Origin: Anoxybacteroides voinovskiense
Lineage (GTDB): Bacteria; Bacillota; Bacilli; Bacillales; Anoxybacillaceae
Length of the DNA stretch: 64,000 nucleotides
Reading direction: 5' to 3'
Assembly (NCBI RefSeq): GCF_014196205.1
Contig: NZ_JACIDE010000001.1
Span: forward strand, 124,001-188,000
How positions within the stretch are numbered: position 1 is the first letter of the stretch; the number at the start of each line of letters is the position of its first letter. A program made the translations under genes and the position numbers. This document shows, in pieces, positions 1 through 64,000 of the stretch. Under the pieces are notes generated by a model that made no database searches, was not told where the DNA came from, and saw only the letters and a list, made by a program, of their open reading frames with translations.

Positions 1-794
1 GTTCCGCGCCAATACGCAAGCACAATTGCACAAATGATGCTTGCGAAAAAGGCGTGCTTCATTTTTATACGAAAGCAAACGAGCAAAAGAAGCACAACTG
101 GCGGAAGTAGCGCAATTGTGTCCACATGCAATGGTGCTAAATGAAGCGTCGCTCGTGTCGATACGTGCAAATCAAGAAAAAAATAAAAACAGGCACTAAA
201 GCAAACCGCAAGCACTGTCGTTGGTAATAATTTACGTAGCTGATGGTATACAGGTGTTTCGACCGTATGCACAAGCAGCTGATAAGCGCTGGAAAAAACG
301 GACGTCCGATCGCCGACAAACGCTCCAGAAACTAACGCCCCAGCTACGACAGGAAGCGGCAAATGTAAAGACATCGCAACGCTCATCAACGGGATGCCGA
401 GCGCGCTTAACGACCCGACCGCGGTGCCTAGCAATAACGACATCACCATCATAAAGAGAAACGATAGGAGGAAAAAATGCTTAGGCGATAAAAAATGCAA
501 AAATAACGCGACCATTTGGTCCATCGTGCCACTTATCTCCCACATCGGCAGTAGCATGCTCACCAATAACAAAATAATGACAACCTCTTTCGTCTGAAGC
601 GCTCCCCGTCCCCCCATTCTTAAAAGCGCACGAAAAGATATCCCTTTATGAACGCAGAGCGCAGCTAACGCAAAAAGCCCCGGAAAAAACCCGATAAAGA
701 GCGGAATGTGAAAAAACACCGCGCTGAAAATGCCGAATAGCGTCACCGCCAATAGAACGAACATTTCTTTGTACGAAAAAAAAACTGCCACCAT
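1..794 (-). CDS. NhaC-family Na+/H+ antiporter-like protein, C-terminus cut by window edge
   Basis: An open minus-strand frame runs off the left edge with no stop, so about 264 N-terminal residues are visible. It is strongly hydrophobic with many membrane segments. It contains a stretch reading GALVSGAFVGDRTSVFSS, which resembles the conserved Gly-Asp motif region of NhaC-type antiporters. Two in-frame ATGs lie at 803 and 794. I chose 794 because a GGAG lies nine bases before it, while it abuts the 803 ATG. Members of this family exchange Na+ for H+, in some cases coupled to malate/lactate or other organic acids, in the cytoplasmic membrane. The substrate cannot be told here. A second NhaC-type gene lies at 7229-8701. 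Confidence 0.7.
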   Translation of the reverse strand, partial: MVAVFFSYKEMFVLLAVTLFGIFSAVFFHIPLFIGFFPGLFALAALCVHKGISFRALLRMGGRGALQTKEVVIILLLVSMLLPMWEISGTMDQMVALFLHFLSPKHFFLLSFLFMMVMSLLLGTAVGSLSALGIPLMSVAMSLHLPLPVVAGALVSGAFVGDRTSVFSSAYQLLVHTVETPVYHQLRKLLPTTVLAVCFSACFYFFLDLHVSTRATLHLAPLHVDTIALLPPVVLLLLVCFRIKMKHAFFASIICAIVLAYWRG

Positions 795-860
795 GTGCTT
801 CATCTCCAGCAATAAGTTATGTCATTATTATATAAAAAATCGGTAGTTTTCCTAGTGAAA

Positions 861-893
861 AAGCTCCCGCTTATTGAAAAATCGCGGGAGCTT
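861..893 (-). terminator. Rho-independent terminator after the LytTR regulator gene
   Basis: Perfect 10-bp arms, AAGCTCCCGC at 861-870 and GCGGGAGCTT at 884-893, are followed on the minus strand by a T run. The right arm begins at the stop codon of the upstream regulator gene. Confidence 0.75.
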
Positions 894-1621
894 TAGTCAT
901 GCAGCTGAAGAATTTTTTGCTGAACATCATGGATTTTTAATTTGGAAATATAAGCAACTTTATCACAACAAGCAAAACGTGCCCAATACGTTTCACCGAC
1001 TGCTTCAATTTTAATGATTTTTTTCAAATTAATAATATACGAGCGATGCGTTTTAAGGAAAAACGGTTCAAGCCGATCCGCTAGTTCACTTAACGGTTCG
1101 TTCGTTTCGTACTTTTCATCCGAAGTATGGATAACGGTTTTCCGGCTTTCTTTTTCGATGAATAATATCTCTTCCATCGGAAGAAATAAAATCGAGTTGA
1201 CTAGTTTTATATCAAGCCGTTTTGCTTTCTTTTGTTCCTTCTGCTCATGCAGCTGAATTAATTTCCTCGCTTTCTCTAAAGCACTAAAAAGGCGAGGCGG
1301 CTCAATCGGTTTGACGATATAATCAGCCGCAGCGACGTTAAACGCTTCGACAGCGAAATCTTCGCATCCTGTCGTAAAAATAACTTGCAACGTCGGAAAA
1401 AGCTCTTTGCATGATTTTACCGCTTTCATCCCATCTAAGTTCGGCATATGAATATCTACTAGCGCAATGTCTGGTTTTTCGTTTGCAATCAGCTGTACCA
1501 ATTCTTCGCCGTTTGCTGCTTCCCCGACGACTTGATAGTGCGGCAACAAACTAACGAAATGGCGCAACAATTTTCTAGAAGAATCATGGTCATCTGCGAT
1601 CACAATTTTTAATTGCTTCAT
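893..1621 (-). CDS. LytTR-family response regulator
   Basis: 242 residues. An N-terminal receiver domain (about 4-120) has the acidic pair D10-D11, the phospho-acceptor D56 in ALVDIHMP, and K104 in YIVKPIE. A C-terminal LytTR DNA-binding domain (about 140-240) contains the family-typical FLKTHRSYIINLKKI stretch. It should bind DNA as a phosphorylated dimer. No histidine kinase is adjacent. The gene begins 20 bp after the FapA gene and shares its strand, so the two are probably cotranscribed. The sensorless hybrid kinase at 5829-6956 is a possible partner, which is inference from proximity only. The start has AAGGGA upstream. Confidence 0.85.
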   Translation of the reverse strand: MKQLKIVIADDHDSSRKLLRHFVSLLPHYQVVGEAANGEELVQLIANEKPDIALVDIHMPNLDGMKAVKSCKELFPTLQVIFTTGCEDFAVEAFNVAAADYIVKPIEPPRLFSALEKARKLIQLHEQKEQKKAKRLDIKLVNSILFLPMEEILFIEKESRKTVIHTSDEKYETNEPLSELADRLEPFFLKTHRSYIINLKKIIKIEAVGETYWARFACCDKVAYISKLKIHDVQQKILQLHD

Positions 1622-1641
1622 CTATTTATGTTCCCTTCTTT

Positions 1642-3633
1642 TCAAACAAATGTAATTTTCCCCGCTTCGTTTAACACCGCTTTTATCCATCGCTGTTCTT
1701 GCGAAAATCGGTATCTCGCTTTCCCGATTTGAATAACCGTCCCTTCCCAAGCGTGTTTTATCTCAATCGATTGGTCGTGCGGCACTGCAATAAATGTTGC
1801 AACTCCTGCAGATGAACCAGCTTCTTTAATAATTGCGCCACGCCGCGCGAACACTTCGCCACCGCGTATAATACCGTCGATTTTCAATAGCCCTCCAGCA
1901 TGAATTTTCGAGTTGTAGCATCCTTGCCCTGAAATGGTGATATCGCCACTACAGTAAATTGTGCTATTTAACGCGTACGATAGTTCCACATAACAGCTTT
2001 CGCTATTTTCCGCTTGATATTTCTCGATGATTCCTTTTATATCGGCAAGCAATTGCTGGAGCGCTTCAAGAGAATGAGAATCATTAGGTGCAAGCGTAAA
2101 AAAGGTTTGTCTCAACCCTTGTGCTAACGCATTCCATTCTTGTTCTAAAACTAGACGGTTCGTATGTTGGATATCTAAATACCGCTTTCCTATTGCCATA
2201 ATTTCCGGAAATTTTCGTTCTAGCAACAATTTGATAACCGGATATAGGTTAGAATCTTCCAATTGAAACGTTGGTGAAGTGATAATTTGCTGCAACCCGA
2301 ACACAAATAGCTGCAGTTGCTCTCCGAGTGAGCGCAGCGTCTGAACGAGTTCTTCGATGACAGGGCGATTTTCTCCGACGGTAATCGTACTGCCGATGAC
2401 GTTATGATGTACGATGACTCCCTGCTTCGAAGAAACGGTTGCTCGGTTGACATTAGCAGCAACCACCACTGCTCCGTCCGCTTCAACATACATCCCATCT
2501 TCCACGCTGCCTAGCACTTCGACATCGCCTTTAAAATGAATATTGCCTGTCGCTAAATCGACGTTTCCGTGTTGAACGAACTTTTGAACAACAGAAACTT
2601 TAATAGCTAACCCTTTTTGTTGGATGATTGGTCGGCCTGTTTCGGTAGCGATAATCGTGTTTCCGACCATTTCTACCCCTTTTCCAAGTTGAACAATAAC
2701 CGGCTTCGTTTCTTTCACAGGAATTGGATCGTTCGTTACCGTCATTCCGGATAATCCCGGCTCAGGCGGATGGATTACAACAATGACTTGTCCTTTTTGT
2801 ACCGTTGGAATTGTTTTCAGTTCGCGAAAATCGACTGTGCCGTCTTCGCGTACTTTTGGTCCTTTCGCTTGATTAGTTGCTTGGAATTTTAGTTCTACCC
2901 AGCCATTGCGCCCTTCGCGTGGCGGAATACCTTGTGCAATAATAAACTCGCCTGGTTTCGTGGCATTTAGCGCCCGCACAATTTCAGAATGTTTAAATCC
3001 GAGTACGACTTGTAAGTTTTGCAGCTCTTCTAACAACCGTTTATACGAAAGCGTTTGTTGGACCTCGATTTTTTCTTCTGCCTGCAAGTTGAGATGGGCA
3101 GCTGGGGCGATATCGTTCAGCACATACGTTTTGCGCATACCTGGTTCAATATATAGCGTCACACACATTTTGCTTTCGTCGATTACAATCTTCCAGTTTG
3201 TTTCAGTCGTTTCATCTTCTTTTACTTTAATGTCAAATTCATCTTTTTCAGTCATGACGACAGTGCCTGTTACTCGTTCACCGTTTTTCCATAATTGCAC
3301 CCCTTCTCCGACCGTCACTGTTGGATAGTGGGAAGGAGACGTTTTGCAATACAACTTTCCTTGTTTTACCCATACTTTCCCTTCGTTATTGTTTACTTCT
3401 CTATCTTTTTCCGCTTCGACTGACATCGCTTTTTTCTGCTCCTTATACGTTGGCTGTCGTTCTACTTTTGTCAACTTAACAACCGCTGGTTTAACGCGGG
3501 AAAAAAGAACTCCTTTTTGTTCTTGTTGAATGATTTCGACCGTTACTTCTTCATAAGAAGCGCGCAAAAGCGTTAATCCGGCATTCACCGCTTCTTGTAC
3601 ATTCCGCCCTGTTGAAATAATCGTTTGATTCAT
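1642..3633 (-). CDS. FapA / DUF342 family polymer-forming-type protein with Jag-N-like head
   Basis: 663 residues. The first about 60 residues resemble the Jag-N domain seen at the front of several RNA-associated or cell-division proteins. The middle and C-terminal parts match the FapA (DUF342) family, with the segment VVIHPPEPGLSGMTV and glycine-rich beta-helix-like repeats (about 370-470 and 570-650). An alpha-helical insertion lies between (about 440-560). FapA proteins have been linked to polar targeting of flagellar regulators in Vibrio. The role in Bacillaceae is unclear. The ATG at 3633 sits nine bases after GGAG, while earlier in-frame TTG and ATG codons are too close to it. It lies upstream of, and on the same strand as, the LytTR regulator. 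Confidence 0.7.
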   Translation of the reverse strand: MNQTIISTGRNVQEAVNAGLTLLRASYEEVTVEIIQQEQKGVLFSRVKPAVVKLTKVERQPTYKEQKKAMSVEAEKDREVNNNEGKVWVKQGKLYCKTSPSHYPTVTVGEGVQLWKNGERVTGTVVMTEKDEFDIKVKEDETTETNWKIVIDESKMCVTLYIEPGMRKTYVLNDIAPAAHLNLQAEEKIEVQQTLSYKRLLEELQNLQVVLGFKHSEIVRALNATKPGEFIIAQGIPPREGRNGWVELKFQATNQAKGPKVREDGTVDFRELKTIPTVQKGQVIVVIHPPEPGLSGMTVTNDPIPVKETKPVIVQLGKGVEMVGNTIIATETGRPIIQQKGLAIKVSVVQKFVQHGNVDLATGNIHFKGDVEVLGSVEDGMYVEADGAVVVAANVNRATVSSKQGVIVHHNVIGSTITVGENRPVIEELVQTLRSLGEQLQLFVFGLQQIITSPTFQLEDSNLYPVIKLLLERKFPEIMAIGKRYLDIQHTNRLVLEQEWNALAQGLRQTFFTLAPNDSHSLEALQQLLADIKGIIEKYQAENSESCYVELSYALNSTIYCSGDITISGQGCYNSKIHAGGLLKIDGIIRGGEVFARRGAIIKEAGSSAGVATFIAVPHDQSIEIKHAWEGTVIQIGKARYRFSQEQRWIKAVLNEAGKITFV

Positions 3634-3687
3634 TTGCATCAACTCCTTTGAGTGAGCGAATCAACAAACATATCTCTTTCTAAAAGT

Positions 3688-4674
3688 TTACCTATTTTCT
3701 CTTAGTAACATTAACCATTTACTTCCCCGTCTAGCAAAAGAAACTTTGGTTTTACGTGCGTTTACCATTTCCTCTCGGAATATGCGATAAAGATCGACGA
3801 TAGCAATCGACATGTTCGACATCTCAGCTGGCAACGCACGATCTGTCAATCCAATGAATTCAAACTTCTTCAAATCTAAATTTTTGTCGTAGCGGACGAA
3901 TTGCCTCAATTTTTTCCATATATGAGCAGTTGTCAACAACTTATTAGAAACACTTTGTTTCATAAACGTAACTGCTTCTTGCCAATGGCGCGGTTCTGCT
4001 ACGGTGAGATGAAGTTGCATTTTTATCATCGAAAGCAATACACACGCCCCCATTCCGCTCATAATCGGCATCATACTAAACACGCGGTCTTTGCTCGATA
4101 GCTTTAGCGCATTCACGATTTTTTCGCATAGCCGTTGCATCATGCCCATATCCATAGTCACCAATTGCAAAATCCCGTCAGCATACGAACAATTTAGCAC
4201 ACATGCCTCTTGTTCTGTTAATCGTTTGTCGTCCCCTCTAATGACTAACGTACTCCAATATTGATAATCTTCTGTTTCAAAAATCACCGTTTCTTCGCGA
4301 ATTGAGTGTGCCCAATCGTAAACCGCTTGAAAATACTTGCGACGATCGTATTTTTTGATCGTAAATACAAGGTGCGGATTCACACGTGACAGCACGTGTT
4401 GTAGCTCTGCTCTTTCAAAAAACGGATTAAGCGGCACCACCGTGCCACCAAGTCGATTAATAGCCAGCATTACACTAAAAAAATGAAACACATCCGGAAC
4501 AAGTAATGCTACTTTTTTCCCAGAAATATCTCCGACTTGCCTTAACAACGTTGTATATCGTTCAATATTTTGGTGAATATCGTACAATGAATAGCTTCCA
4601 TTCGATGTTGTTAGTAATTCTTTATGCCAGTTTAATTTTTCGCTCGCAAACATCCAGCGGTATAACCCTCTCAT
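3688..4674 (-). CDS. Degenerate AMP-binding (acyl-CoA synthetase-like) protein, probably catalytically inactive
   Basis: 328 residues against roughly 500 or more for true adenylate-forming enzymes. The N-terminal two thirds follow the acyl-CoA synthetase fold, with recognisable segments such as KKVALLVPDVFHFFSVMLAI and RLGGTVVPLNPF (about residues 53-85). The ATP-binding loop that normally reads T-S-G-T-T-G-x-P-K-G is replaced by CSYADGILQLV (about 164-174). The later Y-G-x-T-E motif is reduced to LYRIFREE, and the C-terminal lid domain is missing. I infer loss of adenylation activity and a binding or scaffold role. AGGGG precedes the ATG. It lies between the FapA and EAL genes, all on the minus strand, with wider gaps (54 and 272 bp). 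Confidence 0.6.
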   Translation of the reverse strand: MRGLYRWMFASEKLNWHKELLTTSNGSYSLYDIHQNIERYTTLLRQVGDISGKKVALLVPDVFHFFSVMLAINRLGGTVVPLNPFFERAELQHVLSRVNPHLVFTIKKYDRRKYFQAVYDWAHSIREETVIFETEDYQYWSTLVIRGDDKRLTEQEACVLNCSYADGILQLVTMDMGMMQRLCEKIVNALKLSSKDRVFSMMPIMSGMGACVLLSMIKMQLHLTVAEPRHWQEAVTFMKQSVSNKLLTTAHIWKKLRQFVRYDKNLDLKKFEFIGLTDRALPAEMSNMSIAIVDLYRIFREEMVNARKTKVSFARRGSKWLMLLRENR

Positions 4675-4946
4675 CGTTTTACCCCTCTGCTCGATATTCC
4701 TACTCGCCTCCGCACTATTTTGGTGGAAATTAGTTATTTAGAACTATCCCTATTCAAAACTTTTTTCCTATTTTATTTATCTGTAATTTGTTAAATCCCT
4801 CATAAAAAACATACTTGTTTACTATTGAACCTTATGTTAGTTAGTGGTAACTTGAAATTGTGCATTTTTAGAAAATGTTCTATTTTCTTCGCCATTTAGG
4901 AAACGATGAGGAGATACTCGCGAAGCGAATGGCGAAGTTCTTTTTC
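4675..4946. other. Intergenic region with a 10-bp-arm stem-loop
   Basis: This 272-bp A+T-rich gap has no supportable gene. It contains an inverted repeat with perfect arms CTTCGCCATT (4887-4896) and AATGGCGAAG (4928-4937) around a 31-base loop. A T-rich tract follows on the plus strand only, so it is not an obvious terminator for the minus-strand EAL gene. Confidence 0.5.
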
Positions 4947-5651
4947 TTATAGTTTTTCTGGTATTCCTAAAAGATAACCTTGCGCGATTGAGACGCGAAG
5001 AAATTTCGCTTGCGCTAAATCGATTTCTTTTTCAATTCCTTCAAGTACGATCGCCTTCGGACGACAATAATTAACAAACAAAGAAATGAGTTTTTGTTTC
5101 TCCTGATTTGTCGCTAATTCATTCGCAAAGCGGCGATCAAGCTTTACGTAATCTGGCTGAAGATTCATCATATTTTCGAAAGTAAATGCACTTTCTCCGA
5201 CGCTATCAATCGCAATAAAGAATCCGTGTGATTTCATAGTTTGTAGTGTTTCTTTCAATGCGTCATTCGCCCAAAGTTCCCGTTCAGCGTTCGTTTCGCT
5301 TAACTCGAATACGATTCTCCCTTTTATTTCAGGGTATTTTCTTAATAGCTCACGGACAAAAGGAAGAAATCGGTCGTCTAAAATAGTCGAAGGATAAACG
5401 TTAATAAATAATAACTGCTTTTGAAAGTTCATGAACGGAAAACAGCGTATTGAACTTTCTATCGCCATCGTATCTACTTCATATAAACATCCTTCGTTTC
5501 TCGCCTGTTGTAACAGTTGTTCCACTTGAACGCCACCTTTAATGCGCAGTAGTGCTTCATATCCGAACGAAGTCCATTGGACTAAATCCCAAATCGGCTG
5601 GTAAACGTGCTCCATTTTTTCTTCGCTTAACAACGACTGTTGCACGCACAC
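4947..5651 (-). CDS. EAL-domain protein (c-di-GMP phosphodiesterase or receptor)
   Basis: 234 residues from the GTG at 5651, which has a strong GGGGGAG nine bases upstream. An ATG at 5672 lacks one. The whole protein is one EAL domain with the signature EALLR at 32-36, the metal-site Asn in FINVYPST, the Glu in VFELSE, the conserved Lys in YVKLDRRF, and the late Gln in AQGYLLG. The usual D-D-F-G-x-G loop reads D-S-V-G-E-S, so the second Asp is absent. EAL enzymes open c-di-GMP to pGpG using two metals. Loss of this Asp would be expected to weaken or abolish catalysis, so a c-di-GMP-binding role is possible. No GGDEF or sensor domain is fused. Confidence 0.8.
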   Translation of the reverse strand: MCVQQSLLSEEKMEHVYQPIWDLVQWTSFGYEALLRIKGGVQVEQLLQQARNEGCLYEVDTMAIESSIRCFPFMNFQKQLLFINVYPSTILDDRFLPFVRELLRKYPEIKGRIVFELSETNAERELWANDALKETLQTMKSHGFFIAIDSVGESAFTFENMMNLQPDYVKLDRRFANELATNQEKQKLISLFVNYCRPKAIVLEGIEKEIDLAQAKFLRVSIAQGYLLGIPEKL

Positions 5652-5747
5652 TTTTATCGACTCCCCCCTCATCGTTAAAGCCGTTGTGTAAAAATATACC
5701 TATTTCCGCGACTTTTGTCTAACGACTTTCATGCATTTCAGACGTTT

Positions 5748-5818
5748 TTCGACACCTTTTAAGTAAAAAAACCGACATTTTAGACACACTTCGCGACCTT
5801 ATACGCAAAAATGTCGAA
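5748..5818. promoter_or_regulatory. Two candidate Spo0A boxes
   Basis: TGTCGAA, the core 0A box, occurs on the plus strand at 5812-5818 and on the minus strand at 5748-5754, in the 177-bp gap between the hybrid kinase and EAL genes. Related TGTCGG and AGTCG words lie between and beside them. Spo0A control is inference from the motif alone. Confidence 0.35.
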
Positions 5819-5828
5819 AATATGTTTT

Positions 5829-6956
5829 TTATGATAATACTTGTAAAATCGTTTCGAAACATTGCGCAATATTTAGCGGTTTTGTTAAATAGCCCGCACA
5901 TCCTTTTTGCAAGGTGCGTTCTATCTCTTCTGGCACGGCATTGGCACTTACAGCAACGACCGGTATCGAACGTGTTTTTTCGTTTTGTTTTAATTGTTCT
6001 AATACATCGTACCCATGCATGTCCGGCAAATGAAGATCGAGAAAGATAGCATCCACTTTTTCATGAAAAGCAATTTTCAATCCTTCTTCTCCAGACGTTG
6101 CATACAACAATACAACGTTAGCAAACGGCGCAAATATTTCTTCCAATAGCTTTATGTTAGATAGCCGATCTTCGATATATAGTAACGTTTTCGCCCCTAC
6201 TCGCTTCATTTCTTCGAACGAGTGTGCGAGTGTATCAGGATGGACGTGAGTTGTTTTCTTTATCGCTGGAAGAGTAAAAGAAAAATTACTTCCTTTCCCT
6301 AGCTTGCTATCGACACGAATCGTTCCGTTCATCGCCTGTACTAGTTGCTTCGCAAGTGCAAGCCCAATTCCCGAACCTTCTGCATTTGTTCCTTTGATAC
6401 GATAAAACGGTTGAAAAATATCATCCAATTCTTCCGCTGGAATTCCGATCCCCGTGTCTTGAACATGAATCGTTACCGTCTCCGCTTCACACGTACTCGT
6501 AATGGTCACACTCCCGTTTTCTTTATTATATTTCACAGCATTTTCTAATAAATTAAACAAAATTTGCCGAATTCGTGTTGAATCTGCTTTTACATAGCAG
6601 TCATCGGCTATTTCGTTCATGATTTTCACGTTTTTTTGCTCAGCTACTGGTTGAAGGAACTTCACACTTTCTTCTACAACCGAAGCCACGTTTACTTCAT
6701 CGTACGTGATACTTAATCTCCCCGTTTCTATTCTCGACAAATCTAACATTTCATTTACAAGTTGCAGTAAATGCCTCGCACCATTTAAAATTTCATGCAC
6801 AAACTCACGTTGCTGGCTAGTTAATGACGAATCCATATCAAGCAATTGCGCAAACCCTATTATTCCGTTTAGCGGCGTCCGAAACTCATGGCTCATTTTC
6901 GAAACAAGTTCAGAACAGGGATGCTCACTTTTTGTTTTTGCCGCCACTCCCAACAT
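5829..6956 (-). CDS. Sensorless hybrid histidine kinase with C-terminal receiver domain
   Basis: About 375 residues. The phospho-acceptor His lies close to the N-terminus in the H-box SHEFRTPLNGIIGF. Then come the N-box (NLLENAVKYN), the G1 box (DTGIGIP) and the G2 box (GSGIGLALAK) of the ATPase domain. A receiver domain occupies the last about 120 residues, with the acceptor Asp in IFLDLHLPD and Lys in LTKPL. No membrane segment or PAS/GAF input domain is visible, so it is cytoplasmic and may be controlled through its receiver or a partner protein. The ATG at 6956 has the best spacing from GAGGAG; an earlier ATG at 6962 directly abuts that sequence. Confidence 0.8.
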   Translation of the reverse strand: MLGVAAKTKSEHPCSELVSKMSHEFRTPLNGIIGFAQLLDMDSSLTSQQREFVHEILNGARHLLQLVNEMLDLSRIETGRLSITYDEVNVASVVEESVKFLQPVAEQKNVKIMNEIADDCYVKADSTRIRQILFNLLENAVKYNKENGSVTITSTCEAETVTIHVQDTGIGIPAEELDDIFQPFYRIKGTNAEGSGIGLALAKQLVQAMNGTIRVDSKLGKGSNFSFTLPAIKKTTHVHPDTLAHSFEEMKRVGAKTLLYIEDRLSNIKLLEEIFAPFANVVLLYATSGEEGLKIAFHEKVDAIFLDLHLPDMHGYDVLEQLKQNEKTRSIPVVAVSANAVPEEIERTLQKGCAGYLTKPLNIAQCFETILQVLS

Positions 6957-7201
6957 TATCATCTCCTCTCTGAAAAATAAGGGAGCTTTTTAGGCTCTTC
7001 ACCGAAAGTTGTGCTTGATTTTTTAACAAAAATTTGGTCATGCTCTACTTACGTATTAAAGGAAATATAAGTAAAATACTTATTCATGCACAATCCTTAT
7101 TCGGAGAAGTTTATTATTTGTCAAGCACACTTTATGGTGATGAACCGCTTTTTATATATTATACCATATAGTAGCAGCGGTTGTACCTTCTATCACAAAG
7201 C

Positions 7202-7227
7202 CCCCTTCCCTCCAAGGAGAAAAGGGG
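7202..7227 (-). terminator. Possible terminator after the NhaC-type gene
   Basis: Nested arms CCCCTT / AAGGGG and CTCC / GGAG form a compact hairpin just past the stop codon. The following T tract is short, so this is tentative. Confidence 0.3.
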
Positions 7228-7228
7228 A

Positions 7229-8701
7229 TTATCTTAACACAAACGACATCACCGTAAACAACACGGCAGCTAAGCCGGCAGCGATAAAGGAAGGCACGAG
7301 TTTCGTGCGGGCGTATTCAATGACTGGCAAATCTAAAATAGTGCATAACGTCACCGTATTATCGCTCAATGGGGAAGCGAATGCGCCAAATGTCCCACTG
7401 GCAAATACCGCTCCGATGACTAGCAAAATGTTCGTTCCAGACTCCGCTGCAAGCGTCACCCCAAGCGGCATCAACAGTCCCCACGTCCCCCATGACGAAC
7501 CGATAAAATACGAAATGAGCGCCCCTAACAAAAACAATACTGGCGCGACGAAATAATGCGGAATCCACCCTTTTACATGTTCAGTAATATAGGCGGAGAA
7601 CCCTAAATCTTCGGAAATCGCTGACACTGCCCAAATAAGCGCTAACATTAAAATGACAGACATTAATTCATTTCCGCCTTTGACAAAATGCGTCAATAAA
7701 TCCGCCAGTTTAAATCGTTGCCATAAAAAATACATGACCGTTAAAATAACGGTGATCATTAGCGCTTCTAACATAACGCCAAGCGCATCGCTGCGGAGAA
7801 ACGCATCGAAAAAGCTCGTCGCCCCTTGATGCCCGTCCCACCAACTGAGAAACAACGTTAACACAAGAACAAGGGAAAGTGGGACAATTAAATTCCACGG
7901 CTTCGTCGGCGTATCTTTTTCAAACGCTTCCGGACAAGATTCTAGCCCTTCTTCTCCTTGTTGTTCGTTTGGGTTTTCCGTTTCGCTTGCCGCTTCGACC
8001 ATTACTGCTCGATTTTGCTTTCGAATTTCCAACATGGATAATGTGCGTTTTTTATTATATTGAAAAAAACTATAGTATAAGCCAACAAGGAGAATGGTAA
8101 ACGAAAAAAAGTTAAACGGAATACTTTTTACATACACCGTGTACGCCTTTTCATGAATACCGGCCGTTTTTAACGCTTTGTCAATGACCGATACCATATA
8201 ACCGACGAACGCGGTCGCTAACGGAATGAGCGCAACTACCGGATTGGACGTTACTTCAATCGTAAAACCGATTTGTTGCGACGATAAATGGAGTCTCTTT
8301 TTCAGCGCTTTCATAATTGGCGCAATCGTAACAATCCGAAAATCCGGGTCACTAAACGTCACCATTGTAGAAATCCATGTCAACAACAACGCACTTCTTG
8401 CCGTCTTTACTTTTTTTCCAACAAGATGGACAAACCCTTTAATTCCCCCTGTATATTTAATGATGCTAATCAACCCAGCAAATACGTAAAGAAAGATAAT
8501 AATCCGAATATTGTTTGTTTGCATCAAGTTATGTACAAGATACGTGAGCATCGTTTTTAGTCCACCAAGTATCGTCGAATCGACTAAATAACTGCCAAGC
8601 AAAAGCGCCACAAACAAACCTGGAATCACTTGCCTTGTCCAAATCGATAACGGGATAACAACTAAAAACGGGAGAAGGGCTCTCCAAGAAGGTTCAATCA
8701 T
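7229..8701 (-). CDS. NhaC-family Na+/H+ antiporter
   Basis: 490 residues with about ten to twelve hydrophobic segments and a charged cytoplasmic loop around residues 225-265. The C-terminal half has the family motif region FGAFASPLSDNTVTLCTI. It resembles NhaC-type Na+/H+ antiporters and their organic-acid-coupled relatives. I chose the ATG at 8701 because AAAGGAGTGG sits just before it; an upstream in-frame start at 8722 would place this ribosome binding site inside the gene. It lies 74 bp after tnrA on the same strand, so readthrough from the TnrA-controlled promoter is possible. The substrate cannot be read from sequence. Confidence 0.75.
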   Translation of the reverse strand: MIEPSWRALLPFLVVIPLSIWTRQVIPGLFVALLLGSYLVDSTILGGLKTMLTYLVHNLMQTNNIRIIIFLYVFAGLISIIKYTGGIKGFVHLVGKKVKTARSALLLTWISTMVTFSDPDFRIVTIAPIMKALKKRLHLSSQQIGFTIEVTSNPVVALIPLATAFVGYMVSVIDKALKTAGIHEKAYTVYVKSIPFNFFSFTILLVGLYYSFFQYNKKRTLSMLEIRKQNRAVMVEAASETENPNEQQGEEGLESCPEAFEKDTPTKPWNLIVPLSLVLVLTLFLSWWDGHQGATSFFDAFLRSDALGVMLEALMITVILTVMYFLWQRFKLADLLTHFVKGGNELMSVILMLALIWAVSAISEDLGFSAYITEHVKGWIPHYFVAPVLFLLGALISYFIGSSWGTWGLLMPLGVTLAAESGTNILLVIGAVFASGTFGAFASPLSDNTVTLCTILDLPVIEYARTKLVPSFIAAGLAAVLFTVMSFVLR

Positions 8702-8775
8702 TTTACCACTCCTTTCGTACATCTGTAGTATGAACGAAGTACGAAAAAATATGCCTTCTCCCGTTATGAGAAAAC

Positions 8776-9075
8776 TTATCCCCGAAACCGAAAATGAGCG
8801 TTCATTTGTCCTTTTAACATTTTTTCACGTAGCTCTTTTGTTAGCTCGCGGCGAATTTCTTGCGTTGGTACCCCTTCCTCGCGCTTATCGGCAATATCCA
8901 TCAGCCGCTCCACGTCGTCAAATGAATATTTGCGCGTCCCCTTCGACCGGTCTGGAAAAATCAACTTCCGCTCTTCGTAATAACGAATTTGCCGCTGCGA
9001 CAACCCGGTCAGTTCACTGACGACCCCAATCGAAATGACTTTCTTAAACTTATACGCATCATCTTTTCGCTCCAT
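8776..9075 (-). CDS. tnrA: TnrA, MerR-family global nitrogen regulator
   Basis: 99 residues, slightly shorter than the about 110 of Bacillus subtilis TnrA. A MerR-type winged helix (about 12-80) contains [20 protein letters not shown], nearly identical to TnrA/GlnR. The C-terminus, [14 protein letters not shown], matches the TnrA tail that binds feedback-inhibited glutamine synthetase; this tail differs from GlnR, which supports TnrA. The family activates or represses nitrogen genes at TGTNA-N7-TNACA sites when nitrogen is limiting. A perfect site is centred 49 bp before the predicted start of its own transcript, so autoactivation is likely. GGAG precedes the ATG. Confidence 0.92.
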
Positions 9076-9109
9076 CGCACTCCACTCCTATGATAATTTT
9101 TCTAACACA

Positions 9110-9115
9110 ATTATA
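9110..9115 (-). promoter_or_regulatory. tnrA promoter -10 element
   Basis: A consensus TATAAT lies on the minus strand. The predicted transcript start is near 9103. The TnrA box centre at 9152 falls at about -49, the position typical for TnrA activation. Confidence 0.6.
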
Positions 9116-9143
9116 TAAAAAACAAAGCGATACGACGTATTTT

Positions 9144-9160
9144 TGTTATAATTTCTAACA
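9144..9160. promoter_or_regulatory. TnrA box for tnrA
   Basis: TGTTATAATTTCTAACA matches the TnrA consensus TGTNA-N7-TNACA at every fixed position. It is placed at about -49 of the tnrA promoter. Confidence 0.8.
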
Positions 9161-9176
9161 TTATTTTTATTTTATA

Positions 9177-9193
9177 TGTAATAAAATATAACA
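9177..9193. promoter_or_regulatory. TnrA box for the divergent small-gene operon
   Basis: TGTAATAAAATATAACA matches TGTNA-N7-TNACA perfectly. Its centre (9185) lies about 49 bp before the predicted start (about 9234) set by the consensus TATAAT at 9222-9227 on the plus strand. The geometry mirrors the tnrA side. Confidence 0.78.
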
Positions 9194-9221
9194 TAAGAAT
9201 AGCAATCACGCAAAAAATGTT

Positions 9222-9227
9222 TATAAT
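9222..9227 (+). promoter_or_regulatory. -10 element of the small-gene operon
   Basis: A consensus TATAAT lies 24 bp before the first small ORF. No good -35 is seen, as expected for an activator-dependent promoter. Confidence 0.55.
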
Positions 9228-9250
9228 GGGAAGAAAAAGGGAGTGGGAAC

Positions 9251-9427
9251 ATGGGGAAATTATTGCAAAACGCGCTTCAGAAGCAAAAACAGTTTTATAT
9301 TTACGAGCTGACGAAAACAGGGATGTTTGAGTTTGATTCACTTAATCGGTGGACCGTCACCGAATTGCGCCGCGAATACGAACAAAATCGAACAAGACAA
9401 AAGAAAAAACGGGAGGGATGGCAGTGA
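9251..9427 (+). CDS. Small FbpA-like / YkoL-like protein
   Basis: 58 residues, beginning MGKLLQNALQKQKQFYIYEL and ending in a basic, charged tail. The pattern resembles the Fur-regulated basic protein A (FbpA) family of very small Bacillus proteins. In B. subtilis two small genes, ykzB and ykoL, lie divergent from tnrA and are TnrA-activated; the arrangement here is the same, so this is probably the counterpart of one of them (recalled synteny, not searched). The ATG follows GGGAGTGGGAAC. The stop overlaps the next start in GTGA, indicating translational coupling. Function is unknown; FbpA itself works with a small RNA in iron sparing. Confidence 0.65.
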   Translation: MGKLLQNALQKQKQFYIYELTKTGMFEFDSLNRWTVTELRREYEQNRTRQKKKREGWQ

Positions 9428-9561
9428 ACTACCAAGCGCTTGAACTAGCGAAACGAATTGTCGAATTAGACTTGCAGCGCGATGCGATTTTTGAGCAGCT
9501 TATAAGCCTTGCTGGCGAACGAGCGTACGAATTGCTTCGGGAAGTGCAAAACAGGGGATAA
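9424..9561 (+). CDS. Small conserved-looking protein of unknown function, coupled to the preceding gene
   Basis: 45 residues from GTG at 9424, which has GGGAGG seven bases before it. An ATG at 9418 is in frame but abuts that site. The protein is helical and charged, with LELAKRIVELDLQRDAIFEQ followed by LAGERAYELL. The start overlaps the stop of the upstream gene by four bases. By position it may correspond to B. subtilis ykzB or ykoL. It has no membrane segment. I do not recognise a domain. Confidence 0.6.
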   Translation: MNYQALELAKRIVELDLQRDAIFEQLISLAGERAYELLREVQNRG

Positions 9562-9723
9562 TTTAGCATTTTTTCTGACGATTGTAACCGTTTTATATTA
9601 AAATATATATCGTTATTCATGAAATTGCGATGGGCTTTTCAATAGATTGTCACAGATTATATCACTTTGTGAAGAATTTATCATTATACTAAAATATGTA
9701 GGAAACGAAAATAAAGCTGGTGA

Positions 9724-10812
9724 ATGAACATGAATCATCGACAACCTTCCGAATTAGTCGTGATGAAAAGTTTAGCATTTTTAGCTGTCGTCTTTCAAAG
9801 CGCATTATTGTATGTGATGAACCATCGAACACTTCGTCCGGAAGAAGCGGTAATGGTCGGCATGTTATTTAATTTTGTAAAGTTTTCAGCGCCAGTATTC
9901 GTATTTTTGGCAGGGTTTCATATGGCGCAGCAAAGCATTGCCCACTACCGGTCGTACGTGATGCATAAAGGAAAAGAATTACTTCTTCCGTACGTGTTTT
10001 GGGCGGTTGTTTATTTATTGTTGCTTACTAAAGACGCAGGCTGGAGCGAATGGGTAAAACAATTTTTAACAGGGGACGCTGCCCCTCATTTATGGTATGT
10101 GGTGATGATTTTCCAATTCCATCTACTCGCTCCGTTGTTTGTGCGATTTTTTACATGGCTAAAAACAAAGGGAGCATGGACAAAAGCGCTCATCGGCGGC
10201 GCGATGGTTTATCTCTTATTTTTACGATCGTTTGCGCAGGTGAGTGCGTCTCCACTTCATTATTTGGATCGAAGCTTTTTTGCTTATTTCTTTTACTTTT
10301 TACTCGGAGGCGTAGCGGCACAAACGTTGCCAAAGTGGCGGAAATTCGTCTTGCAATCAATTCCGTTTAATACGTTTCTCTTTTTAGCGTTGTTTATTTT
10401 CGTAGGGTACGAATTGCTTACCTTTAAAAACATTTTTTCGATTGATTTAAAAGCAGCAACATACTTAAAACCGTCGATGTTTTTCTACGTATGCTCGGAA
10501 ATTTTATTGCTTTACGCATTATCGATGACCATCGTGCAAACAAAATCGCCGTTATATACGGTGCTTCGGTTTATTAACCGCTATACGTACGGCGCGTATT
10601 TAGGGCATTTATTCTTTTTATACGTGTTTGCACATACGTTAAACATCGCCGCTCCGCTTTTACAAGGCGTCGTGTTGTTTGCTATTACTGCTTTTTTCTC
10701 GGTTGGATGCTGCGCGCTCCTTCATCTCTCTCCAGTGAGCGCATTAGTCATCGGACACGAACAGAAGCAGTGGGAATGGCGGCTTTCTCCGCTTATGATA
10801 TTGAAAAAATAA
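9724..10812 (+). CDS. Acyltransferase-3 family integral membrane protein
   Basis: 362 residues with about ten membrane segments. It has the family's hydrophobic layout and an early FVFLAGFHMAQQ loop plus LWYVVMIFQFHLLAPL, typical of acyltransferase-3 proteins that O-acetylate cell-surface polysaccharides or lipids. The usual catalytic-type His near the N-terminus is not clear; MNHRTLRPEEAV occupies that place. Two starts are possible, ATG at 9724 or 9730; GGTG upstream suits 9730 slightly better. It stands alone on the plus strand and ends in a bidirectional terminator shared with lytT. The acceptor molecule is unknown. Confidence 0.7.
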   Translation: MNMNHRQPSELVVMKSLAFLAVVFQSALLYVMNHRTLRPEEAVMVGMLFNFVKFSAPVFVFLAGFHMAQQSIAHYRSYVMHKGKELLLPYVFWAVVYLLLLTKDAGWSEWVKQFLTGDAAPHLWYVVMIFQFHLLAPLFVRFFTWLKTKGAWTKALIGGAMVYLLFLRSFAQVSASPLHYLDRSFFAYFFYFLLGGVAAQTLPKWRKFVLQSIPFNTFLFLALFIFVGYELLTFKNIFSIDLKAATYLKPSMFFYVCSEILLLYALSMTIVQTKSPLYTVLRFINRYTYGAYLGHLFFLYVFAHTLNIAAPLLQGVVLFAITAFFSVGCCALLHLSPVSALVIGHEQKQWEWRLSPLMILKK

Positions 10813-10832
10813 CGGGCGAACTCGTTCGCCCG
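10813..10832. terminator. Bidirectional terminator between the acyltransferase gene and lytT
   Basis: Arms CGGGCGAAC (10813-10821) and GTTCGCCCG (10824-10832) are perfect. A T-rich tail follows on the plus strand and an A/T tail on the minus side. Confidence 0.75.
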
Positions 10833-10833
10833 T

Positions 10834-11553
10834 TTATAATTCTAATCGCTGCCGAAGCGCTTTCACATAATTGCGGCTGACGGGAATTTTCACATCTGTT
10901 CCTGTTAACGTTAACTGATACGCCCCGTTAAACCACGGGGTAAGCTGTTCTACTTTTTCCACATTGACTAAATAGCTTTTATGCGGTCGGAAAAATAAGT
11001 TCCCTTTTAACTTTTGCTCGAGTTCTTTTAACGGTGCTTTCGTATGATACATTTTTTGTTTCGTCACGACTACTGTATCTTTTATTTCTCGGCAACAATA
11101 TAAAATATCGTGGGGCGATACGTACACAATGCCTTCCTCTTCTTCAATCGCTAATTTTCGCAGCGACCCGTCTGAAGCAGAAGGCTTCTCTTTTTCAAAT
11201 TTACGCAACAGACGAGCGACCGCTTCCCCTACTTGCACGTCATCAAACGGCTTTAATAAATAATCGACCGCCTCATAGCGAAACGCTTCGACCGCGTAAT
11301 TCGGATATGCCGTCGCAAACACAATCGTCGGCGGCTGTTTGAGCTGTTTCAACATTTTTGCAAGGCTGAGCCCTGACATTTCTGCCATTTCGATATCTAA
11401 AAAGACGACGTCCGGCTGTAAGGAAACGATTTTTTCTAACGCATGTTCCCCGCAATCTGCCTCGCCAATAATGTCGATTTGTTCATAAGCAAGCAATAAA
11501 TGTTTCAATTCGTCACGGCTTAACGGCTCGTCATCGACGATGATGACTCGCAT
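10834..11553 (-). CDS. lytT: LytT response regulator (REC-LytTR)
   Basis: 239 residues from ATG 11553, preceded by a G-rich ribosome binding site. The receiver domain (about 1-120) has the acceptor Asp in VFLDIEMAEM and Lys in YLLKPFDD. The LytTR domain (about 135-235) has FFRPHKSYLVNVEKVEQL. It overlaps the end of lytS by 23 bases, the standard lytST layout. In B. subtilis LytST responds to extracellular pyruvate and drives the pftAB pyruvate facilitator; in staphylococci it drives lrgAB. Neither target is in this window. Confidence 0.85.
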   Translation of the reverse strand: MRVIIVDDEPLSRDELKHLLLAYEQIDIIGEADCGEHALEKIVSLQPDVVFLDIEMAEMSGLSLAKMLKQLKQPPTIVFATAYPNYAVEAFRYEAVDYLLKPFDDVQVGEAVARLLRKFEKEKPSASDGSLRKLAIEEEEGIVYVSPHDILYCCREIKDTVVVTKQKMYHTKAPLKELEQKLKGNLFFRPHKSYLVNVEKVEQLTPWFNGAYQLTLTGTDVKIPVSRNYVKALRQRLEL

Positions 11554-13312
11554 ACGCAATAGCCCCCCTCTCCTTCTCTTCTTTTAACGGAACGGTTAAT
11601 TGGACGGTCGTTCCTTTTCCTTTTGCCGATACAATCGCAAAGCGTACGTCATCTCCAAGCAACGACTTCGTTCGTTCATAGACGTTATACAGCCCTATCC
11701 CTATCCCTCGTTGTGAAGCAACTGGCGTTCGCAATAGCTGTGCCACTTCTTCCTCCGTCATTCCTTTGCCGTTATCGGTCACAGAAATTTTTACCATCTC
11801 TCCATCTGCTTTCACCGCGATGACAATTTCACTGCCTTTTTTCATATATTTTAAACCGTGTTTCACCGCATTTTCTACTAATGGCTGCAACGTCATCGTC
11901 GGCAGCACTACCCGTTCAAACCCTTCGTCAATGTCGTAGTGGACGCGCAATTTATCTTGAAACCGTGCTTCTTCGATTGTTAAATATGCTTTCACGTGGC
12001 GAATTTCTTCTTCTAACGTCGATAACATGTCCGTCGTACTCGCTAAGTTTTTGCGAAAATAATAGGCTAACGAAACGAGCAACTGTCTTGCTCGATTTGG
12101 GTCAATTCGGACGCAAGAAACGATTGTGTTCAAAGCATTAAACAGAAAATGCGGATGTACTTGGGCATGGAGCGCTTTAATTTGTGCTTCTTTCATTAAT
12201 TGGTAATATTTTTCCGCTTCGGCAATTTCCAGCTGCAAGCTTAACAACGACGACAACCCTTTCACAAATTCAAACGTAATGGACGATAAATCGGCGTCTG
12301 ATTGAAAATAAAATTTGAGCGTGCCGACCGTTTCGTCTTTTCGCTTTAACGGGGCGATAATCGCTTTATGCAGCGGACAATTCGGGTCATGGCAAGCAAC
12401 CCGGTCGTGCACGATGAGCATTTCCCCTGTTTCCACCACCTGCCGCGTCGTTTCCGTTTGAATTGGCTCGTTCGCAAAATGATGGTCGCTTCCCGCTCCG
12501 ACGTGCGCTAAAATATGTGTACGGTCCGTCACCGCGACCGCTACAGACGGAACTTCTTGAATAAAAAGCTCACAAATCGCTTTCGCCGACTGCGGCGTTA
12601 ATCCATTCCGCAAATGATGGACGGTTGCTTCCGCTAAACGCATCGCTTTTTCCGCCTGCAATGCCCCTGCTTTTTCTTCTTCTTGAAATACGTTGCGAAT
12701 AACTAGGATAAAAATAGCGCTCCCTAAGCCATTCGCAATAATCATCGGCACGCCAATTTCCTCGACAAGCAATAACGCTCGGTCAAACGGCTTTGCGACG
12801 AGCAAAATGACGAGCATTTGCAACGTTTCCGCTGCCATCCCAACGACAAGCGCCACCTCTGGCGACAGGGCAAACGCCCTTTTTTTGCGGTGATGAACCA
12901 TCCCGGCAATTGCTCCAGCGATAATCGTCGATACACCGCAAGCGACCGCTGTAAATCCTCCAAGAAACAGCCGATGCACCCCAGCAATTAAGCCGGCACC
13001 AAGCCCGACTTGCCAACCGCCAAGCAATCCCGCGATAACGACCCCGATGACGCGCGAGTTGGCAAGCGCCTCATTTTCTTTCAACGACCACGTCCATTTC
13101 GCGACTTCAAACGTTTCCACATGCACGGTTAAACCGGTATACGTTCCGACAATCCCGAAAATTCCGAAAATAACCATAATAATGAACCGCTGCGCCCAAT
13201 CTATTTCTTGATGATAAATTAATCGACGAAAATATGACAACCGCGTCAATAAAAACGCGACCATAACAATAATCCCAAGCCGTTCGACCATCGAAAGACA
13301 AAGCTGCCACAT
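11531..13312 (-). CDS. lytS: LytS sensor histidine kinase (5TM-Lyt, GAF, His kinase)
   Basis: 593 residues. The N-terminal 5TM-5TMR_LYT membrane sensor covers about 1-200, followed by a GAF-like region (about 230-365) that contains CHDPNCPLHK. The kinase domain follows, with the phospho-acceptor in HAQVHPHFLFNALNTI and ATP-site motifs VENAVKHGLKYM and DNGKGM. The ATG at 13312 follows AGAGGTG. It is directly upstream of, and overlapping, lytT. It senses an extracellular metabolite or membrane state; pyruvate is the known cue for the B. subtilis counterpart. Confidence 0.88.
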   Translation of the reverse strand: MWQLCLSMVERLGIIVMVAFLLTRLSYFRRLIYHQEIDWAQRFIIMVIFGIFGIVGTYTGLTVHVETFEVAKWTWSLKENEALANSRVIGVVIAGLLGGWQVGLGAGLIAGVHRLFLGGFTAVACGVSTIIAGAIAGMVHHRKKRAFALSPEVALVVGMAAETLQMLVILLVAKPFDRALLLVEEIGVPMIIANGLGSAIFILVIRNVFQEEEKAGALQAEKAMRLAEATVHHLRNGLTPQSAKAICELFIQEVPSVAVAVTDRTHILAHVGAGSDHHFANEPIQTETTRQVVETGEMLIVHDRVACHDPNCPLHKAIIAPLKRKDETVGTLKFYFQSDADLSSITFEFVKGLSSLLSLQLEIAEAEKYYQLMKEAQIKALHAQVHPHFLFNALNTIVSCVRIDPNRARQLLVSLAYYFRKNLASTTDMLSTLEEEIRHVKAYLTIEEARFQDKLRVHYDIDEGFERVVLPTMTLQPLVENAVKHGLKYMKKGSEIVIAVKADGEMVKISVTDNGKGMTEEEVAQLLRTPVASQRGIGIGLYNVYERTKSLLGDDVRFAIVSAKGKGTTVQLTVPLKEEKERGAIAYASHHRR

Positions 13313-13413
13313 CCTCCATCACCTCTACTCCTATCTTACCACGGCCGAACTAATAGCTCACTTCTTTTTTTACAGCGAGTTTAAGTATCGTCATGAATCT
13401 ATTTCATCGAAAA

Positions 13414-13450
13414 AAGAAGGTGTCCCAAAAATAACGGGGCACCCTTTCTT
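13414..13450 (-). terminator. Terminator of the nas operon within a dispersed repeat
   Basis: Imperfect arms AAGAAGGTGTCCC and GGGGCACCCTTTCTT end in a T-rich tract on the minus strand, about 60 bp past the stop of the nitrate transporter gene. Confidence 0.65.
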
Positions 13451-13500
13451 ATAACCATATATACACGCGAAACACGTGTTGTTGTATTTCCCTCGAAAGA
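13414..13500. repeat. Dispersed intergenic repeat, copy A
   Basis: This roughly 85-bp stretch aligns with 56176-56259. Similarity includes the terminator hairpin and extends past it, e.g. CATATATACACGCGAAACAC here against CGTATATGCGAACGAAACAC in copy B. It contains no ORF. It could be a worn insertion-sequence end or MITE-like element. Confidence 0.55.
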
Positions 13501-13509
13501 AATCAGCTC

Positions 13510-14727
13510 CTATACATGTTCCACTCTCGCTTTTCCGCCAGCGCCAATCCATGTTTTTTTCCATTGTCGCTGTACAACTGCTATAAGTAATAGGCACAAT
13601 AACGCAATTCCGCTTAACACGAGGAAACCGAACGTGAACGAGCCGGTCGCTAGTTTTATATTTCCTAAAATTTTTGGCAAAAAGTAGCCGCCAAGTCCGC
13701 CTGCGGAACCGACAATTCCGGTCATGACACCAATTTCTTTTTGGAAGCGCTGCGGCACTAACTGGAATACCGAACCATTCCCCATCCCTAAGCTCATCAT
13801 CGCAATAAAGAGAAAAGCGGTCGCAACCGGCAAGCTCGGCAAAGATGAAAGAAACGCCATCATCACCGCAACCATACTGTATAGCATTATTAACATGCGA
13901 ATGCCACCAAATTTATCAGCTAACCAGCCGCCAATCGGGCGAAAAAAGCTTCCTGCAATGACGCAAATCGTTGTAAAATCGGCCGCTTTTACCGGATCAA
14001 GTCCGTACTGGGTGTTGAAAAAGATCGTCAAATAGCTCGACATCCCGACAAACCCGCCAAACGTGACACTATAAAACATACAAAATAGCCATGCATCTCG
14101 TTGTTTTAACACGCGCATATAGTCTGTGAACTGTTGCGGGGCTGGTTGATTTGGGCTGTCTTTGGCGAACACCGAAAAAAGAAAAAACGTCACAACGAGC
14201 GGAATGAGCGCGAAAGCAAAAACGATGTGCCAATCGCCATAATATTGGGCGATTCGGTTGGCAAACAGCGTCGTTAATACTGTTCCACTATTTCCTGCAC
14301 CCGCAATTCCCATCGCAAGCCCTTGGTATTGCGGCGGATACCAACGGCTCGCAAGCGGCAGTGCAGCGGCGAAACTCGCCCCCGCCACTCCAAGCAATAA
14401 CGCGACGACATAAAGCTCGGATAAATGGTCGGCAAACTTCCAGCCCCAAATAAGCGGGATGAGCGTAATCATCATGCCGATTTGCGCCGTCTTTTTCGGA
14501 CCGATATGGTCGGTTAACAAGCCGAGAACAAGCCGAAGAATCGAACCACCTAAAATTGGCAATGCCACAAGATTCGCTTTTTGCGCCGCATCCATTTGAA
14601 AGTCGTTCATAATAATGACCGAAAGCGGACCGAGTAGCACCCAGATCATAAAACTAACGTCGAAATATAAAAATGCACTAAATAGTGTCGGTGTATGACC
14701 GCTTTTCAAAAAACTTTTTCGTTCCAT
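13510..14727 (-). CDS. Nitrate/nitrite transporter, MFS NarK/NasA type
   Basis: 405 residues with twelve predicted membrane segments. Signature pieces of the nitrate/nitrite porter branch of the major facilitator superfamily are visible: RLVLGLLTDHIGPKKT after segment 2 and the glycine-rich GIAGAGNSGTVLTTLFANR in segment 5. It imports nitrate for the reductases encoded just upstream. It lies 109 bp after nasC on the same strand and probably ends the nas transcript. ATG 14727 has AAAGGGG seven bases before it; the ATG at 14733 is too close. Confidence 0.85.
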   Translation of the reverse strand: MERKSFLKSGHTPTLFSAFLYFDVSFMIWVLLGPLSVIIMNDFQMDAAQKANLVALPILGGSILRLVLGLLTDHIGPKKTAQIGMMITLIPLIWGWKFADHLSELYVVALLLGVAGASFAAALPLASRWYPPQYQGLAMGIAGAGNSGTVLTTLFANRIAQYYGDWHIVFAFALIPLVVTFFLFSVFAKDSPNQPAPQQFTDYMRVLKQRDAWLFCMFYSVTFGGFVGMSSYLTIFFNTQYGLDPVKAADFTTICVIAGSFFRPIGGWLADKFGGIRMLIMLYSMVAVMMAFLSSLPSLPVATAFLFIAMMSLGMGNGSVFQLVPQRFQKEIGVMTGIVGSAGGLGGYFLPKILGNIKLATGSFTFGFLVLSGIALLCLLLIAVVQRQWKKTWIGAGGKARVEHV

Positions 14728-14773
14728 AGCCATTCCCCTTTCATAAAATATCGCAACTGAACGGATGCATCTG

Positions 14774-14838
14774 TGCTATAATAATAACTAGAAACGTTTT
14801 TGATCAGGCACTCTTCATCATAGAGAGTGTCTTTTTTT
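14774..14838 (+). ncRNA. Candidate short antisense-orientation transcript between nasC and the nitrate transporter gene
   Basis: On the plus strand an extended -10 (TGCTATAAT, 14774-14782) is followed after about 25 bp by a hairpin (GCACTCT / AGAGTGT, about 14808-14830) and a run of seven T. Together they could yield an RNA of about 50 nt ending beside the nasC stop codon. No good -35 is seen. Both neighbouring genes are on the minus strand, so this terminator does not serve them. Confidence 0.3.
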
Positions 14839-16978
14839 AATTTTTCTCTAAATCAACGATCGGGCTGATTCGTGCAGCACAAATTTTAAATCCTGGCATT
14901 TTGCAATAAGGATCTAGTGCATCGTCCGTAATTTGGTTAATATTTTGTTTTCCGCTCCAATGAAACGGAACAAATACAGTATCTTCCCGAATTTTATAGG
15001 AGTACTTGCTCCTTACAACCGCAGCTCCTCGCTTTGTTTCAATCTTCACTAATGCATTATTTTCGATTTTATATTTTTTCGCTGTGTTCGGATGAATTTC
15101 CATAACTGCTTCGATTTGCCGTGAAGCAAGCGTCGGACTTCTACGTGTTTGTGTCCCGCTTAAATAATGCGTCAACACACGCCCAGTCGTCACGTACAGC
15201 GGATAGTGGTCTGTCGGTTCTTCTTTCTCGTACTTATTTTCGACAACCGCAAGCCGCGCTTTACCGTCATGGTGAGCGAACGAGTGTTCAAACAACCTTG
15301 CCGTGCCAGGGTGTTCCAAAAACGGGCAAGGCCAGTATACTCGTTCACGTCGCAACCGTTCGTACGTTATGCCATAGTAGTCTGCCAAACCGCCGCGGCT
15401 AGCAACGCGCAATTCGTCGAAAATCTCTTCTGCAGATGAAAATGAGAAATACTCCCCTTTCCCTAGCACTTTCGCAAGTTCGCAAAGAATTTCCCAATCA
15501 TGTTTCACTTCTCCTAGGCGTTTGCGCGAAGCTGGACGCCATGTGACCCGTCCCTCTAAGTTCGTCATCGTCCCCTCATCTTCTAAATAGGAAGACGTCG
15601 GCAACACGACGTCGGCAAGTTCTGCCGTTTCCGATAAAAAGAGGTCGACAACAACGAAACATTGCAATGTCTTCAACGCCTGTTCGACAAAGCGGGCGTT
15701 CGGGCTAGAGACGACCGGGTTAGAGCCCATCATTATCATCGCTTTAATCTCGCCTGCCGCCACTTTTTGCATCATTTCATAGGCGGAAACTCCCTTTCTC
15801 GGCAGTTCTTCTTCTGGAACTCCCCAAACGCTCGCGATATATTGCCGATGCGCTTCATTTTCAATCGAGCGATATCCCGGGAGCTGATCTGCTTTTTGCC
15901 CATGTTCCCGTCCGCCTTGTCCGTTACCTTGTCCGGTAACCGCTCCGTAGCCGCAGCCGATTTTGCCAATTTTCCCAGTAACAAGCGCTAAGTTAAGAAA
16001 ATTGCGGACGGTCATATAGCCGTTTGTCTGTTGCTCGACCCCACGAGCGGTGAAAATCATGCCGGTTGGTGCTAAAGCGTATTGCCTTGCAGCAAACGCG
16101 ATTATTTCTTTAGCAACTCCGGTCATTGCGGCGATGTCGTCTAGTTGGATATGTTCGATATGTTTTTTTAGTTCCTCATATCCTTCCGTTCGTTCCTTGA
16201 CAAACGCTTCATCGACGTACCCTTCCGCTAAAATAACCGCTAACATGCCGTTGACTAAGGCGGCGTCCGTCCCCGGTTTCACTTTTATATGCAAATCGGC
16301 TAGTTCACTCGTCGCTGTTTCTCGTGGATCAATGACAATGATAAATGCTCCGTTTTTCTTCGCCTGCCGAAAATAAGGCATAATCGTCGGCTGGCATTCC
16401 GCAATGTTCGTTCCTGCCAATAGGATGCAGCGGGCGTGCGGAATTTCCGATAGTTTGTTTGTCAGCCCACGATCGATACCGAACGTTGCATTCATCGCAG
16501 CGGCAGCGGCGGACATGCAGTAGCGGCCGTTGTAATCGATATATTTGGTTTTCAAGGCAACACGGGCAAATTTCCCTAACAAATACGCCTCCTCGTTTGT
16601 CAACGAGCCGCCGCCATACACCCCGACGGCATCATTGCCAAATTCTGTTTGGATAGCGGTAAAACGGTCACGAATAAACGAAAGCGCCTCCTCCCAGCTC
16701 ACTCGCACAAACTCGCCGTTTTTTTTCAGCAGTGGAAACTGCAACCGCTCTGGGTGAAGGGCGTGTTGATGGGCACAAAGCCCTTTCATGCACAACCGAC
16801 CGTTGGAAGTAGGGTTATCTTTTGCTAACACTTTATATCGGCTTCGCCCCACTACTCGCTCTTCGACGAGCTGCATCGTACATTGGACGCTGCAAAACGG
16901 GCATTGCGTATCAAACACCGTTTCTGTCGTGTAATCTTTTTGTTTTTGCCGAAAATAGTCTAATAAGTCTTTTGTCAT
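14837..16978 (-). CDS. nasC: Assimilatory nitrate reductase, catalytic subunit
   Basis: 713 residues, close to the about 710 of B. subtilis NasC. The N-terminal [4Fe-4S] motif uses C26, C29, C33 and C63 (CPFCSVQC then GRLCMKG). The molybdopterin domains follow, with RYCMSAAAAAMN and the dinucleotide-binding C-terminal domain. It reduces nitrate to nitrite in the cytoplasm using a Mo-bis-MGD centre. The electron-transfer subunit NasB is not encoded here, so the electron donor is unclear. It begins 11 bp after nasE. I chose ATG 16978 because AAGGGG lies seven bases before it; ATG 16984 is too close. Confidence 0.9.
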   Translation of the reverse strand: MTKDLLDYFRQKQKDYTTETVFDTQCPFCSVQCTMQLVEERVVGRSRYKVLAKDNPTSNGRLCMKGLCAHQHALHPERLQFPLLKKNGEFVRVSWEEALSFIRDRFTAIQTEFGNDAVGVYGGGSLTNEEAYLLGKFARVALKTKYIDYNGRYCMSAAAAAMNATFGIDRGLTNKLSEIPHARCILLAGTNIAECQPTIMPYFRQAKKNGAFIIVIDPRETATSELADLHIKVKPGTDAALVNGMLAVILAEGYVDEAFVKERTEGYEELKKHIEHIQLDDIAAMTGVAKEIIAFAARQYALAPTGMIFTARGVEQQTNGYMTVRNFLNLALVTGKIGKIGCGYGAVTGQGNGQGGREHGQKADQLPGYRSIENEAHRQYIASVWGVPEEELPRKGVSAYEMMQKVAAGEIKAMIMMGSNPVVSSPNARFVEQALKTLQCFVVVDLFLSETAELADVVLPTSSYLEDEGTMTNLEGRVTWRPASRKRLGEVKHDWEILCELAKVLGKGEYFSFSSAEEIFDELRVASRGGLADYYGITYERLRRERVYWPCPFLEHPGTARLFEHSFAHHDGKARLAVVENKYEKEEPTDHYPLYVTTGRVLTHYLSGTQTRRSPTLASRQIEAVMEIHPNTAKKYKIENNALVKIETKRGAAVVRSKYSYKIREDTVFVPFHWSGKQNINQITDDALDPYCKMPGFKICAARISPIVDLEKN

Positions 16979-16989
16979 AGGCATTCCCC

Positions 16990-17295
16990 TTACAGCTGGA
17001 TATACATTTTTCCCGCTTCGATTTCCACCTTGTACGTTTTCACACATCCGTGATCAGGCGCTTGCACCTTCCCATCTTTGATGGAAATTTTCCAATCGTG
17101 AAGGGGGCAAAAGACGAACTCGCCACTAACGATTCCTTGCGACAAATCGCCTCCTTTATGCGGACAACGATTTTCTAATGCGTAAATCCGACCGTCCGAT
17201 AGGCGAAATATCGCCAATTCTCTCCCGCCTACTTTGACGCATTTTCCTAATCGTTCGACAAGACGCGCTGCTGAACCGATTTCTACTCGTGCCAT
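16990..17295 (-). CDS. nasE: Nitrite reductase small subunit (Rieske-type)
   Basis: 101 residues forming a NirD-type Rieske fold with both cluster motifs intact: CPHKGG and CPLHDW. Some NirD proteins lack these ligands; here Cys and His are all present, so a [2Fe-2S] cluster is likely. It partners NasD to reduce nitrite to ammonium. It starts 12 bp after nasD and precedes nasC by 11 bp. AGGAGG lies upstream of the ATG. Confidence 0.9.
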
Positions 17296-17307
17296 ACACC
17301 ATTCCTC

Positions 17308-19731
17308 CTACCGATTCACTGGTACTTTTGCTTGTAAGTTCGTAAACAATGTTTCTTGCAACTCTTTCGTTTCGACAATTTCTTTCCACGGATCTGTCGT
17401 CGCTCGTAGTGCTTGTTCTAGTCGCTCAAGCAATTGCTTTCGCATCTCCGGCGCAAAAATGACTTCGCGAATATGCTCTAGTCCAACGCGCTCGACCCAT
17501 TTCGATGTTCGTTCTAAGTAATTGGCGGATTCGCGATAATATTGCAAAAATGCCCCTGTCATTTCGATGACTTCCTCGGCTGTTTTGACGGTGCATAATA
17601 AATCTCCCGCTCGTAAATGCGTTCCGCCATTTCCGCCGACGTAAATTTCCCAACCACCGTCGACACCGACGATGCCGACATCTTTAATTCCTGATTCGGC
17701 GCAGTTGCGCGGACAAGCAGAAACCGCCATTTTTACTTTATGCGGGGTGTTCAGCCGCTCAAACTTCTTTTCCATTTCGATGCCAAGCGCCGTGGAATCT
17801 TGTGTACCAAAGCGGCAAAACTGATTGCCAACGCACGTTTTCACGGTGCGGAGCGCTTTTGCATATGCATACCCAGACGGCATGTCAAGCTCTGCCCAGA
17901 TGCGCGGCAAATCCTCTTTTTTGACCCCTAACAAATCAATGCGCTGTCCGCCTGTTAGCTTAATCATCGGTACGTTATATTTTTCCGCGACGTCGGCAAT
18001 TTTCCGCAATTGTTCGGCTGTCGTTACCCCTCCATACATTCGCGGCACAACCGAATACGTGCCGTCTGCTTGAATGTTGGCATGAAGCCGTTCGTTGACG
18101 AAGCGGGATTCGAGTTCATCGACGTATTCGCCTGGATATAGCATGCTTAAGTAGTAGTTCAACGCCGGACGGCATTTGGAGCATCCTTCTTCTGTTTTCC
18201 ATCCAAGCACACTCATTACTTCTTTGACATATTTCAGCTTTTTCGCTTTTATTTCGGCAATCACTTCGTCACGGCTTAATGTCGTACATCCACAAACCGT
18301 TTCTTTCATCGCTTGTTTATCAAACGTTTCCCCTAACGTATATTCCAATAGTTCCGCTACTAACCCTTTGCAGCCGCCACACGAACGAGAAGCGTTTGTG
18401 CAGTCGCGTACCTCTTCGACCGTCCGCAAGCCATGCTCGACAATCGCTTGGCAAATGGCGCCTTTTGTGACTCCGTTACACCCGCATACGACATCCGTAT
18501 CTGCCATCGTTGCGACCGTGCTTTGCGTTGTTGAATTCGCTTGGAAAAAGGACAGCTGGAACGCGTCCGAAACCGGCTCGTTTCGGTGAATCATTTCCAA
18601 TAGCTTTCGCCCTTCGCTTGTGTCCCCAAATAAAACCGCACCGACGATTTTTCCGGCGCGAACAACGACTTTTTTGTATACGCCGCGCAACTCGTCATAC
18701 ACTTTAATCGAAGACGTTCCTTCCCCTTCCATAAATTCACCGGCGGAAAAGACGTCAACCCCAGATACTTTTAGCTGCGTCGAAACGACGGAACCTTCGT
18801 ACGGGTGAGTTTTTATCCCACAAATCGCTTCGGCCAACACTTTTCCTTGTTCATAAAGCGGTGCAACAAGACCGTATACAACGCCGCGATGCTCTGCACA
18901 TTCCCCAACGGCATAAATGTGCGGAACGTTCGTTTCTAAATAATCGTTGACGATAATTCCTCGATTTACCGCGATTCCGCTTTCCTGCGCTAAATCGATA
19001 TTCGGACGAATCCCGACCGCCATGACCACTAAGTCGGCAGCGATTTCTGTGCCATCTTTAAACCGCACTCCTTCGACACGGTTCTCTCCAAAAATTTCGG
19101 CTGTTTCTTTTTTAAGCAAGAAATTCATTCCTTGTTTTTCTAATTCACGCTGCAACAGCTTCGATGCCGTTGGGTCTAATTGGCGTTCCATTAAATAGTC
19201 AAAAATATGGATGACATCCACTTCCATCCCTAAATTTAAAAGACCTCTCGCAGCCTCTAAACCAAGCAAGCCGCCGCCGATGACTGCTGCTTTTTTATAC
19301 GTTTTGGCATATTCCATCATCATTTCGCAGTCTTTAATATCCCGAAACGCAGTAACCCCTTTTTTGTCTGCCCCAGGGACTGGCAACATGAACGGTTTTG
19401 ACCCTGTAGCGATAATTAGCTCATCGTACGAAACGGTTCGTCCTTTGTCCGTCCGGAGTTGTTGTTTTTCTTTGTCGATTTGCACCACCGTTTCACCGAC
19501 AAACAAACGAATATTGTTGTTTCGATACCAATCCCAGTCGTTCATCGTAATATCTGCAATCGACGTATCGCCCTGCAAGACGGTTGATAATAAAATGCGA
19601 TTATAGTTCGGGTGCGGCTCGCTTCCGAAAATCGTAATATCAAATAAATCGCGATCGATTTTTAAAATCTCTTCGATGCAGCGTACACCCGCCATCCCGT
19701 TTCCGATTAATACAAGTTTCTTTTTTTCCAT
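17308..19731 (-). CDS. nasD: NAD(P)H nitrite reductase large subunit
   Basis: 807 residues. An N-terminal FAD/NAD(P)-binding region begins KLVLIGNGMAGVRC. A BFD-like [2Fe-2S] segment follows, with CGCNGVTKGAI and CTNASRSCGGCKGL. The C-terminal sulfite/nitrite reductase domain carries the siroheme-[4Fe-4S] Cys in CVGNQFC and CPRNCAESG. It makes ammonium from nitrite with six electrons. The ATG at 19731 has GGAGGG eight bases upstream; earlier in-frame starts lack one. It is the first large gene of the TnrA-box-controlled operon. Siroheme synthesis genes (such as nasF) are not in the window. Confidence 0.92.
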   Translation of the reverse strand: MEKKKLVLIGNGMAGVRCIEEILKIDRDLFDITIFGSEPHPNYNRILLSTVLQGDTSIADITMNDWDWYRNNNIRLFVGETVVQIDKEKQQLRTDKGRTVSYDELIIATGSKPFMLPVPGADKKGVTAFRDIKDCEMMMEYAKTYKKAAVIGGGLLGLEAARGLLNLGMEVDVIHIFDYLMERQLDPTASKLLQRELEKQGMNFLLKKETAEIFGENRVEGVRFKDGTEIAADLVVMAVGIRPNIDLAQESGIAVNRGIIVNDYLETNVPHIYAVGECAEHRGVVYGLVAPLYEQGKVLAEAICGIKTHPYEGSVVSTQLKVSGVDVFSAGEFMEGEGTSSIKVYDELRGVYKKVVVRAGKIVGAVLFGDTSEGRKLLEMIHRNEPVSDAFQLSFFQANSTTQSTVATMADTDVVCGCNGVTKGAICQAIVEHGLRTVEEVRDCTNASRSCGGCKGLVAELLEYTLGETFDKQAMKETVCGCTTLSRDEVIAEIKAKKLKYVKEVMSVLGWKTEEGCSKCRPALNYYLSMLYPGEYVDELESRFVNERLHANIQADGTYSVVPRMYGGVTTAEQLRKIADVAEKYNVPMIKLTGGQRIDLLGVKKEDLPRIWAELDMPSGYAYAKALRTVKTCVGNQFCRFGTQDSTALGIEMEKKFERLNTPHKVKMAVSACPRNCAESGIKDVGIVGVDGGWEIYVGGNGGTHLRAGDLLCTVKTAEEVIEMTGAFLQYYRESANYLERTSKWVERVGLEHIREVIFAPEMRKQLLERLEQALRATTDPWKEIVETKELQETLFTNLQAKVPVNR

Positions 19732-19757
19732 CGCTCCATCCCTCCGTGACATGTTAG

Positions 19758-19832
19758 TTACCGCTGAAACCATAGTTTGCATACTAAAAACAGCAACGTA
19801 AACACCCCGATTTCTTTGCTTTTTTGCACCAT
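19758..19832 (-). CDS. 24-residue leader ORF upstream of nasD
   Basis: The ATG at 19832 is preceded by GGGGGGAGAGAGG, a ribosome binding site as strong as any in the window. The ORF encodes 24 residues, including the hydrophobic core IGVFTLLFLVCKLWF and a basic start, and ends with TAA 26 bp before nasD. It lies downstream of the predicted TnrA-driven start, so it should be on the nas mRNA. It may be a regulatory leader peptide or a small membrane protein. I recognise no family. Confidence 0.5.
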   Translation of the reverse strand: MVQKSKEIGVFTLLFLVCKLWFQR

Positions 19833-19863
19833 CCTCTCTCCCCCCTATACTTATGTTAGTTTT

Positions 19864-19869
19864 ATCTTA
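19864..19869 (-). promoter_or_regulatory. Probable -10 of the nas operon promoter
   Basis: TAAGAT on the minus strand predicts a start near 19857. That puts the TnrA box centre (19906) at about -49, the same spacing as the two TnrA sites near tnrA. Confidence 0.5.
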
Positions 19870-19897
19870 TCATCTCGTTATTTTTTATCACTCACAA

Positions 19898-19914
19898 TGT
19901 AAAAATATATTACA
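19898..19914. promoter_or_regulatory. TnrA box of the nas operon
   Basis: TGTAAAAATATATTACA matches TGTNA-N7-TNACA perfectly. It indicates TnrA activation of nitrate assimilation when nitrogen is limiting. Confidence 0.8.
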
Positions 19915-19990
19915 TAGTTTTTAAATATACGTACATAGAAATCGTGAAAAACAATTTATTTGTTACTTTTTATAACATGAATTCATGGAA

Positions 19991-20029
19991 CGAAAAGGCT
20001 CGTCCATTGGTCATGAACGAGCCTTTTCG
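19991..20029 (-). terminator. Terminator after the DnaA-N-domain gene
   Basis: Perfect 13-bp arms CGAAAAGGCTCGT (19991-20003) and ACGAGCCTTTTCG (20017-20029) lie immediately after the stop codon at 20030. The T run is part of the right-hand arm. Confidence 0.65.
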
Positions 20030-20407
20030 TTAATGAACGATATTCGGTTGTTGTAGCTGGTCGATGAGTTGTTCGCAGCGTTGGACGCGTTCTTCTAATT
20101 GCTGCATTCGCTGCTCAAGCGCTAAGACATATTCGCGTAAGCTCATCGGCGCATATCGCTTCGCCAATCGTTCGTATTCTTCTTCGATGGCTAACACAAC
20201 CGTCATCGATGAGCCAAAAATCGCCTGAACAGCATCGATTATGAGCGAGCCGTATTTCGTCTGTAACATGTTCCGTTGCTGTTCATCGGTACATTTCACG
20301 ATTACCCAGTCGTGGTCGATAACTGCTGTTGTGCTGCCAATCCACCGTTCAAACGAATGCGCCGATAATTCTTGGGCAAGTATTTTTTTCACTTCCTCCC
20401 AATACAT
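20030..20407 (-). CDS. Orphan DnaA domain I (DnaA_N-like) protein with C-terminal coiled coil
   Basis: 125 residues. Residues 1-80 follow the DnaA N-terminal domain pattern: WEEVKKILAQELSAHSFERW, then a beta pair (VIVKC), then the helix RNMLQTKYGSLIIDAVQAIF. In DnaA this domain mediates self-association and binding of helicase loaders and regulators. Here the AAA+ and DNA-binding domains are absent. The tail (about 95-120) is a heptad-like helix rich in Glu, Gln and Leu, probably a coiled coil. GGAGGAG precedes the ATG. It stands alone between the nas operon promoter and xylB. It might titrate DnaA or its partners; that is inference. Confidence 0.65.
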   Translation of the reverse strand: MYWEEVKKILAQELSAHSFERWIGSTTAVIDHDWVIVKCTDEQQRNMLQTKYGSLIIDAVQAIFGSSMTVVLAIEEEYERLAKRYAPMSLREYVLALEQRMQQLEERVQRCEQLIDQLQQPNIVH

Positions 20408-20573
20408 CCTTTTCTCTCCTCCCTCTTATTTTCTATCATAGCGCATTTTCCCGACGTGTGCTGTCGAATGATAGAGAAATTTTGTTTATCTTTCATAAAC
20501 ACCTTAAATTCCCACGTAGGTATGTAGTGTTCGACAAAAAGAGACTCATTTCCTTCCAATCATGTCGATTTTT

Positions 20574-20602
20574 ATATAAAAAACGGCCGGCATGTTGCCG
20601 GC
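20574..20602 (-). terminator. Terminator of the xylAB operon
   Basis: A GCCGGC-ATGTT-GCCGGC hairpin (20586-20602) is followed on the minus strand by CGTTTTTTATA, just past the xylB stop. Confidence 0.75.
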
Positions 20603-20607
20603 GCGTG

Positions 20608-22104
20608 TTATGGACGGAACGTTTTTAGTTTTTTCGTTATTTCTTTTGTTTGCGGGTAGATGTCACGATACAACGCAAACAGCTCGCGGTAGCGCTCTAC
20701 TGCTGCTGGATTTGGCTCAACTACCCGTTCTACTTCTTTAAACGCACGGGCGCATTGTTCTAAGGAGGAAAACCAGCCGCAACCGTATGCAGCAATCATT
20801 GCCGCTCCCATGCTTGGGCCTTGTTCTTGTTTCAATTTTTCAATTGGTGTGGCAAATATATCTGCTTGCATTTGCAGCCACTCGATACTTTTTGCCCCAC
20901 CGCCAATTGATACGACCGTATCGACTCGTTTTCCGCTCGCTTTGATGATTTCGACTGATTCATTTAAGGAAAACGTAATTCCTTCTAACACCGCACGAGC
21001 AAAATCCGATGTAGTATGTGCCGCATCGATCCCGATAAATGAAGCGCGTATATCCGCATCCGCATAAGGCGTCCGCTCGCCGACGATATACGGTGTAAAT
21101 AATAATCCGTTTGCACCAATGGGCGATTTAGCCGCGTGTTGCACGATTTCCGAAAAAGGAACTTCGGGAAAAAATGTGCGCTTGAACCAGTCAAAGCTAT
21201 ACCCTGCAGCTAATGTAACACCCATAATATAGTACGAATTCGGCTTTGCGTGGTTAAAATAATGCACTTTTCCAGCAAAATCTTTTTCGCCTGTTTGCTC
21301 AAACGCAAGAACAACCCCAGACGTGCCGATGCTGCACATCGTTTGTCCTTCCGCCAAAATTCCGGCGCCAATCGCCCCGCAGGCGTTGTCTGCTCCGCCG
21401 GCAAATACTTTGACGCTCGTCGAAAGCCCGGTCTTCTCAGCGATTTCTGGAAGCAATGTTCCGACACATTCGGTCGATTCAACTAATGGCGGGCATTCAA
21501 TCTCAATAGCAAGCTCTTGGCAAAGTTTTTCGCTCCATGCTTTCTTTTGGATATCAAGAAGCAGCGTTCCTGCTGCATCGGAATATTCCATTGCGACATG
21601 GCCGGTGAATCGCAGCCGCACATAGTCTTTTGGCAACAAAAACGTATGAGCCTGTTTGTAAAGATGCGGCTCATGTTTTTTTACCCATAATAATTTCGGG
21701 AGTGTAAACCCTTCTAACGCTTCGTTTTTCGTAATCGCTAATAGTTTTTCTTTTCCTATCCGCGCTTCGATTTCTCGACATTGTTCCGTCGTTCTTGTGT
21801 CGTTCCAGAGAATCGCTGGGCGTACAACTTCATTCGTTTCCGTTAATAATACTAAGCCGTGCATTTGCCCAGAAAAACTTAGCCCGACAACCGACCGCGG
21901 ATCAATGTTTGCTATTTTGAGCACTTTTCGTAATGCAATAATCGTTTTTTCTACCCAATCTCCTGGGTTTTGCTCGCTATATCCAGAGTGCGGCTGATAC
22001 AATGGATACGGTTCTGTGCTTTCTGCTTTTACTTTTCCTGTCCAATCGACAAGCAGCACTTTAACAGCGCTTGTTCCGATATCGATGCCGATGACGTGTT
22101 CCAA
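20608..22104 (-). CDS. xylB: Xylulokinase
   Basis: 498 residues of the FGGY sugar kinase fold. The N-terminal phosphate loop reads GIDIGTSAVKVLL, the xylulokinase signature SFSGQMHGLV is at about 80, and an ATP-site GGGAKS lies in the second lobe. It phosphorylates D-xylulose to xylulose-5-phosphate for the pentose phosphate pathway. The start is TTG at 22104 with GAGGG six bases upstream. It follows xylA by 16 bp in one operon under the XylR operator at 23511-23535. Confidence 0.93.
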   Translation of the reverse strand: MEHVIGIDIGTSAVKVLLVDWTGKVKAESTEPYPLYQPHSGYSEQNPGDWVEKTIIALRKVLKIANIDPRSVVGLSFSGQMHGLVLLTETNEVVRPAILWNDTRTTEQCREIEARIGKEKLLAITKNEALEGFTLPKLLWVKKHEPHLYKQAHTFLLPKDYVRLRFTGHVAMEYSDAAGTLLLDIQKKAWSEKLCQELAIEIECPPLVESTECVGTLLPEIAEKTGLSTSVKVFAGGADNACGAIGAGILAEGQTMCSIGTSGVVLAFEQTGEKDFAGKVHYFNHAKPNSYYIMGVTLAAGYSFDWFKRTFFPEVPFSEIVQHAAKSPIGANGLLFTPYIVGERTPYADADIRASFIGIDAAHTTSDFARAVLEGITFSLNESVEIIKASGKRVDTVVSIGGGAKSIEWLQMQADIFATPIEKLKQEQGPSMGAAMIAAYGCGWFSSLEQCARAFKEVERVVEPNPAAVERYRELFALYRDIYPQTKEITKKLKTFRP

Positions 22105-22120
22105 GTGTATCCCTCATTTC

Positions 22121-23446
22121 TTACCGACTGGCACAAACGTCAAGTAAATATTCGTTAAGCAACGTTTTCAACCGCTCTTGCCGCCCGGATTGGTTGCGAA
22201 TATCGCCAAGTTGCAGCGCATACGCCTCTAACGTACGGAAATTCGCCGTTCCTTCCACAATATCGCGACCGATTCCTTCGGTATAGCTTTTGTATCGTTC
22301 TTCAATGACTGACTCGAATACGCGGTCTTCGATTAACCGATGCGCCACTTTCAAGCCGATCGCAAAGCTATCCATGCCCGCAATATGAGCGTAGAACAAG
22401 TCTTCTGGTTCAAACGAACCGCGTCTTACTTTCGCATCAAAGTTCAACCCACCTTTTCCAAGCCCGCCGTTTTGTAAAATTTCATACATTGCGAGCGTAG
22501 TAGAGTACAAGTCTGTTGGGAATTCGTCTGTATCCCAGCCAAGCAGCAGGTCGCCTTGGTTCGCATCGACCGAACCGAGCATTCCGTGAATGCGCGCGAC
22601 GCGAAGTTCGTGTTCAAACGTATGGCCAGCCAATGTCGCATGGTTTGCTTCAATGTTGAATTTGAAATAGTCTTTTAGTCCATACGTCTGCAAAAACGCT
22701 AACGCGGTTGCGACATCGAAGTCGTATTGATGTTTTGTCGGTTCTTTCGGCTTTGGCTCGATTAAAAATTGTCCGTCAAAGCCGATTTCTTTGGCATAGT
22801 CAACCGCCATGTGCAAAAAGCGGGCTAAATTATCTAACTCGAGCTTCATGTCTGTATTTAATAGCGTTTCGTACCCTTCACGGCCACCCCAAAATACGTA
22901 GTTTTCCGCCCCAAGCCGTTTGGCGATTTCTAATCCTTTTTTTACTTTTGCTGCTGCGTACGCAAACACATCCGCGTTGCAAGAAGTTGCTGCACCGTGA
23001 ACAAAGCGTGGATGGGTAAATAAGTTTGCCGTGTTCCAAAGCAACTTCGTTTTGCTTGTTTTCATATATTCTTCGATCATATCGACAATCGTATCTAAGT
23101 TTTGGTATGTTTCTTTTAATGTCGCTCCTTCTGGGGCGATATCGACATCATGGAAGCAGAAAAACGGGATATTTAATTTTTCAAATAGTTCAAACGCCGC
23201 CTCGACACGCGCTTTTGCTAAGTCCATTCCGCTGTATCGATTCCATGGGCGAATCGCCGTACCAACCCCAAACGGGTCTGCTCCATCCCCAACAAACGTA
23301 TGCCAATACGCCACCGAAAAGCGCAAATGCTCTTCCATCGTTTTGTCCCCGACTTTTTCTTCTGGGTTATAAAACTTAAACGCAAGCGGGTTTTTCGACG
23401 TCGGACCTTCATACACCACTTTGTCAACGTTTTCAAAATACGCCAT
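22121..23446 (-). CDS. xylA: Xylose isomerase
   Basis: 441 residues, the usual length of type II xylose isomerase. Active-site segments are present: [12 protein letters not shown] (catalytic His and Asp), [33 protein letters not shown] (metal-binding Glu and Lys) and the downstream [17 protein letters not shown]. It converts D-xylose to D-xylulose in the cytoplasm. The ATG follows GAGGAGG. It is the first gene of xylAB and is divergent from xylR. Confidence 0.96.
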
Positions 23447-23493
23447 CCTAACATCCTCCTCGTCATTTTTCGTGAGATCGAACTTCTGCTATT

Positions 23494-23522
23494 AGTATAC
23501 CGTCTTTTTATTTGTTTGTCTA
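23494..23522 (-). promoter_or_regulatory. xylA promoter
   Basis: On the minus strand TAGACA (23522-23517), a 17-bp spacer and TATACT (23499-23494) form a good sigma-A promoter. The -35 lies within the XylR operator. Confidence 0.65.
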
Positions 23523-23535
23523 TTAGATAAACAAA
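23511..23535. promoter_or_regulatory. XylR operator of xylA
   Basis: Twelve-base arms TTTGTTTGTCTA (23511-23522) and TAGATAAACAAA (23524-23535) are symmetric except for one pair. The right arm resembles the GATAAACAAAC half of the Bacillus megaterium xyl operator. It covers the -35 of xylA, so XylR would block transcription without xylose. Confidence 0.7.
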
Positions 23536-23608
23536 GTTTGTTTTTTTGCCACAAAACCGATAGATTTCTTTGATTGGTTATGATACATTGATAAACAGGG
23601 TGATGTAT

Positions 23609-24787
23609 GTGACAAAAATAACTGGGAATCCTCATTTGATTAAAAAAATTAATAAGGCGCTTGTGCTTGAGATGGTGAAAAGCCAAGGACCTTTGTCGCG
23701 GGCGGATGTGGCACAGCGATCCGGATTAAATAAAGGAACCGTTTCTTCGTTAGTGAAAGAGTTGCTTGACGAAGAGCTTGTGTACGAAATCGGGCAAGGG
23801 GAATCAAGCGGCGGCAGGCGGCCTGTTTTATTGTTATTTAACGAAAAAGCTGGATATTCCATCGGGATTGATTTAGGGGTTCATTATATTCTTGGCGTGT
23901 TAACCGATTTGCAAGGAAATATCGTCGTTGAAAAGCAAATGGCGTTTCATGACAAAACCTACTCTTCGGTGCGGACGCATATAAAAGAAACCATTTCCTA
24001 TTTAATGGAACAAATGCCAGACAGCCGTTACGGCTTAGTCGGGATTGGCATTGGCGTTCCTGGTATTGTTGATAAAGAAGGAGCGCTATTGTTTGCGCCG
24101 AATTTAGGGTGGAAAAACATCTCGCTAAAACAAGACATCGAGGCAGCGTTTCACGTTCCTGTTATTATCGATAACGAAGCAAACGCTGGGGCATATGGGG
24201 AAAAACGTGGCGGCGCAGGACAAGACTTTCGTAACATCATTTACGTAAGTGCCGGTATTGGCATTGGCGTCGGTTTAATTTTGAACGGAGAACTGTATAG
24301 AGGAACGAGCGGATTTTCCGGAGAAAGCGGTCATATGACGATCGAAACCGACGGCCCGATGTGCGGCTGTGGAAATCGCGGCTGCTGGGAATTATACGCT
24401 TCTGAAAAAGCACTATTGGACGGAGCAAAGCCGCTCTTTAGCCATGATATGTCGTTAGAAGAACTATTACGATTGGCGGAAAAAGGACACGAAGACGTGC
24501 TCGCATTATTTGGGCGCATCGGCCGCTACTTAGGCATTGGAATTAATAATTTAATCAATACGTTTAATCCAGAGCAAGTCATCATCGGCAACCGTTTATC
24601 GATGGCAAAACAATGGCTTTTCCCTGCCATCCAACAAGTCATCGACGAGCGTACGTTGCCGTTTCATCGCGCACACGTCGCTATCCAATTTTCTAAACGC
24701 TCGATTTACTCCACCGCACTAGGCATCTCCTTTTTTGTCATCGAAGATTTCTTGAAAAAAGGAGAAAAGGTAGAAGTGTTTCTGTAA
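23609..24787 (+). CDS. xylR: Xylose repressor, ROK family
   Basis: About 392 residues. An N-terminal winged helix (LSRADVAQRSGLNKGTVSSL) leads into GQGESSGGRRPVLLLF, the XylR linker signature. The ROK sugar-binding domain follows with IDNEANAGAYGE and the zinc motif CGCGNRGCWE. It represses xyl genes and releases DNA with D-xylose. GTG 23609 has AGGGTG six bases upstream; ATG 23603 is the alternative. It is transcribed divergently from xylA with the operator between them. Confidence 0.9.
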   Translation: MTKITGNPHLIKKINKALVLEMVKSQGPLSRADVAQRSGLNKGTVSSLVKELLDEELVYEIGQGESSGGRRPVLLLFNEKAGYSIGIDLGVHYILGVLTDLQGNIVVEKQMAFHDKTYSSVRTHIKETISYLMEQMPDSRYGLVGIGIGVPGIVDKEGALLFAPNLGWKNISLKQDIEAAFHVPVIIDNEANAGAYGEKRGGAGQDFRNIIYVSAGIGIGVGLILNGELYRGTSGFSGESGHMTIETDGPMCGCGNRGCWELYASEKALLDGAKPLFSHDMSLEELLRLAEKGHEDVLALFGRIGRYLGIGINNLINTFNPEQVIIGNRLSMAKQWLFPAIQQVIDERTLPFHRAHVAIQFSKRSIYSTALGISFFVIEDFLKKGEKVEVFL

Positions 24788-24817
24788 AAAGGCATCCAGA
24801 CAAGCTGGATGCCTTTT
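24787..24817. terminator. Bidirectional terminator between xylR and the aldo/keto reductase gene
   Basis: Perfect 13-bp arms AAAAGGCATCCAG (24787-24799) and CTGGATGCCTTTT (24805-24817) lie between converging genes. Confidence 0.85.
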
Positions 24818-25799
24818 AATACGCCCCACGAATAAACGGATGGACTTCATTTTGATAAAACGCTGTTAACCGTTCCTTTTCTTCTTCGCTAAACGACGGA
24901 ACATGAAGCGCCTGCAAGTTGTCCTCGACTTGTTTTACAGTTTTGAATCCCGGAATCGCGCACGTCACTTCGTCATGGTCTAAAATCCATCGCAATGCGG
25001 CTCTTGTCATATTTCCTCTGCCGTCTGCGATCCACGTTAGCTGTTCGCTAAGCTCTACCCCTTTATGAAACTCAAGCCCAGCGAACGTTTCGCCAACGTT
25101 GAAATGTTGCCCGTCTCGATTAAAGTGGCGGTGATCAGTTTCCGCGAATGTTGTGTCCTTTTTAAATTTCCCTGTCAATAATCCACTTGCCAGCGGTAGA
25201 CGCGCCAATATCCCGACACCTTGTGCTTTTGCTTGCGGAAGCAGCTGTTCTAACGGCTTTTGCCGGAAAATGTTAAAGATGACTTGCAGCGCTTTTACGT
25301 TCGGATTCGTTAAACAAAACAGCCCTTCTTCTACCGTTTCGACACTCACGCCATAATAGCGAATCTTTCCTTCTTGCTGCAGCTTATCCAACACTTCAAA
25401 CACTTGGCCATCTTTTAACACTTCAAACGGTGGACAGTGAATTTGGTATAAATCAATGCGCTCGCGCTGCAAGCGCTTTAAACTTCCTTCGCAATATTCC
25501 CGCACTTTTTCCTCTGAATAGGTGCGAAAATCATGAATATCCCCTGCTCGGCAAAATTTCGTAGCAATATAAATCTCGTCTTCTTTTCCTTTTGTCGCTT
25601 TTGCTAAAAGCTCTTCGCTATGACCGTTACCATACACATCTGCGGTGTCGAAAAAATTGACCCCCGCATCGATTGCCCGCTGCAATCCTTTCAACGCTTC
25701 ACTGTCGTCCGTATGTCCCCAAGAACCGCCAATCGCCCACGTCCCAAAACTTATTTCACTCACTTCTAATTCTGTATTTCCTAAACGGCGATAGTTCAT
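24816..25799 (-). CDS. Aldo/keto reductase
   Basis: 327 residues, the full length of the family. The catalytic tetrad is visible: Asp and Tyr in NFFDTADVYG, Lys in IATKF, His in YQIHCPP. The NADP-binding end contains AIPGFKTVKQVEDN. It reduces sugar aldehydes or ketones with NADPH; the substrate cannot be read from sequence. Its start overlaps the stop of the mutarotase gene by four bases, and it is the last gene of a three-gene operon whose promoter carries a XylR-type operator, so a pentose-related substrate is likely. Confidence 0.85.
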   Translation of the reverse strand: MNYRRLGNTELEVSEISFGTWAIGGSWGHTDDSEALKGLQRAIDAGVNFFDTADVYGNGHSEELLAKATKGKEDEIYIATKFCRAGDIHDFRTYSEEKVREYCEGSLKRLQRERIDLYQIHCPPFEVLKDGQVFEVLDKLQQEGKIRYYGVSVETVEEGLFCLTNPNVKALQVIFNIFRQKPLEQLLPQAKAQGVGILARLPLASGLLTGKFKKDTTFAETDHRHFNRDGQHFNVGETFAGLEFHKGVELSEQLTWIADGRGNMTRAALRWILDHDEVTCAIPGFKTVKQVEDNLQALHVPSFSEEEKERLTAFYQNEVHPFIRGAY

Positions 25800-26857
25800 C
25801 TTTCTCCCTCCTCATGCACACGAAACGTATATTTCGTAACCGATGAATACATTTCTCCTGCCCGCAAAATGCAGGAAGGAAAATGCGAATGATGCACCGC
25901 ATCCGGCAATGCTTGCGTTTCTAAACAAATGCCTAAATATTTTCGCGCGGGTGCTCCGTTTACTTTTATTTCACTCGGAAGCTGATTGCCCGTATACACG
26001 ACCACCCCTGGTTCATCTGTTTCTACTATTAATGTTCGTCCGCTTTCCGGGTCAAGCAACACAATTTCCTCGTCATGATGGGTATTTAACAAAAACGGAT
26101 GATCGTATCCTTGCCCGACGGAAACAATTTGCGGATGGGTTGCTTCCACGCCTTCTTTAATCGTTTTTCCTTCGCGCAAATCAAACGGAGTGCCCGTTAC
26201 ATCAAGCAGTGCGCCAGTCGGAAGAAATTCGTGATCCAATTCCAAAAATCGGTCGCTTTTTATTTTTAACTGATGCTGCAAAATATCGCTTTTTACGTTG
26301 CCACTTAAATTAAAATACGTATGGTTCGTTAACGTTATTGGCGTATCTTTGTCAGAAGTGGCACGGTAGGAAATCGTTAGTTCGTTTTGATTATTTAATG
26401 TGTACGTGACGTGAACGTCGACGTTCCCAGGATATCCTTCTTCCCCATCGGGGCTTGTATACGAAAATTGGACGCCAACTTCGTCTTTTCTAGAAAATCC
26501 CGCTCCTTGCCAAATAGCATGATGAAACCCTTTTTTACCGCCATGTAGATGGTTGCCGTTTTCGTTTTTATAGAGCGTATATGTTTTTCCGTTTAATTCA
26601 AAAGAAGCGTTTTTTATCCTTCCCGCCACTCTTCCGATGACTGCACCGAGATACGGGTGGTTGGTCAAATAGGAAGAGAAATCATCGAATGCTAGCACAA
26701 TATTTTCATAGTTTCCATGTCGATCGGGAGTTACTATTTTCGTAATAATACATCCATAATTGATACACGTCACTTCGATACCGTTATCGTTCGTAAACGT
26801 ATAGGCGATAATCGGACGACCGTCCACTTCCGTCCATTGTTCTTGGACAATTTTCAT
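25796..26857 (-). CDS. Aldose 1-epimerase (mutarotase)
   Basis: 353 residues of the GalM fold. Conserved pieces include IGRVAGRI, the active-site NHLHGGKKGFHH, TNHTYFNLSG and, near the end, LGICLETQALPDAVHH with the catalytic Glu. It interconverts alpha and beta anomers of aldoses. In this operon and region it may supply the right anomer of xylose or arabinose to isomerases or to the neighbouring dehydrogenase. It lies 29 bp after the oxidoreductase gene and overlaps the aldo/keto reductase gene. Confidence 0.88.
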   Translation of the reverse strand: MKIVQEQWTEVDGRPIIAYTFTNDNGIEVTCINYGCIITKIVTPDRHGNYENIVLAFDDFSSYLTNHPYLGAVIGRVAGRIKNASFELNGKTYTLYKNENGNHLHGGKKGFHHAIWQGAGFSRKDEVGVQFSYTSPDGEEGYPGNVDVHVTYTLNNQNELTISYRATSDKDTPITLTNHTYFNLSGNVKSDILQHQLKIKSDRFLELDHEFLPTGALLDVTGTPFDLREGKTIKEGVEATHPQIVSVGQGYDHPFLLNTHHDEEIVLLDPESGRTLIVETDEPGVVVYTGNQLPSEIKVNGAPARKYLGICLETQALPDAVHHSHFPSCILRAGEMYSSVTKYTFRVHEEGER

Positions 26858-26886
26858 CCCGCTTCCTCCCTTTCTTTGTATGCTGC

Positions 26887-27882
26887 TTATAGTTCAACGG
26901 CTTTTCCGATACTCGCTGACGTGCGGCATGCGTCTAATACTTTTGCTTGCCGAATGATTGCGTCAGGTGAATAGCTTGGCGTTGTCCCATCGATGATGCA
27001 TTGCGAGAAGTGCTCCACCTGTAGACGGTATTGGTCGCCGTTCACTACTTCTTCCCGCGTTTTCCCGTCGTCCGTTTGGATAATGAGTAAGCCACTGCCT
27101 TGTTGCACGTCCGGACGGTACGCCCGCGGAACGGTAATTTTCCCATTCGTTCCGATGATTTCATATTCATTGCGGGCAAACATATCAAAGCTGCAGTCAA
27201 ATAAAGCATGGACACCATTTTCCAATAACATCCACCCGCTTGTTATTACATCCACCCCGTAACGGTCATCGTACGTAGAATGAACGGATAAAGCAACTGG
27301 CTCCGTTTCTAGTAAATAGCGAATGGAATGCACACAATAGCAACCCACATCTAGCAAACTCCCACCGCCACACGCCGGCTCCATTCGAATGTTATTCTCC
27401 CGCTCAACAAGGTAAAAAGAAAAACTTGACCGCATGCTTTTTACTGTTCCGATTTCTCCAGAAGCAATGATTTCTTTTACTCGGTTGTGCTGCGGGTGAA
27501 ACTGGTACATAAACGCTTCCATCCAAACGACCCCGTTTTCTTGGCAAGCCTCGACCATTTTTCGAACATCTTCTTCGCATAAAGCTGCTGGCTTTTCGCA
27601 AAGAATATGCTTTTTCTGTTTCGCTGCTTTCACCGTCCATCCCATATGCATATGGTTCGGAAGCGGAATATATACAGCGTCAATGTTAGGATCGGCAAGC
27701 AAGTCTTCATAATTGTTATAAGCTGTCGGTATCCCTAGCTGCTGCGCTACTTCATGCGCCTTCCCGCTACCGCTTGCGATTGCTACGATTTCCGCATTTT
27801 CTGCCCGCTGAATCGCCGGTATTACCTCACTTCTAGCAATAGCAGCCGTGCTTAAAATTCCCCAGCGAACTTTTGTCCCCAT
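26887..27882 (-). CDS. Gfo/Idh/MocA-family oxidoreductase, D-xylose dehydrogenase-like
   Basis: 331 residues. The N-terminal Rossmann domain starts VRWGILSTAAIARSEVIPAI and contains the family signature ILCEKPAALCEEDV with the catalytic-type Lys. The C-terminal domain has GGGSLLDVGCYCVHSIRYL, typical of the branch that includes NADP-dependent D-xylose 1-dehydrogenases and dihydrodiol dehydrogenases. I chose the ATG at 27882 because AAAGGAG lies ten bases upstream; a GTG at 27891 nearly abuts it. It is the first gene of the operon with mutarotase and aldo/keto reductase, controlled by the XylR-type operator at 28011-28035. Confidence 0.8.
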   Translation of the reverse strand: MGTKVRWGILSTAAIARSEVIPAIQRAENAEIVAIASGSGKAHEVAQQLGIPTAYNNYEDLLADPNIDAVYIPLPNHMHMGWTVKAAKQKKHILCEKPAALCEEDVRKMVEACQENGVVWMEAFMYQFHPQHNRVKEIIASGEIGTVKSMRSSFSFYLVERENNIRMEPACGGGSLLDVGCYCVHSIRYLLETEPVALSVHSTYDDRYGVDVITSGWMLLENGVHALFDCSFDMFARNEYEIIGTNGKITVPRAYRPDVQQGSGLLIIQTDDGKTREEVVNGDQYRLQVEHFSQCIIDGTTPSYSPDAIIRQAKVLDACRTSASIGKAVEL

Positions 27883-27993
27883 CTCATTCACTCTCCTTTT
27901 TCATGAATGAACAGAGGCTGATCCATTATAGTTAGACCAGCCTTTTCATTATCCATTTCGTTTGGAATTTTCTAAAAACCATCCATCACTTTG

Positions 27994-28022
27994 ATTATAG
28001 CAATTTTCACTTAGTTTGTACA
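27994..28022 (-). promoter_or_regulatory. Promoter of the oxidoreductase-mutarotase-reductase operon
   Basis: On the minus strand TGTACA (28022-28017), a 17-bp spacer and a consensus TATAAT (27999-27994) lie 112 bp before the oxidoreductase start. The -35 lies within the XylR-type operator. The rest of the 317-bp gap 27883-28199 holds a weak hairpin with AGGCTG / CAGCCT arms (about 27911-27945) and nothing coding. Confidence 0.6.
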
Positions 28023-28035
28023 GAAAACAAACTAT
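28011..28035. promoter_or_regulatory. Second XylR-type operator
   Basis: TTAGTTTGT, seven bases, then ACAAACTAT. This has the same 9-7-9 layout and nearly the same arms as the B. subtilis xyl operator (TTAGTTTGT-N7-ACAAACTAA, from memory). Confidence 0.65.
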
Positions 28036-28199
28036 TCTACTTAAATTCTATCAATCATTCTATATAAATTTGGATTGAAAAACCGGTATAATCAAGAGCG
28101 TTAAGTTGACTGGAAGAACGGTCAAAACGGTTTGCATATGTCGGAAAACTAATCTGTATTCATATAAAGCACAATGCCTTAGATAAAAAAAACGCTACC

Positions 28200-29690
28200 T
28201 TACCGTCCCCGCCAAAACATTTCATTCCATCTTAACTCATTCCGGATTGATTGCGGCGATGTGTGTTCGTTGATGACTACACATTCAACTCCTGCTATTT
28301 CCGCAAAGTCTTGCAGCTGTTCTGTCGTGACGGCGAATGAGAAGCACGTATGATGAGCACCTCCCGCTAAAATCCACGCTTCTGCCGAATCACGAAGCGA
28401 TGGACGCGGCTTCCATAGGATTCTTGCAACAGGAAGTTTTGGCATTTCTTTCTCTACCTTTACCGCATCAACTTCGTTCACAATGAGGCGGAAACGATGT
28501 CCAATATCAATCAACGATGCATTTACCGCCGCTCCTGCACCACCGTCAAAAACAAGACGAGCTGGATCAGCCTTTCCGCCAATCGAAAGAGGATGGACCT
28601 CAAGTTTCGGACGAGTAGCAGCAATGGTCGGACACACTTCTAACATATGAGCGCCAAGGATTAACTCGTTTCCTGATTCCAAATGATACGTGTAATCTTC
28701 CATAAACGACGTTCCTTTTCCATCCGCCATAATTTTCATGATTCGAACAAGTGCTGCCGTTTTCCAATCTCCCTCACCACCAAAACCATACCCTTCCGCC
28801 ATGAGCCGCTGAACAGCAAGTCCTGGGAGCTGTTTCATTCCATGCAAATCTTCAAACGTCGTCGTAAATGCGGTAAAATTTCCTTCTTCCAAAAATGCTT
28901 TTAACCCGAGTTCAATCCTAGCTTGTTCTTTGATCGAATCGCGTACTGCTCCTTCGTGAAGCCCCTCTGGAACAATATCGTATAGTTCTGTATATTCGTC
29001 AAAAAGCTCATTCACTTTCTGTGCTGGCACTTCTTTTATATACTTAACAAGATCGCCGATACCATAGCCATTAATAGACCAACCAAATTGAATTTGTGCT
29101 TCGACTTTATCTCCTTCTGTCACTGCTACTTCCCTCATGTTGTCGCCAAAACGGGCGACTTTTAAATGACCGCTTTCTGTCGCCGCAACTGCCGTACGCA
29201 TCCAGCCGGCAATTCGTTCGCGAACATCCGAATCTTCCCAATGACCGACGACCACTTTCCGCGCAATGCCCATTCTGGCGCCGATAAAACCATATTCCCT
29301 GTCTCCGTGAGCCGATTGGTTCAAATTCATAAAATCCATATCAATGCTGTTCCAAGGGATGTCGCGGTTAAATTGTGTGTGAAGATGCAACAACGGCTTT
29401 CTTAACTGCGAAAGACCTCCGATCCACATTTTCGCAGGAGAAAACGTATGCATCCACGTAATGATTCCCGCACACTCGTCATCAGCATTCGCTTCAATAC
29501 AAAGCTTCCGAATTCCATCAGGTGTTGTCACAACCGGCTTAAAAACAACTTTAAACGGTATCATCTCGTCCCGCTCGAAACCTTCGGCGATCATTCTCGA
29601 ATGCTCTTCTACTTGTTTCAGCGTTTCTTCCCCGTACAAATGCTGGCTTCCTGTAACAAACCAAAATTCATATGGCCGCAACTGTAGCAT
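28200..29690 (-). CDS. araA: L-arabinose isomerase
   Basis: 496 residues, the family length. It opens with [18 protein letters not shown] and contains the active-site glutamate segments [18 protein letters not shown] and [26 protein letters not shown], with the distal metal-binding HHTCFS. It converts L-arabinose to L-ribulose. GAGGAGAGG precedes the ATG. It is the last gene of araD-araB-araA and follows araB by 21 bp. Past the stop there is a T run but no convincing stem. Confidence 0.96.
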
Positions 29691-29711
29691 AAAAACCTCT
29701 CCTCACATCTA

Positions 29712-31400
29712 TTAGATATTGATATTCACTGATTCTTTTAATCCTACATTTTCTTTAATCGATTTTAATCGTTTCATCACATTGTTTCCGCCGCGTCCGA
29801 AATAATCATGCAGTTTCACATACTCTTGATATAGTTGTTCGTAAATCGCTACATTTTCTCGTATCGGCTTAAACACTTCATCGCGGACTTTCCCCATTTT
29901 TTTGGCAGCCTCAACAATCGATTCATATCCTCCGTTTTCTTTTCCGGCTGCCACCGCTGCAAACATCGCTGCCCCAACAGCAGGAGTTTGCTTCGAAGCC
30001 GCTATTTTAATTGGGTGATTTGTTACATCCGCATAAATTTGCATCAATAATCTATTTTTTTGCGGAAGTCCACCGCAAGCATAGATCTCCTCCACCTTGA
30101 CACCGCTTTCAACAAAAGCATCAATAATTTTTCGAGTGCCGAATGCCGTCGCTTCGAGCAAAGCGCGATAAATTTCCTCCGGCTTCGTTAACAACGTATA
30201 ACCAACCATTAGTCCTGTCAAATCTGTATCGACTAATACAGAGCGATTACCGTTCCACCAATCTAGCGCCAATAAGCCAGTTTCCCCTGGTTTGTACGCA
30301 GCCGCCCTTTTTTCTAGCCATTCGTGGATACCGATTCCTTCTTTTTCGGCTGCTTCTTTCACATAAGCCGGAACCCCTTGCTCCACATACCAAGCGAAAA
30401 TATCCCCTACTGCTGACTGGCCGGCTTCATAGCCAAAATACCCTGGGATAATACCATCTTCTACAACGCCACACATCCCTTCGACATACTTTTCTTCTGT
30501 TCCAAGCAACATATGACAAATCGATGTCCCCATCGCCATCACTAACTTACCCGGTTCTACTACCCCAACTCCCGGAACGGCAGCATGAGCATCCACATTC
30601 CCAACAGCAACAGCCGTACCTGGAAGAAGTCCCATCATCGCTGCCATTTCGTTCGTTAGTTCTCCCGCTTTTGTTCCAAGCGGAACAATATCGCCGCGCA
30701 ATTTTGTTTCCGTCAAATTTTCAAGACGAGGATCTAACGCTCGAAAAAATTCTCTGTTCGGATAACCTTCTTGTTTATGCCATATCGATTTATAACCGGC
30801 TGTGCAACTGTTTCGAACAATATTTCCTGTCATTTTAAATACTACCCAATCAGTAGCCTCTAGAAATAAATCCGTTTGCTCATAAATATCTGGGGCTTCA
30901 TTTAAAATTTGCCAAATTTTAGCAATCATCCACTCTGACGAAATTTTTCCGCCGTACCGCAGCAAAAACGATTCGCCTCTTTTCTTGGCGATCTCATTTA
31001 ACAAATTAGCTTCATCTTGAGCGGCATGATGCTTCCATAATTTCACCCAACTATGCGGTCGATGTTTTACCTCATGTTTGAAACAAAGCGGTTCACCAAA
31101 AACATCAACCGGAAGCATGGTGCATGCTGTAAAATCTATTCCAATCCCAATCACATCCGCAGGGTTTACCCCTGATTTCTTCAGCACTGCCGGAACGGCA
31201 GTAGCCAATACCTCGAGATAATCTCTAGGGTGCTGCAGCGCCCAGTCTTGTTCTAATTTTACATTTGATTCCGGAAGCACCTCATCGATCACTCCGTGAG
31301 GATAAGGAGTCACATGATCCGCGATTTCCCTTCCTTCCAAATCGACAAGAACAGCGCGACCAGATTCTGTTCCGTAGTCAATGCCAATGACGTATTTCAT
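29712..31400 (-). CDS. araB: L-ribulokinase
   Basis: 562 residues of the FGGY kinase family. Motifs include [20 protein letters not shown] at the N-terminus, [14 protein letters not shown], and the second-lobe ATP-site ACGGLPQKN. It phosphorylates L-ribulose to L-ribulose-5-phosphate. ATG 31400 has AGAGGTG six bases upstream; the earlier GTG lies inside that site. It sits 12 bp after araD and 21 bp before araA. Confidence 0.95.
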
Positions 31401-31412
31401 TCTTCCCACCTC

Positions 31413-32099
31413 TTATTGTCCGTAATATGCATGAGCGCCATGTTTTCTAAGATAATGTCTGTCTAATAAAGACTGATCAATCGGCTGAACATTTGGATTG
31501 AGATGGCATGTTCTTGCCGCCATTTTAGCGACTTCCTCAAGAACAACCGCATTATGAACAGCACTATACGGATCATCCCCCCAAGCAAATGGTCCGTGGC
31601 TGTGAACAAGCACCCCTGGCACTTGCGTCGGATCTAAAAAGCGAAAGGTTTCAACAATCACATTTCCCGTTTCCATTTCATAAGCCCCTTTAATTTCCGC
31701 TTCTGTCATTTTTCTCGTACAAGGAATTTCTCCGTAAAAATAGTCTGCATGTGTCGTTCCTAAAGCCGGAATCCCCTTTCCTGCTTGTGCCCAAATCGTC
31801 GCCCAAGGAGAGTGGGTATGAACAATTCCGCCAATGGAAGGAAAAGATTTATATAGTACTAAATGAGTTGGCGTATCAGACGATGGTTTTCGTTTCCCTT
31901 CTACAATATTGCCTTCTAAATCAACAACAACTAAATCATCCTTTGTTATTTGGTCATACGCTACTCCACTCGGTTTGATGACAACAAGCCCTTGCTCTCG
32001 ATCAATACCGCTAACATTTCCCCACGTAAATGTCACTAATCGATAGCTAGGAAGTTGTAAATTCGCCTCTAGCACCTTTTGTTTTAGTTGCTCAAGCAT
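31413..32099 (-). CDS. araD: L-ribulose-5-phosphate 4-epimerase
   Basis: 228 residues of the class II aldolase fold. It carries [10 protein letters not shown], the phosphate-binding KPSGVAY and [12 protein letters not shown], and zinc ligands in [14 protein letters not shown] and [12 protein letters not shown]. It yields D-xylulose-5-phosphate, joining the pathway used by xylB. ATG 32099 follows AAGGAG by eight bases. It is first in araDBA, with AraR-like sites directly upstream. Confidence 0.95.
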
Positions 32100-32143
32100 C
32101 TCCCCCACTCCTTAATCAAAAAATTCTTTCACCTCCATTATAA

Positions 32144-32192
32144 TTTTGTACGTACATTTTTTCTATAGTTTTTTAAAAAAATTGTTTGTACA
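32144..32192. promoter_or_regulatory. Two AraR-like operators upstream of araDBA
   Basis: TTTTGTACGTACATTT (32144-32159) has the palindromic core TGTACGTACA of the AraR consensus ATTTGTACGTACAAAT. TTGTTTGTACATTTTA (about 32182-32197) is a weaker copy overlapping the araR stop. The pair is about 38 bp apart, suitable for cooperative binding. Confidence 0.65.
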
Positions 32193-32194
32193 TT

Positions 32195-33283
32195 TTATAT
32201 TTTCTTTGTTGATTCTCGAATAATTAACTCTGGTTGATAAATAATATCTTGTATTTCTTCATTTCGCTCAATCATCTGGATAAGTGTTTCTGCCGCTCTT
32301 ATCCCCATTTCTGCTTTCGGATGGGGAACTGTTGTCAACTTCACTTCTGTTGCTGTCGCAAACGTTGAGTCATCGAAGCCAACGATGGAAATATCATCAG
32401 GCACATTTAGTCCTAATTGACGAATAACATCCAATAGCTTAATTGCCAACTCATCGTTATAGCATACGATCGCTGTCGCTCTTTCCACATCAGCTTGTTG
32501 TAAGAAAGAGCGCACCAGTTCTAAAGGTTTTGTGTCTTTTTCTTCAGTTGTATACGTAACGAGATGTCGCGAAGACAAAGGTAGGTTATATTCCTGATGA
32601 GCACGAATAAAACCTTTTAGTCTACTGACTCCTTGCAAATCATCCGTTTTAAAAAACCCCGCGATTCGGCGATGACCAAGCTGTATTAAATGCTCAGTAA
32701 GCAAATATCCTCCTTTTTCATCATCCATTTTGATGACCGGACAACTCATTTCTAAATAACATTCGTTAATCATAACGTATGGAATATGTAAATTATTGAG
32801 TGTTAAGTAATACGAAAGATTAGGATTGCCTTGAGCACTTTTTGTCGGTTCGATGATAAGCCCACTTAACGGCTGTTGAATCATCGCCTCTAAATGGTCA
32901 CGCTCTTTCGTTTTGTCGTTATCGGTACTAGCCAACAATAGTCGGTATCCTTTTTCGCGCAACGTTTCTTCCGCTCCACGGACAATATGTGGAAAGATAT
33001 AATCGGAAATATATGTTGTTAAAATCGCTACTGTTTTTACTTCTTGTTTGCTGGCTAGCTTTGGCTTAGAAACAAATGTTCCGCTTCCTTGGATTTTATA
33101 TAGCCAACCTTCATTTTCTAATTCACCTAACGCTTGTCTAACTGTATGGCGACTTAACTGAAATTGGTTTGCAATTTCATGTTCTGTTGGTATTTTTTCA
33201 TTAGGGCTTAACTTCCCTGATTGAATCCAAGATAAAATTTCTCGTTTCAATTGCAAGTATTTTGGCACACTTTTTTCTTTCAT
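32195..33283 (-). CDS. araR: AraR, GntR/LacI-type arabinose repressor
   Basis: 362 residues. A GntR winged helix (about 5-72) contains PNEKIPTEHEIANQFQLSRH. A LacI-type effector-binding domain (about 80-355) follows, with PDDISIVGFDDSTFA. This hybrid of GntR and LacI parts is the hallmark of AraR. It represses arabinose genes and is released by L-arabinose. ATG 33283 has GAGGTG six bases upstream. It lies upstream of araDBA on the same strand; sites in front of both araR and araD suggest autoregulation and control of araDBA. Confidence 0.92.
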   Translation of the reverse strand: MKEKSVPKYLQLKREILSWIQSGKLSPNEKIPTEHEIANQFQLSRHTVRQALGELENEGWLYKIQGSGTFVSKPKLASKQEVKTVAILTTYISDYIFPHIVRGAEETLREKGYRLLLASTDNDKTKERDHLEAMIQQPLSGLIIEPTKSAQGNPNLSYYLTLNNLHIPYVMINECYLEMSCPVIKMDDEKGGYLLTEHLIQLGHRRIAGFFKTDDLQGVSRLKGFIRAHQEYNLPLSSRHLVTYTTEEKDTKPLELVRSFLQQADVERATAIVCYNDELAIKLLDVIRQLGLNVPDDISIVGFDDSTFATATEVKLTTVPHPKAEMGIRAAETLIQMIERNEEIQDIIYQPELIIRESTKKI

Positions 33284-33317
33284 AACGTTCACCTCGTGTT
33301 GAATAATCTACATATCC

Positions 33318-33348
33318 ATTATACCAATTTTTATTTGTCCGTATATAT
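33318..33348 (-). promoter_or_regulatory. araR promoter with AraR-like operator
   Basis: A TATAAT -10 (33323-33318) lies 34 bp upstream of the start codon. ATTTGTCCGTATATAT (33333-33348), an imperfect AraR site, covers the -35 position. Confidence 0.5.
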
Positions 33349-33361
33349 TCAGAAAAGAATA

Positions 33362-33383
33362 GCCAAGATGAAACCATCTTGGC
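33362..33383 (-). terminator. Terminator after araH
   Basis: Perfect 9-bp arms GCCAAGATG and CATCTTGGC around AAAC, followed on the minus strand by TATTCTTTTC, directly after the stop codon. Confidence 0.75.
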
Positions 33384-33384
33384 C

Positions 33385-34605
33385 TTAAGACGCTTTGTTT
33401 TTGTTATAAATATCAAACGCAACAGCCGCAAGTAACACCAAACCTTTAATCGCCTGTTGCCAATCAATGCCTAATCCAAGCAACGACATCCCGTTGTTCA
33501 TGACCCCCATGACAAGACCACCGATAATCGCGCCACTTACTGTCCCAATACCACCATACGCAGAAGCGCCTCCAATAAAGCAAGCGGCAATGGCGTCGAG
33601 TTCAAATAGGTTTCCTGCTTTTGGTGTCGCTGCATTTAAACGCGCGGCAAAAATCAATCCCGAAAGTGCGGCTAAAACTCCCATGTTCACAAATACCCAA
33701 AATGTGACCCTTTTCGTTTTCACCCCTGATAATTGTGCCGCTTTTTCGTTTCCTCCAATTGCATATATATGCCGACCAACAATCGTCTTATTAGCGACAA
33801 ACGAATAAGCAACAATAAGTGTTGCGAGAATGATTAAAATATTCGGGATTCCTTCATATGTCGCGAGAACATAAGAGAAGACAGTGATCACAACGACAAT
33901 ACTAATTAACTTACCTATGAACATTGCTGCAGGGATTACGTCAAATCCGTACGTTTTAGCATTGTTTCTTTTTTTAATTTCTAACCAGATAAACAAAATA
34001 GATAAAAGCCCTCCGATGATAAGTGTTAGCAAATGGATATTCTTTCCGTGAAACACATCTGGAAGAAACCCTGAACTAATGTTTTGAAACGATTTTGGAA
34101 ATGGGGCAATCGATTGTCCTTTTAAGACAACCATCGTAAGCCCTCTAAACAATAACATACTTGCTAATGTAACAATGAAAGCTGGTATTTTTACATAAGC
34201 GATCCAAAATCCTTGCCATGCGCCAATCAATGCACCTAACAAAAGAGAAAGCACCACTGTAACAATCATCGGGACATGATGTTGCACCATTAAGATACCT
34301 GCTAGCGCACCTACAAACGCCGCTACTGACCCCACCGATAAATCGATGTGCCCGGTAATAATAACAAGCATCATCCCGATTGCTAGTACTAAAATGTAGC
34401 TGTTTTGCAAAATTAAGTTCGTTACGTTTAAGGGTCTTAATAAAATCCCGTCTGTCAAAAGTTGAAATAACAACATAATTAACACAAGTGCAACAACCAT
34501 ACTGTAGCTTCGAATATTGTTTTTAATCATTTGAGCAAATGGCTGGATCTTTGGTTCGATTGGTTCCGAATGGCGTGTCATTGTTTTTTGTGTCGGCATT
34601 TGCAT
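33385..34605 (-). CDS. araH: Sugar ABC transporter permease (arabinose/xylose type)
   Basis: 406 residues, about ten membrane segments after a 30-residue cytoplasmic head. It carries the permease signature GHIDLSVGSVAAFVGALAG and the late GGIGTVSGAIIGGLVMGVMNNG loop of the XylH/AraH/GguB family. It forms the channel of the importer with AraG and AraE. GGGGG precedes the ATG, five bases after the araG stop. Position beside araR and araDBA argues for L-arabinose; xylose cannot be excluded by sequence alone. Confidence 0.88.
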   Translation of the reverse strand: MQMPTQKTMTRHSEPIEPKIQPFAQMIKNNIRSYSMVVALVLIMLLFQLLTDGILLRPLNVTNLILQNSYILVLAIGMMLVIITGHIDLSVGSVAAFVGALAGILMVQHHVPMIVTVVLSLLLGALIGAWQGFWIAYVKIPAFIVTLASMLLFRGLTMVVLKGQSIAPFPKSFQNISSGFLPDVFHGKNIHLLTLIIGGLLSILFIWLEIKKRNNAKTYGFDVIPAAMFIGKLISIVVVITVFSYVLATYEGIPNILIILATLIVAYSFVANKTIVGRHIYAIGGNEKAAQLSGVKTKRVTFWVFVNMGVLAALSGLIFAARLNAATPKAGNLFELDAIAACFIGGASAYGGIGTVSGAIIGGLVMGVMNNGMSLLGLGIDWQQAIKGLVLLAAVAFDIYNKNKAS

Positions 34606-34610
34606 TTGTG

Positions 34611-36146
34611 TTACCCCCTAACTTCCGTTTTTGTCATTAGTTTCATCAAGTTTTCTTGCGTTGCCTCATCTCGGCTCAACTCGCCTGTTATCCGTCCTTC
34701 GCACATCACGTAAATCCGATCACACATCCCTAAAATTTCTGGAAGCTCAGAAGAGACCAGTAAAATCCCTTTCCCATCTTGTGCTAACTGGTTAATAATT
34801 GTGTAAATTTCATATTTTGCTCCAACATCTATTCCGCGTGTTGGTTCATCTAAAATAAGAATATCTGGTTGCGCAAAAATCCACTTGCTTAATACTACTT
34901 TTTGCTGGTTTCCACCGCTTAGTTTTTCTGTTTTTTGAAATATGCTCGGTGTTTTTATTTTCAATCGTTCACGATATTTCTCTGACTCTACAATTTCTTT
35001 GTTTTCATCCACCACAAATTTTTTTGCCACTTTATTTAACCGTGATAACGTAATATTTTTGCGAATATCGTCCATTAAAATTAATCCATTTCCTTTGCGA
35101 TCTTCTGTTACATAGGCAATTCCGTTTTCAATCGCTTTGCTCACGTCGCTGACATCAATTTCGTATCCATTTTTGAAAATTTGTCCGCTAATTTTTTTTC
35201 CATACGATTTCCCAAAAATGCTCATAGCAAGTTCGGTTCGTCCTGCTCCCATCAAGCCGGCAATTCCGACAATTTCTCCTTTCCGAATATAAAAATTGAC
35301 GTCATCAATAACTTTTCGTTCATTATGAAGAGGATGATAAACGTTCCAATTTTTCACTTCAAATATTACTTCGCCAATGTTCGGTTCTCGTTTCGGATAA
35401 CGATTCGTTAAATCTCGTCCTACCATTCCTTTAATGATTCGGTCTTCTGTCACGTGGTCTTTTCTCATATCTAGCGTTTCAATCGTTTTCCCATCTCGTA
35501 AAATCGTGATTGAATCAGCGACTTTCGATATCTCGTTCAGTTTATGCGAAATAATAATCGCGGTCATGCCCTGCTTCTTAAATTCTAATAATAACCGCAG
35601 CAAATTTTCACTATCGTCCTCATTCAAAGCAGCAGTCGGTTCATCCAAAATCAATAATTTTACTTCTTTTGATAATGCCTTTGCAATTTCGACTAGCTGT
35701 TGTTTCCCGACCCCTAGATTTCCAACCAATGTATGCGGCGACTCATTTAATCCAACTTTTTTCAATAACTCTTTCGTTTTAACAATCGTTTCATTCCAAT
35801 TAATAACTCCTCGTTTGGCTTGTTCGTTGCCAAGAAAAATGTTTTCCGCAATCGATAAATAAGGAATAAGGGCCAATTCTTGATGAATAATGACAATCCC
35901 TAACTCTTCACTTTGTTTAATATCTTTAAATTTACATACTCCCCCTTTAAATAAAATGTCACCACTATATGTGCCGTAAGGATAGACACCGCTCAACACT
36001 TTCATTAGCGTCGATTTTCCTGCACCGTTTTCCCCGCAAAGCGCATGAATTTCCCCTTCTTTCACTTGCAAATTTACATTTTCAAGCGCTTTTACCCCTG
36101 GAAATTCTTTTGTAATTCCACGCATCTCTAATATGAACTGTGACAT
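34611..36146 (-). CDS. araG: Sugar ABC transporter ATPase with two cassettes
   Basis: 511 residues with tandem ABC cassettes. The first has a Walker [13 protein letters not shown], signature [15 protein letters not shown] and Walker [12 protein letters not shown]. The second has a diverged Walker A ([11 protein letters not shown]) as is normal for the sugar family, signature [14 protein letters not shown] and [14 protein letters not shown]. It powers the importer with AraH and AraE. It starts 76 bp after araE, past a long hairpin, and is followed by araH after five bases. Confidence 0.9.
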
Positions 36147-36173
36147 TGCTCACCACTTCCCTATTGTGAAATA

Positions 36174-36213
36174 AATGATATAGTGATAGCTTTTGGACTA
36201 TCACTATATCATT
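36174..36213 (-). other. Long A+T-rich stem-loop between araE and araG
   Basis: Arms AATGATATAGTGATAG (36174-36189) and CTATCACTATATCATT (36198-36213) pair perfectly over 16 bp around an eight-base loop. There is no long T run, so it more likely stabilises the araE message or partly attenuates readthrough into araG. Confidence 0.6.
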
Positions 36214-36222
36214 TCACCTTGA

Positions 36223-37299
36223 TTACTTAGTTAATTGATCTTTTGTGTAATATCCGCTATCTACTAACACTTTTTCGTAGTTAGAAATGTCTACAGAAAC
36301 CGGCTCCAATAAATAAGATGGCACGACTTTTACCCCGTTATTATATGTTTTCGTGTCATTTACTTCCGGTTTTTCTCCTTTTAAAACAGCGTCAGCCATT
36401 TCCACTGCTTTTTTCGCTAATTCTCGCGTATCTTTAAATACTGTTTGTGTTTGTTCCCCCGCAATAATGGATTTTACGGACGCTAATTCGGCATCTTGAC
36501 CTGTAATTACTGGCATCGGCTTTCCTGACCCGTAGCCAACTCCTTTTAATGATGAAATAATACCGATACTAATTCCATCATAAGGAGATAACACAGCATC
36601 AACTTTCGCATTTGTATAATGAGCGCTCAGTAAATTATCCATGCGTGCTTGAGCTGTCGCTCCATCCCACCGCAACGTAGCTACTTGATCAAATTTAGTT
36701 TGTCCGCTTCGAACGACTAATTTTCCAGAATCAATATATGGTTTTAATACAGACATCGCCCCGTCGAAGAAGAAATATGCGTTGTTATCATCTGGCGAAC
36801 CTGCGAACAATTCGATGTTGAACGGACCTTTCCCATCTTTTAGACCAAGCTTTTGTTCGATATATGAGCCTTGAAGCACTCCTACTTTGAAGTTATCAAA
36901 CGTAGCGTAGTAATCGACGTATTTGCTGTTTTTAATAAGACGATCGTAAGAAATGACTTTAATGCCTTGTTTATGCGCTTTTTCTAATACATCGGTAAGC
37001 GCTTCCCCGTCAATTGGCGCAATAACTAATACGTTAACTCCTTTTGTAATCATGTTTTCAATTTGTGATACTTGGTTTTCAACAACGTCTTCAGCATACT
37101 GCAAATCCGTTTTATAGCCAAGCTTTTTAAACTCTTTTACCATGTTTTCCCCATCGCTAATCCAACGTTCAGAAGACTTTGTTGGCATTGATATTCCAAC
37201 AAATCCAGCATCCCCTTTTCCTCCTGTTTCCTTTCCGCTACACGCGGCTAATGCAAATACAAATACAAGCAAAATCAATGTTGTGAAAAACTTCTTCAT
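36223..37299 (-). CDS. araE: Arabinose/xylose-type substrate-binding lipoprotein
   Basis: 358 residues. A lipoprotein signal ends in FALAACSG with the lipid-accepting Cys at 20. The mature protein is a type I periplasmic-binding fold of the ChvE/XylF branch, with [21 protein letters not shown] and [20 protein letters not shown]. It delivers sugar to AraGH. In G. stearothermophilus the corresponding araEGH transporter is controlled by AraT (recalled). A terminator, a cre-like site and an AraR-like site lie in the 174 bp before it. Confidence 0.88.
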
Positions 37300-37407
37300 C
37301 TTCTTTTCTCCCCCTTTAATGATTCTTGTGATTCAACTAGAATATAACACCTATAAAATTTTCAGTCTTTTCAATCAACTGACTTTTTTTATAAAAATTT
37401 AACTTTA

Positions 37408-37421
37408 GTAAAGCGTTTTCA
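37408..37421 (-). promoter_or_regulatory. Candidate CcpA (cre) site upstream of araE
   Basis: TGAAAACGCTTTAC on the minus strand agrees with TGWAARCGYTWWCA at 12 of 14 positions; the last two bases differ. It lies about 110 bp before the araE start. Confidence 0.35.
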
Positions 37422-37422
37422 A

Positions 37423-37452
37423 AAAAAGAGGGTGTCCACACACCCTCTTTTT
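37423..37452 (-). terminator. Terminator of the araPST operon
   Basis: Perfect 13-bp arms AAAAAGAGGGTGT and ACACCCTCTTTTT around a four-base loop. Confidence 0.85.
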
Positions 37453-37464
37453 GTACGTACCAAT
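37449..37464. promoter_or_regulatory. AraR-like site between araT and araE
   Basis: TTTTGTACGTACCAAT contains the core TGTACGTAC. It lies just after the araT stop, overlapping the foot of the terminator, 150 bp from araE. Confidence 0.45.
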
Positions 37465-37473
37465 TTATAATAT

Positions 37474-38703
37474 TTATAATAAAACTTCCCGAACTTCCTT
37501 AAATAAAAACGCTCCTTTGCGATATTGATTTGGAGACACACCTACTACTTTTTTAAATGCCGTACTGAAATAGTGTTGTGTATCATACCCTACTCGTTCG
37601 GAAATTTCATGAATGGTTAGCTGTGTCGAGACCAACAATTGAATCGCCTTTTTAATTCTTACTTCCGTTAAAAAATTGACAAACGATACCCCTAGTTCTT
37701 GTTTCATAATGCGGCTCAAATATACAGGCGAAACGTTTAGTGATTGAGCAACGGATTCTAATGTAAGTGTTTGATCGGAAAAATATTCTTGTACATATTG
37801 TTTTGCTCGTCGCACGATTGGCGAAATATTCGTTGCGCTATAAGCCCTCTTTTTGCAGATTTCATATGCGTCTGCTACTTTCGTGAGTTCTCCTTCTACC
37901 TCTGCAGCGTATATATTGGCTTGTATGTTTAAATACTGCTTTATCGTTTTCTCAATTGTGCGAAATAGTTCTTCATCGACCCAATCCCATAAACATATCA
38001 CAATAAAGCCTACCGTATCGCGAAAAACCACTTTTCTTTTTCCCTCTAACAACTCCGAAGCGATATTTTCAATAGCAAAAAAGAACAATTGTTTATCCTT
38101 TTCGCTCATTAGTAGTTTGGTGCTGAAAAACTCTTGCCAGTAAATCACCGCCAGTTGTACAGGACAGGTGGATGGGAGCTTGAAAAACTGCAATTGGGCA
38201 AAGATTTCGATTTCTTTCAATCGACCATGAATCCACTCTAAACAAAATTGCTGACGGATGAGTGGAAAATTTTTTTGCACTTGTTTTGACAATAACGTAA
38301 CATATTCCGATTGTTGCAATTCCTTTGTTAGTTGCTGTTGAATTTTTTTCGCCACTTCACGCAAATGAGAAGGATTCGTTGGCTTTAAAATATAATCGTC
38401 GACTTGTAAACGAATCGCTTCTTGGGCGTAAGCAAATTCGTCATGTCCGGTGACGACAACAATCCTACATTTTGAAAGATTTTTTCTTATTTGTTTCATT
38501 AGAGAAATTCCGTCCATAATAGGCATAGTCAAATCAACAAATAGAATATCAATTTGATGGCGTAGCGCTAATTCCAACGCTTCTTCTCCATCTTCCGCTT
38601 CCGCTACTACTTTCATTTGGAACTCGTTCCAATCAATCGCTTCTCTAATCCCCTCACGAATAATCGCCTCGTCATCGGCAATCAATACCTTCCATGTTCG
38701 CAC
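37474..38703 (-). CDS. araT: AraC-type response regulator
   Basis: 409 residues. The receiver domain (1-125) has acidic D10-D11, acceptor D57 in ILFVDLTMP, and Lys in YILKPTN. The C-terminal AraC double helix-turn-helix (about 300-400) has LNVSPVYLSRIMKQELGVSF and ISERVGYDTQHYFSTAFKK. The middle is a YesN-type linker. With AraP and AraS it forms a three-component sugar sensor that should switch on the adjacent araEGH transporter. It lies 11 bp after araS. Confidence 0.88.
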   Translation of the reverse strand: MRTWKVLIADDEAIIREGIREAIDWNEFQMKVVAEAEDGEEALELALRHQIDILFVDLTMPIMDGISLMKQIRKNLSKCRIVVVTGHDEFAYAQEAIRLQVDDYILKPTNPSHLREVAKKIQQQLTKELQQSEYVTLLSKQVQKNFPLIRQQFCLEWIHGRLKEIEIFAQLQFFKLPSTCPVQLAVIYWQEFFSTKLLMSEKDKQLFFFAIENIASELLEGKRKVVFRDTVGFIVICLWDWVDEELFRTIEKTIKQYLNIQANIYAAEVEGELTKVADAYEICKKRAYSATNISPIVRRAKQYVQEYFSDQTLTLESVAQSLNVSPVYLSRIMKQELGVSFVNFLTEVRIKKAIQLLVSTQLTIHEISERVGYDTQHYFSTAFKKVVGVSPNQYRKGAFLFKEVREVLL

Positions 38704-38714
38704 ATTTCTCCCCC

Positions 38715-40502
38715 CTAGCAGCTTATGATAGGATGAACGATTGTTACCGTTGTTCCCTCTCCTTCTTTGCTTTCTACTTCTAGACCATAAACGTCGCCAA
38801 ATGTTAATCGAATTCTTGCATGTACATTCATCATTCCATAGCCTTTTATTTTTTTTCCTCCAGCAGTAAAATCAGCGGCTAAACTTTCCCTTAACGAAGA
38901 CAATGCTTCTTGGGACATTCCAATGCCATCGTCTTGCACTTTAATAATTAACTTTCCATCTTTTTCTTCTGCTCTAATGAAAATATGCCCAGGTCCTCTT
39001 CTCTGCTTAATCCCATGATAAATAGCATTTTCCACAATCGGCTGTAGTACGAGCTTTACTATATATAAATCGTGAACACTTTTGGAAATAGCAAACGTGT
39101 AATTTAGCTTTTCTTGATACCTTACTTTTTGAATGCTTAAATAGCTTTGGATATGTTCCATTTCTTCAGAGAAAGGAATCATGTCTTTCCCTTTGCTTAA
39201 CCCGATACGAAATAGTTTAGACAACGATTCGACGACTTGTGCGACATCATCCGCTCCTCTTTTTCGTGCCATCCAGTGTATCGTATCAAGCGTGTTATAA
39301 AGAAAATGTGGCTTAATGTGCTCCTGTAGGCTACGAAGTTCCGCTTCCCATCTTTGGCGTTCCTTCCATTCCACTAGGGAAATAAAACGCTGAATTTGGT
39401 CAAGCATTTTATTAAAGCTCTTCCCTAACATGCCTATCTCATCCGAACGGTTCTCTCGATAACGGCTCGTTAAATCTCCTGCCTCCGCTTTTTCCATAAA
39501 GGATATGAGCTGCCCAATCGGTCTTGATAATGAGCGGGCTAAGTAGTAGGAAGCACCGAGACCAACAAAACATACAAAAAAGACGAAGCAAGTAACGTAA
39601 AAACGGATTTCTTTAATTTCTAAAGCCGATTCTTGATTAGAAAAAACCCCTATTGTCGTCCAGTTTGTAAATGGCGAACGTTGGTAAATGAACTGAAGAT
39701 ACTGACCGTGGATGTTATGTGAGAACGTTCCGGAATCTTTTTTAAACCACACTGTTCGAATTTGTCCAATTAGCGAACGGGCAGGAGAATAAATATTTTC
39801 TCCCCGATGATCGATTACCATCAAATACCCCCATTTTCCTAAACGAACGTTTTTTGTTGCCTCCGCAATGACCCTTAGTTTTAAATCCACTAATACTACA
39901 CCTTCGACTTCTTGTGTTTCTGGATTTAAAATGGCGCGTACCGCTGATACTACTTCGCTATTTTTATAATTCGTGTGCGTCGTTACGTTTCGTTGATGAG
40001 GGTGACCAATGATTTTAAAAATGCCTTTATTTTGAACTGCTTCTTTGTACCACGTTTCGTCTGTAAGCGATTTCGTCGAGCGAGCATACATTTCGTTGCT
40101 AATGTACTCTCCTTTATAGTTGACAAGAAGAATTCCGGCAACTTCAGGATATAACGTAGTAATGCCTCGTAAAAATTGACGAATACGGTACTCGTCGCTC
40201 GTTTCCCCAATTCCTTGCATCTTTTCATTGCCTGCTAAAAATTTTTTCACTTCTGGGTTAAAAGCCGCCAAATACGTGATGTTTTGCATATTGCTCAAGT
40301 AAAACTCTAATGTTCGGTTTACTTGGTTAATGACCTGAAGTGTATTTTGATTAATTTGCCTATCCATCGTTCGATCTACCGCCCAACTCGTCAGCACCCC
40401 CAATCCTAGCGAAGGTAAAATCATAATTAGCAATAAAAGTGAAACTAATTTATAACGAATCGGCAAATTGTTAAGCTGAAAATATTGGGTCATTTTCAAC
40501 AT
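38715..40502 (-). CDS. araS: Membrane sensor histidine kinase of the YesM type
   Basis: About 595 residues. Membrane segment 1 (about 18-40), an extracellular Cache-type domain (about 45-290) with TDETWYKEAVQNKGIFKIIG, segment 2, then a HAMP linker (ARSLSRPIGQLISFMEKAEAGDLTSRY). The His kinase domain has LQEHIKPHFLYNTLDTIHWM, VENAIYHGI and DDGIGMS. AraP probably presents the sugar signal to the extracellular domain. ATG 40502 has GAGGG upstream; an ATG at 40517 overlaps the araP stop as ATGA and would lengthen it by five residues. Confidence 0.88.
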   Translation of the reverse strand: MLKMTQYFQLNNLPIRYKLVSLLLLIMILPSLGLGVLTSWAVDRTMDRQINQNTLQVINQVNRTLEFYLSNMQNITYLAAFNPEVKKFLAGNEKMQGIGETSDEYRIRQFLRGITTLYPEVAGILLVNYKGEYISNEMYARSTKSLTDETWYKEAVQNKGIFKIIGHPHQRNVTTHTNYKNSEVVSAVRAILNPETQEVEGVVLVDLKLRVIAEATKNVRLGKWGYLMVIDHRGENIYSPARSLIGQIRTVWFKKDSGTFSHNIHGQYLQFIYQRSPFTNWTTIGVFSNQESALEIKEIRFYVTCFVFFVCFVGLGASYYLARSLSRPIGQLISFMEKAEAGDLTSRYRENRSDEIGMLGKSFNKMLDQIQRFISLVEWKERQRWEAELRSLQEHIKPHFLYNTLDTIHWMARKRGADDVAQVVESLSKLFRIGLSKGKDMIPFSEEMEHIQSYLSIQKVRYQEKLNYTFAISKSVHDLYIVKLVLQPIVENAIYHGIKQRRGPGHIFIRAEEKDGKLIIKVQDDGIGMSQEALSSLRESLAADFTAGGKKIKGYGMMNVHARIRLTFGDVYGLEVESKEGEGTTVTIVHPIISC

Positions 40503-40513
40503 GAATCCCTCTT

Positions 40514-41512
40514 TCATTTCGCATAAAAACTATCGACATTCTCTTTCGTAACAACTGTAATGCCTGTATCGACGTATGAAGGCATCAACGGATAATCGGA
40601 TGATAACGACGGTGTTAGTTTATGATGAAGATGAAATAAAAATTGTAGCGCCCAATAGCCCATATTCCATGTGCCTTGAGCAAGCGTTGCATCGATAAGG
40701 CCTTGTTTAACCATATCTAACGTTCTTTTGTCTGTGTCGAAACTGATAATTTTTGTTTTTTTGGCTAATAGGGAAACTGCTTCTCCTACTCCTACTCCTC
40801 CGTTTGCTTCGGTAACAAAAATTCCGGAAAGGTCGGGGTATTGTTTCAATATTTCCAGTGCTACTTGCTTAGAAACAAGTGCATCTCCTTTTCCGTCTTT
40901 TACCACCGCCACTTCTATTCCGGGGTATTCTTTGTACATCGTTTCAATAAATCCTTTTGTTCGTTGCTGGTGGTTTAGTTGGTTTGGCAATGTAATGACA
41001 GCGACTTTCCCTTTTCTCCCAAGCAGTTCAGCCATCTTATGTGCAGCTGTTGCTCCGGCATTGTAGTTATTTGTTCCTAAAAAAGAAAACGCTTTACTTC
41101 CAAGGGCATCGGAGTCGAATAATACAACAGGGATTCCTTGTTCGACTGCTTTATTAATTGTTTTCGTCAGTTTGTTAGGATCCATTGCTGAAATAGCGAT
41201 ACCTGCTGGTTTTCTAGCAATCACTTGTTCTAACACTGTCACTTGTTCGTTCACATCGTATTGCGTTGCTCCGCGATATTCGACCGAGACGTTTAACGCC
41301 TGTGCCGCATCTTCGAACCCTTTTAAACAGTTTTTCCAATAATCAATTCCCGATAAAAAGGTGACCATCACGTATTTTTCATCTATCTTTCCACTTAATC
41401 CCCCACTTTCTTGACTAAGAGAGTTAATACGTGAATTTTCTAAATGGTAGTTATATACATATATAACAAGAGCACCGACCAAGAAAATATACATAATTAG
41501 TAATTTTTTCAC
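40514..41512 (-). CDS. araP: Membrane-anchored sugar-binding protein of the three-component sensor
   Basis: 332 residues. An N-terminal hydrophobic helix (about 4-22, LLIMYIFLVGALVIYVY) carries no lipobox Cys and no clear cleavage site, so it is probably an uncleaved anchor. The rest is a type I sugar-binding fold with DYWKNCLKGFEDAA, VVLFDSDALGS and ISFDTDKRTLDMVKQGLIDATLAQ. It resembles AraP of Geobacillus, which senses external arabinose with AraS. The GTG at 41512 or TTG at 41515 follow GGGGGG. It follows the chemoreceptor gene by about 15 bp. Confidence 0.82.
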   Translation of the reverse strand: MKKLLIMYIFLVGALVIYVYNYHLENSRINSLSQESGGLSGKIDEKYVMVTFLSGIDYWKNCLKGFEDAAQALNVSVEYRGATQYDVNEQVTVLEQVIARKPAGIAISAMDPNKLTKTINKAVEQGIPVVLFDSDALGSKAFSFLGTNNYNAGATAAHKMAELLGRKGKVAVITLPNQLNHQQRTKGFIETMYKEYPGIEVAVVKDGKGDALVSKQVALEILKQYPDLSGIFVTEANGGVGVGEAVSLLAKKTKIISFDTDKRTLDMVKQGLIDATLAQGTWNMGYWALQFLFHLHHKLTPSLSSDYPLMPSYVDTGITVVTKENVDSFYAK

Positions 41513-41527
41513 CAATACCCCCCCTGC

Positions 41528-43222
41528 CTACGACACTTTAAACTGTTGAATAAGCTGCTGCAAAGCCCCCGCCATACTCGATAAGATCGCTGCAGAAGCA
41601 GCAATTTCTTGCATCGAGGCCAGTTGTTCTTCAGTTGTAGCAGAAACTTCTTGGGTTCCTGTTGAGGTTGATTTTGCTATTTCGTGAATGGTTTGCAACG
41701 CCTGAGCAAATTTTTTTGTTCCATCCGACACTTTTTTTACAGCCGCAGAAACTTCACCAATTTGCTCGGCAATGTCATGAATCACACGCTTAATTTCGAT
41801 AAATGTATCCCCAACGGTATGGATAGCGGTAATTCCCCCTTCAGCTTCTTTTATTGCTATCTCCATCGATTGCACCGCGTCGTTCGTTTCTTGTTGGGTG
41901 GAAGTAATTAACGCACCAATTTGTTGAGCGGACTGTGCTGACTGCTCAGCTAATTTTCTTACTTCATCTGCCACTACAGCAAAGCCACGCCCGTGTTCTC
42001 CTGCTCTTGCCGCTTCAATAGCGGCATTTAAAGCCAACAAGTTCGTTTGCTCTGCGATTCCGGTGATGATTTCAAGAATATTTCCTATTTGCTTGGAGCG
42101 CTCTCCTAACGTCCTTACAATTTCTCCTAGATTGATTATTGTTTCATTTACTTTGTTCATTTTCGTCACTGCTGTTTGAACAGTCTCGTTTCCTTTCATA
42201 ACTTGCTTTAATGCATGATCTGTAATATATGCAACACTTTGGGTTCGTTCGGTAGCAAGTTGTACGTCGCTAGACATTTCCTCCACCGTTTTTTCTTGCT
42301 CTTCCACATTTCGAACCTGCTGTTCCATTCCGAAAGCAATTTGTTGCATTGTCATCGCAATATGTTCGGCCGCTTCGTTCGTCTGTTCAGCACTTGCTGT
42401 CAGTTGTTCAGAAGAAGCTGCTACTTGTCCTGCACCGAGCGATACTTGCTCAATGATTGTCCGCAAATGTGTTAACATTTGCTGAAATGCTTTTGCCAAT
42501 ACGCCGATTTCATCGCGATTCTTTATCGTAATTTCATTTTCTGTCAAGTCACCGCTTGTTACACGTTTAGCCATTTCCGAAAGCGCTACCACTGGTTTTG
42601 AAATAGTTAAGCTATTATACAATGCCACAACAAACGCTACAATAATGGCGACTCCACTAACAACAACTAGTAACATCTGAATGACTCTCGCTTGCGAAGA
42701 AACGTTATTCTGCACAGTATCTAACTCCACCTGCTGAACAGCAACTAACTGCTGGGAAGTTTTATCAAACTTTGAAATAATCTCTCTTCCAGTCGTAGAA
42801 AGTAGTTTCGTATAGGCTTTGAAATCCCCGCCTTTCTTCAACTGAAACGCTTGCTGACCGAGTTGGTAAAATTGTTGCTCCAATTCATCTAATTGTGCCA
42901 GCAATTCCTTTTCGTGCTTTTGTTTCAATGCTTTTCTAATACCCATAGACCGTTTTTTATACTCTTCATGTGCTTTGTTGAAATTTGCTAAAGAGGTAGG
43001 ATCGTCTGTTATTAAATAGCTCCCCATGCTTCCTTTTGCAGTTTGAATGATTACCTCTAACTGCTTCATCTTCATCATTTTTTCCATCTTCTCATTTACT
43101 AGCTGCTGATAGCTATGATTGATCTTCTGAATCTCGATGTGCGCTACACCTGCCATTAAAATTAATAAAGCAATCACAAGCGAAAATCCTACAAACAATT
43201 TTGTCTTTACGTTAATGTTCAT
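41528..43222 (-). CDS. Transmembrane methyl-accepting chemotaxis protein in the araPST operon
   Basis: 564 residues. Membrane segment 1 (about 9-28), a four-helix-bundle-type extracellular domain (about 30-185), segment 2 (about 186-208), HAMP, then the signalling domain with the hairpin tip [25 protein letters not shown] split by the usual heptads. It relays sugar or binding-protein signals to CheA/CheW. ATG 43222 follows GAGGG by seven bases. The stop is about 15 bp before araP and no terminator intervenes, so it heads the sensing operon. Two AraR-like sites lie upstream. It may read sugar-loaded AraP or AraE; that is inference. Confidence 0.88.
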
Positions 43223-43244
43223 CAAAAATCCCTCGCCCCCAACA

Positions 43245-43312
43245 AATTGTACGTATCATTTTTTCGTTTTTCCGAGAAATACAACGTTTAAAAATGCATT
43301 GTTCGTACAATT
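43245..43312. promoter_or_regulatory. Two AraR-like operators upstream of the chemoreceptor-araPST operon
   Basis: AATTGTACGTATCATT (43245-43260) and ATTGTTCGTACAATT (43298-43312) each hold an AraR half-site pair. Centres are about 52 bp apart, roughly five helical turns, as suits looping. Confidence 0.55.
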
Positions 43313-43514
43313 AAATTTATTATTAATTTATCATGTTTGAAGTGAAAATTGCAAACTTGTCATGCAAACGGATTATTCATCATTCTACTAAAAAAACAAA
43401 TTGAACATTATTGAAAAGACATAGAACAAAATCAAAGTATTGCTCACCCTTCTGTTGATTTCTTTTGTTCTTCTGTTAATCTATAGGTAAGCCATATTCA
43501 AGGGAGGTGGGACA

Positions 43515-44081
43515 GTGGCTACTCCTGATCAAGGCAAAAACTATTCGTATGCTGATTGGGAAACGTGGGAAGGGCGTTGGGAGCTCATTAACGGAAAAGC
43601 GTACGATATGACGCAGGCTCCGTCTTCTGAGCATCAGTTTTCCGTAGGAGAATTGTATTTTTCCTTGCGTCGTTTTTTCCAAAACAAACAATGTTTTGTG
43701 TTTGTCGCTCCGTTTGATGTATTCCTTGGTCAAAAAGACGATAAGGAAACTCCTGATGATATTGTCCAGCCCGATATTGCCATCATTTGCGACAAAAAAC
43801 AGATTAGAAAAAAGGGGTGCTACGGAGCACCGGCACTTGTTGTCGAAGTATTGTCACCATCCACTGCCTTAAAAGACGATAACGAAAAATTTTATACTTA
43901 TCAGCGCCACGGAATTCGTGAGTACTGGATTGCTGATACTGCCAATCAAATGGTTCACGTATACTATTTGCAAGAAGGAACGTACCAACGAATCGCAACG
44001 TACGGACAACAAGATACGTTGCACTCGGCACAATTTAAAGAATTATCCATTCCGTTAGCACCATTGTTTGCATGGAGCTAA
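43515..44081 (+). CDS. Uma2 / DUF820 family PD-(D/E)XK nuclease-fold protein
   Basis: 188 residues. The Uma2 pattern is present: WELINGKAYDM at the start, then VQPDIAIIC, PALVVEVLSPSTALKDDNEK and GIREYWIADT, giving the Asp and Glu-x-Leu catalytic-type residues of the restriction-endonuclease fold. The family's biological role is mostly unknown; genes are abundant in cyanobacteria and scattered in thermophilic bacilli. The start is GTG with GGGAGGTG upstream. It stands alone between arabinose and acyl-CoA genes, on the opposite strand to both, which hints at an independent insertion. Confidence 0.82.
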   Translation: MATPDQGKNYSYADWETWEGRWELINGKAYDMTQAPSSEHQFSVGELYFSLRRFFQNKQCFVFVAPFDVFLGQKDDKETPDDIVQPDIAIICDKKQIRKKGCYGAPALVVEVLSPSTALKDDNEKFYTYQRHGIREYWIADTANQMVHVYYLQEGTYQRIATYGQQDTLHSAQFKELSIPLAPLFAWS

Positions 44082-44112
44082 AACGGCTCTTGTCGTCTGA
44101 ACAAGAGCCGTT
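44082..44112. terminator. Bidirectional terminator after the Uma2 gene
   Basis: Perfect 12-bp arms AACGGCTCTTGT (44082-44093) and ACAAGAGCCGTT (44101-44112) lie between converging genes. Confidence 0.8.
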
Positions 44113-44117
44113 CGTTC

Positions 44118-44882
44118 TTATTTTCCGATAAAGTTCGGTTTTCGTTTTTCTAAAAATGCTTGGACGCCTTCACGGTGGTCTTTTGTTTTCCGCATTTTTT
44201 GCTGGGCGTCGGTTTCGAGCTGAAGGACGTGCAGCAATTCGTCTTTTGTCGTTTTGGCGTACAGCGTTTTTGTTGCAATCATCGCTTGTAGCGGTTTTGC
44301 TTGCCATTCTGCTAGTTTTTGTTTGATTTGTTCTTCGTTTTCCACGATGAAATCGACGATGCCTAAATCATATGCCTCCATCGCACTCATCGTCTTTCCT
44401 TCCCAAATAAGATGTTTCGCTTTTACTTCACCGACGCGCTTCGCTAAAAAGAAATGACCCCCACCATCTGGGACAAGCCCGATGCCGATAAAATTCATCG
44501 CTAAGCGCGCATCTTTTGTCGCGATGACATAATCGCTTGCCAAGGCGAAACTTAACCCTAATCCTGCCGCTGGTCCATGAATCGCTGCGACAACAATTTT
44601 CGGCAGCTCGTACAATGTCGTGATAAGTTGCTGAATCGTGTTCATTACGTCATGAAACGCTTCTTCATCTTCGACGCGAAGCATCGTTTTAATATCGCCG
44701 CCAGCGGAAAATCCTCTTCCTCTTCCACGAATGAGAAGAAGCTGTGCATCGCTTCGTTCGACTTGGCGAAGCGCTTCGACCAATTCGTTCAACATTTGCA
44801 CGTCCATCGCATTTAACGAATCCGGACGATTCAACTCTAATACTGCGACATTTCCTGAAAATGAAAGCACTACTGTTTCCAT
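44118..44882 (-). CDS. Enoyl-CoA hydratase/isomerase family protein
   Basis: 254 residues of the crotonase fold. The oxyanion-hole segments are GRGFSAGGDIKTML and AIHGPAAGLGLSFALASDYV. At the second active-site position the protein reads FIGIGLVPDGGGHFFLAKRVG, with Asp rather than the common catalytic Glu, as in isomerase-type or PaaG-like members. It acts on an unknown acyl-CoA. It follows the aldehyde dehydrogenase gene, but a terminator separates them, so a shared pathway is not established. Confidence 0.8.
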   Translation of the reverse strand: METVVLSFSGNVAVLELNRPDSLNAMDVQMLNELVEALRQVERSDAQLLLIRGRGRGFSAGGDIKTMLRVEDEEAFHDVMNTIQQLITTLYELPKIVVAAIHGPAAGLGLSFALASDYVIATKDARLAMNFIGIGLVPDGGGHFFLAKRVGEVKAKHLIWEGKTMSAMEAYDLGIVDFIVENEEQIKQKLAEWQAKPLQAMIATKTLYAKTTKDELLHVLQLETDAQQKMRKTKDHREGVQAFLEKRKPNFIGK

Positions 44883-44952
44883 CGTTCTCCCCCTGTTTCA
44901 CCGATTTCCTTTTACTTTATTCCGCACGATTGGCAAAAATCCTTTTTTCAAT

Positions 44953-44986
44953 ATAAAAAAAATCCGCACCACTTCAAGTGGCACGG
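44953..44986 (-). terminator. Terminator after the aldehyde dehydrogenase gene
   Basis: A hairpin built on CCACTT / AAGTGG with further pairing below is followed on the minus strand by eight T. Confidence 0.75.
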
Positions 44987-44995
44987 GCGAACTTG

Positions 44996-46435
44996 TTAGC
45001 GATTCCGGTTGAAAATGATCAGCTTTAACTCCGTCATTTCTTCGATCGCGTAGCGAATTCCTTCGCGGCCAAATCCGCTTTCTTTCACACCGCCATACGG
45101 CATATGATCGACGCGGAACGTTGGGATATCGTTAATAAGCACCCCGCCGACATGCAGTTTCTCCGCCGCTTCCCACGCCGTATGAACATTGTCGGTATAT
45201 ATGCCGGCTTGCAGCCCGTAGCGCGAATCATTGACAAGTTCAATCGCTTCGTCGACGGAAGACACTTGATTAATTAAGACGATTGGCGCAAATACTTCTT
45301 GGCATGATACTTTCGTCGTTGGCGCTGCGTCTAAAATCACTGTCGGCAATAAAATATTTCCTTGTCTCTCCCCACCAATTGCAACGGTAGCGCCGCCTTG
45401 TTTCGCTTCTTCGATCCAATCTAGCGAACGCTCGACGTCTTTGGCAGAAATAAGTGCGGAAACGTCTGTGCTCGGATCAAGCGGGTCGCCGACTTTCAAC
45501 TGCTTCACCGCCGCAATAAACTTTTCAACAAATTCTTTATACCGTTTTTCATGCACGTAAATACGTTGCAACGAAATACATACTTGCCCTTGGAACGAGA
45601 AAGCACCGACGACGCACCGCGGAATGATTCGTTCGATATCGACTTGTTCATCGATAATGACCGCTGAGTTTGATCCTAATTCTAGAGTAACACGTTTTAA
45701 GCCCGCTTTGTTGCGAATGCCAATCCCTACTTCAGGGCTCCCGGTAAAGGTTACCATGCTAATGCGTGGATCGGTAACAATTTGGTCGCCGACCGTTTTT
45801 CCACTTCCGGTCACGACATTGAGCGCTCCTTTTGGCAGTCCTGCCTGTTCAAACAGCTCCGCAATAAAATACGCAGAAAGCGGTGTTTGGCTTGCTGGTT
45901 TCAATACGACCGTATTTCCAGAGGCAATCGCAGGGCCTAGCTTGTGCGCTACTAAGTTCATCGGGAAATTAAACGGCGTAATCGCTCCGATGACTCCAAT
46001 TGGCTCTCGCGTCGTAAATGCGACACGATTTTCCCCGCCTGGCGCGGCATCAAGCGGAAGCGTTTCCCCATAAATCCGTTTCGCTTCTTCCGCGGCGAAT
46101 TTATACGTTTGAATCGTGCGCGCTACTTCCGCTTTGGCGGTCGTAATTGGTTTTGCTGCTTCTTTCGCGATGATCGTAGCCGCTTCTTCCGCCCGCTGTT
46201 GCAATAGCGAAACGACTCGCTCTAAAATCGCTGCACGCTCATGCGCTGGCATCTTTGCCATCGTCCGCCGCGCTTCATACGCAGCCGCAATCGCTCGCTT
46301 GGCATCACGCTCTGTCGCGAACGGAATCTCCGCCAACACTTCGCCAGAATACGGCGACAAAAGCTCAGTGTAAGCCTCCGCTTCTACCCATTCCCCGTTA
46401 ATGTAAAGCTTCTTTTTTTCGGTTGTTGTGTGCAT
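44996..46435 (-). CDS. NAD(P)-dependent aldehyde dehydrogenase
   Basis: 479 residues, full length. Motifs are the Rossmann-side TPFNFPMNLVAHKLGPAIAS, FTGSPEVGIGI, catalytic Glu in LELGSNSAV and catalytic Cys in GQVCISLQRI, with the C-terminal PYGGVKESGFGREG. It resembles lactaldehyde, succinate-semialdehyde and phosphonoacetaldehyde-type dehydrogenases. The aldehyde substrate is undetermined. It is a single gene upstream of the enoyl-CoA hydratase gene. Confidence 0.87.
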   Translation of the reverse strand: MHTTTEKKKLYINGEWVEAEAYTELLSPYSGEVLAEIPFATERDAKRAIAAAYEARRTMAKMPAHERAAILERVVSLLQQRAEEAATIIAKEAAKPITTAKAEVARTIQTYKFAAEEAKRIYGETLPLDAAPGGENRVAFTTREPIGVIGAITPFNFPMNLVAHKLGPAIASGNTVVLKPASQTPLSAYFIAELFEQAGLPKGALNVVTGSGKTVGDQIVTDPRISMVTFTGSPEVGIGIRNKAGLKRVTLELGSNSAVIIDEQVDIERIIPRCVVGAFSFQGQVCISLQRIYVHEKRYKEFVEKFIAAVKQLKVGDPLDPSTDVSALISAKDVERSLDWIEEAKQGGATVAIGGERQGNILLPTVILDAAPTTKVSCQEVFAPIVLINQVSSVDEAIELVNDSRYGLQAGIYTDNVHTAWEAAEKLHVGGVLINDIPTFRVDHMPYGGVKESGFGREGIRYAIEEMTELKLIIFNRNR

Positions 46436-46586
46436 CCCGTTTCCCTTCCTTTCGTACGCGTTATTCCTAAACTACTCTTTCATTTTTATTCTGTTTTTTC
46501 TGAAAAAATCCTTCATTATATCACGTACTAACCTTGTTGAACGGAAACGAACATTACCCCCCATCCTACGATGAGGGGCGGTGGGT

Positions 46587-47147
46587 TTAGGGTTCTATTC
46601 GCTTAATGATTTTAGCAGGATTTCCGCCAACGACGACATTGCTTGGCACATTTTTTGTAACAACAGCACTAGAGGCGATGACAACATTATCGCCGATGTT
46701 CACCCCAGGATTGATTACCGCTCTTCCGCCAATCCATACGTTATGCCCGATGCGAACCGGTTTCCCATATTCTAGTCCTGTGTTTCTTTCCTGCGGATCG
46801 ATTGGATGCGTCGCTGTATAGATGTGCACCCCGGGGCCGACCAAACAGTTATCGCCGATTCGCACTTCGCACACGTCTAAAATCACGCAATCAAAATTCA
46901 TATAAAAGTTTTCACCGACGTGAATGTTGTACCCGTAGTCACAACGAAAACTTGGTTCGATATATACGTTTTTGCCAGTAGATCCAAGTAATTCTTTTAA
47001 CAGTTCTGCCCGTTTTTCCTGCTCTGTTTCCAACGTTTGGTTATACAAACGAGTAAGCTTTCTTGCTCGTTCTCGCTCTTTGGCTAATTGTGGATCCGCT
47101 GCACAATACAGTTCCCCATTTATCATTTTTTCTTTTTCGGTCTTCAT
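46587..47147 (-). CDS. Sugar O-acetyltransferase (maltose acetyltransferase type)
   Basis: 186 residues, the length of Maa/LacA proteins. An N-terminal helical cap ([19 protein letters not shown]) leads to a left-handed beta-helix of hexapeptide repeats. The catalytic His lies in [13 protein letters not shown], followed by the typical [18 protein letters not shown]. It acetylates sugars from acetyl-CoA, often viewed as detoxification. ATG 47147 has GGAG nine bases upstream; an in-frame TTG lies before that site. Confidence 0.88.
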
Positions 47148-47177
47148 GCCCCCGCTCTCCTTTTGCAACGTTTTCCA

Positions 47178-48086
47178 TCAGTATACCACACCCTTCCCTT
47201 TTTTCGAAAAAGCGCTACGGACGATGTGCTGGTTCATCACATACACGCCTGTTAAAATGACGATGCCGCCAAGTATGGAGAGAAGGTGAATTTTCTCCCC
47301 TTGGACAACGATGTCAAGGACGAGTGAGAGGAACGGGGAAACGTACAACCATGTTGCTGGAAACGAAGGGTTTGTTTTTTGGAGTAGCCAATAGTACAAC
47401 CCATGCCCAACAACGGAACCGATAATGACTAAGTACAATAGCGAAAACCAGCCGCTGCCGTTTACTGCGGAAAGAGCGGGCTTCTCGGCAAAAAAAGAAA
47501 CGACAAGCAGCGCCAATCCACCAACCAACATTTGGTAGCCGTTTAGCATTAGCGACGAAACGCCTTGTTTTAATACTCTTTTAGAATAAACGGTGGCAAA
47601 CGCATAAAAGCTTTCCCCGATGACAACGATCGCGCAAGCAAGTAGCCACACGAGGTGAAACTGCACCGAAAGCGATGGGGAGGTGAGCAAAACAATCCCT
47701 AAAAAGCCTAAGCCAAGCCCAACAAGCTGAACGTTAGTAATTTTACTTTTTTCTATTTTTGCATGAAGCAACGTCACAAAAAGCGGGCCTGTCGCTGATA
47801 ACAATGCGGCAAAGCTAGATGGAATATATTGCTCTGCCCAATACAGTGTTCCAAATGTCATACCTGTCATACATAACCCTGTCAATAAAAACGGCACAAG
47901 CTGCTTTTTCGTTGGAAAAGAAAATTGTTTCGTCACTAATCCGTAGACAATGACGAGGAAGCCGGCGAGAAAAAAGCGGAAACCGGCAGAAAAATACGGA
48001 GTCCACCCTGCTTGCAAGCCGATTTTAATCGCTAAAAACGTCGTTCCGAAAATAAGGCACATCGCAAAATACCCCAATAAAACCAT
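47178..48086 (-). CDS. EamA-family (DMT) transporter
   Basis: About 302 residues with ten membrane segments in two EamA repeats; segments such as GTTFLAIKIGLQAGWTPYFSAG and the second-half YLVIIGSVVGHGLYYWLLQKTN fit drug/metabolite exporters. ATG 48086 has AAAGGTG six bases upstream. It is divergent from a MocR regulator gene across a 90-bp region with repeated operator-like words. B. subtilis ycxC and ycxD have this pairing (recalled). It likely exports an amino acid or amine sensed by the regulator. Confidence 0.8.
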   Translation of the reverse strand: MVLLGYFAMCLIFGTTFLAIKIGLQAGWTPYFSAGFRFFLAGFLVIVYGLVTKQFSFPTKKQLVPFLLTGLCMTGMTFGTLYWAEQYIPSSFAALLSATGPLFVTLLHAKIEKSKITNVQLVGLGLGFLGIVLLTSPSLSVQFHLVWLLACAIVVIGESFYAFATVYSKRVLKQGVSSLMLNGYQMLVGGLALLVVSFFAEKPALSAVNGSGWFSLLYLVIIGSVVGHGLYYWLLQKTNPSFPATWLYVSPFLSLVLDIVVQGEKIHLLSILGGIVILTGVYVMNQHIVRSAFSKKGKGVVY

Positions 48087-48101
48087 TTCCATCACCTTTT
48101 T

Positions 48102-48165
48102 CTGTTATTTTATGTATAGCATGCTATAATAGCTGTATAACAGTAAAACTCTTTCTATAACAGTA
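48102..48165. promoter_or_regulatory. MocR operator candidates: TATAACAGTA repeats
   Basis: TATAACAGTA occurs at 48136-48145 and 48156-48165, exactly 20 bp apart (two helical turns), and CTGTTAT, its inverted core, at 48102-48108. Between them lies a TATAAT (48125-48130). This matches the spaced direct repeats bound by MocR dimers. Confidence 0.55.
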
Positions 48166-48176
48166 GGTGAAAGTGT

Positions 48177-49637
48177 ATGAATATTCCTTTAAAACGCTAT
48201 TCCCACGTTCCGGTGCACGAACAAATATGCCAATATTTTATCGACCGGATTTCATCCAATATGTTAAAAGAAGGCGAACAGCTCCCTTCCGTCCGCCAGC
48301 TAGCAAAAGAACTAGGAGTAGCATTAGTGACGGTGCAAAAAGCGTATCAACTGCTGCAACAAAAAGGATATGTCGAAAGTTTTCAAGGGAAGGGAATTTT
48401 TGTGAAACAACGAACTGCCATTGCCCATCCCCCACTTGATACGAAATGGCAAATGTTAGTTCATGACTACGTGCCGCGGGCGCAATCACTCGCAATTTCT
48501 CAACCGTTACGAAACATTCGCTATAACTTAGCTACTGCTTGTCTTCATGGAGAACTTTTCCATATGGATTGGATTCGCGAAACAACGGTGCACGTTATAC
48601 AACAGCAACCACAATTATTAAGCCAATACAGCAGTGCCAACGGGGATATGGAATTTCGGAAAGCAGTGAGCCAATATATTCGCACGATGTCTGTGCCGCC
48701 TGAACATATCCTCGCAACAAGCGGTGCCCAACAAGGCATAGAACTTGTGGCGAAAACGTTCGTCGGGCCAAATGATGTCGTTTTAATGGAAGCACCTACG
48801 TATCCAGGAAGCATCGATGTGTTCAAGGCAAGAGGGGCACAAATTATTCCGATCCCAGTGGAGCAAGATGGGATAGATATAAAAACGTTGTTGAGGGTGT
48901 GCGACCAATATCGTCCAACATTGCTTTATACAAACCCAACGTTTCAAAACCCAACCGGAACGACGCTTAGCATGAAAAAACGAAAACAACTTGTCGATAT
49001 TGCGGAAAGCTATCATTTTTTAATTTTAGAAGACGACCCGTGGAGCGAGCTTTATTTTGACGCGCCTCCACCACCACCGATTAAAAGTTTTGACAAGTCT
49101 GGGCATGTCATTTATTTAAAAGGATTTAGCAAATTTTTATCCCCTGCTTGCCGAATGGGAGCGCTTATCGCCGAGGGGAGATTGTTGGAAAAATTAATCG
49201 CTGCCAAAAGTATTTCTGATTTAGGTTCACCGTTGCTCCCTCAAAAAATCATCGCAGCGCTACTCCAGTCCATCCAGTTTGAGCCGTCTTTGCAGCGGTT
49301 GCGGCATCAGTTAAAACAGCGGGCAAAGCAATGTCATGACCTATTACACAAGCAGCTGCCAACGCTTACGTTCCGTCAAGCGGCTGGTGGAAGTACGTTA
49401 TGGCTCACACTGCCGCGCCAAGTGGACACAACGCTGCTACTTGAGCAGGCACATCTTCACCAGCTTTCGTTTCTTCCAGGAAACGCCTGTTTTCCGACAC
49501 ACGTGCCAACCGAGCATATTCGCATCAGCTTCGCTGGGGTGCCGCTCGATGAACTGCCGAACGCCATCGAACAACTATGCCGGGCGCTGCATACGTTCCA
49601 AATCGAAAATACGATCGAGCAGTTCCCGAGTTTTTAA
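48177..49637 (+). CDS. MocR-type (GntR plus aminotransferase) transcription regulator
   Basis: 486 residues. A GntR winged helix (about 8-75) with LPSVRQLAKELGVALVTVQKAY is joined to a type I aminotransferase-like domain (about 115-475). The PLP-binding lysine segment is LKGFSKFLSPACRMGAL and the Asp/Asn ligand region reads TNPTFQNPTG. MocR proteins use PLP and an amino ligand as effectors. The divergent EamA exporter is the probable target. AGGTGA precedes the ATG. Confidence 0.88.
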   Translation: MNIPLKRYSHVPVHEQICQYFIDRISSNMLKEGEQLPSVRQLAKELGVALVTVQKAYQLLQQKGYVESFQGKGIFVKQRTAIAHPPLDTKWQMLVHDYVPRAQSLAISQPLRNIRYNLATACLHGELFHMDWIRETTVHVIQQQPQLLSQYSSANGDMEFRKAVSQYIRTMSVPPEHILATSGAQQGIELVAKTFVGPNDVVLMEAPTYPGSIDVFKARGAQIIPIPVEQDGIDIKTLLRVCDQYRPTLLYTNPTFQNPTGTTLSMKKRKQLVDIAESYHFLILEDDPWSELYFDAPPPPPIKSFDKSGHVIYLKGFSKFLSPACRMGALIAEGRLLEKLIAAKSISDLGSPLLPQKIIAALLQSIQFEPSLQRLRHQLKQRAKQCHDLLHKQLPTLTFRQAAGGSTLWLTLPRQVDTTLLLEQAHLHQLSFLPGNACFPTHVPTEHIRISFAGVPLDELPNAIEQLCRALHTFQIENTIEQFPSF

Positions 49638-49643
49638 CTAAAA

Positions 49644-49678
49644 ACTCCCCTTTGCCATTAACGAGGCAAAAGGGGAGT
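49644..49678 (-). terminator. Terminator overlapping the end of the soluble chemoreceptor gene
   Basis: Arms ACTCCCC-TTTGCC (49644-49656) and GGCAAAAGGGGAGT (49665-49678) pair with one bulge, and a T run follows on the minus strand. The stop codon at 49658-49660 is in the loop, so the last codons form one arm. Confidence 0.75.
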
Positions 49679-51046
49679 CGTTACCGCTAAATCGACCCCT
49701 ATCACACCGACGATTTGGTCGCCGCGAAAAATCGGGGCTGAAATCGTCAAGCACGGGCGTTTCGTCAAGGCGGACGTGTAAATGTCAGAAACGTACGTCC
49801 GCCCTTTGCTCGCTTCGATAAACCACGGGCGCGCTTTGGCGTTCACAAGTCCTGCCGGCGGATTCGAATAGATGAACGTCCCATCTAAATTGTTCGACCA
49901 AATCGCTTCCACATTCGCATGCGACCGTAAAAATTCGTTCAAGTACATTTCGTGCTGCTGCTTATTCATTTCATATAATGGATGAGACTCGAGCAACAGC
50001 GTAAGGCTTGCTTTTGTTTGAACAACGACCGTTTCATCGACGGATACTGCTGTGGCTATCCCGTCTTTCATAATGGTTTGCAATTCATCGGATGTTTTTT
50101 CCAACGCTTTATTAATATGCATCATTTGCTCAACGTTTTGGTGTTGAAGCTCCATGTCTTGTTCCACCCGTTGTGCATGTTCTTTGTTTTTAATAGCCAT
50201 GACAGAAATTTGCTCTAATAATGCAGCGATTTCTTGTACGCTCGCTGTTTGCGCCTCAGCTGCTTGCGTCGAATCAAATACCATCGCTGTAATATCGCTT
50301 AGTTTTCCCTTCAATAAATCCAATATGTGCAATACGCTCATCATTTCGTGCGAGCCGCTTTCGATTTGCACGGTCTCCATTTTCACCATATTGGTCGTCG
50401 CTGCAATTTCGTTTTGAATCGATGACAAAATGTCACGCGTCTGTTCGACCGCTTTTGATGTTTGGCTTGCCAAGTTTCCGACTTCATTCGCGACAACCGA
50501 AAACCCTTTTCCATGCTCTCCTGCTCGTGCCGATTCAATGTTTGCATTTAAAGCAAGGATGCTCGTCCGTTGAGAAATAGAACCAATTGCGGAAAGAATG
50601 TGATTAATTTCTTGCGACTGATGGACTAAACTTTCCATTTGCTTTAATAAAATATGGTGGCTGTTGCGTAATTCATCCATTTCTGATTGTAGTTTTCTCA
50701 GCGAATTCCATGAATGAACCAACTCTTCATAAAATAGCTGGCTGCTCGAATGAATTTGTTGGGAAGCGGCGGATACTTTTAATGCAGATGAAGCGATCGT
50801 TTTCATTTTTTCCGATACACGTAATGTATAATCCATCGTCTTTTCAAGATGGGTTGTTAGCGCTGTTGTGCTCGATTTACTTGATGCAGAGATTTCATTC
50901 AGCGAATTAGCCGAAAGTTTCATTTGTTCAATCACTGCTTTTAGTTGGTCAGCCGCTACTTCAATTTGCCCGAGCAATTGCTCATTTTCTAATGAAAGTG
51001 TATCTTGTTCTTCCTTAAATTTCGCACGCCATTTTAACAAAAACAT
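49658..51046 (-). CDS. Soluble chemoreceptor with N-terminal signalling domain and C-terminal Cache domain
   Basis: 462 residues and no membrane segment. After a short coiled start, the MCP signalling domain occupies about 25-330 with the hairpin tip SISQRTSILALNANIESARAGEHGKGFSVVANEV. The last about 120 residues form a Cache/PDC-like module with NNLDGTFIYSNPPAGL, ARPWFIEASKGRTYVSDIY and ISAPIFRGDQIVGVIGVDLA. The sensor is therefore behind the signalling part, the reverse of usual receptors, and should sit in the cytoplasm. AAAGGGGAG precedes the ATG. Its ligand is unknown. Confidence 0.82.
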   Translation of the reverse strand: MFLLKWRAKFKEEQDTLSLENEQLLGQIEVAADQLKAVIEQMKLSANSLNEISASSKSSTTALTTHLEKTMDYTLRVSEKMKTIASSALKVSAASQQIHSSSQLFYEELVHSWNSLRKLQSEMDELRNSHHILLKQMESLVHQSQEINHILSAIGSISQRTSILALNANIESARAGEHGKGFSVVANEVGNLASQTSKAVEQTRDILSSIQNEIAATTNMVKMETVQIESGSHEMMSVLHILDLLKGKLSDITAMVFDSTQAAEAQTASVQEIAALLEQISVMAIKNKEHAQRVEQDMELQHQNVEQMMHINKALEKTSDELQTIMKDGIATAVSVDETVVVQTKASLTLLLESHPLYEMNKQQHEMYLNEFLRSHANVEAIWSNNLDGTFIYSNPPAGLVNAKARPWFIEASKGRTYVSDIYTSALTKRPCLTISAPIFRGDQIVGVIGVDLAVTTPLLPR

Positions 51047-51141
51047 AAAATCTCCCCTTTCGTGTAATATTTTTTTACGTGATTATACCATTAAACGCCA
51101 AAAGAAAGAATCACTTTCTGAATATTTTTAACAAAGAAAAT

Positions 51142-51163
51142 ACCTGCCGTTTTTTCGGCAGGT
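51142..51163 (-). terminator. Terminator after the FNT channel gene
   Basis: Perfect 8-bp arms ACCTGCCG (51142-51149) and CGGCAGGT (51156-51163), followed on the minus strand by ATTTTCTTTG. Confidence 0.75.
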
Positions 51164-51990
51164 TATTTGTTGAGTAATTTTCGTTGTTGAAAAGCATACT
51201 GAATCGTTGATTTCGCTGGTTCATCATGTTTGCGCGCTGTTAAATACGTGTATAACGCCCCCATAAACAACGCTCCACCGACAATGTTGCCAAATGTCAC
51301 GGGAAGAATGTTATGAATCACTCCAGCCAAATCAATCGTTGCTGGATGCGGAACAGCTAGCGCAATGGAAAATAACACAAAATTCGCAATCGAGTGCTCA
51401 TAGCCAGAAGCGAAAAAGATAAAAACGATAAGAATCATCGAGAGCACTTTGGCAATATCTTCTTTCATTTGCATCGGAATAAAAATTGCTAAGCAAACAA
51501 GCCAGTTACAAAGAATGCCTTTAATAAATAGCTGCATTGTCGTGGCGTGGATTTTTTTTGCTGCTACTGCAAACAATACGTGGTTTGGCGAAATGTGGTC
51601 GAATACGCCAGACTGCGCAATAAGAAACGCGAAAAAGACAGCTCCTAACAAATTCCCACTATAACAAGCGAACCAGTTGCGAATCGTGTCTTTTACTGTC
51701 GTTTCTTTCTGAATTGTACTAATGGTAAAATACATCGTATTGCCTGTAAACAATTCCGCTTCACCGTACATAATAAGTACAAGAGCAATACCGAAAAATA
51801 ATCCCATGACTAAATACGTCGCTGGCGAGTTTGCTTCATGGAAAAAATCCCCGATTCGCAAACAAAGAACGAGCGCGAATCCGATATACACACCAGCTAA
51901 AGCGGCCCGCATCATGTATTGCGTAAGGGAGCGTTCTAAAATGGTACGTTTTTTCAGCGCTAATTCTTTGCATTTTTTTACACTTTCCAT
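51163..51990 (-). CDS. Formate/nitrite transporter (FNT) family channel
   Basis: 275 residues with six membrane segments. FNT signatures are present: GEAELFTGNTMYF in the first half-helix region and NWLVCLAIFIPMQM plus SGYEHSIANFVLFSIAL in the second, including the conserved central His. Such pentameric channels move formate, nitrite or lactate. The nas operon of the window would make nitrite a sensible substrate, but formate is equally possible. A perfect FNR-type palindrome lies 30 bp upstream. Confidence 0.87.
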   Translation of the reverse strand: MESVKKCKELALKKRTILERSLTQYMMRAALAGVYIGFALVLCLRIGDFFHEANSPATYLVMGLFFGIALVLIMYGEAELFTGNTMYFTISTIQKETTVKDTIRNWFACYSGNLLGAVFFAFLIAQSGVFDHISPNHVLFAVAAKKIHATTMQLFIKGILCNWLVCLAIFIPMQMKEDIAKVLSMILIVFIFFASGYEHSIANFVLFSIALAVPHPATIDLAGVIHNILPVTFGNIVGGALFMGALYTYLTARKHDEPAKSTIQYAFQQRKLLNK

Positions 51991-52019
51991 TTTTCCGCCA
52001 CTTCTCTTTCTGTTTAGTT

Positions 52020-52035
52020 TGTGATTTTTTTCACA
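52020..52035. promoter_or_regulatory. FNR/CRP-type palindrome upstream of the FNT gene
   Basis: TGTGATTTTTTTCACA matches TGTGA-N6-TCACA exactly. It lies only 30 bp before the start codon and just downstream (in the transcript sense) of an AAGAAGGAG ribosome-binding-like sequence, so classic activation at -41.5 does not fit well. Confidence 0.45.
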
Positions 52036-52110
52036 TATAAATTACTCCTTCTTTTGCTTCTTTTCAAGGACAAAAGAGAAATGTTAAAATAACTGTCATC
52101 ATTTTTCTTT

Positions 52111-52124
52111 TGTAATCGTTTTCC
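52111..52124. promoter_or_regulatory. Candidate cre site upstream of the FNT gene
   Basis: TGTAATCGTTTTCC agrees with the relaxed cre pattern TGNNANCGNTNNCA at all fixed positions but the last. It lies about 120 bp before the FNT start and 120 bp before the opposite small gene. Confidence 0.35.
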
Positions 52125-52245
52125 AAAAAAATAATTGTTGCAAATTCTCCCGTTATTGTTCCCACTATTCTTTTCCATGTATGTTTCATAAACGGTCACG
52201 CACATTATAAATGTTCAACTTTCTTTTGAAGGAGGAGACAGACGA

Positions 52246-52557
52246 ATGAACTTTTTGCGTCTTTTTACCGGACGTAATCGTATGCTTAACCAGTGGCTGC
52301 GCCTAACCGGTCGCAGAAACAACCGCGGAATGCTTTGGTCGCTCATTAGTTTCGGCTTGGGGATTGCTGCCACCGCTGCCTTTAACTGGCGAAGACAACA
52401 AATGGCGCAATCCACTTTCAAGCGCCCAATTCGCCGTGCGATGCGCACCATTAACGGGTTTATGAATCGGCGAATGCGACGTCCGAGCCTAGCGGCAGTG
52501 GAGTTGTCAAAAGAAATTGCCGAGAAACCAAAAGCTCCAACACCGAACCGTCCGTAG
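52246..52557 (+). CDS. Small basic protein with one membrane segment, unknown function
   Basis: 103 residues. It begins with a strongly basic stretch (RLFTGRNRMLNQWLRLTGRR), has one hydrophobic helix (about 30-46, LWSLISFGLGIAATAAF), then an Arg-rich region (RRAMRTINGFMNRRMRR) and a Pro-rich end. It resembles short DUF3918/YrzQ-like proteins only loosely. AAGGAGGAG precedes the ATG. It is a single gene with its own terminator. It may bind anionic membrane lipids; no function can be assigned. Confidence 0.65.
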   Translation: MNFLRLFTGRNRMLNQWLRLTGRRNNRGMLWSLISFGLGIAATAAFNWRRQQMAQSTFKRPIRRAMRTINGFMNRRMRRPSLAAVELSKEIAEKPKAPTPNRP

Positions 52558-52563
52558 TTAAAA

Positions 52564-52592
52564 ACTCCCACCTGTTAACGAAAGGTGGGAGT
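52564..52592. terminator. Bidirectional terminator
   Basis: Perfect 10-bp arms ACTCCCACCT (52564-52573) and AGGTGGGAGT (52583-52592) with T tracts on both sides. Confidence 0.8.
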
Positions 52593-52757
52593 CATGTTTT
52601 GTTTCACTCGCTTTTTTTCCTCCAAACAGATAGATGGTTTCCGAATGTCAACGCGTTGCCAGCCTGCTTCCCCATTTTCTTTCCAAAACATAGACGTACT
52701 ACTAATACAAAACCGATTCGTTTCACGGGCATATGTTCTTTTCCAAATCGTATTCAC
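52575..52757 (-). CDS. Possible small gene coupled to gtrA
   Basis: 60 residues from a GTG whose G is the last base of the gtrA stop TAG; GGGAG lies six bases upstream, so translational coupling is plausible. The product has no membrane segment and is rich in Arg, Lys, Thr and Ser (WKRTYARETNRF, then GWQRVDIRKP). Its stop lies in the loop of the shared terminator. I recognise no family and it may not be a real gene. Confidence 0.35.
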   Translation of the reverse strand: MNTIWKRTYARETNRFCISSTSMFWKENGEAGWQRVDIRKPSICLEEKKRVKQNMTPTFR

Positions 52758-53155
52758 TATCTTCTCCCTCTTTCCCTTTCAGATGAAAATACCCAAAAGC
52801 GGCTTCCTATGAAATTAATGGCCATTCCGGCAATCGTCACGATTACTTTACTCATAAATAACGACAGTCCAGTTAATTGTAATAGCTGCAACAACACAAC
52901 CGTCGTGCCTAGCGATAGAAGGTTAAGGATAAGAAATTGAAAAAATTGTTGCGCCGACGCTTTTTCTTGCACACGAAACGTCCACGTTCGGTTCCATATG
53001 TAGCTATTAACGACGCCTGCGCTATACGAACATATTTGTGCCAAAACATACGACATCCCCATTGACGTAAGGAGGAAAAACACACCGAAATCAACAAGCG
53101 TATTTCCTATTCCGACCACGGCAAAACGAACAAACGTCGCACCTTCATTCCACAT
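52757..53155 (-). CDS. GtrA-family flippase-like membrane protein
   Basis: About 132 residues with four membrane segments. The GtrA pattern is clear: FVRFAVVGIGNTLVDFGVFFLL, then VVNSYIWNRTWTFR, and the end INFIGSRFWVFS. GtrA proteins are thought to flip polyprenyl-phosphate sugars across the membrane. ATG 53155 has AAAAGGTG nine bases before it and overlaps the glycosyltransferase gene by 11 bases; an ATG at 53179 would add eight basic residues. It works with the next two upstream genes. Confidence 0.85.
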   Translation of the reverse strand: MWNEGATFVRFAVVGIGNTLVDFGVFFLLTSMGMSYVLAQICSYSAGVVNSYIWNRTWTFRVQEKASAQQFFQFLILNLLSLGTTVVLLQLLQLTGLSLFMSKVIVTIAGMAINFIGSRFWVFSSERERGRR

Positions 53156-54107
53156 AATACGACACCTTTTCTTTTTCATGACCGACGCCCCAACCTTCTT
53201 TTAAAATATAGAGCGGGCGCTGTTTCACTTCGTCGTAAATGCGGCCAATATATTCCCCGATCACGCCAAGCATTATAAGGACAACACCGTTGAAAAAAAG
53301 AACCGCCATCACAAGCGATGACCAACCAGTGACGGTAGAGTGGGTGAACAATTTTAAATATAGGACAACGATCATCCAAATGGCACTAACAACCGAAAGC
53401 AAAAAGCCTAACAAACTGGCTAGCTTTAACGGTTTATATGAAAAGGATGTAATGCCGTCAAGCGAAAAGCGAATCATTTTTTTGAGTGGATATTTCGTTT
53501 CCCCTGCAAACCGCTCGTCCCGCTCGTATTCAATCGCTGTTTGCTTAAACCCAACCCAGCTGACAAGCCCGCGTACAAACCGGCTCCGCTCTCGCATTCC
53601 TACCAACTGGTCGCGCACTTTTCGGTCGATTAAGCGAAAATCACCTGTATCAAGTGGAATGTCCATTTCCGTCGCTGCCCGCAATAACCGGTAAAAGGCA
53701 TAGGCGGTTGCTTTTTTAAAAAACGTTTCTCCTTTTCGCTTGATTCGCTTTGCATAGACGACGTCATACCCTTCTTTCCACTTTTCAATCATCTCTAAAA
53801 TTAACTCTGGCGGGTCTTGCAAGTCCGCGTCAATAATGACAATCGCTTCTCCAGAGGCATAATCCATCCCTGCTGTAATGGCGATTTGATGGCCGAAGTT
53901 ACGGGAAAAGTCTAAATATTTCACTGTATCATCTCTAACCGCGAGCTCTTTCAACATATCAAGTGTTTCATCTTCACTTCCATCGTTAACAAACAATAGC
54001 TCGTACGATCCATCGGTTTGCCCCATCACCCTTTTTAGTCGCTTATACGTTTCGCGAATCACAAGCGCTTCGTTATAGACAGGAATCACGACCGAATATT
54101 TCACCAT
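53145..54107 (-). CDS. GtrB-type polyprenyl-phosphate glycosyltransferase (GT2)
   Basis: 320 residues. The GT-A domain (about 1-220) opens YSVVIPVYNEALVI, with nucleotide and metal motifs in LLFVNDGSEDET and AIVIIDADLQDPPELI. Two C-terminal membrane segments (about 230-300) anchor it. Such enzymes (GtrB, CsbB, YkoT) load a sugar on undecaprenyl phosphate at the inner face. It lies 11 bp after the GT39 gene and overlaps gtrA. Confidence 0.88.
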   Translation of the reverse strand: MVKYSVVIPVYNEALVIRETYKRLKRVMGQTDGSYELLFVNDGSEDETLDMLKELAVRDDTVKYLDFSRNFGHQIAITAGMDYASGEAIVIIDADLQDPPELILEMIEKWKEGYDVVYAKRIKRKGETFFKKATAYAFYRLLRAATEMDIPLDTGDFRLIDRKVRDQLVGMRERSRFVRGLVSWVGFKQTAIEYERDERFAGETKYPLKKMIRFSLDGITSFSYKPLKLASLLGFLLSVVSAIWMIVVLYLKLFTHSTVTGWSSLVMAVLFFNGVVLIMLGVIGEYIGRIYDEVKQRPLYILKEGWGVGHEKEKVSYYVE

Positions 54108-54118
54108 GTTTCTCGCCC

Positions 54119-56092
54119 CTATCCTTCATATTTATATAGGTTTTCTGCACCGTCTCTACCGAACGACGGTTGTGTATCCGATTGTTTCCATTCGGTTTGC
54201 GGCACTTCTTTACAGTGTGTTTGAATCCACTCGACGATTTCGTTATTGCTTTGGCCGCCGCCGAATCCAGAAATAAGGAAATATTTCACTTCTCCGTTCT
54301 TCACTAGAGTCTCTAGCTTTTCGACCGTTAGCGCTGGGTCGTTTCCGGAGAATCCGCCCATTGCCATGACCGCTTTATCGGTTTTTAGCATGATTTGTGC
54401 CGCTTCCGTTGCGCGGAACGTCGCTACTAAATAAGTTTCTCCATTGTAGTTCTTTTCTAAATATTGAATGAGTTTGTCATTCGCCTCATTTCTTCCGATA
54501 GCCCCCATCATCCTCCCACCTTGTGGGTCAGTAAGTTGCGGGCCTGCTGCTGGAATCATACTATTGCCGCCATACAATATCGGGGTGAGCGCCCAATAAA
54601 ACGGCATAAGAAGAAGTCCAAACAAACTTGCGACTTTTACATAATAGGCAATTCGTGCGTTCTGCCGAAACGCAAGAAGCAACAAGAACGAAGCGAGCCC
54701 TAATAAGCCGACGAACAAGATCCAGACGGTCGAAATCGACGCTTTATTTTGGTAAAGAATGTACGCTTCTAATGAAAATGTCGCCAAAAATGCGGTTGGA
54801 AGTAGCCATTGCTGTTTTCCTTCTTTATAAAATTCCCATAATAGTGCACTACCAATCGCCACAAGCGCGGCAATCGCTGGTGCCATCATACTTAAATAAT
54901 AGCGGTGGAAAAAGCCAGCAATGCTGAAAAACCCCATCATCGGAACGAGCCATGCCAACCAAAATACCGCCGCTTTATGCGAAAGGGTGAATGCACGCTG
55001 TTTGCGAACCGATAAACCAACGGCAATCGTGCTAAAAAGAACAAACGGTAATAGCCAACTAATTTGTCCAGAAAGCTGTTGGTTGAACAGGCGAAATACC
55101 CCGCGATTGCCTGTTTCTCCAATACCGATGCCACCTGATTGTCCGCCTTTCCATTCCGGCAGTTGCGGTGGGGTGTTGTTTGTATTTGGCAGTTGCCCTG
55201 TACTTTGTGTACCATTTGGTGGTTGCCCTATGTTTTGTGCCCCATTCGGTGGTTGCGGCATTTCCCCTCTTTCTCCAGCTGGGGCGTCCATCATCCGATT
55301 TCCGCCTGGACCTGCGCTGCCGGTAAGCCGACCGATGCCGTTATAGCCGAGCGCCAATTCTAAGACAGAGTTTGTTTGGCTGCTTCCGATATACGGACGC
55401 TTGTCTTTCGGCATAAAGTCCGCAATCGCGGCGTATGACAGCGACGTCATCAGCAACACAACCGTTGCGAGTGCTAGCTGTTTCAGTTTTCGTTTCCAAG
55501 CTTCATTTTTTGCCAACCAATAAAATAGGTAAAACGCCGGCAATACCATGTACGCTTGCATCATTTTCATGTTAAAGCCGACCCCAACGAGCGCAAAGCT
55601 AACAAGGAGCCATGTGGCTTTTTTCGTATGAATAGATTGAATAAGCGCCCACGTCGCCACTAACAGCGTAAAAATTAACATCGTATCTAAATTGTTCGTG
55701 CGCGTAACTGCGACAAAAATAGGGGTGCACGCCAAAATGAAGCTCGCCCATCGCGCCGCAACGCGACCGAAAAACGGTTGAACGATCAAGTAAAGAAGCC
55801 ATGTAGACAATACGCCAGCGAGCGCTTCTGGAAGCAAGACGCTCCAATCGCTCACCCCAAATAGCGCAACGCTCAGCGCTTGAAACCACAGCGCCACCGG
55901 CGGTTTGTCGACCGTAATAAACCCAGCCGGGTCGAGCGATGCGAAGAAAAACGCTTTCCAATTCGCTGTCATACTTTTCGCTGCGGCCGTATAATATTCG
56001 TTCGAACCAGCGTTGCCAATGTTGTAAAAATATAAAAACGAAGCCAGTCCAATGATGGCTATTAGCCACCAATCCATCCTTTTCTTTTTCAT
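54119..56092 (-). CDS. GT39-family (PMT/ArnT-like) membrane glycosyltransferase
   Basis: 657 residues with about eleven to thirteen membrane segments. The first extracellular loop has GNAGSNEYYTAAAKSM and ASLDPAGFITVDKPPVALW, with acidic and catalytic-type residues of the GT-C fold. A low-complexity extracellular insert (about 255-320) is rich in Pro, Gly, Asn and Gln, with repeats of the QPPNGxQ type. The C-terminal soluble part has NYNGETYLVATF. It should transfer the flipped sugar to a wall polymer or protein. GGAGGAAG precedes the ATG; gtrB and gtrA follow. Confidence 0.82.
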   Translation of the reverse strand: MKKKRMDWWLIAIIGLASFLYFYNIGNAGSNEYYTAAAKSMTANWKAFFFASLDPAGFITVDKPPVALWFQALSVALFGVSDWSVLLPEALAGVLSTWLLYLIVQPFFGRVAARWASFILACTPIFVAVTRTNNLDTMLIFTLLVATWALIQSIHTKKATWLLVSFALVGVGFNMKMMQAYMVLPAFYLFYWLAKNEAWKRKLKQLALATVVLLMTSLSYAAIADFMPKDKRPYIGSSQTNSVLELALGYNGIGRLTGSAGPGGNRMMDAPAGERGEMPQPPNGAQNIGQPPNGTQSTGQLPNTNNTPPQLPEWKGGQSGGIGIGETGNRGVFRLFNQQLSGQISWLLPFVLFSTIAVGLSVRKQRAFTLSHKAAVFWLAWLVPMMGFFSIAGFFHRYYLSMMAPAIAALVAIGSALLWEFYKEGKQQWLLPTAFLATFSLEAYILYQNKASISTVWILFVGLLGLASFLLLLAFRQNARIAYYVKVASLFGLLLMPFYWALTPILYGGNSMIPAAGPQLTDPQGGRMMGAIGRNEANDKLIQYLEKNYNGETYLVATFRATEAAQIMLKTDKAVMAMGGFSGNDPALTVEKLETLVKNGEVKYFLISGFGGGQSNNEIVEWIQTHCKEVPQTEWKQSDTQPSFGRDGAENLYKYEG

Positions 56093-56174
56093 TTTTCTTC
56101 CTCCATTTATAAAATTTTCTCTCCTCGTTCACTGGTCCCATCATACAATCTTTCGATGAAAATTAAGTGAAAAT

Positions 56175-56210
56175 AAAAAGGATGTCCCAAAATCACGGAA
56201 CACCCTTTTT
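56175..56210 (-). terminator. Terminator after the YnfA gene, within the dispersed repeat
   Basis: AAAAAGGATGTCCC and GGAACACCCTTTTT pair with G-U contacts, and a T-rich tail follows on the minus strand. Confidence 0.6.
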
Positions 56211-56259
56211 TATCACCGTATATGCGAACGAAACACTTTTCTCTCCCTTGAGAAAAATC
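56176..56259. repeat. Dispersed intergenic repeat, copy B
   Basis: It aligns with 13414-13500 in the same orientation. The match covers the hairpin and the tail CGTATATGCGAACGAAACAC. Both copies lie right after minus-strand genes. Confidence 0.55.
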
Positions 56260-56277
56260 GAACGTGTAGAATAGTCT

Positions 56278-56601
56278 TTAATTCCTCGGCCCCCATAAAA
56301 TAATCAACACGCCAATTAAACATACGGCTGCGCCGAGCCAGTCGTATAAGTCAGGGGGTTTTCGGTCGATTCCCCAGCCCCATAGCAACGATAAAACGAC
56401 GAAGATGCCGCCGTATGCCGCATACACCCGCCCGAACGACGGAAACTGCTGCAACGTCGGAATGATTCCGTAAACGATTAAAATTACTCCCCCAACCACT
56501 CCGTACCAAAGCGGCTTTGACTCGCGCAACGAAAGCCAGATTAAATAGCCGCCGCCAATTTCCGCAAGCCCTGCTAAAAGGAATAGCAGAAATGCCATCA
56601 T
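56278..56601 (-). CDS. YnfA / UPF0060 family membrane protein
   Basis: 107 residues, the normal family length, with four membrane segments of the small multidrug-resistance type: [19 protein letters not shown], then [17 protein letters not shown] and the end [19 protein letters not shown]. The function is uncertain; some members are reported as exporters. ATG 56601 follows GGGAG by nine bases. It starts 14 bp after the DUF1450-like gene and is probably cotranscribed under the Fur box. Confidence 0.88.
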
Positions 56602-56615
56602 CAGAATACACTCCC

Positions 56616-56861
56616 TTATTTCCCACGAAATTCCCACCACTCTTTCGTCAGGCGATGGGTTACTTCACAAAACAGTTCATCCACTGTATTGCCTTTCACC
56701 ATTTCCCCATCGATAAGCGCAAACGGCCCTTTTTTACACGCTTTGCATTTCCCTAAACAGTCTTTCCGTTTCACTTTCACTTCTTTATACGTCCGCTGCA
56801 AAAATTTATATAATTTTTTTGTTTCATCCTTATTTTTCTTACAAAAGCAAATTTTTGTCAT
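56616..56861 (-). CDS. DUF1450-like / small [2Fe-2S] ferredoxin-like protein
   Basis: 81 residues. It starts [20 protein letters not shown] and has [19 protein letters not shown], the cysteine pattern of thioredoxin-fold [2Fe-2S] proteins and of the DUF1450 family. Five Cys are present (5, 7, 35, 39, 42), two more than the CxxxC core needs. A near-perfect Fur box lies 22 bp upstream of the start, so it is probably iron-repressed. AGAGAGG precedes the ATG. Confidence 0.7.
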
Positions 56862-56882
56862 GGGGCAAACCTCTCTTTGCGA

Positions 56883-56897
56883 TGATAAAAATTATCA
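56883..56897. promoter_or_regulatory. Fur box
   Basis: TGATAAAAATTATCA agrees with the 7-1-7 consensus TGATAAT-N-ATTATCA at 13 of 14 fixed positions. It controls the DUF1450-like / ynfA pair. Confidence 0.75.
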
Positions 56898-57038
56898 TTT
56901 TCATTTTATCACAAACAATCTACCATCGCGGAAAAATTTTTTCGCTGTTTTCTTGTTGTTTTTTGTAGATTTCCGTAGGTTGCGTTTACAGTTAAATTCA
57001 GAAAAGAAAAAATAGTAGAAAAACAGAAAGGAGGGGGC

Positions 57039-57770
57039 TTGTTGATTTACTTCCACCAAGTAAATAAGCATTACGGAGACTTTCACGTCTTAAAAGATAT
57101 TAATCTTACTATCGAACAAGGCGAAGTGGTCGTCATTATCGGTCCATCTGGTTCTGGGAAAAGTACATTAGTCCGCTGCATTAACCGCCTGGAAACAATT
57201 ACAAGCGGCGAATTGATTGTCGATGGCGTGAAAGTGAACGATAAAAACACCGATATTAATAAACTGCGCCGCAACATCGGCATGGTTTTTCAACACTTCA
57301 ACTTATATCCGCATAAAACCGTCTTGCAAAATATTACACTTGCACCGATGAAAGTGCTCGGTGTGCCGGAAAAAGAAGCGAAAGAAACGGCGATGTACTA
57401 TTTAGAGAAAGTCGGCATTCCTGATAAAGCGAACGCCTACCCAACAGCATTGTCTGGCGGTCAACAACAGCGCGTTGCCATCGCCAGAGGACTAGCGATG
57501 AAACCGAAAATTATGCTATTTGATGAACCGACTTCCGCGCTTGACCCAGAAACAATCGGGGAAGTGCTCGATGTCATGAAAACGCTTGCAAGAGAAGGGA
57601 TGACGATGGTTGTCGTCACGCACGAAATGGGGTTTGCGCGGGAAGTCGCTGACCGCATTGTCTTTATGGACCAAGGGAGAATTTTAGAAGAAGCACCACC
57701 GGAACAGTTTTTTGCTAATCCGCGCGAAGAACGGGCGCGCCTGTTTCTTAGCCGGATTTTAAATCATTAA
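57039..57770 (+). CDS. glnQ: Glutamine ABC transporter ATPase
   Basis: 243 residues of the polar amino acid family. Walker A is [13 protein letters not shown], the Q-loop [10 protein letters not shown], signature [17 protein letters not shown], Walker [13 protein letters not shown] and the switch His in VVVTHEMGF. It drives import with GlnH, GlnM and GlnP. The start is TTG (57039 or 57042) after AAAGGAGG. It is first in glnQHMP. No TnrA box is seen in the 170 bp before it. Confidence 0.9.
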
Positions 57771-57791
57771 TTTTAAAGGGGGAAATTTTTC

Positions 57792-58643
57792 ATGTTCAAA
57801 ACCGTTTGGAAAAAAATGATTGGGCTTGGGCTTGTCGCCATGCTCAGCGCCACTGCCTTAGTCGGCTGCAGCAGCGAAACAACGACAGAAAACAAAACGG
57901 ACAACAAAAAAGAACAAGCAGCAGAAACGACGTTAGACAAAATTAAAGAACGCGGCAAACTAGTCGTCGGCGTCAAATACGACCTCAACCTTTTCGGCTT
58001 AAAAAATCCGCAAACTGGTGAAGTGGAAGGATTTGATATCGACATCGCGAAAGGATTAGCGAAAAAAATTCTTGGCGATGAAAACAAAATTGAGCTAAAA
58101 GAAGTCACGTCAAAAACACGTATTCCGATGCTAAACAACGGCGAAATTGACGCGATTATCGCAACAATGACAATTACCGAAGAGCGGAAAAAAGAAGTCG
58201 ACTTCTCTGACGTTTATTTCATGGCTGGCCAATCGCTGCTCGTCAAAAAAGATAGCAACATCAATAGCGTAAAAGACGTCAACAAAAAAGGCGTCACGGT
58301 ATTAACGGCAAAAGGTTCGACTTCCGCGCAAAACATTCGGGCAAAAGCGCCAGAAGCAACGGTGTTAGAGTTTGAAAACTACGCGGAAGCATTTACCGCA
58401 CTGAAAGCAGGACAAGGCGATGCGCTCACGACAGACAATGCGTTATTGTTCGGAATGGCAAAACAAGATCCAAACTTCCGCGTCGTCGATGAAACGTTCT
58501 CGGAAGAACCATACGGAATTGCAGTTCGCAAAGGCGATAAAGAATTATTAGACGTCATTAACGAATATTTAAAAGAAATTAAAGCAAACGGCGAATACGA
58601 TAAAATTTACGAAAAATGGATTGGCGAAAAGCCAAAGCAATAA
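57792..58643 (+). CDS. glnH: Glutamine-binding lipoprotein
   Basis: 283 residues. The signal ends in the lipobox ALVGCSS with Cys 26, followed by a Thr/Lys/Glu-rich linker. The type II binding fold has KERGKLVVGVKYDLNLFG, GFDIDIAKGLAKKI, and the ligand-site NGEIDAIIATMTITEERKK. It binds glutamine or related polar amino acids for GlnMPQ. GGGGGAAA precedes the ATG. A hairpin follows the gene. Confidence 0.9.
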   Translation: MFKTVWKKMIGLGLVAMLSATALVGCSSETTTENKTDNKKEQAAETTLDKIKERGKLVVGVKYDLNLFGLKNPQTGEVEGFDIDIAKGLAKKILGDENKIELKEVTSKTRIPMLNNGEIDAIIATMTITEERKKEVDFSDVYFMAGQSLLVKKDSNINSVKDVNKKGVTVLTAKGSTSAQNIRAKAPEATVLEFENYAEAFTALKAGQGDALTTDNALLFGMAKQDPNFRVVDETFSEEPYGIAVRKGDKELLDVINEYLKEIKANGEYDKIYEKWIGEKPKQ

Positions 58644-58652
58644 CGAAATGAC

Positions 58653-58677
58653 GATGAGCGGAAACTATCCGCTCATC
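58653..58677 (+). terminator. Hairpin between glnH and glnM, probably attenuating
   Basis: Perfect 10-bp arms GATGAGCGGA (58653-58662) and TCCGCTCATC (58668-58677), followed by TCTTGTT. Such hairpins often keep the binding-protein message above that of the permeases. Confidence 0.5.
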
Positions 58678-58705
58678 TCTTGTTAAGTGGAAAGGAGGCA
58701 ACAAG

Positions 58706-59359
58706 ATGCTCGACTATTCGATTCTGATCGAACATTGGGATATGTATATGCAAGGGTTTGCCAATACATTAAAGGCAAGTGTCCTCGCGTTAATCGGCAG
58801 TTTCGCCATCGGGACAGTGATGGCGGTTTTTCGTATCGCCCCTATTCGCCCATTAAACTGGATCGGTGCTGCCTATGTCGAATTTATTCGCAACATCCCG
58901 CTTATTTTAATTGTCTTTGTCTTTTTTGTCGGGTTGCCAGCCATCGGCATTCGTTTTGATTCGTTCACCGCAGGTACGTTAGGGTTAACCGTTTATACGG
59001 CGGCGTTTATTGCCGAAGTCATTCGCGCCGGCATTCTTGCCGTTCCGAAAGGACAAATGGAAGCCGCGCGCTCATCGGGACTAACGTATTTGCAAGCGAT
59101 GTGGTATGTTATTTTGCCGCAAGCAGTAAAAATCGTTATTCCGCCAATGGGTAACCAATTTATTAATCTTGTGAAAAACTCGTCTGTTCTTGGAGTCATC
59201 GCTGGGCTTGATTTAATGTATTTCGGCGACTTAATTTCTTCGGAAACATTTGTCACGTTCGATGTGTACATTTTCGTGGCGTTGTTTTATTTGCTTTTAA
59301 CGATTCCATTAAGCTTAGGGGTTGGCGCGTTAGAACGCCGCTTAGCAAAAAGTCGGTAA
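58706..59359 (+). CDS. glnM: Glutamine ABC transporter permease
   Basis: 217 residues with five membrane segments. The HisM-type permease signature is ARSSGLTYLQAMWYVILPQAVKI, with the EAA loop. It pairs with GlnP. AAAGGAGG lies upstream, and glnP follows after 14 bp. Confidence 0.9.
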   Translation: MLDYSILIEHWDMYMQGFANTLKASVLALIGSFAIGTVMAVFRIAPIRPLNWIGAAYVEFIRNIPLILIVFVFFVGLPAIGIRFDSFTAGTLGLTVYTAAFIAEVIRAGILAVPKGQMEAARSSGLTYLQAMWYVILPQAVKIVIPPMGNQFINLVKNSSVLGVIAGLDLMYFGDLISSETFVTFDVYIFVALFYLLLTIPLSLGVGALERRLAKSR

Positions 59360-59373
59360 AGGTGGAGTGAGAG

Positions 59374-60024
59374 ATGGATTTTGTCGGTGCATATGCTCCC
59401 GCACATTTGAAATTTTTATTGGAAGGATTTGTTGTTACACTAGAAGTTGCCTTTCTCTCGATTTTCTTTAGTTTTCTCATTGGCATTATCATCGGCGTGC
59501 TACGCTACAGCCGTATTCCTTTTCTTTCTCCAGTGCTTGCGGTCGGAGTGGAGACAATTCGGAATTTGCCGCTGTTATTAATTATTTTCTTTACGTATTT
59601 TGCCCTCCCTGAAGTTGGGGTAAAACTTGATAAGTTTTATGCGGCTATTTTAGCACTTGTCATCTTTGAATCGGCAATGCTTTCCGAAATTGTGCGCAGC
59701 GGGCTGAATTCAATTGAAAAAGGACAAATCGAAGCGGCGCGCTCATCAGGGCTCACCTATACGCAAACGTTATGGCATATCGTTTTGCCGCAGGCGTTGC
59801 GCCGCATGGTTCCGCCGATTGTCGGGCAGTTTATTTCCCTTTTGAAAGATACGTCGCTCGCTGTCGTCATTGCTCTTCCGGAATTAATGAACCACGCACA
59901 AATTATTAACGGGCAAAACGTCAATTACGTCATTCCGATTTTCCTATTAGTTGCCGTCATGTACTTTGTCGTCAACTACTCCCTTTCGCTCGTTTCGCGA
60001 AGACTTGAGCATAAACATTCGTAA
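59374..60024 (+). CDS. glnP: Glutamine ABC transporter permease
   Basis: 216 residues with five membrane segments and the EAA-type loop ARSSGLTYTQTLWHIVLPQALRR, nearly the same as in GlnM. It is the second permease of the heterodimer and the last transporter gene. GTGGAG precedes the ATG. A 70-bp gap with an inverted repeat separates it from the kinase gene. Confidence 0.9.
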   Translation: MDFVGAYAPAHLKFLLEGFVVTLEVAFLSIFFSFLIGIIIGVLRYSRIPFLSPVLAVGVETIRNLPLLLIIFFTYFALPEVGVKLDKFYAAILALVIFESAMLSEIVRSGLNSIEKGQIEAARSSGLTYTQTLWHIVLPQALRRMVPPIVGQFISLLKDTSLAVVIALPELMNHAQIINGQNVNYVIPIFLLVAVMYFVVNYSLSLVSRRLEHKHS

Positions 60025-60031
60025 CAATCTA

Positions 60032-60063
60032 TCTCCGTTTCCTGTTATAATAGGAAATGGAGA
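60032..60063. other. Inverted repeat with an embedded -10 before glnK
   Basis: TCTCCGTTTCCT (60032-60043) and AGGAAATGGAGA (60052-60063) pair over 12 positions with one wobble; TATAAT lies at 60046-60051 in the loop. It could be an operator over a promoter for the two-component genes or an intercistronic hairpin. Confidence 0.4.
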
Positions 60064-60093
60064 TTAATTATTTCCAATATAAAGGAGATATGT

Positions 60094-61344
60094 ATGCGCG
60101 AACGGATGCTACCAATCTTCCTTCTCATTATAGCTACCGCTTTTTTCGGAGAAATGAAAGTAAATCCGTTTGGAAGTTCGTTTCGGTTTTCGCTCGGAAG
60201 CGCCGTTTTCTTTTTCGGGCTTATTTGGTTTCGAACGGTGCCAGTTGTATGGACAGGATTACTGACAGGGCTTTTTATTTCCCTATTTCGGACTAGCATT
60301 GACCTACTGATGAGCGGTGTTTCTTGGGGCGACAGCCTGCTTTCCCATCTACCTGCCGCGTGCTATTATCTCGCTTTTGCCCTATTTGTTCACGCACTTC
60401 GTCTCCGTAATTATATGGAGCTTCCCATTCATGTTGCGTTGCTTGGGGCAAGCATCGATTTCGCTTCAAACATCGTCGAACTGTTTGTCCGTCATCTGAT
60501 GGGCGAAACGATTGCTATGACGCATGAAACGGTTTTTATGCTCATTTTGTTCGGAATTTTACGAAGTTTTTGCGTTGTCGGACTATACAACATTTTAATG
60601 ATTCAACAAATGCAAACGTTGGGAGAAGCGCGGCGGCAAGAGCTTGAACGGCTTGTCATGATAAACGCCACCCTCTATGAAGAAGCATTTTATTTACGTA
60701 AATCAATGAGCCATATGGAGGACATTACACGCAAAAGCTACGAGCTATACACAAAGTTAATGGACGGGGAAGTTGTTGAGCCAAGTATGGCGCTCTATAT
60801 CGCCGAACATGTCCACGAAGTAAAAAAAGACTCGCAGCGCATTTTCGCCGGTCTGTCGGAGTTAATGAACCAAGAACAGCGCGATTTGCGCTTGTCCATT
60901 GCCGAGCTTTGCGGCATGGTCGTTCGTGCGAATCAAAAATACGCGGAATTATTAAAAAAAGAAATTGCTTTTCAATGGACGTCCGATCTCCATTTATCGA
61001 CGCGGCACGTCTACGCCCTTCTTTCTGTCTTAAATAATTTAGTTGCCAATGCGGTAGAGGCAATCCCTTTATCCGGATGGATTCAGCTTCGCGCTGAACT
61101 TGATGGTGAGGATCTCGTCTTTACCGTCACCGATTCCGGCCCTGGAATCCCGGAAGACGAACGCGATTGGGTGTTTCAGCTCGGCTTTACAACGAAATAC
61201 GATGAACACGGCAACCCGTCCACTGGCATTGGGCTGACGCACGCAAAAGAAATTGTTCATAGTTTCAACGGAAAAATACAACTAACCACCGACGAAAATG
61301 GCCGAACGCAATTTCAAATCAACATTCCTAGCAAACAACTATGA
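60094..61344 (+). CDS. glnK: Membrane sensor histidine kinase, GlnK type
   Basis: 416 residues. Five to six membrane segments (about 5-180) serve as sensor. A coiled linker leads to a short His-box with YIAEHVHEVKKDSQRI. The GHKL ATPase domain has VLNNLVANAVEAI, VTDSGPGIP and TGIGLTHAKEIVH. It resembles the B. subtilis glutamine-sensing kinase (YcbA/GlnK). Placement right after the glutamine transporter supports the sensing role. AAAGGAG precedes the ATG. Confidence 0.82.
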   Translation: MRERMLPIFLLIIATAFFGEMKVNPFGSSFRFSLGSAVFFFGLIWFRTVPVVWTGLLTGLFISLFRTSIDLLMSGVSWGDSLLSHLPAACYYLAFALFVHALRLRNYMELPIHVALLGASIDFASNIVELFVRHLMGETIAMTHETVFMLILFGILRSFCVVGLYNILMIQQMQTLGEARRQELERLVMINATLYEEAFYLRKSMSHMEDITRKSYELYTKLMDGEVVEPSMALYIAEHVHEVKKDSQRIFAGLSELMNQEQRDLRLSIAELCGMVVRANQKYAELLKKEIAFQWTSDLHLSTRHVYALLSVLNNLVANAVEAIPLSGWIQLRAELDGEDLVFTVTDSGPGIPEDERDWVFQLGFTTKYDEHGNPSTGIGLTHAKEIVHSFNGKIQLTTDENGRTQFQINIPSKQL

Positions 61345-61356
61345 GGAGAGGATGCC

Positions 61357-62244
61357 ATGCGCTTTTTTCTGATTGAAGATGACGCGGTTGTAAGAAAAAT
61401 GTTAGAAAAAATCATTCATGAAAATGGGCTTGGGGAAGTCGTTGGACAAGCTGAGGACGGGCTGCACGTATCGATCGACCAGTTGTATTGTGTCGATGTC
61501 GTCCTTATCGATTTACTTATGCCAGGGCTTGACGGCATTCAAACGATGAAAAAGTTGCGCGCGCAAGGGTTTACGGGTCCGTTTGTCATGATTTCTCAAG
61601 TAGAAAATAAAGAAATGATTGGGCAAGCGTATCTGCACGGCATTGATACATATATTCATAAACCAATTAACCGTTACGAAGTCATCTCGGTTTTAAAACG
61701 AGTCGCCGACTATCTTTCGGTCGCCTCCTCGCTTGATTCCATCCGCCGCCTATTGCAAACGCTAGAAAAAAAGAAACAAACAACAGCCAGCCATGAAACG
61801 ACGATCGAACAAAAGGCACAGCAGCTTCTTCTCGTCTTAGGAATCGCTGGCGAATCAGGAGCGTCCGATTTATTAGCCATTATGCGCTGGCTTTCGGAAC
61901 AAGAGCAACAAGGACGGGCAATTCACGACTTGCCGCCATTGAAAGAGCTATATGCCCAAATCGTGCAACGGATGTATAAAGAGGAACCTCTCGTTCAAAA
62001 AGAAATACGCGCGATGGAACAGCGCATTCGCCGCATGGTATTACAAGCGTTTACACACTTATCGTCGCTCGGGCTAGCCGACTACACGAATCCGACATTT
62101 GAACATTTCGCCCCGCGTTTGTTTGACTTTGAAGAAATTCGCCTGCGTATGCAAGAATTAGAAGCTGGCGAGAAAGCGACGAAATGCCGAATTAACGTAA
62201 AAAAATTTTTAGCGGCTTTTTATATGGAAATAAAAGGAGCATAG
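61357..62244 (+). CDS. glnL: Response regulator GlnL (YcbB type)
   Basis: 295 residues. The receiver domain (1-120) has E7-D8-D9, acceptor Asp in VVLIDLLMPG, and Lys in YIHKPIN. The C-terminal half is a YcbB domain, with MRWLSEQEQQGRAIHDL and RRMVLQAFTHLSSLGLADYTNP, the DNA-binding module unique to the GlnL group. In B. subtilis GlnK-GlnL induce glutaminase and a glutamine permease (glsA-glnT). Here the neighbour is glnQHMP. It starts 12 bp after glnK. The stop codon lies within a small hairpin (62236-62260). Confidence 0.87.
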   Translation: MRFFLIEDDAVVRKMLEKIIHENGLGEVVGQAEDGLHVSIDQLYCVDVVLIDLLMPGLDGIQTMKKLRAQGFTGPFVMISQVENKEMIGQAYLHGIDTYIHKPINRYEVISVLKRVADYLSVASSLDSIRRLLQTLEKKKQTTASHETTIEQKAQQLLLVLGIAGESGASDLLAIMRWLSEQEQQGRAIHDLPPLKELYAQIVQRMYKEEPLVQKEIRAMEQRIRRMVLQAFTHLSSLGLADYTNPTFEHFAPRLFDFEEIRLRMQELEAGEKATKCRINVKKFLAAFYMEIKGA

Positions 62245-62300
62245 CAAATATCTATGCTCCCACTCCTAACTTTACATAATATTTCTTCTGTTAACATTAA

Positions 62301-62924
62301 CTATTTATGACTAACCGCCATTTGAATGCCAATCCATCCTAGCAACAACGCTTTCGCCACATGAATCCGCTTGGCAATCCGTTCGTTTTTCAGCAGAACT
62401 TGGCGAAATGTTGCCGAAAATGTACTGACGATCGTAAAAATAACGAGCGCTTGGACGAGGAAAATTACCCCGAGCACAAACATTTGCCCGCTTGTATGCC
62501 CTAATGACGGATTGACAAACTGCGGCAGTAACGCTAGAAAAAATAGCGACACTTTCGGGTTTAAAAGGTTCATCAAAATCCCTTTTTTATAGAGAGCGGT
62601 ATAGGCTAACGGTTTCTCGTCCCCAACAACAAATCCCTCTTCTTTTTCCTTCCACGACTGCCATGCCAAATAAAGCAAATACGCCGCACCCGCATATTTC
62701 ACAAGCGAAAATGCTAACGCGGATTGATAAATAAGCGCGGATACGCCAAGCACTGCAGCGGTAATATGAACAATCAATCCCGTACAAAGCCCAAGCGCCG
62801 TCGCAATGCCTGCTTGTTTATTTTGTGAAATGCTTTGCGCAATTACAAATAAAATATCCGGCCCTGGCATGAGCGTCAATAACACCGCTACCCCTAAAAA
62901 AGACAACACAAGCCCCCAATCCAT
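62301..62924 (-). CDS. LysE/RhtB-family amino acid exporter
   Basis: 207 residues with six membrane segments. It has the family start GVAVLLTLMPGPDILFVIAQ, then GIATALGLCTGLIVHI and ILMNLLNPKVSLFFLALLPQFV. It exports amino acids or derivatives such as homoserine lactone or threonine. GGAAGGA precedes the ATG. It follows kynA by 15 bp on the same strand, so it may export a tryptophan-pathway compound; this is inference from cotranscription. Confidence 0.87.
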   Translation of the reverse strand: MDWGLVLSFLGVAVLLTLMPGPDILFVIAQSISQNKQAGIATALGLCTGLIVHITAAVLGVSALIYQSALAFSLVKYAGAAYLLYLAWQSWKEKEEGFVVGDEKPLAYTALYKKGILMNLLNPKVSLFFLALLPQFVNPSLGHTSGQMFVLGVIFLVQALVIFTIVSTFSATFRQVLLKNERIAKRIHVAKALLLGWIGIQMAVSHK

Positions 62925-62939
62925 GTCCGTCCTTCCTTT

Positions 62940-63785
62940 CTATAGTTTCGTACGAATATTCCACAATTCTGGGAAAAAGCGATGGTCCAGTACTTTTTTC
63001 AAATACGTGACACCAGATGAACCGCCGGTGCCCGTTTTATGCCCGATGATGCGTTCGACCGTTTTCATATGGCGGAAGCGCCATTGTTGCAGCCAATCTT
63101 CAATGTCAATTAGCTTTTCTGCCAGTTGGTATAGCTCCCAATATTGGTCAACGTTTTGATAGACCGCAAGCCACGCCGCTTCTACCGTCGGGTCTTCTTC
63201 GTACGGTTCGGAATAGTCGCGAGCAAGCAGTGCAGGATGAATCGGAAAACCGGCCCGCGCTAACGCCTTTAACGCCACGTCGTAAATGCTTGGTGCATAA
63301 AGTGCACGTTTCAATTCTTCGTGTAAAACAGAATCTTTCTCATAAATTTTGACAATATAATCCGTTTTATAGCCGAGCGCAAATTCAATCATGCGATATT
63401 GGTATGACTGAAATCCGGACGCTTGCCCTAACTTGTCGCGAAACTCCATATATTCTGATGGAGTTAACGTCGATAATACGTCCCACGCATGAATAATTTG
63501 CGACTGAATTTTCGACACGCGCGCAAGCATTTTAAACGCTGGGTCCATGTCGTTTCGTTCAATCGCTTCAATTGCCGCGCGCAGCTCATGCAAAATCAGT
63601 TTCATCCATAATTCGCTCACTTGGTGGATAATAATAAACAACATTTCGTCATGATGGTCGGAAAGACGCTTTTGGCTTGATAACAGCGCATCGAGCTGCA
63701 AATAGTCGCCATATGTCATTTTATTTAAAAAGTCGGTATGAATTCCTTTTTCCGATGCTAATTTTTTATTTCGTTCTGTACTCAT
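62940..63785 (-). CDS. kynA: Tryptophan 2,3-dioxygenase
   Basis: 281 residues, the usual bacterial length. All-helical heme enzyme with [21 protein letters not shown] split over the N-terminal helices, [20 protein letters not shown] with the substrate-side His, and the late heme-ligand His in [23 protein letters not shown]. It opens the indole ring of L-tryptophan to N-formylkynurenine. ATG 63785 has GGGGGAG within the end of kynB just upstream. Confidence 0.94.
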
Positions 63786-63789
63786 TTTC

Positions 63790-64000
63790 CTACTCCCCCA
63801 TTCGTTTAATGACCGCACGCACCGGGCTTCCGTCCGCATCTTTTAACGGAAGCGGAAGCGCAATAAGCTCATAGTCTCCGCACTCAACATGATCGAGCAT
63901 GACGTTTTCTAAAATATGCACCCCGTTTTTCGCAAGCGAATGATGGGTTGCGAGGTCTTTGCTGTCGAGCGGGTCAACCGATGGCATGTCGACCCCAAGC
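63790..64000 (-). CDS. kynB: Kynurenine formamidase, N-terminus cut by the window edge
   Basis: The open frame continues past the right edge, so only about 70 C-terminal residues are seen. They include [16 protein letters not shown], a KynB signature holding metal-site residues, and [20 protein letters not shown] near the end. KynB hydrolyses N-formylkynurenine. The stop is four bases before the kynA start. The third usual gene, kynU, would lie outside the window. Confidence 0.88.

Follow-up and report, generated by a model that had tools for sequence, protein, structure and literature searches.

The L-arabinose cluster and its chemoreceptor gene

The window analysed here is a stretch of 64,000 nucleotides from the heat-loving Anoxybacteroides voinovskiense. 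Positions 38715–43222 of the window hold three genes, all on the minus strand: a gene for a chemoreceptor (methyl-accepting chemotaxis protein, MCP), araP and araS. The MCP gene (41528–43222, minus strand, ATG at 43222) is a complete reading frame. Its product has two membrane helices, a 4HB_MCP_1 sensor domain (Pfam, 39.7 bits against a cut-off of 27), a HAMP domain and an MCPsignal domain with the conserved hairpin tip, the features of a transmembrane MCP. In numbering from TTG 43225, the membrane stretches lie near residues 4–35 and 177–213, HAMP covers residues 207–255 and MCPsignal residues 336–516, and the 16-residue hairpin tip is at residue 395. The full signalling tip and methylation-like motifs are retained. 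The window's genome (G000) also has a CheA gene (at G000:C2, PF02895 above the cut-off) and a flagellin gene (profile above the cut-off).

The stop of the MCP gene lies 15 nt before the GTG start of araP, in agreement with the ~15 bp given in a preliminary description of this DNA. The absence of a terminator between the two genes, also claimed there, is upheld by a scan of positions 41400–43600, in which no terminator was found on the coding (minus) strand; the two sites found are both on the plus strand (chance ~1.7). araP (40514–41512, minus strand; GTG start, or TTG at 41515) encodes a membrane-anchored sugar-binding protein (Peripla_BP_4) with an N-terminal membrane helix. A search for a lipobox in AraP found none, although the AraP of Geobacillus stearothermophilus T-6 is a lipoprotein. 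The best solved relative of AraP is 6sw4, 'Arabinose binding protein' (E 7e-157), a relationship from which AraP is a putative L-arabinose binder. AraP also matches the XylFII chain 5xsj_X (E 1.7e-31).

Profile annotation gives the row araP-araS-araT-araE-araG-araH, followed by araR, araD, araB and araA, which constitutes an L-arabinose cluster on the minus strand. araS (38715–40517) encodes a sensor histidine kinase with dCache_1, HAMP and His_kinase domains, and araT (37474–38703) a response regulator with an AraC-type HTH (domain annotation). The transporter genes are araE (36223–37299), for a ChvE-family lipoprotein sugar-binding protein (NCBIfam ChvE, 589.3 bits, cut-off 460; lipobox LAAC), araG (34611–36146), for a GguA-family ABC ATPase (908.8 bits, cut-off 810), and araH (33385–34605), for a GguB-family ABC permease (600.9 bits, cut-off 450). 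By domain annotation, araR (32195–33292) joins a GntR HTH to a LacI-type sugar-binding domain, and araD, araB and araA (28200–32108) encode a class II aldolase, an FGGY kinase and L-arabinose isomerase. A membrane-anchored binding protein, a kinase of the His_kinase type and an AraC-type regulator stand in one row beside araEGH, the composition of an AraPST system.

AraR-like boxes and the control region

Upstream of the MCP gene stand two AraR-like boxes, both pattern matches on the minus strand and 52 nt apart: box 1, ATTGTACGAACAAT, at 43298–43311 and box 2, ATGATACGTACAAT, at 43246–43259. The search pattern is a 14-base consensus of the AraR box. The pair agrees with the AraR-like sites that the preliminary description had placed upstream of the MCP gene, and its proposal that this gene heads the araPST row is borne out by the gene order and by the apparent ara-type control region. 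Promoter-like hexamers (TTTTCA or TTCACT, then AATAAT; 43319–43348, minus strand) lie immediately upstream of box 1. The scan for sigma-70 hexamers did no better than chance (5 hits against 5.0 expected), but the nearby sequence ACATGATAAATTAATAA is common to relatives. A weak AraR-like box (11 of 14 positions) is found in the araT-araE interval at 37451–37462 on the minus strand.

With at most two mismatches, the pattern has 10 matches in the whole window against a chance mean of 2.24, and 10 were reached in 1 of 100 shuffles. When the stretch upstream of the MCP gene was shuffled by single nucleotides 300 times, at least two boxes within 400 nt appeared once. Genome-wide, the counts at one mismatch (43 and 49) are no different from those obtained with the pattern reversed as a control (44 and 39), so that single boxes are weak evidence, and a genome-wide listing of boxes as proof of a regulon was dropped for the same reason. 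The three exact matches in the genome are the site upstream of the MCP gene, one within a gene and one between convergent gene ends. The argument for AraR, as a reading of sequence, rests on the box pair and its recurrence in relatives and not on single boxes.

The pair is present upstream of all three ara-linked MCP genes of the family, those of the window's genome, G003 and G005, and upstream of none of the 27 other family MCPs examined, which include two broken reading frames (L060 and L063) where the check did not fall at the true start. Its spacing is 52 nt in the window's genome, 51 nt in G003, 79 nt in G005 and 74 nt in G007. The last of these has no MCP gene, and the pair lies directly upstream of araP; thus, the MCP gene appears to sit behind the ara control region and ahead of araP. 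Over the stretch that starts 30 nt ahead of box 1 and runs to the start codon, the G005 MCP gene and the G007 araP gene have identical letters at 108 of 141 aligned positions. A box resembling box 1 stands ahead of the MCP gene in G003 and G005; in the MCP-less G007 and G002, one precedes araP. At the same threshold, the nine MCP-less family genomes show the pair in G007 only, one box in G002, G032, G018 and (doubtfully) G024, and no AraR-like box upstream of araP in G036, G031, G028 and G017. Weaker AraR-like sites are visible in G036 and G031. No MCP remnant above chance was detected between promoter and araP in G002, G007 and G036 (tblastn and short blastn). From the box pair and the araR gene (32195–33292) in the same genome, we infer that the MCP gene is under AraR control, and from the 15-nt spacing with no terminator found on the coding strand, that it is co-transcribed with araP.

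Descent of the MCP and chemoreceptors in other sugar-sensing rows

In the tree, the ara-linked MCPs of the three genomes group as a single clade with 100/100 support. They are related to a family-wide 4HB MCP paralogue, at 46–53% identity for the full-length copies. At the one annotated locus, the paralogue adjoins an MFS gene and a miaA-like gene, with no binding protein. G003 and G005 have both MCPs, and no close copy of the paralogue was found in the window's genome, in which the paralogue may therefore have been relocated into the ara cluster.

MCP genes are also found within or heading the ara genes (araEGH-araPST clusters) at three Paenibacillus loci. The sensor parts of these MCPs are only 13–15% identical to that of the window's MCP, and by this comparison they differ from it in descent. 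In three other genomes of Paenibacillaceae, relatives of the Paenibacillus MCPs stand at the end of a row of MglAB-like sensing and transport genes; the nine matches of this survey include G762, the same genome as L119, and at L283 an overlapping ORF masks the second binding protein. The paralogue, of which the examined copies have no AraR-box pair, and its MFS and miaA-like neighbours would fit a tie to arabinose in expression only. The MCP would then keep the paralogue's non-arabinose ligand and would have come under the ara promoter, with arabinose marking plant material where that ligand is useful. The differently descended MCPs in the ara and MglAB-like rows of Paenibacillaceae fit an input from sugar or binding protein better than a chance ligand, and we consider this explanation rather unlikely.

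The window's genome also has a Cache-type MCP gene, which precedes the xylose sensing genes. The gap between this MCP gene and the binding protein gene holds a hairpin resembling a terminator and a promoter region with a cre-like motif, both assessed by eye, which weakens the reading of the xylose-linked MCP and the sensing genes as one operon. In G004 the xylose-linked MCP gene seems to be deleted, with the flanks and last codons remaining; it may be deleted in G005 too, where tblastn gives a weak trace (E 0.001). Judged by gene neighbourhood, the association of MCPs with sugar-sensing operons is recurrent, though patchy.

Predicted sensor fold and proposed docking

The MCP sensor is modelled as four helices (mean pLDDT 79.6), and 4HB sensor domains head its PDB matches. 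The model resembles LytSN as solved together with XylFII (5xsj_L), with a Foldseek E of 1.5e-3 and, in VIA, a Z of 17.7 and an rmsd of 1.8 over 121. With this fold and the kinship of AraP to XylFII, docking of AraP or AraE on the outer domain of the MCP is plausible, and so is the suggestion in the preliminary description that a shared binding protein could signal to both AraS and chemotaxis. The predicted fold fits direct small-molecule receptors equally well, since MCP2201 (Z 16.9) and PcaY_PP (Z 16.8) are tied with the LytSN match. Both were solved with small ligands, and the four-helix bundle of the MCP might accordingly bind a pentose, L-arabinose or another, with no binding protein involved. 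Against this, no sugar-bound 4HB receptor is found among the best 50 matches of either fold listing and the genes of two cognate binding proteins lie alongside, which makes direct binding unlikely.

Distribution among relatives

A survey of neighbourhoods in relatives, as the preliminary description had proposed, finds the MCP-araP linkage in a patchy distribution. In the family, the MCP gene lies upstream of araP in 3 of 13 ara-positive genomes (G000, G003 and G005) and is lacking in nine, with one unjudged; araP is cut in G029. Anoxybacillus tepidamans DSM 16325 is an MCP-bearing strain. The statement that the Geobacillus system comprises araP, araS and araT only is consistent with four genus-g3 genomes in which no MCP gene stands before araP (three matched to named Geobacillus; one of the four judged on 264 nt only); in a fifth, araP is cut by the contig end. 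Among 80 named loci, kept from 206 confirmed ones, an MCP gene is directly upstream of araP in four, and 75 have no MCP at the ara genes, three of these with less than 300 nt upstream. araP is hidden by a longer overlapping ORF at L136, L152 and L177. The 1038-aa ORF at L177 (Cohnella) was considered as an AraP-AraS fusion and rejected, since Pfam recognises the kinase part only and the ORF frame differs from that of araP.

Across the class, 42 of 398 genomes matched, one of them the window's; of the remaining 41, all but G207 were fetched. None of these 40 loci, which overlap in part with the named-locus genomes, has an MCP at araP, in surveys that recognised MCPs by blastp at 1e-5 against a small library and could miss a very divergent one. 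In 29 of the 40, araP has a kinase or regulator alongside (at L221 a longer ORF masks the kinase). In the remaining 11, an AraP-like protein follows a transporter ATPase and permease, twice on a contig of ~4 kb. Around the 80 named loci, with the window excluded, five of eight MCP ORFs occupy a slot immediately before an ara gene, of which there are 27 among 738 flanking ORFs (P 2e-6); two of the three non-adjacent ones are halves of one gene (L106). With L105/L107 and L120/L125 each collapsed, the count is three of six (P 8e-4).

In G003, the MCP gene is apparently interrupted by an IS21-type element and araPST is intact. This interruption, the patchy presence and the seeming losses of the xylose-linked MCP are what would be expected of a passenger gene, a near-neutral insertion gained and lost without consequence. 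Such a status is improbable given the repeated association of MCPs with sensing operons and the low dN/dS of this MCP, sensor part included: between G000 and G003 it is 0.13 (residues 1–200), 0.17 (200–413) and 0.25 (C-terminal part), and between G000 and G005 0.08 over the full length, with synonymous sites near saturation. It is very improbable indeed that the MCP, adjacent to araP and araS in one apparent unit, chiefly tunes AraS by competing for AraP with chemotaxis secondary, since the signalling tip and methylation-like motifs are kept and most araPST clusters seen have no MCP, so that AraS signalling cannot generally depend on it.

Proposed role and comparison with known systems

The reading we prefer, at a probability of roughly 0.52, is that the MCP is an AraR-controlled accessory chemoreceptor reporting L-arabinose through AraP or AraE. 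The MCP gene would open an MCP-araP-araS-araT unit that precedes the genes of the AraEGH transporter. Arabinose entering the cell would release AraR, and the MCP would be made alongside AraP and AraS/AraT and join the CheA arrays of the cell. Its outer four-helix bundle would most likely dock a loaded binding protein, with AraP the first candidate and AraE the second, so that one extracellular sugar would act on transport, transcription and movement. We infer arabinose as the stimulus of the MCP, and likewise the direction of the swimming response. A tentative extension combines two proposals: that AraP docks on both the dCache kinase AraS and the 4HB MCP, one binding event setting transporter expression and swimming, and that attachment of chemoreceptors to tripartite sugar-sensing operons is a repeated move in Bacilli (arabinose twice, xylose and an MglAB-like sugar).

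Among the closest known systems is AraPST-AraEGH of G. stearothermophilus T-6, which has AraR operators. The window shares with it the row araP, araS, araT, araE, araG, araH, apparent AraR operators and an AraP related to 6sw4; it differs in the MCP gene before araP and the control region upstream of that gene. The T-6 gene set is given in PMC4617443 and PMC4194401, and the words 'chemotaxis' and 'methyl-accepting' are absent from PMC4194401. No report of an MCP within an araPST operon was found among the literature hits listed, a weak negative since subscription literature was thinly covered.

In E. coli, the genes of 4HB receptors are not known to lie within a sensing row behind an operator for their own sugar, whereas the window's MCP lies inside the sensing gene row, behind such an apparent operator, and its candidate partner AraP is membrane-anchored. 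Both combine a 4HB receptor with a sugar ABC transporter that has a binding protein, and coupling of the E. coli receptors to binding proteins is described in PMC9602780 and PMC6321045. The latter also covers XylFII-LytS xylose sensing (structures 5xsj and 5xsd). AraP is a relative of XylFII, and the outer domain of the window's MCP is predicted to share the LytSN fold; unlike in that system, the 4HB domain is on a chemoreceptor and the kinase AraS carries dCache. The window's AraE belongs to the ChvE family above the NCBIfam cut-off, and Azospirillum SbpA is kin of ChvE. In contrast to ChvE and SbpA, the window has two binding proteins and the receptor gene in one cluster. Published work describes Agrobacterium ChvE as serving VirA as well as chemotaxis, and SbpA as necessary for chemotaxis toward L-arabinose (PMC4086400, PMC4042000). 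Binding-protein-coupled chemotaxis is a known principle; the arrangement proposed for the window varies it and adds no new principle.

Significance

As PMC6321045 points out, many chemoreceptors are without a known ligand, and those coupled through a binding protein are difficult to find. One cluster with an apparent arabinose switch here holds a receptor, two candidate binding proteins, a kinase, a regulator and a transporter; thus, the ligand and partners to test are named. An arabinose-seeking sensor may be made together with the genes for arabinose detection and import. If the preferred reading is true, the MCP would be a sugar-inducible chemoreceptor that couples uptake induction to movement, and the recurrence of such associations would offer a rule, based on genome context, by which ligands could be assigned to other MCPs.

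Arrangement of the chemoreceptor gene

The gene of the methyl-accepting chemotaxis protein (MCP; 41528-43222, minus strand) is the first gene of the arabinose row. In the window, the minus-strand order is MCP, araP, araS, araT, araE, araG, araH, araR, araD, araB and araA, with successive intergenic gaps of 15, -4, 11, 174, 76, 5, 92, 86, 3 and 21 nt. The preliminary description had placed the MCP stop codon 15 nt before araP and AraR-like boxes upstream of the MCP gene, and both observations are correct. The MCP has 4HB_MCP_1 sensor, HAMP and MCPsignal domains (Pfam), two membrane segments, a conserved hairpin tip and three methylation-like motifs. The closest solved relative of AraP is 6sw4, ‘Arabinose binding protein’ (E 7e-157). 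In NCBIfam, AraE scores above the cut-off for ChvE, AraG for GguA and AraH for GguB. In the window's own genome (G000), CheA is matched once and flagellin three times above the family cut-offs, and 17 places match the MCP.

A second MCP gene (49658-51046, minus strand) has an unusual order, with MCPsignal at residues 132-281 and a Cache-like domain at 314-453 of 462. No membrane helix stands out in it (hydropathy over 19 residues reaches 1.28 at most), and its counterpart in A. rupiensis (locus L106) is two ORFs.

Control region

Two AraR-like boxes spaced 52 nt (43298-43311 and 43246-43259, both on the minus strand) are located upstream of the MCP in the window. The pair is also upstream of the MCP in the family genomes G003 and G005, and it lies directly before araP in the MCP-less G007. 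Over the stretch that starts 30 nt ahead of box 1 and ends at the start codon, G007 (araP) is identical to G005 (MCP) at 108 of 141 aligned positions and to G000 at 85 of 114. Based on this agreement and the placement of the pair, the MCP gene appears to occupy a slot between the ara control region and araP. An MCP remnant was sought in G002, G007 and G036 and was not found, nor was an AraR-like box in the final ~400 nt before araP in G000 and G005.

Among 30 family MCPs checked, the pair is upstream of all three ara-linked MCPs and none of the 27 others, two of which have broken frames. At the same threshold, nine MCP-less ara genomes show the pair in G007 only, one box in four (one of these doubtful) and none in four. 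The pair is not general across MCP-less ara genomes, which counts against generality.

Distribution and evolution of the ara-linked MCP

An araP orthologue is present in 13 of 41 family genomes (threshold E 1e-60). The MCP-araP order of the preliminary description extends to relatives only in part: it is found in G000, G003 and G005 and is absent from nine others, and G029 is cut by a contig end. Of the 206 confirmed loci in the named collection, 80 were kept. In four of these (L105, where it is partial, L107, L120 and L125) araP has an MCP gene immediately upstream, and in L119 the MCP heads araEGH-araPST. Five of the eight MCP ORFs flanking these 80 loci fall in the 27 of 738 flanking-ORF slots directly upstream of ara genes (P 2e-6); the three outside all come from L106. 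With two related pairs collapsed, three of six fall there (P 8e-4). The class sample was matched in 42 of 398 genomes, and no MCP lies in the stretch covered for the 40 other loci examined. Most ara clusters seen are without an MCP, which counts against AraP or AraE serving as its input.

The ara-linked MCPs of G000, G003 and G005 form a single clade (support 100/100) near the family-wide 4HB MCP, most of which is joined to them at a node with support of 88/79. Compared between G000 and G003, the MCP and its control region are 80-93% identical, against 96-100% in the flanks (37303-41503 and 43485-45285), suggesting exchange of this bounded block (41503-43485) by recombination. Additional divergence over araG/araH, around 45285 and around 46185 suggests a recombination mosaic.

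The dN/dS of the MCP (0.08-0.25) indicates selection for function; the same measure for araP and araS gives 0.20-0.21 (G000-G003) and 0.04-0.07 (G000-G005). The G003 MCP appears to be interrupted within the signalling domain (pieces L078, 1-838, and L079, 1-1378, compared separately): on contig C46 its frame runs into other sequence, 134 nt short of the contig end, and contig C308 carries an IstB fragment followed by the rest of the gene. A short repeat is seen by eye at the junction, and an IS21-type insertion is the simplest reading. The ara cluster of G007, from another genus, has 94% DNA identity to that of the window over 10.5 kb, which suggests transfer between genera. This MCP-less cluster (L080, G007:C4:159000-178000) adjoins, as judged by eye, a group II intron-like end.

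Other chemoreceptor-bearing sensing rows

An sCache_3-type MCP heads a xylose sensing and XylFGH-like transport cluster in the window's own genome (L092, G000:C11:62000-80000; 7065-18001); behind it come genes for an AraP-like binding protein, a kinase, a regulator and the transporter. Of the transporter, the binding protein scores above the cut-off of xylF (TIGR02634) and the ATPase above a xylose cut-off, and a further HAMP-containing MCP-like gene follows. The upstream MCP is also present in G003 and absent from G002, G004, G005 and G006. In G004, where the MCP has apparently been deleted, both flanks and its last codons are still present, and G005 keeps a weak trace. By visual inspection, a terminator-like hairpin lies between this MCP and the binding protein gene, so the MCP is better described as adjacent than as clearly part of the operon.

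The sensor parts of the Paenibacillus ara-linked MCPs (L119, L120 and L125) share only 13-15% identity with that of the window MCP and 40% or more among themselves, which suggests that they were recruited separately. All three match 4HB_MCP_1 in Pfam, L119 below the cut-off. The L120 sensor part gave nine matches in 394 Paenibacillaceae genomes, one being L119's own genome. In G726, G736 and G699, the MCP follows the permease of a regulator-kinase-binding protein-binding protein-ATPase-permease row; of the two binding proteins, only the first was resolved in G699. With a small protein library, the remaining five showed no neighbour labelled as such a row. These Paenibacillaceae rows (loci L281, L282 and L283), which begin with a response regulator and close with the MCP, represent a second type of sensing and transport row that includes a chemoreceptor. 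L282, the only row tested, has an MglAB-like transporter, yet below NCBIfam cut-offs, and its MCP gave no 4HB match at E 1e-5.

Sensor fold and candidate input

A model of the MCP outer domain built on two sequences predicts four helices (mean pLDDT 79.6, pTM 0.63). None of the Foldseek matches to this model reached E 1e-3; MCP2201 came first (1.4e-3), followed at 1.5e-3 by LytSN from the XylFII-LytSN complex. VIA-align ranks HK9 (Z 18.4), LytSN (17.7) and MCP2201 (16.9), with differences within 1 being ties. A common fold by itself shows no function, and the modelled fold matches receptors binding small molecules directly equally well, which counts against input through AraP or AraE. The match to LytSN does show that a four-helix bundle of this kind can dock a protein related to AraP: chains 5xsj_X (E 1.7e-31) and 5xsd_A (E 2.2e-30) match AraP.

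Two reviews describe E. coli 4HB receptors, and likewise kinases such as LytS, as stimulated by binding proteins (PMC6321045, PMC9602780). Two others report that ChvE serves both VirA and chemotaxis (PMC4086400) and that SbpA is needed for L-arabinose chemotaxis (PMC4042000). With the predicted fold and these reviewed cases, AraP or AraE as the MCP input is the most economical reading, to which we assign a probability of about one in two; the MCP would then be an accessory chemoreceptor sensing L-arabinose.
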